Assembly: GCA_028279115.1 (NCBI GenBank) | Contig: JANQSV010000159.1 | Location: forward strand, 1-39,708 | DNA from: Pseudomonadales bacterium | Lineage (GTDB): Bacteria; Pseudomonadota; Gammaproteobacteria; Pseudomonadales; Pseudohongiellaceae | Direction: 5' to 3' | DNA length: 39,708 bases | In this document: positions 1 through 39,708 of the stretch, piece after piece | Layout of the letters: the number at the start of each line of letters is the position of its first letter | Numbering within the stretch: the stretch's first letter is position 1 | Notes under the pieces: model-generated | Told to the model about the DNA's origin: nothing | The model's input: the letters and a program-made list of their open reading frames with translations, nothing else | The model's database searches: none | Position numbers and translations under genes: made by a program

Positions 1-152
1 CCCACCGCCTCGGAGCCGAGAATTTTCCAATTCATCGCGTGTCCCCGCCATTTCCGTTTCGGGCGCATTATCCACGACATCCGTCCCGCTGTCGCTAGAA
101 TCCGGCTCGTGCTTCCATTATCCTTCCCGGTCGACACACAGGAGGAAAACCG
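1..152. other. Upstream region of the molybdenum hydroxylase operon
   Basis: No gene is visible in these 152 bases. A possible -10 box, tagaat, lies at 96-101, but there is no good -35 box at the right distance, so a promoter here is only a suggestion. A strong ribosome binding site, ggagga, at 141-146 stands 6 bases before the GTG start of the following gene and decides that start. Confidence 0.3.
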
Positions 153-614
153 GTGGCGACGATCAGATTGAACGGAGAGCTTCGGGAACTCGACATAGAA
201 CCCGAAATGCCCCTGCTTTGGGTATTGCGCGACGAACTCGGCATGACCGGAACCAATTTCGGCTGCGGCATCGGCAATTGCGGCGCCTGCACGGTGCATG
301 TCGACGGCAATGCGTTGCGCAGTTGCGTCACGCCGGTAAGCGCGGTCGAAGGGCGTGGCATTACGACCATCGAAGGACTTGCTCAAGTTGCCGGCGGCGC
401 CAATGACCTGAGCCCGGTGCAACAGGCGTGGATCGATCACCAGGTGCCCCAATGCGGCTATTGCCAGTCGGGCATGATCATGGCGGCTACCGCCTTGCTC
501 GCGCGCAATCCCTCGCCCACCGACGAGGAAATCGACGCCGGCATCACCAATATCTGCCGTTGCGGCTCCTACCCGCGGGTGCGCAAGGCCATTCGCGCCC
601 TGGCGAGCGCATAG
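153..614 (+). CDS. iorA: (2Fe-2S) subunit of an isoquinoline 1-oxidoreductase-type molybdenum hydroxylase
   Basis: Small iron-sulfur subunit that passes electrons from the molybdenum site of its partner to an acceptor. The 153 residues contain the full cysteine pattern of the family: Cys38, 43, 46 and 58 bind a plant-ferredoxin-type [2Fe-2S] cluster, and Cys101, 104, 135 and 137 bind the second cluster (CGYC and CRCG motifs). The length is normal for the family. The start is GTG, chosen because ggagga lies 6 bases upstream. The molybdopterin subunit follows 114 bases downstream and is clearly the partner. The subunit has no signal peptide, so it probably leaves the cell folded, carried by the Tat signal of the partner. 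The family is certain; isoquinoline as substrate is not, because many members act on other N-heterocycles or aldehydes. Confidence 0.93.
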
Positions 615-728
615 GGCGAGGGCAAGCGATTACGAAGCGACAGCTTCGTGCGCAGCCTGAGCGCCGCCGAGCTGTGCTCGGCGCCCGGACCGGCGTAAGG
701 GTGCCCACAAGCATTCGATAAGGAGACT

Positions 729-2969
729 ATGATGAAACAACCGAAACTGAGCCGGCGCAAGTTCCTCCTCGTCTCCGCCGTCGCCGGCGGCGGCGTGCTG
801 ATCGGCTACGCGGCCACCCGTCCGAGCCGCCACCGGCGCGCCAACGACACGCTCGCCTCGGGCGGCGACCGCTTCGTCACCTCCTGGATCAGGCTGCAGC
901 CCGATAACCGGGTAACGATTTACGTGCCCCATGCGGAAATGGGCCAGGGCGTGCACACTTCCCTGGCGATGATGGCCGCCGACGAACTCGACGCGGCCTG
1001 GGAACTCGTCGATGTCGAACAGGCCCCCGCCACCGACCTGTTCGCCAACGAAGCCGTGGTCGCCGGTTTCGGCGAGGAGTTGCTGCCGGAATTCCTCATG
1101 GGACTGGTCAATTTCGCCGCGCTTCCCGCGGCGCAGATCGTCAACATACAAATCACCGGCGGCAGTTCCTCGGTGCGCTATACCGGCGAGAACAGCATGC
1201 GCGCGGCCGGCGCGGCGGCGCGGCGGATGCTGCTCGAATGCGCGGCCGAACGCTGGAGCGTTGCGGCGGAGGAATGCGCAACCGAATCGAGCCACGTGAT
1301 TCACTCCGCCAGCGGCCGCTCGATCGCCTATGGCGAATTGGCCGATGGCGCCGCCCGGCTAGAGCCGCCGGCAAATCCCGTGCTCAAGGACCGCTCGCAG
1401 TTCAACATCATGGGCAGGGCGATTTCGCGGCGCGACATTCCGGCCAAGGTCGACGGCAGCGCGCCCTACGGCATCGACGCCCATAGCGGGGACATGTTGT
1501 ACGCCGCCTTGCGGCTGGCGCCGGTGTTCGGCGCCAGACTGGCCTCGGTGAACGCCGAAGAGGCGCTCGCTCAACGCGGCGTGCGCAAGGTGGTCGAACT
1601 CGAAGATGGCTATGCCGTGGTCGCCGACAATTACTGGCGCGCGAAACAGGCGCTCGAACTGGTCGAGGCCGAATTCGCGCCGACCGAAAACGACAGCGTC
1701 TCAAGCGCGGTGCTCGCGGAAAGATTCGACCGGGCGCTGGCGGAGAGCAACGGATCGCGGGATTTCGAGAGCGGCGACGCCGATGCCGCGCTGGAAGACG
1801 CGCAAGACGTGTTCGAGGCGAGCTACCGGGTGCCCTATCTCGCCCACGCCGCCATGGAGCCCATGAATTGCACGGTGCATATCCAGGGCGACCGGGCCGA
1901 TCTCTGGACGAGCACCCAGGACGCCCTTGGCATCAAGAGCCGGGTTGCCCGAGTTGCGGGTCTGAGCGAGGACAATGTCACATTCCACCACAGCTATCTC
2001 GGCGGCGGCTTCGGCCGGCGCCTGCCTTTCACCTGGAACGTGATCGATCACGCCACGCTGATTGCCCAGGAAGTCGCGAAGCAATTTGACGCGCCGGTGA
2101 AAACGATCCTCACTCGCGAGGAAGACATGCGCCAGGATTACTACCGGCCCGCCGTACACAGCAACTTCAAGGCGGCGTTCGACGCCGAAGGACGCGTGAC
2201 GGCCTGGCATAACCGATTCACGGGCCCGATCCAGGTTCCTGGCGCAGCGCATATTCCGTACGGCATTCCCAACCAGTCGATTCGCGTAGTCGATGTGGAG
2301 ACCCATGTGCCGATCGCCTCCTGGCGCAGCGTCGATCATTCGCAGCAGACTTTCTTCATCGAGTCCTTCATCGACGAGATCGCCCATCGCGGGGGAACCA
2401 ATCCCTACCAGTTGCGAATGGAACTCCTGCAGGATCACCCGCGCCATCGCAACGTGCTGCAAGTCGCGGCCGAGTCGGCGGGATACGGCAGCGGGTTGCC
2501 CGAGGGCCGCGCCCTCGGCATCGCCGTCCAGGAAAGTTTCGGCAGCATCGCCGCCCAGGTCGCCGAAGTCTCGATCGGCGGCGACGGCCGGCCGGTTGTG
2601 CACAAGGTAACCTGCGCGATGGACTGCGGCTGGGTGGTAAATCCCGACACCGCCGAGGCCCAGATCGAAAGCGGCATCATCTTCGGATTGACCGCGGCGC
2701 TGTATGGCGCGATCACCATCGAGGACGGCCGCGTCGTGCAAGGCAATTTCCCGGATTACGAGATGTTGCGCATGGCCGACTCGCCGGAAATCGTCGTACA
2801 CCTGGTCGAGTCCGGCAACGCGTTGGGAGGCCTCGGCGAACCGGCAACGCCGCCCGTGGCCGCCGCAGTCGCCAACGCGATCTACATCCTCACCGGCCAG
2901 CGAGTCCGCGAACTCCCCATCGGCGACCGTGATTTCTCTATCGACCAGTCGCTTGCGGGCAATGTTTGA
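729..2969 (+). CDS. iorB: Molybdopterin-binding subunit, isoquinoline 1-oxidoreductase beta type
   Basis: Large catalytic subunit (746 residues) of a xanthine-oxidase-family hydroxylase that inserts oxygen from water into an aromatic or aldehyde carbon. It begins with a twin-arginine signal (S-R-R-K-F-L, Arg9-Arg10, then a hydrophobic stretch), so the mature enzyme acts in the periplasm. The molybdopterin-contact motif GGGFGRR lies near residue 425, and the catalytic glutamate is Glu704 in the C-terminal GGLGEPATPP motif. Its length fits a single fused beta subunit of the Ior type. An aaggag sequence stands just before tandem ATG codons at 729 and 732. No FAD subunit, no cytochrome c subunit and no XdhC-type maturation gene lies beside it, so the electron acceptor and the maturation factor must be encoded elsewhere. 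Substrate unknown. Confidence 0.93.
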   Translation: MMKQPKLSRRKFLLVSAVAGGGVLIGYAATRPSRHRRANDTLASGGDRFVTSWIRLQPDNRVTIYVPHAEMGQGVHTSLAMMAADELDAAWELVDVEQAPATDLFANEAVVAGFGEELLPEFLMGLVNFAALPAAQIVNIQITGGSSSVRYTGENSMRAAGAAARRMLLECAAERWSVAAEECATESSHVIHSASGRSIAYGELADGAARLEPPANPVLKDRSQFNIMGRAISRRDIPAKVDGSAPYGIDAHSGDMLYAALRLAPVFGARLASVNAEEALAQRGVRKVVELEDGYAVVADNYWRAKQALELVEAEFAPTENDSVSSAVLAERFDRALAESNGSRDFESGDADAALEDAQDVFEASYRVPYLAHAAMEPMNCTVHIQGDRADLWTSTQDALGIKSRVARVAGLSEDNVTFHHSYLGGGFGRRLPFTWNVIDHATLIAQEVAKQFDAPVKTILTREEDMRQDYYRPAVHSNFKAAFDAEGRVTAWHNRFTGPIQVPGAAHIPYGIPNQSIRVVDVETHVPIASWRSVDHSQQTFFIESFIDEIAHRGGTNPYQLRMELLQDHPRHRNVLQVAAESAGYGSGLPEGRALGIAVQESFGSIAAQVAEVSIGGDGRPVVHKVTCAMDCGWVVNPDTAEAQIESGIIFGLTAALYGAITIEDGRVVQGNFPDYEMLRMADSPEIVVHLVESGNALGGLGEPATPPVAAAVANAIYILTGQRVRELPIGDRDFSIDQSLAGNV

Positions 2970-3010
2970 CCATTGAATGCGGCTTGAGCCATGCTTGAGC
3001 CACATTGATT

Positions 3011-3030
3011 CAGCCGCTTGCTGAAGCGGA
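3011..3030 (+). repeat. Left copy of a 20-base direct repeat flanking the defence island
   Basis: The sequence cagccgcttgctgaagcgga is identical at 15756-15775, where it codes for the last residues of the ABC permease on the minus strand. This left copy runs straight into a decayed hsdM start. Its second half (gctgaagcgga) also resembles the bases just upstream of the intact hsdM start (gctgaaacaga at 5202-5212), so part of the match may come from the hsdM duplication. It may be an attachment or recombination site. Just upstream, 2982-3003 holds two near-identical 11-base units (gcttgagccat, gcttgagccac). Confidence 0.6.
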
Positions 3031-3032
3031 AC

Positions 3033-3218
3033 GTGGCGCTCAGAGAATCCCAACTCTATTCCTCGCTCCGGCGAAGCTGCGACGAATTGCGCGATTCGGT
3101 GAGCCGACACGGCGATTTTGAACAATTCGCGAGTCGAATCGGGTCTGCATTCGAAAGATGGGTATCGCGACAGGAGGATTTCATGCGTATGACGTGGAAC
3201 GTGGAGGAATCGCAATGA
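3033..3218 (+). pseudogene. hsdM remnant with a large internal deletion
   Basis: Read from the GTG at 3033, this 61-residue frame begins like the intact HsdM at 5217: 15 of the first 22 residues agree, including the run SQLYSSL and the run SCDELR. From residue 26 it continues as H-x-x-F-x-x-F-x-x-R-x4-F-x-x-W, which matches HsdM residues 506-523 in spacing and key residues. About 480 codons between these parts are missing. The frame stays open, and its TGA overlaps the ATG of the following ATPase gene (ATGA at 3215-3218), so it could still carry ribosomes into that gene. DNA methyltransferase activity is impossible because the S-adenosylmethionine and NPPF motifs are gone. The first half of the match is strong, the second half weaker. 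Confidence 0.65.
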
Positions 3219-4351
3219 AAGGCGCGCTTGATAAACTCAGTGTCCAAGGATTCAAATCGATTCGCGAACTGAAAGACTTTCAGTTTAATGACTTGAACGT
3301 AATTGTGGGAGCAAATGGTGCGGGAAAAAGCAATCTAATCGAGTTGTTTCGAATGCTTGCGGCAATGGCTGAAAAGAATTTCAGCAAGTTTGTTCTTGCG
3401 CACAATGGAGCGGACGGATTCCTTTTCAACGGTCCGAAAGTCACTTCCGTCATCAGCGCGGAATTCGTTTTTACTTCCCATAGCGATTTTCCCATAGGCT
3501 CGAACATATATAGATTCGAGGCCACTCCGACTGCCGATGGCCGGAAATTTCTTCTATCCGAAGAGCGTGAATATGTGACTACGAGTCCTAGATCTTATGG
3601 TCCAGCCGCAGAGGAAAGCCGCCTTCGGGATGAGAAGGATGAAAAATCGGCAGATGGGAATTGGAATGGAGTTGGGTATTTTGTATATGAGTCAATCTCA
3701 AATTGGATGATCTATCATTTTCACGATACAAGCGCGAATACTCCAATGCGTCGTTATGAAATCATCGAGGATTGCCAGCGCCTTCGATCTGACGCGTCAA
3801 ATATCGCCCCTTTTCTTTTTCACTTAAAACAAGATCACTGGGACTCGAACTGCTACAAAGAGATATTGAACTCAGTTCGGTTGGTCATACCATTCTTTGA
3901 TGACTTCCGACTCGATGTGCATAAACTTGGAGAAGCCAACAAAGTAGCTTTGAGTTGGCAACAAAAGGGGTCCGACTTTCCCATGCAGCCCTTCCACCTC
4001 TCGGACGGTTCAATCCGCTTTATCTGCTTGGCCACCGCGCTACTTCAACCGTCGCCACCGTCGATGATCATTATCGACGAACCTGAGTTGGGACTCCACC
4101 CGGAAGCCATCGGGATTTTGAGCGAACTCATCCAGGATGCGGCGAAACGGACGCAAATCGTTGTTGCGACACAATCGCCGCTCCTGCTGGACCAGTTCGC
4201 AATCGAAGACGTCATAGTGGTCAACCGCAGGAACGGGCAATCCACGTTCGAGCGGCTCGAACGCGCTGATTACGATCAATGGCTGAAAGAATATTCCGTC
4301 GGCCAACTCTGGACCAAGAATGTCATCCAGGGAGGCACGACGAATGAGTAG
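3215..4351 (+). CDS. AAA family (ABC/SMC-like) ATPase of a putative two-gene defence module
   Basis: A 378-residue ATPase. The P-loop GANGAGKS is at about residues 33-40, an LSDGS signature near 262, the Walker B stretch MIIIDEPELGLHP near 285-297, and a switch region VVATQSPLLL after it. This is the compact AAA15/AAA_21 architecture with no long coiled coil. The start is the ATG at 3215, which has ggagga at 3203-3208; frames reaching further upstream have no ribosome binding site. It overlaps the next gene (DUF4276) by 8 bases, so the two are translated together. In known systems, ATPases of this group pair with Toprim-like or other nuclease effectors and sense invasion, as in OLD, PARIS-type and Abi-type systems. 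A defence role here is inferred from that pairing and from the restriction island. Base composition is clearly lower in GC than the neighbours, a sign of transfer. Confidence 0.85.
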   Translation: MKGALDKLSVQGFKSIRELKDFQFNDLNVIVGANGAGKSNLIELFRMLAAMAEKNFSKFVLAHNGADGFLFNGPKVTSVISAEFVFTSHSDFPIGSNIYRFEATPTADGRKFLLSEEREYVTTSPRSYGPAAEESRLRDEKDEKSADGNWNGVGYFVYESISNWMIYHFHDTSANTPMRRYEIIEDCQRLRSDASNIAPFLFHLKQDHWDSNCYKEILNSVRLVIPFFDDFRLDVHKLGEANKVALSWQQKGSDFPMQPFHLSDGSIRFICLATALLQPSPPSMIIIDEPELGLHPEAIGILSELIQDAAKRTQIVVATQSPLLLDQFAIEDVIVVNRRNGQSTFERLERADYDQWLKEYSVGQLWTKNVIQGGTTNE

Positions 4352-5024
4352 TTATGCGGAAGTCGTCGTTTTGACCGAAGGCCGGACGGAACAGCTTTTC
4401 ATCAAACGACTTCTTGCGCCCCACATGGGATTGCGGGGTGTCTACCTGACACCCGTCCAATTGGACAAGCCGGGCCAGAAAGGCGGCGACGTGCGCTTCG
4501 TGCGGGCAAAGAATGACATTGCCCGGCACTTGAAGCAGCGAAACGACACCTATGTGTCGCTAATGGTTGACTACTACGGCATTGGCGGCGATTGGCCGGG
4601 ACTCGATGCCGCGCAAGCGCACACAAAGCCGAGCGATATTGCTTCCGTAATTGGCGCGGCGACTCAGGAAGCCATCGACGCCGAGTTGGCGGACTACCGC
4701 TCAAACGCCCGTTTCGTGCCGCATGTTTCGGTCCACGAGTTTGAAGCGCTGCTTTTCAGTAAACCCGACAGTTTGGCGAACGCTCTCGAAGTAGACCGTA
4801 AACGCATAGACGCGATCATTGAAGAATGCGGCGAACCCGAGGCGATCGACAATTCCCCACATACGGCGCCATCCACGCGCATCGCACGGCTTTACGACCG
4901 TTTCAAGAAAACGAGCACGGGCATCGCCATCGCACGGTCGATCGGGATTGAACAGATGCGTTCGATGTGTCCCGTGTTCAACGGCTGGCTGGGCCGCCTG
5001 GAATCGCTTGCGGTTGGCGCCTGA
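4344..5024 (+). CDS. DUF4276 family protein (Toprim-like), partner of the upstream ATPase
   Basis: A 226-residue protein with the hallmarks of DUF4276: the N-terminal strand ending TEGRTE (Glu12), an acidic V-D-Y-Y-G motif at Asp76, and the family signature HEFEALLF at 131-138. The Glu and Asp sites resemble the metal-binding acidic residues of Toprim nucleases, so it is probably the nuclease or effector arm of the ATPase-DUF4276 pair; this is inference. The start is ATG 4344 with ggagg at 4331-4335, overlapping the ATPase stop by 8 bases. Family membership is secure from the motifs. What nucleic acid it acts on, if any, cannot be read from the sequence. Confidence 0.87.
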   Translation: MSSYAEVVVLTEGRTEQLFIKRLLAPHMGLRGVYLTPVQLDKPGQKGGDVRFVRAKNDIARHLKQRNDTYVSLMVDYYGIGGDWPGLDAAQAHTKPSDIASVIGAATQEAIDAELADYRSNARFVPHVSVHEFEALLFSKPDSLANALEVDRKRIDAIIEECGEPEAIDNSPHTAPSTRIARLYDRFKKTSTGIAIARSIGIEQMRSMCPVFNGWLGRLESLAVGA

Positions 5025-5055
5025 CACTAATTGCGTGTAGCACAAAGGTTGCGCC

Positions 5056-5208
5056 ATGATGCGGAGCCACAAGGACGTATTTACTGAATCGGTTGCGAAT
5101 CGGGAAGCGCAAATGCGAAGTGCGAGAACATACATGAGCACGAAAGACGGAAACGGCAGGCTGCCGGCCATCCATCCGAGTGAAATTCTCAACGCGGTCA
5201 CCGGCTGA
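5056..5208 (+). pseudogene. Truncated HigA/VapI-type antitoxin start
   Basis: A 50-residue frame whose last part reads G-R-L-P-A-I-H-P-S-E-I-L and then stops within six residues. The motif x-P-x-H-P-G/S-E-I-L is the N-terminus of HigA/VapI-type XRE antitoxins, which normally continue for about 80 residues through a helix-turn-helix. Here the helix-turn-helix is missing. An internal ATG at 5134 is the more likely original start. No toxin gene remains beside it. It lies in the 192 bases between the DUF4276 gene and hsdM. It is best read as a fragment left by rearrangement; the short match keeps confidence modest. Confidence 0.45.
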
Positions 5209-5216
5209 AACAGAAC

Positions 5217-7658
5217 ATGGCGCTCAAGAAATCTCAGCTTTATTCTTCGCTCTGGCAGAGTTGCGACGAACTGCGCGGCGGCATGGACGCTTCGCAGTAC
5301 AAGGATTACGTGCTGACGCTGCTGTTCATGAAGTACGTCACGGACAAGCACGAAAGCGACCGCGACGCGCTGATCGAAGTGCCGGAAGGCGGCGGCTTCG
5401 TCGATATGGTCGAACTCAAAGGTCACAAGGAAATTGGCGACAGGATCAACAAGATCATCGGCAGGCTCGCGGAAGCCAACGATCTCAAAGGCGTAATCGA
5501 TCAAGCCGACTTCAACGACGAAAGCAAACTGGGCTCGGGCAAGGCGATGCAGGATCGCTTGTCCAAGCTCGTCGGCATCTTCGAAGATCTCGATTTCAGC
5601 GCCAACCGCGCCGGTGGCGACGACCTGCTCGGCGACGCCTATGAATACCTGATGATGCATTTCGCCACCGAATCGGGCAAAAGCAAGGGGCAGTTCTACA
5701 CCCCCGCCGAAGTCTCCCGGATCATCGCGAAGGTTGTTGGCATCGGTCCTGAAACGCGCCAGGACCAAACGATTTACGATCCCACCTGCGGTTCGGGCTC
5801 CCTTTTGTTGAAGGCCGTTGACGAAGCGCCGAACGGAATCTCGGTCTACGGACAGGAAATGGACAACGCCACCTGGTCCCTGGCCCGAATGAATCTCATC
5901 CTGCATGGTCAGGAGACCGCCGAGATTTGGCGCGACAATACGCTTTCCGACCCCTACTTCAGAAATGAGAACGGCAGCCTCAAGACTCATGATTTCGCCG
6001 TCGCAAATCCGCCGTTTTCCTTCAAGTCCTGGTCCACTGGTTTTGACCCGGACCACGACGAGTTCAATCGCTTCGAATACGGCGCGCCACCCGCCAAGAA
6101 TGGCGACTACGCCTTCCTGCTCCACCTCATAACATCGCTCAAAAGCCGCGGCAAAGGCGCGATAATCCTGCCCCACGGCGTACTGTTTCGCGGCAACCGC
6201 GAAGCTGAAATCCGTCGCAATCTCATCCAGCGCGGCTTGATCAAAGGCATCATCGGCCTTCCCGCCAACCTGTTCTATGGCACCGGCATCCCTGCCTGCA
6301 TCATCGTCATCGACAAGGAAGGCGCCTCGCTTCGCGGCGGCGTTTTCATGATCGACGCGAGCCGCGGATTCATCAAGGACGGCAACAAGAACCGCCTACG
6401 CGAACAGGACATCCACCGCATCGTCGATGTGTTCACCGAACAAATAGAAGTTCCCCGTTACTCGCGCATGGTTCCGGTGGCGGAAATCACAAGCGAGGCC
6501 AACGACTGCAACTTGAACATCCCGCGCTACATCGATTCGAGCGAACCCGAAGACTTGCACGACCTCGAAGCCCACCTGCGCGGCGGCATCCCGAACCGGG
6601 ACATCGAAGCGCTCGGAGAATACTGGTCAGTATTACCGTCGATTCGCGAAGCGCTGTTCGAGGATTTCGGGCGGGAAGGCTACAGCAAAGCGCGAATCGG
6701 CATTCAGGAAGTGAAAACGGCGATTCCCGGCCACGAAGAATTCCGCAAATTTTCCAAGCGTGTCGCAGAAGTGTTCAATAACTGGCGCGAAATTTATCGG
6801 GGCCGGCTGAGCGGAATCCATTCCGGGACCGTGCCAAAGTTCCTCATCGCCGAGTTGTCCGAAGAAATACTGAGCGAATTCGCGGATTCGCCGCTTATAG
6901 ACCCTTACGATGTCTACCAGCGCCTGATGGACTATTGGCAGGAAACCATGCAGGACGATGTGTATCTGATCGTGGGCGAAGGCTGGCGCGACGCCGCCAA
7001 GCCGCGCGGCATCGTCGAAGACAAGCGGCGCAAGCTCAAGGAAACGCCCGACCTCATCGTCAAGCGCCGTAAGTACAAGCTCGACCTGATCCCGCCCGAA
7101 CTCGTCGTCAACCGCTATTACGCGGAGGAAAGTACCGAAATCGAATCATTGCGAACGAAATGCGACGCGGCATCAAGGGAGTTGGAAGAGTTCGCAGAGG
7201 AGCACACCGGTGAAGATGGGCTGCTCGAAGAAGCCCTCAACGACAAGGGCAAACTGACCAAGGCCAGCGCAACTGCCAGATTGCGGGCGATCCGCGCCGA
7301 ACCGGACGGCGAAGAAGAACAGAAGCTACTCGACAAATGCCTGACGCTGCTTACCGCGGAAGCCGACGCGGCCAAGGCGGCAAAGGACGCGCAAGCAGTT
7401 CTCGATGCCCTCGTGCTCGAACGCTACGCCTATCTTTCGGATGCGGAAATCAAGAGTCTGGTGGTAGAAGACAAATGGCTCGCCACCATCCAAGCCGCAA
7501 TCGAGTTCGAACTGCGGAACGTCGCTCAACGCCTTGCGGCCCGCATTGCCCAAATTGAAGAACGCTACGCCAAACCGCTCCCAGACCTGGAACGGGACGT
7601 TGAGATTTACAGCCGCAAGGTCGAAAGGCATCTGGAAAAGATGGGGATCGCATTGTGA
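5217..7658 (+). CDS. hsdM: Type I restriction-modification DNA methyltransferase subunit (HsdM)
   Basis: N6-adenine methyltransferase subunit that, with HsdS, methylates the two-part recognition site and, with HsdR added, forms the restriction enzyme. The N-terminal HsdM bundle covers about residues 1-140. The S-adenosylmethionine motif D-P-T-C-G-S-G lies near 188-194 and the catalytic motif IV, NPPF, near 264-267. At 813 residues it is about 300 longer than typical HsdM; the extra C-terminal part (about 520-813) is charged and helical with probable coiled coil. The ATG at 5217 is supported by the matching start in the remnant at 3033. There is no clear Shine-Dalgarno sequence. hsdS and hsdR follow, separated by inserted genes. 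It must remain active to protect the host genome. Confidence 0.95.
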   Translation: MALKKSQLYSSLWQSCDELRGGMDASQYKDYVLTLLFMKYVTDKHESDRDALIEVPEGGGFVDMVELKGHKEIGDRINKIIGRLAEANDLKGVIDQADFNDESKLGSGKAMQDRLSKLVGIFEDLDFSANRAGGDDLLGDAYEYLMMHFATESGKSKGQFYTPAEVSRIIAKVVGIGPETRQDQTIYDPTCGSGSLLLKAVDEAPNGISVYGQEMDNATWSLARMNLILHGQETAEIWRDNTLSDPYFRNENGSLKTHDFAVANPPFSFKSWSTGFDPDHDEFNRFEYGAPPAKNGDYAFLLHLITSLKSRGKGAIILPHGVLFRGNREAEIRRNLIQRGLIKGIIGLPANLFYGTGIPACIIVIDKEGASLRGGVFMIDASRGFIKDGNKNRLREQDIHRIVDVFTEQIEVPRYSRMVPVAEITSEANDCNLNIPRYIDSSEPEDLHDLEAHLRGGIPNRDIEALGEYWSVLPSIREALFEDFGREGYSKARIGIQEVKTAIPGHEEFRKFSKRVAEVFNNWREIYRGRLSGIHSGTVPKFLIAELSEEILSEFADSPLIDPYDVYQRLMDYWQETMQDDVYLIVGEGWRDAAKPRGIVEDKRRKLKETPDLIVKRRKYKLDLIPPELVVNRYYAEESTEIESLRTKCDAASRELEEFAEEHTGEDGLLEEALNDKGKLTKASATARLRAIRAEPDGEEEQKLLDKCLTLLTAEADAAKAAKDAQAVLDALVLERYAYLSDAEIKSLVVEDKWLATIQAAIEFELRNVAQRLAARIAQIEERYAKPLPDLERDVEIYSRKVERHLEKMGIAL

Positions 7659-7700
7659 ATTCTCCTTCCCACACCTGCAATGCAGAGTTATCGCTTTCGC

Positions 7701-7726
7701 TAAATGCACCAAATATGGTACGTTAG
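7701..7726 (+). promoter_or_regulatory. Possible operator or promoter of the toxin-antitoxin pair
   Basis: Between hsdM and the toxin gene there are 71 bases. They include an AT-rich stretch with the short inverted repeat acca-aata-tggt at 7709-7719 and its surroundings, immediately before the toxin start. Toxin-antitoxin operons of the HigB-like/XRE kind are usually repressed by the antitoxin at such a site. No convincing -35 and -10 pair was found, so this is a weak call. Confidence 0.22.
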
Positions 7727-7729
7727 GCC

Positions 7730-8080
7730 GTGGATGAAGGTAAGCGCTTACCGGCGCGGTTTTTCGCGACCGAAAGTGGCCGGATGCCCGTTCGCATGTG
7801 GCTGCTTGGTCTTTCCGACGCGGATAGGAAACGCATTGGCGACGACATTCGAACGGCTGAGTTTGGGTGGCCTATCGGAATGCCTTTATGCCGCAGGATG
7901 ACGGGTCACGAAGGACTGTGGGAAGTTCGGACGGACTTGCCGGACCAGAGGACCGCACGAGTCTTGTTCTGCGTCTTCTCGGGTCACATGGTTTTGCTTC
8001 ATGGCTTTATCAAGAAGTCCCGGAAAACGCCCAAGTCCGATCTCCATTTGGCAACGAAAAGAATGAGGAGCTTGACATGA
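7730..8080 (+). CDS. RelE/HigB-like toxin of the phage Gp49-like family
   Basis: A 116-residue protein with the full pattern of the Gp49-like (PF05973) family of type II toxins: P-A-R-F-F near the start, then F-G-W-P-I-G-M-P, L-W-E-V-R, and the C-terminal F-I-K-K-S-R-K-T-P. Members are mRNA-cleaving toxins of the RelE fold that act at the ribosome. The start is GTG at 7730, which gives the usual family N-terminus. The TGA overlaps the ATG of the XRE antitoxin (ATGA, 8077-8080), the typical toxin-first order. The pair sits between hsdM and hsdS, so loss of the restriction operon would also lose the antitoxin. Family assignment is firm; toxicity is inferred. Confidence 0.87.
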   Translation: MDEGKRLPARFFATESGRMPVRMWLLGLSDADRKRIGDDIRTAEFGWPIGMPLCRRMTGHEGLWEVRTDLPDQRTARVLFCVFSGHMVLLHGFIKKSRKTPKSDLHLATKRMRSLT

Positions 8081-8370
8081 CCGAAGACATCGAAAAAGGC
8101 CATCTTGGGCAGTATTTTGAAGAGTTTCTGAAGGAACAGGGCACGTATGAGAGTACTACCGCGCAAGCCGTAAAGCGCGTGCTTGCCTTCCAGATATCAG
8201 AAGCCATGAAGACGCAAGGTCTCTCGAAAGTGGAAATGGCGCGCCGCCTGCACACGAGCCGGTCACAGCTTGACCGATTGCTTGACCCTGAGAATGAGGG
8301 GGTGACCGTCGGCATGCTTGCGCGCGCCGCCAAAGCGGTTGGCCGCGAACTCCGGATCGAGCTCGCGTGA
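8077..8370 (+). CDS. XRE-type helix-turn-helix antitoxin
   Basis: A 97-residue DNA-binding protein. The helix-turn-helix runs through S-K-V-E-M-A-R-R-L-H-T-S-R-S-Q-L-D-R-L-L-D, followed by a T-V-G-M-L-A-R-A-A-K-A-V-G-R helix typical of XRE antitoxins partnered with Gp49-like toxins. It should neutralise the toxin encoded just upstream and repress the pair. The start is ATG 8077 with gaggag at 8065-8070; a longer in-frame reading from 7867 has no support and lies inside the toxin gene. Its TGA overlaps a GTG of the next frame (8367-8370), continuing the chain of coupled genes. Confidence 0.88.
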   Translation: MTEDIEKGHLGQYFEEFLKEQGTYESTTAQAVKRVLAFQISEAMKTQGLSKVEMARRLHTSRSQLDRLLDPENEGVTVGMLARAAKAVGRELRIELA

Positions 8371-8585
8371 CGGGATGGAATTTCGTTGTGAGCAGAGCCT
8401 TCGATTTTGATCAGCTCGTCGGTCTGTTCCAGCGAACCCACGAAGTAACCCGGCGCTTCCATCGAACGAACCGACAAATTGTTCAGACACTATCTGCAAT
8501 ATCCGAGCGGCCAAAAAAGATTCCACAGACAGTGTCTGTGGAATCTCCTGCGCCGGAAACGCCTAATTTGCTGCGGCTGCTATGA
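8367..8585 (+). CDS. Small bridging protein, possibly a shortened DUF1016-like N-terminus
   Basis: A 72-residue frame starting at GTG 8367 inside the antitoxin stop (GTGA) and ending at TGA 8583-8585 inside the hsdS start (ATGA). The double overlap suggests it is translated and couples antitoxin to hsdS, which has no ribosome binding site of its own. The beginning (F-D-F-D-Q-L-V-G-L-F-Q-R-T-H) resembles the start of DUF1016 proteins, nuclease-like neighbours of type I systems, and the Q-T-V-S segment recalls their linker. Both resemblances are from memory and weak. If correct, this is a truncated relict kept for coupling. Residues about 50-60 are encoded by a long perfect palindrome (8518-8546). 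Confidence 0.5.
   Translation: MTGWNFVVSRAFDFDQLVGLFQRTHEVTRRFHRTNRQIVQTLSAISERPKKIPQTVSVESPAPETPNLLRLL
8518..8546. repeat. Perfect 29-base palindrome upstream of hsdS
   Basis: Two 14-base arms, agattccacagaca and tgtctgtggaatct, are separated by a single g at 8532. There is no run of T after it, so it does not look like an intrinsic terminator. It lies inside the small bridging frame, 36 bases before the hsdS start. It could be a protein-binding site (for example for the XRE protein), an mRNA hairpin that limits hsdS translation, or a relict of a mobile repeat. Confidence 0.75.
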
Positions 8586-9874
8586 TTGAGGCTCCAACAG
8601 GCAACATTGGCTACTCCAAAGTAGCCGGCCATAGAGAGGAAGACACGCCTGTGGGGTACAAGCGCACCGAAGTGGGATTAGTACCGGAAGATTGGAGCAT
8701 TTCGACCGTCGGCGCCGAGTTCAGAGTACAACTCGGCAAGATGCTCGACGCAGCGAAAAATCAGGGAGTATCGAAACCGTACGTTGGTAATCGTTCAATC
8801 CAGTGGGGACATGTGAATGTAGACGCCATTGAAACAGTTTCGCTGACTCCGGTCGAATTAAATCGATTTCTTCTCCGACGTGGTGACCTGCTTGTATGCG
8901 AAGGTGGCGAGATAGGCCGCGCTGCAATTTGGAACGATCCGATCCCAGAGTGCTACTACCAAAAAGCTCTACACCGACTTCGGCCAATTCGCGGCTACAA
9001 CTCGTTATTGATGATGTTCTTGCTTCGACTCTGGGCAACTACTGGTTTTCTGACGAACTTCGCAACTCGGACAAGCATTGCTCATCTTCCAAAAGAAAAC
9101 TTTGAAACAATCCCTCTACCTGTTCCGCTGGATCATGAACAACGCGCCATCGTTGAGGCGTTGTCGGATGTGGACAAGTCGCTCGAATCGCTGGACGCAC
9201 TGATCGCAAAGAAGCGAGCGATCAAGAAGGCCGCCATGCAGCAACTCCTCACTGGCAGGACTCGCCTACCGGGATTCAGTGGGAAATGGGAGAGAAGGCA
9301 GCTTAAGCACGTTTTGGATTGTCTCGATCATGTCCGAATACCTTTGAATGAATCTCAGCGAGCAAAAATGCCGGGTTCCTATCCATATTGTGGCGCAAAC
9401 GGAGTCCTTGATTACGTTAATGACTTTGTTCTTGACGATGACGTGATTCTGATTGCCGAGGATGGTGGATACTTCGACGAATACACCCACCGGCCAATTG
9501 CGTATCGTATGTCAGGAAAGATTTGGGTAAATAATCACGCACATATCCTTAAAGCAAAGTCTGGCTATAGTCAGGGATTCCTATACTTGTCTTTGGTTCA
9601 TAAAAACATTCTCCCTTACTTGGCTAGCGGAACTCGCGCAAAACTCAATAAGTCTGAGATGAACAAAATTGAAATTTACCTTCCGCTTCAGGTTGCTGAA
9701 CAAACGATAATCGCCGAATTCCTTTTGAACATGGATTCCGAGATTACCGCTCTGGAGCAGCGCCGCGAAAAGACCCACGCCATCAAGGAAGGTATGATGC
9801 AGGAGCTTCTTACTGGACGGGTGCGTTTAATCGAGCCAAGCGACCAACTCGTCAAAGCGGGGGTTGCGCCATGA
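8582..9874 (+). CDS. hsdS: Type I restriction-modification specificity subunit (HsdS)
   Basis: Sets the DNA sequence recognised by the HsdM/HsdR complex. The 430 residues show the classic two-fold plan: target-recognition domain 1 (about 25-185), a conserved helical spacer (about 190-231, ending Q-Q-L-L-T-G-R-T-R-L-P-G-F), domain 2 (about 235-375), and a second helical repeat (about 377-417, with Q-E-L-L-T-G-R-V-R-L). The two helical repeats set the distance between the two half sites. The start ATG 8582 overlaps the previous stop and has no Shine-Dalgarno sequence, so coupling is likely. The recognition domains are lower in GC than the rest, as is usual for exchanged specificity domains. The actual target cannot be deduced. 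Confidence 0.95.
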   Translation: MIEAPTGNIGYSKVAGHREEDTPVGYKRTEVGLVPEDWSISTVGAEFRVQLGKMLDAAKNQGVSKPYVGNRSIQWGHVNVDAIETVSLTPVELNRFLLRRGDLLVCEGGEIGRAAIWNDPIPECYYQKALHRLRPIRGYNSLLMMFLLRLWATTGFLTNFATRTSIAHLPKENFETIPLPVPLDHEQRAIVEALSDVDKSLESLDALIAKKRAIKKAAMQQLLTGRTRLPGFSGKWERRQLKHVLDCLDHVRIPLNESQRAKMPGSYPYCGANGVLDYVNDFVLDDDVILIAEDGGYFDEYTHRPIAYRMSGKIWVNNHAHILKAKSGYSQGFLYLSLVHKNILPYLASGTRAKLNKSEMNKIEIYLPLQVAEQTIIAEFLLNMDSEITALEQRREKTHAIKEGMMQELLTGRVRLIEPSDQLVKAGVAP

Positions 9875-11460
9875 AACCCCTCCGCATCTTCATCAGCAGC
9901 GTACAGCGGGAGTTTGGCGATGAACGAAAGGCGCTCGCCGACTATCTGCGCAACGACCCGATTATGCGGCGCTTCTTCCAAGGTTTCCTGTTCGAGGAAC
10001 TTCCAGCTTCGGATAGGGCGCCAGATAAAGCCTATCTGGATGAAGTGGGTCGCTGCGACATCTATGTGGGTCTGTTCGGGAAGGACTACGGCGCAGACGA
10101 CGGGACCGGAACGTCGCCTACGGAGCGCGAGTTCGACCATGCCACGGCGCTCGGCAAGTATCGCCTGATCTTCCTGAAAAATGCGCCTTCCGACGTTCGG
10201 CATCCGAAAATGCAAGCGTTGATCGGCAAGGCCGAAGCCGGACTGATTCGCAAGCGATTCAATACGCAAGAAGAACTCGTGCCTAGTCTCTACGCTGCAT
10301 TGGTGGAGTACCTGGAGGACAAGGAACTGCTGCGTTTCGAACCGTTCGACGCTGCGCCTTGCACAGGAGCCACGCTGGACGACCTGGATTCCACGCGGAT
10401 GATCCGGCTCATACGCACAGCCCGTGGGACCAGACAGTTTCCACTGGATGAAAACACGTCTCCCGAGGACTTGCTCCGGCATCTGAACCTTTTGAACAAG
10501 GGTCGATTGACCAACGCCGCTATGTTGCTGTTCGGGAAAGCGCCGCAACGGTTCTTGATTTCGTCCGAAATCAAGTGCGCCCATTTTCACGGCACGCAGG
10601 TCGCAAAACCCATCCCTTCCTATCAGGTTTACAAGGGCACGGTGTTCGATCTGGTGGATCAGGCCGTGGATTTTGTGTTGAGCAAGATCGCGTTGTCCAT
10701 CGGTACGCGGGCGGAAAGCACCGAAGTACCCATCGCCTATGAGATCCCCAAGGAAGTGATAACCGAGGCCATCGTGAACGCTGTGGCCCATCGCGACTAT
10801 ACGGACAACAGCAGTGTGCAGGTTATGCTCTTTGCTGATCGGCTGGATGTGATGAATACCGGCCGATTACCGCCGCCGCTAACGGTGGAGAAACTTCGTG
10901 TCGCGCACGAGTCCCTGCCCCGCAATCCCTTGCTCGCGGAGCCCATGTATCTGGCCGGATACATAGAACGCATGGGTACCGGTACGGTGGACATGATTCA
11001 GCGCTGTGCAGCGGCCAATCTGCGGGAACCGGAGTTCGCGGCCGGTGAAGACTTCGTCACAACGATTTGGCGACCCAACGACGCGACTCGACCGGCTGGA
11101 GTGCACGATGCAGACAAAACCGGAGTCCAAATTGAGCCAGAGTCGAGGCCCGAGTCGGGATCACAGCCAGAGTCGCGGCCAGAGTCACAGCCAGAGTCAG
11201 AACCACAGCCAGAGTCGCGGTTGTTGACAGAGAGAGTGCTCGGCCTGCTGATAAATGGATCGATGTCCAAGGCGAAGCTATCGAAGAATTTGGGTCAGAA
11301 AGAAGTATCCGGGCAACTCAACAAAGTAGTTCGGTCGCTTATGTCGGAACAATTGATCGAGTACACCCTGCCGGAAAATCCCCGCAGCCGATTGCAACAA
11401 TATCGACTTACGCCTAAGGGGCGCGCTGCCATCGAAAACCTCGGAACTGACGGCACATAA
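9871..11460 (+). CDS. DUF4062 plus GHKL-type ATPase (RecG-like HATPase_c_4) protein
   Basis: A 529-residue multidomain protein. Residues 4-110 are DUF4062 (start R-I-F-I-S-S-V-Q-R-E-F, then D-I-Y-V-G-L-F-G), a Rossmann-like domain. Then comes a GHKL-type ATP-binding domain of the family often called RecG-like or AlbA-associated: N-box E-A-I-V-N-A-V-A-H-R-D-Y at about 298-309 and a glycine motif E-R-M-G-T-G-T near 367-373. A linker of repeated P-E-S units follows (about 423-451), then a winged-helix tail. The ATG overlaps the hsdS stop (9871-9874) and hsdR begins 2 bases after its end. Proteins of this kind often lie inside type I loci; whether it regulates restriction or is a separate sensor-effector is unknown. 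Confidence 0.85.
   Translation: MKPLRIFISSVQREFGDERKALADYLRNDPIMRRFFQGFLFEELPASDRAPDKAYLDEVGRCDIYVGLFGKDYGADDGTGTSPTEREFDHATALGKYRLIFLKNAPSDVRHPKMQALIGKAEAGLIRKRFNTQEELVPSLYAALVEYLEDKELLRFEPFDAAPCTGATLDDLDSTRMIRLIRTARGTRQFPLDENTSPEDLLRHLNLLNKGRLTNAAMLLFGKAPQRFLISSEIKCAHFHGTQVAKPIPSYQVYKGTVFDLVDQAVDFVLSKIALSIGTRAESTEVPIAYEIPKEVITEAIVNAVAHRDYTDNSSVQVMLFADRLDVMNTGRLPPPLTVEKLRVAHESLPRNPLLAEPMYLAGYIERMGTGTVDMIQRCAAANLREPEFAAGEDFVTTIWRPNDATRPAGVHDADKTGVQIEPESRPESGSQPESRPESQPESEPQPESRLLTERVLGLLINGSMSKAKLSKNLGQKEVSGQLNKVVRSLMSEQLIEYTLPENPRSRLQQYRLTPKGRAAIENLGTDGT
11134..11220 (+). repeat. Short tandem repeats coding for P-E-S units
   Basis: Imperfect units of the type ccagagtcr, spaced 6 to 18 bases, occur at least seven times and encode a linker rich in Pro, Glu, Ser, Gln and Arg between the ATPase domain and the winged-helix tail of the DUF4062 protein. 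Such repeats can change in number by replication slippage, and units that are multiples of three keep the frame. Confidence 0.7.
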
Positions 11461-11462
11461 TC

Positions 11463-14400
11463 ATGACCACCGTCGGCGAGCGCGAAATCGAGACCCAGCG
11501 ACGGGTCGTGCGATTCTTCCAGGACGCGCTCGGTTACGGTTATCTCGGCAACTGGGAGGACCGCCTCGGCAACGCCAACATCGAACAGGACATCCTTGCA
11601 AGTTGGCTGCGCCTGCAAGGTCACAACGACAAGATCACAAGCCGAGCGGTCGAATTGCTCCGCAAAGCTGCATCAGTTGGCGGCGTTACAAACCTCTATG
11701 ACGCCAACCGTGAAGTCTACGGTCTGCTGCGTTACGGAGTGAAGGTGCAACCGAAGCCCGGCGAGCACGCCCGCACGACCTGGCTGATCGACTGGGACAA
11801 TCCCCACAACAACGATTTCGCTATCGCCGAAGAAGTCACCGTCGAAGGCGCGGGCGACAAGCGACCCGACGTGGTTATCTATGTCAACGGCATCGCCCTC
11901 GGCGTGCTGGAACTCAAACGTTCCATAGTTTCGCTGGCCGAGGGCATCCGCCAAAATCTCGACAATCAGAAACCGGAATTCATCCGGCCGTTTTTCGCCA
12001 CGGCGCAACTTCTCATGGCGGGCAACGAAACCGAGGGGCTACGCTACGGCGTCATCGAAACGCCGGAGAAATACTGGCTGCGATGGAAGGAAAGCGAAGC
12101 GCATCCCGATGCCGGCGACAACCTGTTGCTGAAAGAACTCGGCCAGCTTTGCGGCAAGGAACGACTGCTTGAGATCGTTCATGACTTCATGGTTTTCGAC
12201 GCCGGCATCAAGAAAACCTGCCGTCACAATCAGTATTTCGGCGTAAGGGCGGCCCAGGAACACGTCGCGAACCGCGAAGGCGGGATTGTCTGGCACACCC
12301 AGGGCAGCGGGAAGAGCCTGCTGATGGTCTGGCTCGCCAAGTGGATTAACGAGAACGTGAACGGTGGACGGGTATTGATCGTTACCGACCGCAAGGAACT
12401 CGACGAACAAATCGAGAAAGTCTTCAAGGGAGTCAACGAGGATATTTACCGCACGGGCAGCGGCGCCGATCTGGTCAGCGTGCTCCAATCCGCCGAACAA
12501 TGGCTGATTGCGTCGCTGATTCACAAATTCGGCTCCCGCGATGAAGCGAGCGAGCGCGACATTGACGGTTACATCGCGGAAATCAAAAAACATCTGCCAA
12601 AGGGGTTTCGAGCCAAAGGCGAAATCTTCGTTTTCGTCGATGAATGCCACCGTACGCAGTCCGGCAAACTGCACAAAGCCATGAAGGCCTTGTTGCCCGA
12701 AGCGACGCTGATCGGCTTCACCGGCACTCCGCTGCTGAAATCCGACAAAGCCCGCAGCATCGAGATCTTCGGCCCGTATATTCACACCTACAAGTACGAC
12801 GAAGCGGTGCGCGACAAGGTCGTGCTCGACTTGCGCTACGAAGCGCGGGACATCGATCAGGATCTGACCTCCGAGGCGAAGGTCGATCAATGGTTCGACG
12901 CCAAAACCGCCGGCCTGACGGATCTCGCCAAAGCGCAACTCAAGCAGCGCTGGGGCACCATGCGGGCCGTCATGAGCGCCGAGGACCGGCTGCGCAAGAT
13001 CGTCGCCGACATCGCGCTCGACATGGAAACGCGCGATCGCCTCAAGAGCGGACACGGCAACGCCTTGCTCATTTCCGACAGCATCCATTCGGCCTGCCGG
13101 CTTTACGAAATGTTCAACGGGAACGCGCTCGCCGGAAAATGCGCCATCGTCACTTCGTATCAGCCGTCCAAGTCGAAAATCAAGGGCGAGGAAACCGGCG
13201 AAGGCCTCACCGAGAAACTGCGCAAGTTCAACATCTACCGGAAAATGCTCGCGGAACATTTCGACGAGCCCGAAGACAAGGCGATGCGCAAAATCGAGCA
13301 ATTCGAAAAGGACGTAAAGAAGCGGTTCATCGAGGAACCGGGACAGATGAAACTCCTGATCGTGGTCGACAAATTGCTCACCGGCTTCGACGCGCCTTCC
13401 GCCACCGTTCTCTACATCGACAAGAAAATGCAGGACCACGGCCTGTTTCAGGCGATCTGCCGGGTGAATCGACTTGACAGGGAAGACAAAGAGTATGGAT
13501 ACATCGTCGATTACAAGGATTTGTTCCGCTCGCTGGAAAAATCGATCTCCGACTATACCGGCGAAGCCTTCGAGGCTTTCGACCGGGAAGACGTGGCCGG
13601 GCTGCTGAAAAACCGGCTTGAGCAGGCGCGGGAACAGCTCGAAGAAGCGCGGGAGGCGGTCAAAGCGTTGTGCGAACCGGTCGAGCCGCCGAAGGACTCC
13701 CCTGCGTACTTCCATTACTTCTGCGCGACCGACAGCGGCGATGCCGAGCAACTAAAGGCAAACGAGCCTAAACGCCTCGCCCTGTACAAGATGGCGGCGG
13801 CATACTTGCGCACTTACTCCGACCTCGCCAATGAAATGGAGGCCGCCGGCTACTCCGCAGCCGAGGCGCGTACAATCCGCGATGAAGTTGACCACTATGA
13901 GAAAGTCCGCTCCGAAGTGAAACTCGCAAGCGGCGACTACATCGATCTCAAGGTTTACGAACCGGCGATGCGGCACCTGCTCGACACCTATATAAGGGCC
14001 GGCGAAAGCGAAAAGATTTCTGCCTTTGACGATTTGCCGCTAGTGGAACTGATTATTGAGCGCGGATCCGGCGCCCTCGACTCGCTGCCGGACGGCATTC
14101 GCGGCAATAGGGAAGCGATGGCCGAGACGATCGAGAACAACGTGCGGCGACTCATCATCGACGAAATGGCGGTCAATCCCAGATACTACGAGCACATGTC
14201 CACATTGCTTGAGGAATTGATCGCCGAGCGCAAGCGGCAGGCGCTGGACTATCAGGCGTATCTGGCGAAAATCGTCGCGCTCGCCGGGAAGGTCCGCGAC
14301 CCGGATCAGGCCCGTTATCCGCAGGCGATCAATAGTCCCGCGCGCCAGGCAATTTTCGATTTGCTACAAGACTTGCCGGAATTGGGGGCGATTTTGGCCA

Positions 14401-14606
14401 AGCGGCAGGTGGCCGACCCTAGTGATACAACCGTCGAGATCGTCACGCTGCGCGTCGACGATGCGATCCGCAAATCGAAAATGGCGGACTTTCACGGTCA
14501 TCCCATGAAGGAGAAAAAGATACGCAATGCCATCAAGAAAATCCTTCCAGATGTCGATCTCGTCGATAAACTTTTCGAAATAGTAAAGGCTCAGCGTGAA
14601 TACTGA
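11463..14606 (+). CDS. hsdR: Type I restriction endonuclease subunit R (HsdR)
   Basis: Motor and nuclease subunit (1047 residues) that pulls DNA past the bound complex and cuts at a distance when the site is unmethylated. The N-terminal PD-(D/E)XK nuclease is seen as P-D-V-V at about 135 and L-E-L-K near 148-151. The helicase follows: P-loop T-Q-G-S-G-K-S near 279-285, motif II D-E-C-H at 393-396, and G-F-T-G-T-P (motif III) near 420. The C-terminal third is helical and contacts the methyltransferase. Length and motif order are normal and nothing is broken. It starts 2 bases after the DUF4062 gene and overlaps the next gene by 11 bases. Confidence 0.95.
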   Translation: MTTVGEREIETQRRVVRFFQDALGYGYLGNWEDRLGNANIEQDILASWLRLQGHNDKITSRAVELLRKAASVGGVTNLYDANREVYGLLRYGVKVQPKPGEHARTTWLIDWDNPHNNDFAIAEEVTVEGAGDKRPDVVIYVNGIALGVLELKRSIVSLAEGIRQNLDNQKPEFIRPFFATAQLLMAGNETEGLRYGVIETPEKYWLRWKESEAHPDAGDNLLLKELGQLCGKERLLEIVHDFMVFDAGIKKTCRHNQYFGVRAAQEHVANREGGIVWHTQGSGKSLLMVWLAKWINENVNGGRVLIVTDRKELDEQIEKVFKGVNEDIYRTGSGADLVSVLQSAEQWLIASLIHKFGSRDEASERDIDGYIAEIKKHLPKGFRAKGEIFVFVDECHRTQSGKLHKAMKALLPEATLIGFTGTPLLKSDKARSIEIFGPYIHTYKYDEAVRDKVVLDLRYEARDIDQDLTSEAKVDQWFDAKTAGLTDLAKAQLKQRWGTMRAVMSAEDRLRKIVADIALDMETRDRLKSGHGNALLISDSIHSACRLYEMFNGNALAGKCAIVTSYQPSKSKIKGEETGEGLTEKLRKFNIYRKMLAEHFDEPEDKAMRKIEQFEKDVKKRFIEEPGQMKLLIVVDKLLTGFDAPSATVLYIDKKMQDHGLFQAICRVNRLDREDKEYGYIVDYKDLFRSLEKSISDYTGEAFEAFDREDVAGLLKNRLEQAREQLEEAREAVKALCEPVEPPKDSPAYFHYFCATDSGDAEQLKANEPKRLALYKMAAAYLRTYSDLANEMEAAGYSAAEARTIRDEVDHYEKVRSEVKLASGDYIDLKVYEPAMRHLLDTYIRAGESEKISAFDDLPLVELIIERGSGALDSLPDGIRGNREAMAETIENNVRRLIIDEMAVNPRYYEHMSTLLEELIAERKRQALDYQAYLAKIVALAGKVRDPDQARYPQAINSPARQAIFDLLQDLPELGAILAKRQVADPSDTTVEIVTLRVDDAIRKSKMADFHGHPMKEKKIRNAIKKILPDVDLVDKLFEIVKAQREY

Positions 14607-15324
14607 GAGCTACCAGTTGCAAGTTGCCGACGTTGCGGTCGAAGTCGTCCGCAAGAACATCAAGAACCTGCACATTGGAGTATATCCCCCGGAGGGGCGC
14701 GTTCGAGTGGCGGCGCCAATTCGGCTCGACGAAGAAGCGATTCGGCTCGCGGTGGTTTCAAAGCTGTCATGGATTCACAAGCGACAAGCCCGGTTCGCTG
14801 CCCAGCCCCGCCAGTCCGAACGTGAATTCGTCACCGGCGAGAGCCATTACTTCGAAGGCCGCCGCTACCGGCTCGATGTTATCGAAGGTGCAAAGCGTTC
14901 GAGCGCCCGACTGCGCAATCGCGCTTTCATTGAATTGCGCGTGCCGCAAGGCGCTGACCGCAGGGCTAGGGAGGCAGCGATATATCGCTGGTATCGCCGG
15001 GAGCTTCAAGCGCGATTGCCGGTGCTGTGCAAGGAATGGGAGCCAAAGGTCGGCGTCGAGGTTCGCGAATTGCGCGTCAAGCGGATGAAGACACTATGGG
15101 GTTCGTGCAATTCTCAAGCCAGGCGCATCTGGCTCAATCTCGAACTCGCCAAAAAACCACCCGCCTGCCTTGCATTCGTGCTCGTCCACGAAATGGTCCA
15201 CTTCCACGAACGGCGTCATAACGAACGATTCTATGCACTGATGGATGCAGCCATGCCACAGTGGCGAACATATCGGGATGATCTCAATAGCGCACCTCTG
15301 GCTCATGAGGATTGGAGATATTAG
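14596..15324 (+). CDS. YgjP-like (DUF45/M48-type) zinc metallopeptidase
   Basis: A 242-residue protein of the YgjP/DUF45 family, which is frequently the last gene of type I restriction operons. The zinc motif H-E-M-V-H is at residues 198-202, within L-V-H-E-M-V-H-F-H-E-R-R-H-N, followed by W-R-T-Y-R-D-D-L-N. A conserved W-G-S-C segment precedes it. The start is GTG 14596, inside hsdR (11-base overlap), which fits translational coupling. It is related to the SprT/WSS1 metallopeptidase group, some of which act on DNA-bound proteins. The role in restriction loci is not established; controlled degradation of HsdR or of protein-DNA adducts are possibilities, both inference. Confidence 0.88.
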   Translation: MNTESYQLQVADVAVEVVRKNIKNLHIGVYPPEGRVRVAAPIRLDEEAIRLAVVSKLSWIHKRQARFAAQPRQSEREFVTGESHYFEGRRYRLDVIEGAKRSSARLRNRAFIELRVPQGADRRAREAAIYRWYRRELQARLPVLCKEWEPKVGVEVRELRVKRMKTLWGSCNSQARRIWLNLELAKKPPACLAFVLVHEMVHFHERRHNERFYALMDAAMPQWRTYRDDLNSAPLAHEDWRY

Positions 15325-15389
15325 GCACCTTGAAAAAACTGGTTACCTCCCCAAATAGGGACTTTCGGCAAGCAACTCGGAGCGGACCA

Positions 15390-15647
15390 ATGTCAAAGAA
15401 GTCACGTACCACCTTGACGTATGACCTCAAGAAAGGGCGGAAAATCGTATACAGGGGAACCACAAACAACCCAGATAGACGCGAAGACGAACATCGAAAT
15501 GCTGGATTGGACTTTGATCGTTTAGTCCCGACTTCCCGTCGAATGACACCTAAGGGTGCGAAGGAAAAGGAAGCACAAGACCTCGAAACGTTTCGCCGCG
15601 GACACAAAGGTCGTAATCCCAAATACAACAAAGATTCCGACGGGTAA
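15390..15647 (+). CDS. Small GIY-YIG-like nuclease domain protein
   Basis: An 85-residue protein. It has the framework of a GIY-YIG domain: Tyr11 in the first strand, V-Y-R-G-T-T at 20-25 in place of YIG, then N-x-P-x-R-R with Arg30 at the usual catalytic arginine position and an E-H at 34-35. The acidic residue expected later may be Glu59 or Glu61; the C-terminus has N-P-K-Y-N. The start ATG 15390 is preferred over a TTG at 15312 because the domain begins after it and cggagcgg stands upstream. It is the last gene of the island, 65 bases after the metallopeptidase, and is lower in GC than the flanking genes. Nuclease activity and target are inferred. Confidence 0.72.
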   Translation: MSKKSRTTLTYDLKKGRKIVYRGTTNNPDRREDEHRNAGLDFDRLVPTSRRMTPKGAKEKEAQDLETFRRGHKGRNPKYNKDSDG

Positions 15648-15749
15648 TAGTCCCAAAGTGAATTCGTTTCGGGATCAGGCCGTAGCCCTACGTCGAGTTA
15701 TTCCGCAACATTTCAGGTATTTGTCAATTGAGGTTCGGCTTTTCCGCGT

Positions 15750-16850
15750 TCAATCCAGCCGCTTGCTGAAGCGGAGCACCGCGAGCGTCAGGGCGACCGC
15801 CGTGAAAATGGCGAGGGCGGCGAGTTCCTGCATCATCAATGAGACATCGGCGCCGCGCAGGATGATGCCGCGGATGAGCCTGTTGAAATGTGTCAGCGGC
15901 AGGACCTCGGCGATGTACTGGGCGATCTCGGGCATGCCTTCGAAGGGAAACATGAAACCCGAAAGCAGGATCGAAGGCAGGAAGAAAAAGAAGGTCATCT
16001 GCATGGCCTGAAACTGGGTCGCGGCGACCGTGGAAATCAGCAGGCCCAACGACAGATTGGCGGAAATGAATACCAGCGACACGGCCAGCACCTGCCATTC
16101 GCTGCCCATGATCGGCACCGAGAAAATCGTGCGGCCCAGCGCGAGAATGATGACGAGCTGGATCAGCCCGATGACGATGTAGGGAACGATCTTCCCGAGC
16201 ATCAGTTCCACCGTCCGCACCGGCGTGTTGATCAGCAATTCGAGATTGCCGCGTTCGCGCTCGCGCACGATGGCGATCCCGGTGAACAGCACCATGGTCA
16301 TGGTCAATACGACGCCGACGAGGCTGGGCACGATATTCACGGCCGAACGCCGCTCGGGATTGTAGTAATTGCGCACTTCGATCATGCGCTGCCGCTCCTG
16401 CAGGCCCGTCTGGGAATCGAAGCGCACCGGAATCGTGGCGAGCTGTTCCGCCACGCCGAGAATGATCGGATCCGTGCCGTCGACGAGCAGTTGCAGCGCC
16501 GGGCGGTCGCGGGCTATCACCCGGCGGTCGAAATCGTCTGGAATGGCGATGCCTACCGAGACCGCCCCCGAATCGAGCAGCCGGGTCAGTTCCTCCGCGC
16601 TCGCGAGACGCTGACGCAGCACGACCACCTGGGTTGCGCTCATGTCGGCGAGTAGCTGGCGGGAGAGATGGCTGTCGGCTTCGTCGACGTATGCCGCGCT
16701 CAGATTGCGCACATCGGTATTGATGGCGTAGCCGAACAGCAGCAACTGGATCAGCGGGATGCCGACGATCATGCCGAAGGTGAGCCGGTCCCTCGACAGT
16801 TGCAGCAACTCCTTGTGCATGATGGCGAAGATGCGGACCAACGATCTCAT
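15750..16850 (-). CDS. ABC-2 type transporter permease
   Basis: A 366-residue inner-membrane permease. One membrane segment near the N-terminus (about 22-42) is followed by a large extracytoplasmic domain and then five hydrophobic helices in the C-terminal half, the layout of ABC-2 permeases of the YhhJ/YhiH and drug or lipid exporter kind. The ABC ATPase gene ends 10 bases upstream and the HlyD-like lipoprotein precedes that, so the three form one exporter operon. The last codons carry the 20-base repeat shared with the left edge of the defence island. Only one permease gene is present, so it probably works as a homodimer. The substrate is unknown. Confidence 0.9.
   Translation of the reverse strand: MRSLVRIFAIMHKELLQLSRDRLTFGMIVGIPLIQLLLFGYAINTDVRNLSAAYVDEADSHLSRQLLADMSATQVVVLRQRLASAEELTRLLDSGAVSVGIAIPDDFDRRVIARDRPALQLLVDGTDPIILGVAEQLATIPVRFDSQTGLQERQRMIEVRNYYNPERRSAVNIVPSLVGVVLTMTMVLFTGIAIVRERERGNLELLINTPVRTVELMLGKIVPYIVIGLIQLVIILALGRTIFSVPIMGSEWQVLAVSLVFISANLSLGLLISTVAATQFQAMQMTFFFFLPSILLSGFMFPFEGMPEIAQYIAEVLPLTHFNRLIRGIILRGADVSLMMQELAALAIFTAVALTLAVLRFSKRLD
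15756..15775 (+). repeat. Right copy of the 20-base direct repeat, in the 3' end of the ABC permease gene
   Basis: Identical to 3011-3030. Read on the minus strand it codes for the permease C-terminus (F-S-K-R-L), and the terminal Asp codon and TGA follow at 15750-15755. Integration at the 3' end of a gene with duplication of the gene end is common for genomic islands. The region between 15648 and 15749 holds no gene and no clear terminator. Confidence 0.6.
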
Positions 16851-16860
16851 GAAAGGAATC

Positions 16861-17829
16861 TCATGAATCCGCCTCTACAACTTTCGCGGACCGGGCTTCG
16901 CGCAACTCGGTCACGGCAACGAAGATGTCCTCGATATCGGGAAACACCTGGTCGACCTGGGCCGCGATGCCCGCGCGGCGCAGGGCCTGGTCGACGATTG
17001 CGGCCGGCTGGGGAATCTGTTTCGGAATCTGCGCCCGCAGCTTCGAGCCGAGCCGGGTCAGGCTGACGATTTGCGCAACGTCGTGCAAGGCCAGATGCGC
17101 CGCGTCCGCATCGGGCGCACGCGCTTCTATCACATGGGTGTCGATATTCTCGCCCAGCCGGCGCGGCGAACCGTCGGCCACTTTCACGCCCCGGTCGAGT
17201 ATCGCCAGATTGTGGCAGCGCACGGCTTCGTCCATGTAATGCGTGGAGACGAGAATCGTCGTGCCCTGCTCGGCGAGTTCGAACAGAGCTTCCCAGAAAT
17301 CGCGGCGATTGCTCGGATCCACCGCGCTGGTCGGCTCGTCGAGCAGCAACAGGTGCGGCCGATGCATGGTCGCCGCGGCAAGCGCGAGGCGTTGCTTCTG
17401 CCCGCCGCTCAAGGTGCCCGCGCGTTGCCGCTCCCGGCCCTTGAGATTGAAGCGGCCGAGGAGTTCGTCCATGCGCCGGCGGCGTTCCCGCCGGGGAATG
17501 GCGTAGACCTCGCCGATGAATTGCAGGTTTTCCCGCACGCCCAGGTCTTCGTAGAGCGAGAAACGCTGGGTCATGTAGCCGATTCGCTGTTTGAGCGCTT
17601 CCGAATCGCGGCCGGCGTCGAGCCCGAGTACGTTGGCCTGGCCGGAACTCGGCGTCAGCAGTCCGCAAAGCATGCGTATGGTGGTCGATTTGCCCGAGCC
17701 GTTGGGGCCGAGAAAGCCGTAGATCTTGCCGGAGGGAACGTCGAGATCGACTTCATTGACCGCGACGAGGGCCCCAAAGCGCCGGGTCAGCCCGCGCGCC
17801 TGGATAGCGAATTCGCCGTTACCCTGCAT
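16861..17829 (-). CDS. ABC transporter ATP-binding protein
   Basis: The 322-residue ATPase of the exporter. Walker A G-P-N-G-S-G-K-S-T is at 41-49, the signature L-S-G-G-Q at 140-144, Walker B L-L-L-L-D-E-P-T at 160-167, and the switch histidine in S-T-H-Y-M-D-E-A. After the 220-residue core there is an extra C-terminal domain, as in DrrA and CcmA-like exporters. It starts 20 bases after the lipoprotein gene ends and stops 10 bases before the permease starts. Confidence 0.94.
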   Translation of the reverse strand: MQGNGEFAIQARGLTRRFGALVAVNEVDLDVPSGKIYGFLGPNGSGKSTTIRMLCGLLTPSSGQANVLGLDAGRDSEALKQRIGYMTQRFSLYEDLGVRENLQFIGEVYAIPRRERRRRMDELLGRFNLKGRERQRAGTLSGGQKQRLALAAATMHRPHLLLLDEPTSAVDPSNRRDFWEALFELAEQGTTILVSTHYMDEAVRCHNLAILDRGVKVADGSPRRLGENIDTHVIEARAPDADAAHLALHDVAQIVSLTRLGSKLRAQIPKQIPQPAAIVDQALRRAGIAAQVDQVFPDIEDIFVAVTELREARSAKVVEADS

Positions 17830-17849
17830 CTTTCAATGGATGAAATTGT

Positions 17850-18809
17850 TCAATCATTGGTAAAAAGCGCTTGGACCGGAAGACCTTCCGGCAAGCGCTC
17901 GGGCAGGTCGGGCATGCGCACTTCTGCGAGAAAGGACAGCCGTCCGCGATCCCGCTCGGTGAGCGCGAAATACGGCGTGAAACTCGCCTCGGCGGCAATG
18001 CGGCGAATCGTCCCGGTCAACGGCTGTTCGATGCCGTCGACGGCGATGCGCATGGTGCTGCCTACCCGCAATCCCGCACGCAACGGTTCGGGAATGTAAA
18101 CCCGGGCGTATGGCTGGTCGCCGGTCAACAGCACGGCGACCACGTCGCCCGGACGCGGACGTTCGCCGACTTCAAAGGGCAGTGTGTCGACCACTCCGTC
18201 CACCGGCGCCGCCACATGCAGGCGTTCGCGGTCGAGCTTGAGCGAATCGAGTTGGGCTCCGGCCTGGCCGAGCAGGCCTCGGGTCTGTTCGATCTGCTCC
18301 GGCCGCGTGCCCGCTTCGAGCTCCGCCAGCCGCGCCGAGACGATTTCGATTCTGGCGCCGGCGGACTCGAGCAGGTTGCGCGCCTGGTCGACGCTTTCCT
18401 CCGAAGTCAGGTTGCGTTCGCGCAAGCCCGTCAGCCGGTTCAGTTCGCGCTCGCGGAAATCGCGCTCGATCTCGGCTTCGAGCAGACTGGCGCGGGTGGC
18501 TTCGATGGTCTCTATCCGCGGACCGTTGACCTGCTCTTCGAGCTGCGCTTCGATACGGGCGATATTTGCCTGGCCCTCGCGAATGCGGATGTCGAGCCGC
18601 GCGGTGTCCTGCCGCAGGATCAGCGCGCCGGCGGCAAGCGCATCGCCTTCGAGCGATGCGATTTCGACGATGGGTTCATTCGATTCGGCGACGACCTCGA
18701 CCCGGTCGGATTCGAGCTGCCCGTACGCCTGTAACGGCGGCTCCTCGCAGCCGGCCAGCGCGAGCAGGGGTACAAGGAAGAAGCCCTGCCAAATCTTCAT
18801 CCCCCACAT
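17850..18809 (-). CDS. HlyD-like periplasmic adaptor lipoprotein of the ABC exporter
   Basis: A 319-residue membrane fusion protein that would link the ABC exporter to the outer membrane. The N-terminus is a lipoprotein signal ending L-A-L-A-G-C-E-E, so the protein is lipid-anchored. The central part (about 90-190) is a long alpha-helical hairpin rich in Glu, Arg and Leu, flanked by the two halves of a lipoyl/barrel-sandwich domain (E-S-N-E-P-I-V-E-I and V-A-A-P-V-D-G-V-V). ATG codons at 18809 and 18800 are both possible; neither has a good ribosome binding site. A small inverted repeat, cacatt-t-aatgtg, covers the start at 18805-18817. It lies 23 bases after the outer-membrane barrel gene on the same strand. 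Confidence 0.88.
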   Translation of the reverse strand: MWGMKIWQGFFLVPLLALAGCEEPPLQAYGQLESDRVEVVAESNEPIVEIASLEGDALAAGALILRQDTARLDIRIREGQANIARIEAQLEEQVNGPRIETIEATRASLLEAEIERDFRERELNRLTGLRERNLTSEESVDQARNLLESAGARIEIVSARLAELEAGTRPEQIEQTRGLLGQAGAQLDSLKLDRERLHVAAPVDGVVDTLPFEVGERPRPGDVVAVLLTGDQPYARVYIPEPLRAGLRVGSTMRIAVDGIEQPLTGTIRRIAAEASFTPYFALTERDRGRLSFLAEVRMPDLPERLPEGLPVQALFTND

Positions 18810-18832
18810 TTAATGTGAGGCGGTGCGGGATG

Positions 18833-19765
18833 TCAAAAGCTGAAGCGAATGCCCGCGACCAGGGAAACTCCGCCGATGTCGTCCAGCTTATCCGGCGTGG
18901 ACGTGATAACGGGCAGAAGCGACAGCGACGGGATGGGTCCGAGTTGACCGGGCCCCAGGTTCGACACTTCGGAAGCCTCGAACCGGCTCCAGCGCAGGCT
19001 GGCGAACGCGGTGGTCCGATCCGAAAGTTCGCGGTCGATTCCCGCCATGAATTGATAACCCAGCACATTGTCGCTCGCTTCGGCGTCGAGAACCGTCCGG
19101 TTCGCGAAAGAAAAAATTTCCGGAATGAACGGCACGCCCGGGCCTTCGCCCGGGTCGATCGGCAGTGGGCGGAATATCAACTCGCTGCCTTCCAATCTGT
19201 ACCGGTACCGGATTCGAGCCATTCCGACTCCGAGCCCGAGAAAGGGTCTCCAGGCGACGCCGGTGCGGAAACTGTAGAAGGCGTTGACAAAAAGCTGTTG
19301 CGAGTTGAGCCGGGAAATTTCATGTTTCGGGTTTTCCCGCGGAAAGCCGAGGGGAAATCCGAAAATGCCTCCCGGCGCGCCAAAGTCCACGCCGCTGAAC
19401 TGCTCCACCAATGGCAACACCGGTTGCGGCAGCGGCCGCCCGCCGTGTTCGCGGCCCGAATACTCCAGTTCCAGCCGCCAGTTTTCCCATTCGAACCCAA
19501 CGCTGGCCGAACCCGCGAGCGAATTTTCCAGATCGAATTCGGCGCTTCGGAGATCGCCCCAGGATCGGCCGCTGCAGAAATCGACGGAGCCGACAAAGCC
19601 GGCGGCATTCGAGCAAGTCGAAGCTCCCGGCACCAAAGAGTTCATTTCAACCTGCTCTTCCGCAATCCCCAACCCGAGCGAGACATATGTCTCGGCGGCA
19701 TTGGCGCCGCTCATCAGGAATGCGGAACTCACGGCGGCAAGTGTCGTCAATCGTAGCTTCTTCAT
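18833..19765 (-). CDS. Outer-membrane beta-barrel protein
   Basis: A 310-residue exported protein with a clear Sec signal peptide (M-K-K-L-R-L, hydrophobic core, cut near S-G-A-N-A). The rest alternates aromatic and polar residues in strands and closes with G-V-S-L-V-A-G-I-R-F-S-F, a terminal Phe as expected for barrel assembly by the BAM complex. Its size suits an eight-stranded OmpA/OmpW-like barrel with long loops. It is not a TolC-type channel, although it precedes the exporter genes. A run of G about 5 bases before ATG 19765 supports the start. Two Cys near residues 32 and 44 may form a disulfide. Function unknown. Confidence 0.8.
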   Translation of the reverse strand: MKKLRLTTLAAVSSAFLMSGANAAETYVSLGLGIAEEQVEMNSLVPGASTCSNAAGFVGSVDFCSGRSWGDLRSAEFDLENSLAGSASVGFEWENWRLELEYSGREHGGRPLPQPVLPLVEQFSGVDFGAPGGIFGFPLGFPRENPKHEISRLNSQQLFVNAFYSFRTGVAWRPFLGLGVGMARIRYRYRLEGSELIFRPLPIDPGEGPGVPFIPEIFSFANRTVLDAEASDNVLGYQFMAGIDRELSDRTTAFASLRWSRFEASEVSNLGPGQLGPIPSLSLLPVITSTPDKLDDIGGVSLVAGIRFSF

Positions 19766-19863
19766 GAAAACCCCCCTTTTCTACAAAGGACGATCAGCAC
19801 GATGTCCTTGATAAATCGGCATTGCTGAACAAGAGCTTAAGAAGCCGGATTCCGCCCGCGTGC

Positions 19864-19869
19864 TACAAT
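19864..19869 (+). promoter_or_regulatory. Possible -10 box for the NnrU-like gene
   Basis: The hexamer tacaat matches the sigma-70 -10 consensus at five of six bases and lies 27 bases before the ATG at 19896, with aaggagg at 19881-19887 as the ribosome binding site. No good -35 box stands at 17 bases, so confidence is limited. The 130-base gap is divergent between the barrel gene and this gene and should hold promoters for both. Confidence 0.35.
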
Positions 19870-19895
19870 GCCTGTCCCCGTAAGGAGGCGGCCGC

Positions 19896-20456
19896 ATGAC
19901 TGTTCTCGTCCTCGGATTGATCCTTTTTCTCCTACCCCACATGTTACGGGAATTCGGCCTGCGCGAGGCGCTCGCCGGCCGCTTTCCCTCGCCCGGTGCG
20001 TACAAGGGCGCCTACAGCCTGACCGCCCTGCTCGGATTCGCGCTGATAATCTGGGGCAAGTCCATCGCGCCGTTCGTCATGATCTGGGAGCCGCCTTTCG
20101 GCCTGCGCAATATCTCGTATTACCTGATGTTGCCGGTTTTCTGGCTGTTGCTGGCGAGCTTCCTGCCGATGTCCGGGATTCGGCGCAGTGCGCGCAACCC
20201 CATGGTGCTCGGCGTGACTCTCTGGGGCGCGGCGCACCTTTGGACCAACGGCGACCTCGCCTCGATGCTGCTGTTCGGCGGCTTCACCTTGTGGGGCGCC
20301 GTAAAGTTCGTGACGCTGTGGGGACGCACCGCGGTTCCCGAATACAAGTTCCGCATCGTCATCTGGGACATCGTCAGCGGTGTGCTCGGCATGGCGGTAT
20401 ATTGGGCCGTGTTCATCTTCCATGGCGACCTGTTCGGAGTGGGCCTCGTCCTGTGA
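19896..20456 (+). CDS. NnrU-like integral membrane protein
   Basis: A 186-residue inner-membrane protein with five to six hydrophobic helices. It matches the NnrU family, named for a gene linked to denitrification in Rhodobacter and related to isoprenylcysteine methyltransferase-like folds: L-P-H-M-L-R-E near the start, R-N-P-M-V-L-G-V with G-A-A-H-L-W-T-N-G-D near residues 108-130, and F-R-I-V-I-W-D near 150. The motif N-P-M-x6-W-G-x-A-H-L is the family hallmark. A strong aaggagg sets the start. The stop overlaps the start of the next gene (GTGA). No nitrogen-oxide genes are nearby, so a role in denitrification is not supported here. Confidence 0.85.
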   Translation: MTVLVLGLILFLLPHMLREFGLREALAGRFPSPGAYKGAYSLTALLGFALIIWGKSIAPFVMIWEPPFGLRNISYYLMLPVFWLLLASFLPMSGIRRSARNPMVLGVTLWGAAHLWTNGDLASMLLFGGFTLWGAVKFVTLWGRTAVPEYKFRIVIWDIVSGVLGMAVYWAVFIFHGDLFGVGLVL

Positions 20457-20830
20457 GAGTTCTGACGCTCGCGCTACTGTTGGCTCTGGGCTCGCAGGCG
20501 CGGGCCGCCGAAGACTACGCGCATTACTGGAATGGCGTCTGGAACGCCGAGGGTACGCTGTTTTCGGTGGAAGTGACGGTTACGGACGGCCGCGTCGAAT
20601 TGCGCCAGCTCGAATCCCTCGGCTTTCAGTGGTCGAGTTCCGCGGGCAGGGTGGCGGGGTCGATAATGGAGTTCGAAGTCGACTACGCCGGCGTGTCGGG
20701 CGTGATCCGCGCCCGGCTCGAAGACGCGAGCACGGCCATCGTATTCGCCCGCACCTGCGTGCCCGACTTCATGGTCGTCTGCGTCCTCGCGCGGGACCGC
20801 CAGGCGAGATTCCGCAAGATCAGCGACTGA
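20453..20830 (+). CDS. Small secreted protein of unknown function
   Basis: A 125-residue protein not recognised as a known family. It starts at GTG 20453 inside the upstream stop (GTGA), so it is probably co-translated with the NnrU-like gene. The first 20 residues are a clean Sec signal (L-T-L-A-L-L-L-A-L-G, then Q-A-R-A-A). The mature part looks like a small beta-rich domain: G-T-L-F-S-V-E-V-T-V-T-D-G-R-V-E-L-R-Q-L. Two Cys near residues 103 and 110 could pair. The gene overlaps the convergent cytochrome gene by 11 bases at the 3' end. Confidence 0.7.
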   Translation: MRVLTLALLLALGSQARAAEDYAHYWNGVWNAEGTLFSVEVTVTDGRVELRQLESLGFQWSSSAGRVAGSIMEFEVDYAGVSGVIRARLEDASTAIVFARTCVPDFMVVCVLARDRQARFRKISD

Positions 20831-21419
20831 CTTCCCCGCAATTGTCCTGGCTTTGGCGGATATAGGCGATGATCTTCCAGACGTCGCTGTCGCCCTCGGG
20901 AAAATTCTCGCCGAAACCGACCATGCGCGTATCCGGTACGCCTTCCTTGATGATGCGGAAGATTTCCGCGTTGTCCTGCGCGTGGGTCCATTGGCAATCG
21001 AACAGGAACAGCGCATCGGCCTGGTCTGGCTCCTCCTTGATCAGGTTGTGGCAGAAGCTGACGCAGGAGCCGAGAAACAGGTCCTGGCCTCTCCGCAAGG
21101 CGGCGGGGTCGTTCATGTAGCCGGCGACAATGAACTCCGGGGTCGACAGCGGCGGGGGCGATTGTGACTGGGGCGCCGGCGTCGTTTCGCTTTCCCCGCA
21201 GGAAACCAAAACGGAAAACGCCAGGACCAGTAACAACAGACCGCCGGTTCTCGCTTTGCCAACGAGATTCTGCGACTTCGCTTCGCTTCGCGCAGAATGA
21301 CGGGGTGGGGGCGCTTCGCTTCGCGCAGAATGACGGGGTGAGAAACGGTCATCCTGCGCGCAGTCGCAGGATCTCGTCGCCAATCCGGGAATTACCGGCA
21401 AGGGGCGGGATTTGTTCAT
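20820..21419 (-). CDS. c-type cytochrome lipoprotein with an unusual CX3CH haem motif
   Basis: A 199-residue frame. The C-terminal 100 residues are a small class-I-like cytochrome: haem motif C119-V-S-F-C123-H124, with three residues between the Cys instead of two, a likely axial Met166 in D-T-R-M-V-G-F, and the closing helix V-W-K-I-I-A-Y-I-R-Q. Before it, residues 57-74 form a hydrophobic stretch ending L-V-S-C, a lipobox. The first 57 residues are odd: they are encoded largely by copies of a hairpin repeat (21263-21376) and show the repeated translation R-H-S-A-R-S-E-A. The ATG at 21419 overlaps the stop of the MMPL gene (TGATG), and no other ATG, GTG or TTG lies between the repeats and the lipobox helix. 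An electron carrier role is inferred. Confidence 0.75.
   Translation of the reverse strand: MNKSRPLPVIPGLATRSCDCAQDDRFSPRHSARSEAPPPRHSARSEAKSQNLVGKARTGGLLLLVLAFSVLVSCGESETTPAPQSQSPPPLSTPEFIVAGYMNDPAALRRGQDLFLGSCVSFCHNLIKEEPDQADALFLFDCQWTHAQDNAEIFRIIKEGVPDTRMVGFGENFPEGDSDVWKIIAYIRQSQDNCGEVSR
21263..21376. repeat. Cluster of three hairpin repeats inside the cytochrome gene
   Basis: Copy one (21263-21302) has arms attctgcg and cgcagaat around a c/t/g-rich loop. Copy two (about 21311-21340) repeats the run cttcgcttcgcgcagaatga. Copy three (21347-21376) is in the opposite direction with arms atcctgcg and cgcaggat. A fourth relative occurs at 32295-32324. They share a core gtcatycygcgcgaag and a tail gtcgcrgratctcg and look like a dispersed REP/MITE-like family. 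Confidence 0.75.
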
Positions 21420-23890
21420 CAGGCGGTTTCCGGTCCCAGCGGCTTGAAAGTCGCGAGCAATTGCGGCAACAGGGTCAGCGATCCCGTGAGGGCGACCAGC
21501 ATGGCCAGGCTCGTCAGGAGGCCGAATATGCCGGTTGGAATGAAATTCGACAAGACCAGAATCGAAAATCCGGCGACGATCGTCATCGAAGTGAAATACA
21601 TCGCGCGGCCGATGCTGTCGTGGCAGTAATACATGGTCTTGCGATAGTTCCCGAACCGCGGGAATACGCGCCGGAACCGATACATGTAGTGAATCGTGTT
21701 ATCGACGCCGATGCCCACCGACACCGCCGCAATGGTAATCGTCATGATGTCGAGCGGAATATCGAGCCAGCCCATGATGCCGAGCACAAGCGAGGCGGCG
21801 ATGGCGTTTGGAACGATGCAAAGCACCGCTATCAGCAGCGAGCGGAACAGCACCAGGAACATCAGCATGATGGCGAACATGACCACGCCGAGCGTGAGAA
21901 TCTGGGACTGGAACAGGCTTTGCAGCACGTTGTTGTACATCACCAGCAAACCGGTCAGGCGCACCTGGTCGGGCTCGAAGCCGAACTCCTCTTCGAGCCC
22001 CGCCTCGACCCGTTGCAATAGTTCATTGCGATTCAGATCCGGCGCCGATTCGCGCACGCGCACGTTGAAGCGCAATTCGCTGTCGTCGATTCGCACGAAG
22101 GGGTCGAGCACCGCTTCGCGCAAGGTTTGCGGAATGCGGTTGTACATCACCGCCCAGAGCAGGCCGTCCACCGGTTCGTAGTCATTCAGTTGCTCGGCGA
22201 GTTGCACGACGGCGCCCAGCGACAGCACCTTGCCGGTATAGGGGTCGGCGTCGAGATATTCGTGAATCGCCTTGACTTCGGCCATGCGCGGGGCGGTGAA
22301 CCAATAAGCGTCGTCGGATTCGCCACCGAAATCGCCGCTGCCGAAGTCGTCGGCAAATTCGTCTTCGAATACGGCTTCCTCCTCCGGCAATCTGACGATG
22401 GCGTCGAAGGACAAGGTGCCGCCAAGTTGTTCGTCGATCAGGCTCATGCCCTGGTTGATCTCGGTCGATTCTCGGAAGTAGTCGATGAAACTGTTCTCGA
22501 CCCGCAGCCGGGTCAGGCCGGTGACGCCGACGATCAGGATCAGCGCGTAAATCACGAACACCCAGCCGCGCAACTTGTCGGTCAGCCGGGCCAGGGCCGA
22601 AGTCAGGTTCAGACGCAGATCGGAGGATAGCCGGGAGCGTTCCGCCGGCAGCGTCGACATGATCGACGGAAACAGCGTGAAGGCGACGATCAGCGCCGTG
22701 GCGACTCCCATCATCATCATCCAGCCGAAGGTAATGATCGGCAGAATGCCGCTGACGATGAGCGAGCCGAAGGCGACTATCGTCGTCAATGCCGTATACA
22801 GGCAGGGCCGGAACATGCTCAACACGGCATGACGCAACATCTTGCCGTGCCGGCTGAAATGGCGGGTCGCTCGCAATTCGCGGTAACGCACGGTCAGATG
22901 CACAGTGAGCGAGATCGTGATGATCAGCAGCAGCGAGATGAAATTCGAGGAGACCACGGTTACGCGCCAGTCCATCAGCCCGAGCGTGCCCACCATGATC
23001 GTTCCCGCCGCGGCGCAGCAGATCAGCGGAATGGCGATGAATCGGACCTTGCGGAAGATCAGGCCGAGGGCGACGACGATGAGAATCAGCACGGCGATGC
23101 TGAAACTGCTCAGATCGCCCCGCACGAAGGAGATCAGATCGTCGGCGATCATCGGCGCGCCGCTGAGATGGATGCGGGCGCCGTCGCGATAGCGGTCGAG
23201 GGTTTCGCGCACGGCGGTAATCAGTTCGTGCTGTCTTTCGTTGACCGCGATGCTGTAATCCGCCCAAGCGGCTTCGACCTCGCTCAATTCCGCGAGACTC
23301 CCTGTGTCGATTTCCCCGTCGATCCGCAACTGGCGCAAGGCGCTGCGGCGGTCGAGCAATTCCCGCGCCCGCTGGTCGATTTCGATGTTGACCTGCATCC
23401 CGGCGCCGCGGCCGTCGGGGCTGATCAGCGCATCGACATAGATCGGGTTTGCCATCATTTCAACGCGCGCCGCCGCGAGATCGACGCCATCGTCGAGCAA
23501 GGTCAGATAGTCTTCGGATATCCCCGTCAGCGGCGTGTCGGCGAATACCGGCACGTTGAGGATGCTGTCCACCCGCTCGACGCGGTCGATCGCGAGCAGA
23601 TCGTTGTGCAGGCGATCCAGTTTTTCGAGTTCGATCCGGGTGAACAACTCGCCTTCGGGGATATAGGCGACGACGACGAACTCGCGGATGCCATAGCGGT
23701 TTTCCACCTGGCGGAAGAACTCCCAATCGGGATCGTTTTCCAGCAACAGGGAATCCGCCGAGGCGTCCAGCCTGAAGTACTGGGTGAACCAGGCGAAGAA
23801 GGCAACGACGAGCGCGGTGATCCCGATGACCAGCCAGGGTCTGCCAAACACCAGTTCGCCGTAGAGTCTGACAGCCCTCGAAGTCATCAA
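21419..23890 (-). CDS. MMPL/RND family exporter
   Basis: An 823-residue inner-membrane transporter of the RND superfamily, MMPL/HpnN-like branch, which often moves lipids or hydrophobic compounds. One N-terminal membrane helix (about 18-36) is followed by a large periplasmic loop (40-240), five helices (about 245-440), a second periplasmic loop (about 450-640) and six more helices to the end. This duplicated plan and the sterol-sensing-like motif G-V-D-N-T-I-H-Y in the second half are typical. Unlike AcrB-type pumps, it has no adaptor or TolC gene nearby. It is followed by the cytochrome lipoprotein with a one-base overlap. The substrate is unknown. Confidence 0.9.
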   Translation of the reverse strand: MMTSRAVRLYGELVFGRPWLVIGITALVVAFFAWFTQYFRLDASADSLLLENDPDWEFFRQVENRYGIREFVVVAYIPEGELFTRIELEKLDRLHNDLLAIDRVERVDSILNVPVFADTPLTGISEDYLTLLDDGVDLAAARVEMMANPIYVDALISPDGRGAGMQVNIEIDQRARELLDRRSALRQLRIDGEIDTGSLAELSEVEAAWADYSIAVNERQHELITAVRETLDRYRDGARIHLSGAPMIADDLISFVRGDLSSFSIAVLILIVVALGLIFRKVRFIAIPLICCAAAGTIMVGTLGLMDWRVTVVSSNFISLLLIITISLTVHLTVRYRELRATRHFSRHGKMLRHAVLSMFRPCLYTALTTIVAFGSLIVSGILPIITFGWMMMMGVATALIVAFTLFPSIMSTLPAERSRLSSDLRLNLTSALARLTDKLRGWVFVIYALILIVGVTGLTRLRVENSFIDYFRESTEINQGMSLIDEQLGGTLSFDAIVRLPEEEAVFEDEFADDFGSGDFGGESDDAYWFTAPRMAEVKAIHEYLDADPYTGKVLSLGAVVQLAEQLNDYEPVDGLLWAVMYNRIPQTLREAVLDPFVRIDDSELRFNVRVRESAPDLNRNELLQRVEAGLEEEFGFEPDQVRLTGLLVMYNNVLQSLFQSQILTLGVVMFAIMLMFLVLFRSLLIAVLCIVPNAIAASLVLGIMGWLDIPLDIMTITIAAVSVGIGVDNTIHYMYRFRRVFPRFGNYRKTMYYCHDSIGRAMYFTSMTIVAGFSILVLSNFIPTGIFGLLTSLAMLVALTGSLTLLPQLLATFKPLGPETA

Positions 23891-23906
23891 TGCTCAGCTT
23901 GCGCCG

Positions 23907-24032
23907 CTACCGGGGCTGCAGCTCGGCCTCCAGTTCCGGGGTGCGCGGCGTCTCCCAGTTCTGCCGCGCCGCCGCTGCCGCCGGCAGAGCCAGACAGGGC
24001 GCGGCGCCGAACATCTTGCGCATCAGGTTCAT
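23907..24032 (-). CDS. Possible 41-residue exported peptide upstream of the MMPL exporter
   Basis: A short frame from ATG 24032 with ggag 8 bases upstream. It starts M-N-L-M-R-K-M, has a hydrophobic Ala-rich stretch like a signal peptide, and ends with an acidic tail. Its stop is 16 bases before the MMPL gene on the same strand, so it could be a leader gene of that operon. No family is recognised, and chance is a fair alternative. Confidence 0.3.
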   Translation of the reverse strand: MNLMRKMFGAAPCLALPAAAAARQNWETPRTPELEAELQPR

Positions 24033-24374
24033 GACTTTCTCCGGGAGCGGTCGTCGCCGAGAGGCAATGAGCATACTCCGAAGCCGATGGCGCCTCAATA
24101 GCAGGGCGGCGGGCGGCGGCAACATTCGCCCGAAACCGGACACTCGCTCCTTGAGGGGATGGGGACAAGCGCGGCGCCGCCGGGCACCGGCGAGAATGCC
24201 CGCGAATCGGAACGGAAATTTCGCGGCGAATTCTTCGCCTGGCCGCGCGCTTCGCCTATACTTTGTCCGCAAATGCCGGAGAACGTTTCGGCGCGAACCC
24301 GGGAGAGGTCTGCGCGGGCCTCCGGTCGGGACTTGTCGGGCCATGTTCGCCGATATTCGGCCAGAGGGAGAACC
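24033..24374. other. 342-base intergenic region with a possible promoter
   Basis: No gene is recognised. On the plus strand tatact at 24257-24262 resembles a -10 box, with a weak ttcgcc at 24234-24239 17 bases before it, which would serve the coiled-coil gene at 24375. The minus strand should hold the promoter of the MMPL operon, but no clear box was found. Confidence 0.3.
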
Positions 24375-24788
24375 ATGAACGAGCGTGAACAATCCAAACG
24401 AACCCGACGCACGCGCCCGGACGGGAAGCCCGCTTCCATACACCTTGTCTTGAACTGGACGCACATGAGCGTTTTCGTCGCGGTGGCGGCGATCGGCCTG
24501 ATCACGCTGAATCAGGGATTCGCCGGCGTCGATCAGCGCATCGACGATATGAACCTGCGCTTTGACGATATGAATCTGCGCATGGACGAACGCTTTGATG
24601 GCGTCGAACGGAGAATCGACCGGGTCGAAACCCGGCTCGACCGCGTCGAAACACGCCTCGACGGCGTCGAAAGCGAGCTCTCCGGCATCAATGCGAGACT
24701 GGCGGTTGTCGAACACATCGTCGGTGCGCAAGCCAACTCGGCAGCCGAACTCCCGTCCGCCGCGGAAACTCCCGATTCCGACCTGTAG
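24375..24788 (+). CDS. Membrane-anchored coiled-coil protein
   Basis: A 137-residue protein. A charged start (E-R-E-Q-S-K-R-T-R-R-T-R) is followed by one hydrophobic helix (about residues 34-50) and then a long coiled coil made of repeated units such as I-D-D-M-N-L-R, M-D-E-R-F-D-G-V-E and I-D-R-V-E-T-R-L. The seven-residue units are also visible as 21-base DNA repeats from 24537 to about 24680. The end is Ala/Pro-rich. The start is ATG 24375 with gagggag at 24364-24370. Such short anchored coiled coils are common in bacteria and have no agreed function. Confidence 0.8.
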   Translation: MNEREQSKRTRRTRPDGKPASIHLVLNWTHMSVFVAVAAIGLITLNQGFAGVDQRIDDMNLRFDDMNLRMDERFDGVERRIDRVETRLDRVETRLDGVESELSGINARLAVVEHIVGAQANSAAELPSAAETPDSDL

Positions 24789-25244
24789 GTTTCGGCGACG
24801 CGTTTCTTACCTCTCATCGCACGAAAGACGGCCAGAAAAGATCCGGCGTGGTTTTCTTGCTCAAAGCGAATGTCGCCCCGATAATTGCGCCAACATGATC
24901 AATGGCTGGAGGAAACTCCGGCTTTCTTCCCGACTCGGGAGCTTATGTCGATCTACCCGAATTTCGTCAGCATTTACGGGACGATGGAGAGGCTTGAGAT
25001 AGAGAGTCCATGGAGGGATACCCGCCTCTTGCCTGGAGCGCTTGAAACGTTCCCTGGAGAGTCTCTTGAACCTCACTTGGCGTTTACCATTGCGAAGTCA
25101 GTCAGCAAGTTGACTGCAACAATCTGTTACCGCGACAATTTGCCACTGGGAAGCGATTTTTGGAATTGGTAGGATCACGCCTCGCAATCGGGCCCGCATC
25201 CGGTTGTTGTGGATTACTTGGATAGTAAACATCTGGAGCCGACA
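24789..25244. other. Long gap with no recognised gene
   Basis: About 450 bases lower in GC than the neighbours. One plus-strand frame (24945-25172, 75 residues from an ATG, or longer from a TTG at 24885) is open, but it has no ribosome binding site and no recognisable motif, and another frame in the same place is also open for a while. It may be a decayed gene; no function can be given. Confidence 0.35.
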
Positions 25245-25835
25245 GTGAAGCGATCGATTGGCCTTTTCATTTCCTGCGCATTTGCTCTTGCCGCCGGTGC
25301 GGCTTTCGCCGACGGCTGGCTGCGATCGATACCGGAGTTTGAACTCACCGATCACCTCGGTGAGGTGCATACCCTCGAAACCTACAAGGATTATGACTAC
25401 GCGGTGTTTTACGTCCAGGGCGTAGGCTGTCCCATCGCGCGTCTGGCCCTGCCGAATTATCGCGCGGTTCGCGACGAGTTCGGCCCGAAGAACATCGCCT
25501 TCGCCATGTTCAATTCCAACATCCAGGACGATCTGCCGCGCATCGCCAGGGAAGCCGAGGAATTCGGCATCGATTTCCCGATCATGAAGGACCAAGATCA
25601 GGCGCTGGCCAAGGCGCTCGGCGTGGAGCGCACCGCTGAAGTATTTATCGTCGATCCCCGCACCCGCGACGTATTGTATCGCGGCCCTATCAACGACCAG
25701 TTGGGCTATGAGACCCAGCGCAACGAAGCGCGGGAGCATTACCTGACGGACGCCTTGAACACCGTGCTTGCCGGCGGCGTGGTCGATATGGACGACGTTC
25801 CCGATTCGAAAGGTTGCCTGGTCGCCATATTCTGA
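25245..25835 (+). CDS. Exported redoxin-domain (thioredoxin-fold) protein
   Basis: A 196-residue periplasmic protein. The GTG at 25245 is chosen as start because ggag lies 7 bases upstream and the product then opens with a normal Sec signal (M-K-R-S-I-G-L-F, cut near A-F-A-D). The mature part has the AhpC/TSA-redoxin fold: F-E-L-T-D-H-L-G, the active-site strand Y-V-Q-G-V-G-C62-P-I, and a later P-I-M-K-D-Q-D-Q-A-L-A-K-A-L-G with V-F-I-V-D-P. There is a single active-site Cys and no CXXC, so it is not a disulfide oxidoreductase of the thioredoxin type. It resembles the first domain of the copper monooxygenase fusion at 32460-34160. Reaction unknown. Confidence 0.82.
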   Translation: MKRSIGLFISCAFALAAGAAFADGWLRSIPEFELTDHLGEVHTLETYKDYDYAVFYVQGVGCPIARLALPNYRAVRDEFGPKNIAFAMFNSNIQDDLPRIAREAEEFGIDFPIMKDQDQALAKALGVERTAEVFIVDPRTRDVLYRGPINDQLGYETQRNEAREHYLTDALNTVLAGGVVDMDDVPDSKGCLVAIF

Positions 25836-25893
25836 TGCGGCCGCAGGCAGGCGCCGCCACATTGCCTGTGCGGCGCCGGCCGAGCGATACGAA

Positions 25894-26322
25894 ATGAACG
25901 TCACTCGTCGCGATTTCGCGATTCGCCTTGCCTCACTGGTTGCCGCGGGAGTGGCGCATCCGGCCCTGGGGCAGGATGAACTCCAATCTTTCCGTTCGCT
26001 TTCCGCACGGCTGACGGGATTTTCCGAAGACGAGATCGATCCCGAACTGGCGCTCGACATGATGGAGGGTTTGAGAGCCGCGGGAGAAGGCGCAGATCTC
26101 GGCGAGTTGCTGCTGAACGCGGCGGTGGAAACGGATAACGAACTGGCCCGGCGAATTGCGGTCGCCTGGTATTCGGGCATGCATCCGATTGCTGCGGGAA
26201 CGTCCTTGCGCGCTTACTACGACGCGCTCGTCTGGCGCGCTCTCGAATACACCAGGCCTCCGGGGCAATGCAGCGCGGCGCCGGGAGACTGGAGCGAACC
26301 GCCCGGCGGGGCTGGTCAATGA
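25894..26322 (+). CDS. Tat-exported small subunit of an FAD-dependent dehydrogenase
   Basis: A 142-residue protein with a twin-arginine signal (T-R-R-D-F-A at 4-9, then a hydrophobic stretch cut near A-L-G-Q). It matches the small (gamma) subunit family of membrane-bound sugar/alcohol dehydrogenases such as bacterial FAD-glucose or sorbitol dehydrogenase (PF12318 type): L-T-G-F near residue 45 and W-Y-S-G-M with Y-Y-D-A-L-V-W-R near the end. In that family the small subunit carries the folded flavoprotein through the Tat pathway. Its stop overlaps the flavoprotein start (ATGA, 26319-26322), strong support for a complex. Confidence 0.85.
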   Translation: MNVTRRDFAIRLASLVAAGVAHPALGQDELQSFRSLSARLTGFSEDEIDPELALDMMEGLRAAGEGADLGELLLNAAVETDNELARRIAVAWYSGMHPIAAGTSLRAYYDALVWRALEYTRPPGQCSAAPGDWSEPPGGAGQ

Positions 26323-27935
26323 CCGCGATCGAAGCCGACGTCATCATCGTCGGCGCGGGTTTTGCCGGCGCGCTGCTCGCGGACCGGCTCGCCGCAAGGG
26401 GGATCCGCACGGCGGTGCTCGAAGCCGGCCCCCGGGTCAATCGCGGCGCGGCATTCCGGACTTTTCTCGATACCGCCATAAAGACTCCCGAAAGCCCTTA
26501 CGAACGGCTGCCCGAAGCCGAATTTCCCGACACCCTCGACAGCGGCCACTGGTACCGGCAAGCCGGCCCCGAAGTCTTCAAAAGCACCTATCTGAAAGCC
26601 GTAGGCGGCACATCCTGGCATTGGCTCGGCACCTGTGTGCGCTACGTGCCGAGCGATTTCCGCATGCGCTTGGATTTCGGCCGCGCGGTCGACTGGCCCA
26701 TCGACTATGCCGAACTCGAGCCCTGGTATGTCGAAGCCGAACGCGAACTCGGCGTAGCCGGAGATTCGGACGAAGACCTCGGCTCGCCGCGGTCCAGCCC
26801 GTTTCCGCAACCGCCGATACCAGGCACATGGCTCGACCGCGTCATCGCACGCGCGCTGGAAGGCACGCAATACCAGGTGCGATTGACGCCCCAGGCGCGC
26901 AATTCCGTGGCCCGGGAAGGCCGGCCCGCCTGTTGCGGCAGCGGCACCTGCATTCCCATCTGCCCGGTAGCGGCGAAATACGACGCCACGGTCCATCTCG
27001 ACCGGGCGGAAACCGCCGGCGCCGTGATTCACGACCGCACGACGGCCACGTTTGTCGAAGCCGGTGCGGACGGCCGCGTCTCGGCGGTCCGTTTTCGCCG
27101 GCCCGACGGAACCGGCGACCTTGCCCGCGGGCGCGTCTTCATTCTCGCGGGCAACGCGGTCGAGACGCCGCGCCTGCTGTTGCATTCGCGCTCGGAAGCG
27201 GCGCCCGGCGGAATTGCCAATGCGTCTGACCAGGTCGGCCGCAACCTGATGGATCATCCGATCCAGTTGAGTTGGGCGCTGGCCGGCGAGCCCGTATGGC
27301 CTTACCGGGGACCCATGGCGACTTCGGGCATCGAGAATCTGCGTGACGGTGCATTCCGTTCGCAAAGATCGGCCCTGCGCATCCAGATCAGCAACGATGG
27401 CTGGAACTGGCCCACAGGTGGGCCGGCAACCCTCGCCGATTCGCTTTCGCGCCGGGGTTTGCTCGGCACGGACTTGCGGCGCGCAATCACGGACCACGCA
27501 TCGCGCGAGGTGCAACTCGCGGCGCTGACCGAACAACTGCCCGATCCGGAAAACCGGATAACGCTTGACCCGCGGGACTCCGATCCCTACGGCGCGCCAT
27601 TGCCTAGAATGCACTATCGCGTGGGCGATTATTCCCGGGCCGGGCTCGATTACGCCAGAGACGTCCATGATGAAATCTTCGCGCGCCTGAACGCCAGCGA
27701 AATCCAACATGCGGACGAATTCCAGGGCTCGGGCCACGTCATCGGCACGACGCGGATGGGTAACGACCCGCGGGAATCCGTTGTGGACCGCAACTTGCGC
27801 AGTCACGCTCATGAAAATCTCTTCCTCGTCGGCGCCGGCGTATTCCCGACCGCGTCGACCGCCAATCCGACGTTGACTATCGCCGCACTCGCATTGCGGG
27901 CCGCCGAACAGGTCACGGCGGCGCTTGGCGCGTAG
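26319..27935 (+). CDS. GMC-family FAD dehydrogenase (large subunit) with an iron-sulfur motif
   Basis: The 538-residue catalytic partner of the Tat-exported small subunit. The FAD-binding G-A-G-F-A-G is at 12-17; G-T-S-W-H-W-L-G near residue 95 and the C-terminal G-T-T-R-M-G with S-T-A-N-P-T-L-T-I are GMC hallmarks. Cys205/206, Cys211 and Cys215 (C-C-G-S-G-T-C-I-P-I-C) match the [3Fe-4S] motif known in bacterial FAD-glucose dehydrogenase, which passes electrons to a cytochrome subunit. No multihaem cytochrome subunit lies next to it, so the acceptor is elsewhere. It oxidises an alcohol or sugar hydroxyl, and which one cannot be told. The protein has no signal of its own, as expected. Confidence 0.9.
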   Translation: MTAIEADVIIVGAGFAGALLADRLAARGIRTAVLEAGPRVNRGAAFRTFLDTAIKTPESPYERLPEAEFPDTLDSGHWYRQAGPEVFKSTYLKAVGGTSWHWLGTCVRYVPSDFRMRLDFGRAVDWPIDYAELEPWYVEAERELGVAGDSDEDLGSPRSSPFPQPPIPGTWLDRVIARALEGTQYQVRLTPQARNSVAREGRPACCGSGTCIPICPVAAKYDATVHLDRAETAGAVIHDRTTATFVEAGADGRVSAVRFRRPDGTGDLARGRVFILAGNAVETPRLLLHSRSEAAPGGIANASDQVGRNLMDHPIQLSWALAGEPVWPYRGPMATSGIENLRDGAFRSQRSALRIQISNDGWNWPTGGPATLADSLSRRGLLGTDLRRAITDHASREVQLAALTEQLPDPENRITLDPRDSDPYGAPLPRMHYRVGDYSRAGLDYARDVHDEIFARLNASEIQHADEFQGSGHVIGTTRMGNDPRESVVDRNLRSHAHENLFLVGAGVFPTASTANPTLTIAALALRAAEQVTAALGA

Positions 27936-28032
27936 GCGCGTCGGGCGCAAGCAGGCAATCCGCCTGGGTTCGCTTGACCGATGTCTCGGTTGAGACCATC
28001 ATTAGCCCACTTTTCTCAGAGTTGGATTAAAC

Positions 28033-28353
28033 ATGGCCAAGTATCTGTTTCGAACGAGTTATACCCAGGCGGGAGTCGAGGGCCTTATTCGGGAAGGCGG
28101 AACCGGGCGCCGGGACGCGCTACGGCAGACGGTGGAAGGGCTCGGCGGCGCGCTCGAAAGTTTCTATTACGCTTTCGGCGACGACGACCTGCTGTTGATC
28201 GTGGATCTGCCCACCGACGAAGCCGCCACGGCATTTTCGATGTTCGTCAGCGCCGCGGGCGCACTGACGGTTTCGTGCACCGTTTTGATTACGCCGGAAT
28301 CCGTCGACGGAGCGATCAGCAAGAACGTGGCTTACCGCAAGCCCGGCGACTGA
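28033..28353 (+). CDS. GYD domain protein
   Basis: A 106-residue protein of the GYD family (ferredoxin-like fold, related to dimeric alpha-beta barrels). It begins A-K-Y-L-F-R-T-S-Y-T-Q-A-G-V-E-G-L and has F-Y-Y-A-F-G-D-D-D-L-L-L-I-V-D-L-P in the middle, both typical. Such proteins have no established reaction. The ATG at 28033 fits the family start. The gap of 97 bases to the GMC gene and 55 bases to the acyltransferase gene leaves the operon unclear. Confidence 0.85.
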   Translation: MAKYLFRTSYTQAGVEGLIREGGTGRRDALRQTVEGLGGALESFYYAFGDDDLLLIVDLPTDEAATAFSMFVSAAGALTVSCTVLITPESVDGAISKNVAYRKPGD

Positions 28354-28381
28354 AACAAACATTCTGCGGCCGCTGGCCGTA

Positions 28382-28397
28382 GCCTGACGCTTCAGGC
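28382..28397. terminator. Short hairpin between the GYD and acyltransferase genes
   Basis: Arms gcctga and tcaggc around the loop cgct. There is no T run after it and it lies 12 bases before the next start, so it may affect translation rather than end transcription. Confidence 0.2.
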
Positions 28398-28408
28398 ATG
28401 CTACGGAC

Positions 28409-29830
28409 ATGTTTTCAGCAGATGTGTCCGTTCCGCTCTGGCTGTACCTCATCCTGCTCGGGCTGGCGGCTTACGCCATGGTCATGAGCATTCTTTTTCC
28501 CGGCGTGCGCTGGTTTCTGCGCCGCCGGCTCAACATCGCCGTCGATCGCATCAACACCAGCTTGCAGATCAAGATCAGGCCGCTGCAGCAAACCCGGCGC
28601 CAGGTGCTGATCGACCAGTTGATCTTCGATCAGGACGTGCTGGCGATGCTGGAGAAAACCTCCCGCGAGCAGGACATCCCGCGTCAGGTGCTGCAGCAAC
28701 GCGTACGCACCTTCGCCAGGGAGATCGTGCCGGCGTTCAACGCCTACATCTACTATCGGGTGTTCTACTGGCTCGCCAAGAGCGTTTCGCGCTTCGTCTA
28801 CCGCATCCGTGTCGGCGCTTCGCATCCCGAGCGATTGCAGCAACTCGACCCGGAATCTACGGTGGTTTTCGTCATGAACCATCGCAGCAACATGGACTAC
28901 GTACTGGTGAGCTATCTCGCCGCGGAACGCGCGGCGCTGTCTTATGCGGTAGGCGAATGGGCGCGGATCTTTCCGCTGGAAACGCTGATCCGGGCCATGG
29001 GCGCTTTCTTCGTGCGCCGGGACTCTCGCGATCCGCTTTATCGCAAGGTGCTCGAACGGTACATCCACCTGGCCACGGGCAACGGCGTCTGCCAGGCGGT
29101 CTTTCCGGAAGGAAAGCTCAGCCGCGACGGGCGGCTCGGCGAAGCCAGGCTCGGCTTCCTCGATTACATTCTGCGCCATTACGACTGGCAGCGCGCCCGC
29201 AGTGTGGTTTTCATCCCCGTCGCCATCAATTACGACCACGTCCTCGAAGACGGCAATCTGCTCGATTGGGACGACCGGACGAAACATCCGTCCGCGGCTG
29301 AACATCTCAGGCGTCTCTGGCGCTTCCTGCGCCTCAACCTGTTCGCCAGTCCACGGGCGCGATTCGCCCGCTACGGCTATGCCAGCGTCAACTTCGGCGA
29401 GCCGCTGGACATGCGCGAATTCTGCAGGGAGCACGGACTCAATCTGAATCATCTCGAAAAAGAGCAGCGCATCCAGCATGTGGAGCAGATCGCCCGATTG
29501 CTCATGCAGCGCCTGCATCATGTCATGCCGGTATTGCCCGCCCCGCTGGCAGCCCTTGCCCTGCTGCGGCGCCCGGATGAGTCGATGACCTCGCTGGAAA
29601 TCGCCGGCGCCTGCGACGACATCATCGACGAGTTGATGGCGCAAGGCTCGCCGATGAAGAAATCCGAGAAGCCGCGCCCGCGCACGGTGCAGAACGCCTT
29701 GCAACTGATGCGGGAACATGGGCTCGTGCTGGAGGAGGACGATCATTTCCGCATCAATCCGGACAACGTAAGGTTGCTGGAGTTTTATGCCAACTCGATC
29801 CGGCCCCCTGAACCGGCCGCGGCAGCCTGA
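28409..29830 (+). CDS. Glycerol-phosphate acyltransferase-family membrane enzyme
   Basis: A 473-residue enzyme of the PlsB/PlsC acyltransferase group, which moves a fatty acyl chain to a glycerol phosphate or related acceptor at the inner membrane. Block 1 is N-H-R-S-N-M-D with catalytic His158 and Asp163; block III is F-P-E-G at 232-235. One membrane helix lies near the N-terminus (about 8-28). After the acyltransferase domain comes a 150-residue tail with a winged-helix-like end. The length is greater than PlsC and less than PlsB. The next gene, an MMPL exporter, overlaps its end, which suggests work on a lipid that the exporter carries. Acceptor unknown. Confidence 0.87.
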   Translation: MFSADVSVPLWLYLILLGLAAYAMVMSILFPGVRWFLRRRLNIAVDRINTSLQIKIRPLQQTRRQVLIDQLIFDQDVLAMLEKTSREQDIPRQVLQQRVRTFAREIVPAFNAYIYYRVFYWLAKSVSRFVYRIRVGASHPERLQQLDPESTVVFVMNHRSNMDYVLVSYLAAERAALSYAVGEWARIFPLETLIRAMGAFFVRRDSRDPLYRKVLERYIHLATGNGVCQAVFPEGKLSRDGRLGEARLGFLDYILRHYDWQRARSVVFIPVAINYDHVLEDGNLLDWDDRTKHPSAAEHLRRLWRFLRLNLFASPRARFARYGYASVNFGEPLDMREFCREHGLNLNHLEKEQRIQHVEQIARLLMQRLHHVMPVLPAPLAALALLRRPDESMTSLEIAGACDDIIDELMAQGSPMKKSEKPRPRTVQNALQLMREHGLVLEEDDHFRINPDNVRLLEFYANSIRPPEPAAAA

Positions 29831-32177
29831 ACACGACCCGGACTCGATGACCGGGCGCATCGCGAGTTTCTGCCTGTCCCGCCGGCGTGCGCTCTTTTGG
29901 GCCGGCGTCATCGCCAGCCTGCTGCTCGCCGCAGGCGTGTTCAGACTGGGTTTCGACAGTTCGCTCGATTCATTGCTGACGCGCAGCGATCCTTATCTCG
30001 ACGAGCTTGACTTGCTCGAAGCCGAGTTTCCGCAGTCCACCGAAATCGTCTTCGCCTTCCTGGCTCCGGAAGGCGAAAGCGTTTTTTCCCAAGACCGATT
30101 GCAGGCGATCAACGCCTTGCGCGAGCGTTACCTTGAGATTCCCCTGGCCGGGCGTCATTCTTCCTTGCTCGACTACTATTCGCCGCGCAATCTGCGGCGC
30201 CTGTTCGCCCGGGATTTCCGGGAATACGGCGAGGCCGAGCTGGCCGGCCTGATGCAAACCGCGCAAGCGGACGAATTGCTTACCGGCAATTTGCTATCAA
30301 ACGACGCCAGTCTCGCTTTCACGCGCATTCGACTGAACGCCGAATTCGCGGACGAAGCAGAGCGGCTTGACGCCGCCCGCGAAGCCTTGCGCTTGCGCGA
30401 TGCGTTGCGGGAAGAGTTTCCGGAACTGGATATCCATGTCAGCGGCGAAGTTCTGATCGAATTCTCAAGCCGCCAGTCCATGCTCGACGATCTCGGCGGG
30501 CTGCTGCCATTCGTGATCCTCGCCTGTATTCTCGCGATCTGCGGCTTTTTCCGCTCGGTGCGGGCGGGCTTCGCCATACTCGCCCACACGCTGCTGACAC
30601 TGCTTTGCGCGCTGGGGACGCTCGGCCTGAGCGGATTTTCGTTCAATACCGTAACGGCGATCGCTCCGGTCATCATCGTCGTCGTTTGCGTGGCGAGCAG
30701 CGTCCACGTGATTTCGATCTACCGGCAAGGCCTGCTGCGCGGAATGCCGGAGGCGGAAGCGATGAGGTTCAGTCTCATGCATAACATCCGCCCGGTAACG
30801 CTGGCCGCATTGACCACGGCCATCGGATTCGCGTCGCTGAATCTGAGTTCCTCGCCGGCGATCTCCGACTTCGGCAGCACCGTCGCAGTCGGCATCGTGT
30901 TTTCCTGGCTGCTGACGGCGGCCTTGCTGCCGAGCCTGCTCATGGGGCTGATCAAGACCGGAAACGGTTCAAATGACGGTGATTTTCTGCACGGGGCAAT
31001 GAACCAGGTCATCGCCATCGGCCGGCGCCGGGACCGGCAACTGTTCTGGTTCTGCTCGGCATTCGCGGCGATGGGCATCAGCATGCTGCCGCTCAATGAG
31101 ACCGACTTCAACCGGCTCGATTTCATCAGCGACGCCGCCGGGCTGCGCGAATACTTCGACGCCGTCGGCGAGCGCCTCGACCGCGGTCCGTCGATCAGCT
31201 ATGCCGTCGACGCGGGCGCCCGGGACGGCGCCATCGATCCCGCGTTTCTGGCCCGGATGGAAGCATTGCTCGACTGGCTGGGAGAGCGGGACGAGATCGA
31301 ATCTACCGCCAGCGTGGTGGAATTGCTGAAAACCGTAAACGAGATGCGCTACGACGACCCGGACGCCTATCTGTTGCCCGACGATTCCGAAACCATCGAG
31401 AATTATCTGCGGGCCTACCGCTTTGTGCAGAATCTCGATTTCCCGCTGTCGAATTTCCTCAGCGTGGACCGTTCGATCGCGGCCCTCACGGTCAATGCGC
31501 GGCCGATGTCCAATCAGGAACTGCTCGACCTGAACGCCCTGATCGACGCCCGTTTCGAGGCGACTTTCCCCGGCGCTACCCTGGTCCACGGCAGCGGCCT
31601 GCTGGTATTCGCGCGCATGGACGAGCGCGTCACCGTGGAATTGCTGCAAGGCTATTCGCTCAGCCTTGCATTGATCACGCTTACTCTGGTTTTCGGCCTG
31701 GGAAGTGTGTATTTCGGCATCCTCAGCATCATTCCCAATTTGCTGCCCGCGGCCATCGTGTTCGGTTTCTGGGGATTGCTCGTCGGCACACTCGACCCGT
31801 TCGTGATGATGCTGTTCAGTATCAGTATCGGCCTGGTGGTCGACGATACCGTCCACGTGCTGACCCACTACCTGGCGAAGCGGCGCGAAGGCGAAGACAT
31901 CCAGACCGCTGTCGCACATGCGATCCGCACCGCGGGACCCGCATTGACGATCACGACACTCGTGCTGACCCTGGGCACGACCTTCCTGATGGCGGCGAGC
32001 ACTTTCTACTTCCAGCAAGCCGCCCGGCTGCTGGTGCCCATCGTGGTGCTGGCATTGTTGCTGGACGTGTTTTATCTTCCGGCGATATTGCGGCGATTCG
32101 ACAGATTCGCAGCTTTGACGATTCGCTCCCGGTCTCCGTCCGCAAGCCGATCCGCACGGTCCCATTCCGCAACTTGA
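29787..32177 (+). CDS. Second MMPL/RND family exporter
   Basis: A 796-residue transporter with the same plan as the one at 21419: helix one near residue 37-55, a periplasmic loop, five helices (about 225-400), a second loop (about 420-620) and six helices. The motif G-L-V-V-D-D-T-V-H-V in the second half is the equivalent of G-V-D-N-T-I-H-Y. The ATG at 29787 has ggag five bases upstream and overlaps the acyltransferase gene by 44 bases; ATG 29847 is an alternative. The last 20 residues (R-S-R-S-P-S-A-S-R-S) look unlike a family end, as if the original stop was lost or shifted. A possible minus-strand frame overlaps this part. Confidence 0.88.
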   Translation: MPTRSGPLNRPRQPEHDPDSMTGRIASFCLSRRRALFWAGVIASLLLAAGVFRLGFDSSLDSLLTRSDPYLDELDLLEAEFPQSTEIVFAFLAPEGESVFSQDRLQAINALRERYLEIPLAGRHSSLLDYYSPRNLRRLFARDFREYGEAELAGLMQTAQADELLTGNLLSNDASLAFTRIRLNAEFADEAERLDAAREALRLRDALREEFPELDIHVSGEVLIEFSSRQSMLDDLGGLLPFVILACILAICGFFRSVRAGFAILAHTLLTLLCALGTLGLSGFSFNTVTAIAPVIIVVVCVASSVHVISIYRQGLLRGMPEAEAMRFSLMHNIRPVTLAALTTAIGFASLNLSSSPAISDFGSTVAVGIVFSWLLTAALLPSLLMGLIKTGNGSNDGDFLHGAMNQVIAIGRRRDRQLFWFCSAFAAMGISMLPLNETDFNRLDFISDAAGLREYFDAVGERLDRGPSISYAVDAGARDGAIDPAFLARMEALLDWLGERDEIESTASVVELLKTVNEMRYDDPDAYLLPDDSETIENYLRAYRFVQNLDFPLSNFLSVDRSIAALTVNARPMSNQELLDLNALIDARFEATFPGATLVHGSGLLVFARMDERVTVELLQGYSLSLALITLTLVFGLGSVYFGILSIIPNLLPAAIVFGFWGLLVGTLDPFVMMLFSISIGLVVDDTVHVLTHYLAKRREGEDIQTAVAHAIRTAGPALTITTLVLTLGTTFLMAASTFYFQQAARLLVPIVVLALLLDVFYLPAILRRFDRFAALTIRSRSPSASRSARSHSAT

Positions 32178-32266
32178 TCGTCGCTGTAGTAGTCGACTTC
32201 AACTTCGAAATCCGATTTCAATTCATCCTTGCCGTCATTCTCTTCAGGCATCAGGTGGTCCACCAT
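32072..32266 (-). CDS. Possible small acidic protein overlapping the exporter 3' end
   Basis: A 64-residue frame, or 59 residues from ATG 32251, rich in Asp and Glu (S-D-F-E-V-E-V-D-Y-Y-S-D-D-Q-V-A-E-W-D-R-A-D). Its composition looks more like a protein than the opposite reading, which ends the exporter with an unusual Arg/Ser tail. It has no clear ribosome binding site and no family I recognise. It overlaps the exporter gene by 106 bases in the convergent sense. Confidence 0.3.
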   Translation of the reverse strand: MVDHLMPEENDGKDELKSDFEVEVDYYSDDQVAEWDRADRLADGDRERIVKAANLSNRRNIAGR

Positions 32267-32294
32267 GGGGGCGCGGCTCGAATGACGCCGCCCT

Positions 32295-32324
32295 TCGTCA
32301 TTCCGCGCGAAGTCGCGGAATCTC
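32295..32324. repeat. Single copy of the dispersed hairpin repeat
   Basis: Arms attccgcg (32299-32306) and cgcggaat (32313-32320) with loop cgaagt. The flanks match the elements at 21263-21376 (cgtcatt before, ctcg after). It sits in the 282-base gap between convergent genes, where no other gene is recognised apart from a possible small minus-strand frame, and could also slow transcription. Confidence 0.7.
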
Positions 32325-32459
32325 GCTGGAATTCTGACAGGTTTTACTTGCCATCCCTGGCGCGAATCTTTCGCCTTCGATTAGCCCCAGTCTCGACATC
32401 CTGTCGAGCCGTTCGACCCTCGAAAAGCGATGCTTTTCGTCGGCTTCGCCGACCGGGCC

Positions 32460-34160
32460 TCACCCACCCTGATTCTCGAACTTCCAGCTAACGGCGCCGA
32501 AGAACATTTCGTCCCAGCTTTCGTTGCCCCAGTCCACGGCGCGGTCGGGGTTGGGATTGGCCGGATTCCTGGCCGAGTTGTCCCAGGCGGCCACGGCGGT
32601 GATCTTCGTCCCGGCGGGAACGAACTTGGGTTCCTCGTAGGTATAGCTCAACTGCCAGTTGTAGTTGTACTTGGCGATGTTGATCAGTTCCTCGCTGCTG
32701 CCGTCGGGGTAGTCCGCGTAGAAACGCATGTACTTGCCGCGGAAGTGCATGTGCGGCAGGTAGCTGTGAATTTTCGCGTCGCGCTCTATCACGATGCTGG
32801 CGGTCTGCTCGAAGGCCGGCTCATGTGGAGGAATCGTGGTCCATGTGTTGGGAAAAACACAGGCGCAGCGTCCGCTCATTCTTTCCTCGGGCACCTCTCC
32901 TTCCGGATAGAACCACAGGCCAAGCTCGCTGCGGTCCACGGTCTCGCGGCCGTTCGGCGTGTAATGCATGTTCAGATGCAGCACCGAACCCGCTTTCAGC
33001 AGACCTCCCGTGTTGGGCGGCGCCAGATCGGGCGTGTCGCCGGGAATGTAGGCGGTTATGTTGGCCTTGTCCGGATGGTCCGCCGCCAGGAATCCGCCGC
33101 CGCGGCCGATTTCCTCGGGATAATCGAGCCGGTTCACGGTATGGTGCAATACGGTGCGGTCGCCGGCGATGATCTCGCTGCCCCGCAGCCAACGGTCTTC
33201 TTCCATGTCGATCTCGACCGAGACGTCGACGAAGACGCCATTGCCCGTCGCCGGCACAGTGGTTGCCGGGATATCGAGCACCATGTCGGGCTCGCCGAAA
33301 GCCCACTTGGACTTGGGCCAGGTGAGTTTGGCCAGCGGATCGCTGTCGCCGTCCACCGGAGCGCCGGCTTCCACCCAGGCGATGATGTTGCGCTTGTCTT
33401 CACGGTCGATCAGGCGGTCGTTGATGAACTCGCCGATATGCCCGTCGATCTGGCCGGGAGGCATGCGGCGGGTCATCAGCACCTCGCGGATCATCGGCGA
33501 CCAGCCGCGGACCATGGTGTGGCTGTCCATGGCGAAAGGCGCGACGCCGCCGGCGCGATGGCAGCTTGCGCAATTCTCGGCCAGCACCGGCGCGATGTCC
33601 CCGCTATAGGAAGGAACGCCCTGATCCGGGTATTCGACCACCGAACCCGAACTCGCGATCAGCGGCGCACTGATTTTCTCGCCGGCGAGAAATTCGCCGA
33701 TGGCGGCCGCGGCGCCTTCCGCCGTGCCGCGATACTCGACGGCAAAGGAGCCGGGATCGTATAGCAGCACTTCACCGGTGCGTTCGATGCCCATGGCTTC
33801 GGAGACGATCTGCGCGTCATCCATCAGCACGGGAATTTCGACGCCCCATTGATCGAGCTTTGCCTGCACGGCTTCGCGATTGAATCGGGCCATGGGGTTG
33901 ATCATCATGAACTCGACGCCTTGCCCGCCGTATTGTTCATGCAGTTCCAGGAATCGCGGCAGGGCGGCTTCGGTCGCCGCGCTGTCGTTCGCCTGCACGA
34001 GGAAGGCGATCAGTTCGTGGTCGCCGTACCAGCTCATGCCATGGTGGTAACCCGCCTGGTCGAGCAGCGAAAAATCACCGACCCGGTCCTGCGCCGCGGC
34101 GCCTGCCGCCAAGGGCAGCGCCAGCAGGGCCGCCAATCGGAACATGCCTGATCTGATCAT
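32460..34160 (-). CDS. Redoxin-cytochrome c-copper type II monooxygenase fusion
   Basis: A 566-residue exported protein with three parts. A Sec signal (about 1-23) leads to a redoxin-like domain (25-165) that lacks the usual Cys. A short haem-binding domain follows with C197-A-S-C-H201 and probable axial Met in R-R-M-P-P-G. The rest (about 285-560) resembles the peptidylglycine/dopamine beta-monooxygenase family: His339-His340 and His399 (or 395) for one copper, and H470-M-H472 with Met552 in W-D-E-M for the second, the full ligand set. Such enzymes hydroxylate C-H bonds with O2 and an electron donor; the fused haem domain may feed electrons. The start is ATG 34160 with gagga upstream. The substrate is unknown. 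Confidence 0.85.
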   Translation of the reverse strand: MIRSGMFRLAALLALPLAAGAAAQDRVGDFSLLDQAGYHHGMSWYGDHELIAFLVQANDSAATEAALPRFLELHEQYGGQGVEFMMINPMARFNREAVQAKLDQWGVEIPVLMDDAQIVSEAMGIERTGEVLLYDPGSFAVEYRGTAEGAAAAIGEFLAGEKISAPLIASSGSVVEYPDQGVPSYSGDIAPVLAENCASCHRAGGVAPFAMDSHTMVRGWSPMIREVLMTRRMPPGQIDGHIGEFINDRLIDREDKRNIIAWVEAGAPVDGDSDPLAKLTWPKSKWAFGEPDMVLDIPATTVPATGNGVFVDVSVEIDMEEDRWLRGSEIIAGDRTVLHHTVNRLDYPEEIGRGGGFLAADHPDKANITAYIPGDTPDLAPPNTGGLLKAGSVLHLNMHYTPNGRETVDRSELGLWFYPEGEVPEERMSGRCACVFPNTWTTIPPHEPAFEQTASIVIERDAKIHSYLPHMHFRGKYMRFYADYPDGSSEELINIAKYNYNWQLSYTYEEPKFVPAGTKITAVAAWDNSARNPANPNPDRAVDWGNESWDEMFFGAVSWKFENQGG

Positions 34161-34323
34161 CGAGTAGTCCTCTATGATTTTGTTATGCGCGGCAGACACC
34201 CGCCACGAAGTCCAGCCTTTGATTCTACGAACTCCCTCAATAAACCGGCAAGCACAAAATCCCGCCCAATTGTGACAATGAGTTACTTGAACGCGCCAAT
34301 CTCACCTACTCCAGAAAACTTGC

Positions 34324-34348
34324 AATTTTGCATTTGAAATGCAAAATT
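34324..34348. promoter_or_regulatory. Perfect palindrome before the DUF4143 ATPase gene
   Basis: Twelve-base arms aattttgcattt and aaatgcaaaatt around a central g, ending 7 bases before the ATG at 34356. It lies where the promoter or the operator should be, and the gene has no Shine-Dalgarno sequence. I recall similar AT-rich palindromes before other DUF4143 genes, but this must be tested. It is likely to be an operator. Confidence 0.65.
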
Positions 34349-34355
34349 TCGCGTT

Positions 34356-35636
34356 ATGGACATTGATTCCACATTCATAGAGCGTTCGGCAGGGGCCGCC
34401 GTCGAACGCGCTTTCCGGGAATTCCCCGTAGTGGTTGTGACCGGCCCCAGGCAGTCAGGCAAAACCACGTTATTGCGCCGGATGTATCCGGAACTGCGCT
34501 ACGCCTCCATGGATGCGCCTGATTTGCGCGCTGCGGCGCTGGAGGATCCGAGAGGGTTTCTCGCGCAATTTCCCGCGCCTGCGATTCTCGACGAAATCCA
34601 GCAGGCGCCGGAGATGCTTTCCTATGTGAAAGAGCAGGTCGACAACAACCGGAGCGAGGCCGGGCAGTATCTGCTTACCGGCTCTCAGAATCTGTTGCTG
34701 ATGCAACAAGTTTCGGAAACGCTCGCCGGGAGAGCCGCCGTGTTGCGGCTGCTGCCATTGACGTTTCGGGAAATCATGCGCAGTCCCAGCGCCAAACTTC
34801 CTTGGAACAGGGATGATCCCCAGCCGGAGACCAGCTCCGGCCCGATTTCGACGGACAATTCCACGGTCATGCCCGCTTTGGCGAGGGAACAACTCTGGAA
34901 GCTGATCCTTCGGGGAAGTTATCCTGAAATCGCGCTGCAAACAGAACGCGACTCAACGCTTTGGCATCAAAGTTACATGCAAACGTATCTCGAACGGGAC
35001 GTTCGAACGTTGCGGCAAATCGGCGACCTCGGCAGTTTTCAGGATTTCCTCCGGGCGCTGGCCGCGCGCAACGCGCAACTGCTCAATCTGAGCGAGTTGT
35101 CGCGCGACCTCGGCATCGCGGTCAACACCGCCAAGAGCTGGTTGTCGGTGCTGGAAGCGAGTTTTCAGATAGTGATCGTGCGCCCCTGGTTCTCAAATAT
35201 TGGCAAGCGGCTGGTGAAGACACCAAAGGTCTACTTCACGGATACGGGAACGCTTTGTTACCTGACCGGACTGAAAGAGCCGGATCACGCGGCCCAGGGC
35301 CCACTCGGAGGCGCCCTGTTCGAGACCGCCGTGCTCGCTGAAATCGCACGTTCCATCTGGCACCGGGGAGAGGAACCGAGGATTCACTTCTGGCGCACGA
35401 CTTCAGGCGTGGAAGTGGATTTTCTGGTGGAGTCCGGCGATGAAATCGTACCGGTCGAGGTCAAGCTGTCCGCGACGCCCCGCCCGCGCATGGCGGATGG
35501 CATCGCAAAATTGCGAAACCTGCTGGCGGACTCCCGCTTCCGACTGCGCCAAGGTTATGTGATCCATCCCGGCGAAGCGGAATGGCCGCTCGGACCACAT
35601 GCAAAGGCCTTGCCTTTCAGCAAATTGTGGGGCTGA
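34356..35636 (+). CDS. AAA ATPase with DUF4143 domain
   Basis: A 426-residue ATP-binding protein of the large AAA_14/DUF4143 family. Walker A is G-P-R-Q-S-G-K-T at 30-37 and Walker B is A-I-L-D-E-I at 76-81 (Asp79-Glu80). The C-terminal domain includes F-W-R-T-T-S-G-V-E-V-D-F-L-V and V-P-V-E-V-K, which recall a PD-(D/E)XK nuclease fold. The family is widespread, often lies alone and is often variable between strains; its role is not established. It lies between convergent or divergent neighbours and forms no operon. Confidence 0.92.
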   Translation: MDIDSTFIERSAGAAVERAFREFPVVVVTGPRQSGKTTLLRRMYPELRYASMDAPDLRAAALEDPRGFLAQFPAPAILDEIQQAPEMLSYVKEQVDNNRSEAGQYLLTGSQNLLLMQQVSETLAGRAAVLRLLPLTFREIMRSPSAKLPWNRDDPQPETSSGPISTDNSTVMPALAREQLWKLILRGSYPEIALQTERDSTLWHQSYMQTYLERDVRTLRQIGDLGSFQDFLRALAARNAQLLNLSELSRDLGIAVNTAKSWLSVLEASFQIVIVRPWFSNIGKRLVKTPKVYFTDTGTLCYLTGLKEPDHAAQGPLGGALFETAVLAEIARSIWHRGEEPRIHFWRTTSGVEVDFLVESGDEIVPVEVKLSATPRPRMADGIAKLRNLLADSRFRLRQGYVIHPGEAEWPLGPHAKALPFSKLWG

Positions 35637-35649
35637 TTAACCCTGTATA

Positions 35650-35668
35650 TCCGGCGCCGTTTGCCGGA
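35650..35668. terminator. Hairpin between convergent genes, possible shared terminator
   Basis: Arms tccggc and gccgga with a seven-base loop lie in the 41-base gap between the DUF4143 ATPase and the dehalogenase gene. No long T run follows on either side, so it is a weak terminator candidate. Confidence 0.35.
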
Positions 35669-35677
35669 CTTGCAAGG

Positions 35678-36556
35678 TTATAGCGTTTTCAGCCAATCCG
35701 AAATGGCCTGGCCGATCTCGTCGGGAGAGTCTTCCTGCAGAAAATGGTTGCCGGAGACGGTGACTTCCCGCTGGGCGGGCCAAGAGCGGCAGAACTCGCG
35801 CTGGGCGCCGATCAGGATGGCGCCGGGTTCGGCGTTGACGAAGAGCTTCGGCACGTCGGATTCGCTCAGCCAGTCGGCGTAGTCCTGCACTAACTGCACG
35901 ACTTCGGCGGGTTCGCCGGCTATGGGGATCTGCCGCGGCCAGGTCAGGGTCGGGCGGCGGTCCTCGCCGGCTTGCAGGAAGGGACGGCGATAGACGTCCA
36001 TTTCCTCCTCGCCGAGTTGGCGCAGGACCGAGCCGGGCAGCACGCGTTCGACGAATACGTTCTTCTCCAGCACCATGTCTTCGCCTGCGGGCGAGCGAAA
36101 GCCCTGGAATACGCGGCGGGCGGCTTCGGGCCAGTTGTCCCAGCTTGCCACCGGCTGGACGATGGCTTCCATGTAGGCGATGCCCCTGACGCTTTCGGGA
36201 CGACGGCGGGCCCAGTCGAAGCCGAGCGCCGAGCCCCAGTCGTGGATGACGAAGGTGACGTTGTTCCCGACGCCCAGTCGCTCAAGCGCGGCATCGAAAT
36301 ACTCGCGGTGCTCCAGCAAGGTATAGCGGTCGGGGCCGGAATCCTCGAGCTTGTCGGAATCGCCCATGCCGATCAGGTCGAGAGCGATGCAGCGGCCCTG
36401 GTCCGCAAGATGTGGCATGATGTTGCGCCAGAGGTAGGACGAGGTCGGATTGCCGTGCTGGAATACGATGGGGTCGCCCTCGCCCATTTCGACATAGGCC
36501 ATGGTCTTGCCCATGACGGCGACTTTCTTCTTCGGATGTTCCCTGGCGCTGATCAT
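35678..36556 (-). CDS. dhaA: Haloalkane dehalogenase (HLD-II, DhaA/LinB-like)
   Basis: A 292-residue alpha/beta hydrolase that replaces a halogen on an alkane by a hydroxyl group. All key residues of subfamily II are in place: nucleophile Asp106 in H-D-W-G, halide-stabilising Asn36 (H-G-N-P-T) and Trp107, catalytic acid Glu130 (Y-M-E-A) and base His271 (G-N-H-F-L-Q-E-D). Spacing agrees closely with LinB (38, 108, 109, 132, 272). There is no signal peptide, so it is cytoplasmic. It is the last of four genes in the same direction with OsmC-like, hydrolase and TonB-receptor genes. Natural substrate unknown. Confidence 0.92.
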
Positions 36557-36644
36557 CGATTCTTTCCGGCTGGGCGAAGCTGGCCAGCATAAAGACGAAC
36601 ACCTGCGATTTCAACAGCAGCGCACACCGCAAAGCCATGCACAT

Positions 36645-37247
36645 TTACCCGGCGCTGTCCCGGGCATCGATTTCGATGCCGTTGTACACGAGTCGCGTTG
36701 ACCACGGAATGGGGTTGCGCAGCGCATGGTGGGCCATGCAGGAACTCTCGGCTTCTTCCAACAGGGCCTGGATTCTTTCCCGCGGTTCGGGGCTGTCGAT
36801 GATCACGTGCGTTTCGACCATTTCACACTCGCCCGCGGTGCGGTGCCCGAGTTCGCGCATGGTCCCCAAGGTGGTCATGAACCGGACGCGCTGCTCCAGG
36901 CGCATCGAAGTGACTTCGATCTTGCGGGTGTTGAGGATGTCGGTCATGTGCGTCATCAGGCAGAAACCGATGCCGGCGGTGAAGAACGCCAGCGGCGGCG
37001 GGGCCTGGTCGTCGCCTACCGGCGGCTGCTCGTCGCAATACAGCGTGACCGGGCTGAAACCCGGGATGTTGACCTGCACGGCGCCGGTTTTCTGCTGTTT
37101 GTTGTGCGCTTGCGCAACCATGTTGACCTCGAAACGCAGTGGTTCGGGCGGTCGGGATTTCCTGAACGGTCCGGCCTCGAACTGCTCGGGAACGGGCGTC
37201 TGGTCGGCCTGTTCGCCGACAAAGTAGTCGCGGGAGTGAAATTTCAT
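36645..37247 (-). CDS. OsmC-like protein
   Basis: A 200-residue member of the OsmC/Ohr superfamily. The two family cysteines are Cys96 (G-I-G-F-C-L-M-T-H) and Cys170 (S-S-C-M-A-H-H-A), fitting a thiol peroxidase site. The 60-residue N-terminal part is longer than in Ohr, so it belongs to a less studied branch. The gene is 88 bases before the dehalogenase gene. Detoxification of organic peroxides is the family expectation and inference here. Confidence 0.82.
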   Translation of the reverse strand: MKFHSRDYFVGEQADQTPVPEQFEAGPFRKSRPPEPLRFEVNMVAQAHNKQQKTGAVQVNIPGFSPVTLYCDEQPPVGDDQAPPPLAFFTAGIGFCLMTHMTDILNTRKIEVTSMRLEQRVRFMTTLGTMRELGHRTAGECEMVETHVIIDSPEPRERIQALLEEAESSCMAHHALRNPIPWSTRLVYNGIEIDARDSAG

Positions 37248-37387
37248 TGTAGTTGCCTCAGGTATTGTGGTGCGGGAATCGGCCCGGAAACACCCGGCGC
37301 GCGCTTTCGTACGACGGGCTGTAGCATTTCAGGATGACGTCGTCACGCAAGGCGCACCCGCCCGTCACACCCGTATTCGCGCGCGTT

Positions 37388-38200
37388 TCAACCGTCAAGG
37401 TGCTTGCCGAGAAAGTCCGCGATGAGGCTGTTGAACCGGTCCGGGAACTCCCAGAACATCATATGTCCGCCAAACGCATGCAGTTCAACGCCCGCAGTAT
37501 TAGCGTCCACCCACTTCGCGGCGGCCTGAGCGTCCCGCTGATTCACGATTTGCAGCACCGGCAACCCGGCCGCCACTTCTCTTGCGATTTCCGAATAATC
37601 GCAAAGGTTGCCGTCGCCCAGCAACAGCGCGGCGATGTGCGCCGGCGTCTGCGCGGACCCGGCCACGATTTCCTCGACAAATGCTTCATCGGCGCCCTGG
37701 GTCAGGTACATGGTTTGCGCGGCTCTTCTCGCCATCGCGGTTTGATCCGGCGCGGTAACGCTCGCTTGCATTGCCCGAACCTGCGCCCGGGGAGCGATTC
37801 CCCAGTCCGATTCGTCGTCCTTGACCGGTTTGGGCGCCATATCGACGCTGACGAAGGCGCTCACGTTGTCGCATCCGAACTGCTCGAAATACGCATAGCA
37901 AGCCAACGCTCCGGTGGACCAGCCCAGCAACACCACGTCCTCGAGGTCCAGCGCACCGATGAACTCCTTCAGATCCTTGCCGTGCTGGGTGTAATGATTG
38001 CCGGATTCCACGCGCGATGATTTGCCCTGGCTGCGGGGGTCGTAAGCGACGGCCCGGAATCGCTCGGCGAGAGGCTCGAGATTCCTGCGAAAAACCCGGG
38101 TAGTCATGGTCCAGCCCGGAATGAAGACAAGCGGCCGGCCCCGGCCTTTCGACACATAGTGGATGGCCAGTTCCTCGGATAGTTGCGCGTGGGCGTACAT
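37388..38200 (-). CDS. Alpha/beta hydrolase
   Basis: A 270-residue alpha/beta hydrolase. The nucleophile elbow is G-W-S95-T-G, the oxyanion region is F-I-P-G-W near 27-30, and His246 lies in G-G-H-M-M-F-W. The ATG at 38200 is preferred because the protein then begins as usual for the family (I-H-Y-V-S-K-G-R-G-R-P-L-V-F-I-P-G-W); the longer frame from 38344 would overlap the receptor gene by 103 bases and has no domain content. It could be an esterase, a lactonase or a perhydrolase-type enzyme; nothing further can be told. Confidence 0.87.
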   Translation of the reverse strand: MYAHAQLSEELAIHYVSKGRGRPLVFIPGWTMTTRVFRRNLEPLAERFRAVAYDPRSQGKSSRVESGNHYTQHGKDLKEFIGALDLEDVVLLGWSTGALACYAYFEQFGCDNVSAFVSVDMAPKPVKDDESDWGIAPRAQVRAMQASVTAPDQTAMARRAAQTMYLTQGADEAFVEEIVAGSAQTPAHIAALLLGDGNLCDYSEIAREVAAGLPVLQIVNQRDAQAAAKWVDANTAGVELHAFGGHMMFWEFPDRFNSLIADFLGKHLDG

Positions 38201-38241
38201 AAGCTTCTTTGCGGTTCCCGGATCGGGCGAGAGACGGTTCG

Positions 38242-39708
38242 CTACTGGAACCGGAACCCTACCCGAACCCCCCAGGTTCGCGGCGCCGCATACGCCCGTT
38301 CGCACTGCTGGACCGGCACGCCCATCTGCCGAAAATCGAAGCACTCCATGTAAGTGGCCACGTCTTCATCCTCGACATTGCGCACATAAGCTTCGACATA
38401 CCAGTTGCGGGCAGCGGATTCGTAATAGAGGCTGAGGTCGGTTTTGGTGAACGAGTCGCGCTTCTCGAAGTCCCGGTTCAGCACCGCCAGCCAGGCTTCG
38501 GACTCGGCGTGGAACTGCACCCGCGGCGCCAGGGTTCCGCCGTTGAATCGCCAGACCACCGGCTCCAGCATGATCGAGGCGGTGAATTCCGGCGCCCGGG
38601 TCAACTCGTTGCCGCTGGCGCTCAATGACTGGGACCCCACCATCAGCGGGTCGTCAACGCCGGTGAAGTCGTCGAATTCGGTGCTCAGGTAGCCGAAGGA
38701 GAACACGCCGCGCCCCGATGCTCCCAACAGCGCTTCGGCCTCCGCCTCAAGACCCCATACAGACGCATCCGATGCATTGACGGTCTGATTGGTAATGGTG
38801 CCCGCTTCGTTGGTAAAGGTCTGACCTAGCTGCAGATCCCTGTAGTCGTAAGCGAAGGCGGCGATGTTGATCCGGGCCCGACCGTTCCCGGCGGTCATTT
38901 TCCAGCCGCCCTCGACGGCCGTCACCGTTTCCGGGTTGTACACCAGGAGCGGCGCGCCGGGCCGCGCCTGGCTGCCGCGGTTGTAACCGCCGGCCTTGAA
39001 GCCGGTGCTTGCATGGGCGTAAAGCATGGAATTCGCGGACAGGTCGTAGTCAAATCCGAGTTTCCAGGTCGTCTCGCTCCACTCGGGATTGGCGATCTGC
39101 GGGGCCAGGAAGAACGTGGGCCCATTGGCGAGTCCCACGGTCTGGAAACTGCCGGTTGCCGTATCGGCGGTCATCCCCAGATCGCCCGCATGACCGCCCT
39201 TGTCCTTCTCGTCGCTGGTATGGCGCAGCCCCGCGGTCAACCTCAGCCGCTCGCCAACCTCGTATGTGGTGTGGAGAAAGGCCGCGACGCTCTCGTTGGA
39301 AAGGCCCTGATCGACAAAGCGCACCCGGAAGCTCGGGCCAAAGCGGAAATGCGTCAAACCGACCGTGAAATCGCCGTCGATCTCCTCGTCAAGCAGGTAA
39401 ACTCCGGCGATGTACTGGAGCGCCCCATCGCCCGTGGACGTCAAACGCGCCTCGTGCGTCCACGCAGTCGATTCGGTGGTTTCCCGCACGAAGGACTGAA
39501 TACGGGATTCGGCCGTAAAGTCCGCATCGGCGAGAAAGTCCCGCTGGTGGTTCCGGTAAGCGGCCAGATAAGTGAAATCCACGGTCGTGAAGCTGTGATT
39601 GAGTTCGAAACGGAAGTTGCTGTCGCTGCTGTCGCGGTATCCCTGCGTATCGATGGGGTTCGCTCCCGCCGGATCGGGCGAAAGCAGCCCGGTGCTGTCG
39701 TTTGGAAA
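38242..39708 (-). CDS. TonB-dependent receptor, C-terminal part (cut by window edge)
   Basis: The last 488 residues of an outer-membrane receptor; the frame is open to the right edge, so the N-terminus with plug domain and TonB box lies outside. The visible part is beta-barrel: alternating strands such as G-E-R-L-R-L-T-A-G-L-R-H-T-S-D-E-K and S-T-G-F-K-A-G-G-Y-N-R-G, both typical of the family, and a C-terminal R-V-G-F-R-F-Q. It is the first of four genes on this strand and the hydrolase gene begins 42 bases after its stop. The ligand may be a hydrophobic organic compound or a siderophore. Confidence 0.9.
   Translation of the reverse strand, partial: FPNDSTGLLSPDPAGANPIDTQGYRDSSDSNFRFELNHSFTTVDFTYLAAYRNHQRDFLADADFTAESRIQSFVRETTESTAWTHEARLTSTGDGALQYIAGVYLLDEEIDGDFTVGLTHFRFGPSFRVRFVDQGLSNESVAAFLHTTYEVGERLRLTAGLRHTSDEKDKGGHAGDLGMTADTATGSFQTVGLANGPTFFLAPQIANPEWSETTWKLGFDYDLSANSMLYAHASTGFKAGGYNRGSQARPGAPLLVYNPETVTAVEGGWKMTAGNGRARINIAAFAYDYRDLQLGQTFTNEAGTITNQTVNASDASVWGLEAEAEALLGASGRGVFSFGYLSTEFDDFTGVDDPLMVGSQSLSASGNELTRAPEFTASIMLEPVVWRFNGGTLAPRVQFHAESEAWLAVLNRDFEKRDSFTKTDLSLYYESAARNWYVEAYVRNVEDEDVATYMECFDFRQMGVPVQQCERAYAAPRTWGVRVGFRFQ

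Follow-up and report, generated by a model that had tools for sequence, protein, structure and literature searches.

PHM and DBH are the textbook animal enzymes of peptide hormones and noradrenaline, respectively, and in both of them two coppers are reduced by ascorbate. Residues R240, N316 and Y318 of PHM bind the peptide, with R240 and N316 contacting its carboxylate. The copper ligands are H107, H108 and H172 together with H242, H244 and M314 in PHM, where Q272 and Q170 belong to the substrate and water network (PMC6123673), and H262, H263 and H333 together with H412, H414 and M487 in DBH (PMC4846438). A search of open-access papers found no characterised bacterial member of the family.

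The window analyzed here, a stretch of 39,708 nucleotides from a Pseudomonadales bacterium (GCA_028279115.1, contig JANQSV010000159.1), carries on its minus strand an open reading frame at 32460-34199 with 579 open codons, of which the GTG at 34199 is the most upstream start. Translation probably begins at the ATG at 34160, which leads into a Sec-like signal peptide and would give a protein of 566 amino acids; the alignments of homologues begin at approximately residue 1-9 of this protein. Residues are numbered with the ATG at 34160 as residue 1, and the gene is laid out as follows.

32460..34160, minus strand: coding sequence of the three-domain protein, 566 aa (reading frame open to GTG 34199; homologue alignment)
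34092..34160, minus strand: predicted Sec-type signal peptide, residues ~1-23, MIRSGMFRLAALLALPLAAGAAAQ (sequence reading; low pLDDT)
33726..34088, minus strand: redoxin domain, PRX_like1/ResA-like, residues 25-145, with Ser60 in place of the catalytic Cys (Pfam; Foldseek 3u5r, E 1.9e-9; alignments)
33558..33572, minus strand: c-type haem motif C197-A-S-C200-H201 (invariant in 53/53 homologues and 35/35 fused relatives)
33456..33464, minus strand: M233-P-P, probable distal haem ligand (invariant in both homologue alignments)
32886..33308, minus strand: CuH subdomain, residues ~285-425, with H339 and H340 (33141-33146) and H399 (32964-32966) (Foldseek; profile alignment)
32859..32867, minus strand: C432-A-C434 in the interdomain linker (52/53 orthologue-clade homologues against 4/35 fused relatives)
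32463..32843, minus strand: CuM subdomain, residues ~440-566, with H470 and H472 (32745-32753) and M552 (32505-32507) (profile alignment)

The preliminary description of this gene had proposed a fusion of a PHM/DBM-type copper core with a haem motif and a redoxin lacking its active Cys, and profile comparison, Foldseek and alignments confirm this: as predicted from its sequence, the protein consists of a signal peptide, a Cys-less PRX_like1-type redoxin, a haem c domain and a PHM/DBM copper core. In Pfam, AhpC-TSA (2.7e-6) is the sole domain above the cut-off, the cytochrome match is weak, and Cu2_monooxygen/Cu2_monoox_C stay below the cut-off in the window protein while reaching 2.5e-14 for the C domain in relatives. 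A search of the genome with PF01082 gave no match, but since the control was also empty this result is no evidence of absence. The sub-cut-off Pfam score reflects the reach of the models rather than any biochemical property that defines the superfamily, and the profile and fold comparisons outweigh it.

For these comparisons a profile was built from 41 divergent copper domains, in which only 10 columns are invariant and 6 of those are the PHM/DBH copper ligands; a random draw from the approximately 283 columns would produce this with a chance of about 3e-10, a figure that ignores the frequent conservation of His and Met. The profile matched the whole core of human DBH (2.7e-10) and of rat PHM (5e-8), and in both alignments HH, H, HxH and M fell on their counterparts. 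An AlphaFold2 model built from 53 homologues (mean pLDDT 79, pTM 0.70) pointed the same way, its C-terminal part matching PHM 8dsl (E 1.9e-9, probability 1.00) and human DBH 4zel (E 2.8e-9) in a Foldseek search of the PDB, while the superposition of the whole core on PHM was loose (TM by target ~0.5, rmsd 6-9 A), as was the domain orientation. The two-subdomain fold, the His/His/His set of CuH and the His/His/Met set of CuM that mark the PHM/DBM superfamily are thus all found, and on the strength of sequence profile and model we regard the homology of the copper core to PHM/DBH as real. The copper assignment had been made to depend on homologues retaining the ligands, and they do: H339, H340, H399, H470, H472 and M552 are invariant in 53/53 homologues. 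The ligand list originally put forward is upheld for H339, H340, H470, H472 and M552; where it left the third CuH ligand as His399 or His395, His399 (53/53) is the one that stands, and His395, present in 17/53, is ruled out.

The haem c domain is equally constant. Neither CASCH (C197, C200, H201) nor M233-P-P varies among the 53 homologues or the 35 fused relatives, so that both features of a c-type cytochrome, CxxCH and a distal Met, are found in the sequence and predict the ligation; by analogy with class I cytochromes c, M233 is the probable distal ligand. A CxxCH motif lies immediately upstream of the copper domain in 90/90 distinct family members, including four paralogues in the same genome that have no redoxin domain, which we take as evidence that cytochrome c and copper core form the constant unit and that the redoxin is optional. 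The genome also encodes CcmF, whose presence fits a periplasmic attachment of the haem. The 90/90 count and CcmF strengthen the earlier suggestion that the haem could be the electron donor instead of ascorbate, and we infer that it delivers electrons to CuH. An attached cytochrome c may accept electrons as well as donate them, and the sequence gives no direct sign of the direction. The copper core could accordingly be an oxidase or dehydrogenase that oxidises its substrate while the haem exports electrons to the respiratory chain and no oxygen is inserted. We find this unlikely, as it is at the H, H, M set of CuM that PHM/DBH activate O2, none of the 41 domains deviates from this set, and no additional cofactor for dehydrogenation was seen.

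The distribution of the protein was followed in genomes of Gammaproteobacteria and Planctomycetota. The nearest genomes are recorded as uncultured Pseudohongiella and OM182-clade Gammaproteobacteria, and within this marine OM182/Pseudohongiella-like genus the family is massively duplicated, with 10-25 matches in each genome, some of them fragments or redoxins alone. Among the other genomes of the class, just 3/273 were found to have the full protein. In Planctomycetota 42/119 genomes match at E < 1e-30 and 103/246 carry the copper domain. The three-domain architecture is therefore not unique, being frequent in Planctomycetota and rare in other Gammaproteobacteria, and a fusion peculiar to this organism is ruled out by the Planctomycetota proteins built in the same way. 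A plasmid search with the window protein gave no match. One three-domain paralogue in the same genome (L166:6128-7891; G000:C365) has its CuM His pair changed to RMN, with the haem and CuH ligands kept; some members of the family may therefore lack activity. Such a loss, together with the 10-25 matches per genome, is what would be expected of a non-catalytic copper or redox carrier or sensor arisen by duplication; with the six copper ligands, the haem motif and M233 invariant in 53 aligned homologues, we consider that explanation very improbable for the window protein.

The gene neighbourhood was compared among the relatives, and the following features of the window are relevant.

29787..32177, plus strand: MMPL/RND transporter with a sterol-sensing/Patched-like segment, convergent neighbour (Pfam; 42/57 loci)
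28409..29830, plus strand: PlsB-like acyltransferase, nearby only in close relatives, 6 loci (Pfam; neighbourhood comparison)
26268..27935, plus strand: GMC oxidoreductase, nearby only in the closest relatives (Pfam; neighbourhood comparison)
25209..25835, plus strand: exported stand-alone redoxin that retains Cys74 (GVGCP), a homologue of the fused domain (sequence comparison; syntenic in ~25 loci)
21419..23890, minus strand: second MMPL transporter, conserved alongside the separate redoxin (neighbourhood comparison)
20820..21419, minus strand: small cytochrome c that may be a redox partner (weakly associated, in 4 loci)

An MMPL/RND gene lies within 5 kb of the copper gene in 42 of the 57 loci with enough flank, at 50-90% identity, and in one relative the match of its sterol-sensing/Patched-like segment is as good as 6.4e-12. 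This conserved neighbour weakly suggests a hydrophobic substrate. The MMPL gene is convergent with the copper gene and not co-transcribed with it, and gene order within one genus may persist without function. The GMC oxidase and the PlsB acyltransferase were discarded as core pathway genes because they are conserved in the closest relatives only. A DUF3237 gene is found between the copper gene and the MMPL gene in 27/57 loci (e.g. L040:11784-12315); it is absent from this genome, which has lost it from the corresponding position (32177-32460), and it was rejected as a required partner. Elsewhere in the window, an AAA_14/DUF4143 ATPase (34356-35636) directly upstream of the copper gene is not kept in relatives, positions 3158-14606 hold a defence-like block (AAA_21 ATPase with DUF4276, HsdM, HsdS, a DUF4062 protein and HsdR; type I restriction-modification), and positions 15750-18809 hold ABC-2 transporter, ATPase and HlyD-type export genes.

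The redoxin part of the model matches 3u5r (E 1.9e-9), but the catalytic Cys of an active PRX_like1/ResA redoxin is missing: its position is Ser60 in the alignment, and the mature domain has no Cys at all. Among the fused relatives 29/35 retain this Cys, and the remaining six, with Ser, all come from the genus of the window protein, so the Cys is ancestral and its loss most simply secondary. The likeness of the fused domain to the separate redoxin, pointed out in the preliminary description, holds (31% over 135 aa, E 7.8e-18). The link drawn there between the two genes is borne out by homology and by synteny in ~25 loci; a shared pathway is a possibility. When the phylogeny of both redoxins was determined, the best tree placed the separate protein among the fused-type domains, apart from other gammaproteobacterial PRX_like1 proteins, whereas AU tests rejected none of the alternatives (p 0.22 and 0.44). 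Descent of the stand-alone protein from the fused domain agrees with that best tree and was not adopted, as the same AU tests (0.22 and 0.44) leave the alternatives standing. Because both redoxins belong to a peroxiredoxin-like family and 29/35 fused relatives keep the Cys, one might picture a peroxygenase or another peroxide-handling enzyme, with H2O2 powering the copper site and the redoxin genes adjusting peroxide, and the title of a reference in PMC6123673 speaks of a PHM reaction with H2O2. The Cys is gone from the fused redoxin of the window protein, however, and the haem would be superfluous in such an enzyme, yet it is constant; we judge this quite improbable.

Between the two copper subdomains, C432-x-C434 is present in 52/53 proteins of the orthologue clade and in 4/35 fused relatives, on a loop modelled with low confidence. 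The CxC (32859-32867) is confined to the orthologue clade without the redoxin Cys. From its sequence it is possibly an extra redox or metal site.

With regard to the substrate, the positions of PHM R240, N316 and Y318 hold Leu/Pro, Phe554 and Ala556 in the window protein, and across the family alignment there is no conservation at the R240 and N316 positions. A Gln matching PHM Q272 is found in 38/41 copper domains, and the Q170 position is Q or N in 33/41. With the Q272-type Gln kept and the peptide-carboxylate residues not, the protein probably shares its chemistry with PHM, but not its substrate. PHM proper, a peptidylglycine hydroxylase, is ruled out by the absent R240/N316/Y318 equivalents. 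The same residues bear on a two-step C-N cleavage like that of PAM, with the copper protein hydroxylating beside nitrogen and a PAL-like propeller splitting the product. Within the genus, three-domain paralogues do lie beside NHL propellers in L172, L173, L205, L207, L208, L209, L211 and L215, and these propellers match the PAL domain of PAM (3fvz, 5e-8; 9.9e-7 as a profile), but TRIM71/Thin NHL domains outscore PAL, no NHL gene was found near the window gene or in the sampled Planctomycetota loci, and R240 and N316 are not conserved, which makes this mechanism improbable for the window protein. The cluster at L172:11686-14350, in which a paralogue stands with a PAL-like NHL protein and a HupE/UreJ protein, is a possible bacterial PHM-PAL pair.

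From what the analysis shows, namely the domains and their homology, the set of ligands, the haem fusion found throughout and the neighbours, we lean towards an exported, haem-c-wired dicopper C-H hydroxylase homologous to PHM/DBH, which would work without ascorbate on a hydrophobic or lipid-like substrate handled by MMPL; occupancy by metal and haem, the direction of electron flow, the hydroxylation and the class of substrate are what we infer. The signal peptide would direct the protein to the periplasm or the surface, where the Ccm system would attach haem at C197/C200. Electrons from the quinol/cytochrome c pool, or from the small cytochrome c, would enter at the haem and pass to CuH (H339/H340/H399), to be joined with those at CuM (H470/H472/M552), where O2 would be activated for the hydroxylation of an aliphatic C-H bond. 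The redoxin domain, no longer a thiol enzyme, would have a structural or docking role. The substrate is presumably not peptidylglycine and most likely hydrophobic or lipid-like, moved by the adjacent MMPL transporter.

With haem c joined to the copper core of all members examined, the bacterial branch would show another electron route to a PHM/DBH site and would be a tractable system for how electrons reach CuM. The many paralogues, both in this widespread marine genus and among Planctomycetota, suggest a large unexplored set of C-H oxidations. A much bolder picture, and one we hold to be doubtful, is a large, unstudied bacterial PHM/DBM class made redox-autonomous by its built-in haem c, in which this genus traded the redoxin thiol for the CxC of the hinge and sister paralogues with PAL-like propellers would be the bacterial counterpart of PAM.

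Compared with known systems, the window protein shares the redoxin fold with PRX_like1 (3u5r, 2cvb) and ResA, having Ser60 for their catalytic Cys. Its architecture and ligands are those of the uncharacterised redoxin-cytochrome c-copper proteins of Planctomycetota, which differ in usually keeping the redoxin Cys (GTECP), in lacking the CxC and in their identity of only ~30-35%. With the PHM domain of PAM it has in common the two-subdomain beta fold, the six copper ligands in order and the Q272 equivalent; unlike PHM, it has a haem c domain and a redoxin joined ahead of the copper core and is without the PHM disulphides, at 15-19% identity. DBH, the best profile match (2.7e-10), has the identical ligand set, but is reduced by ascorbate and has a C-terminal dimerisation domain, and where DBH carries a DOMON domain without haem ligands (PMC4846438), the window protein has its haem c in that N-terminal place.
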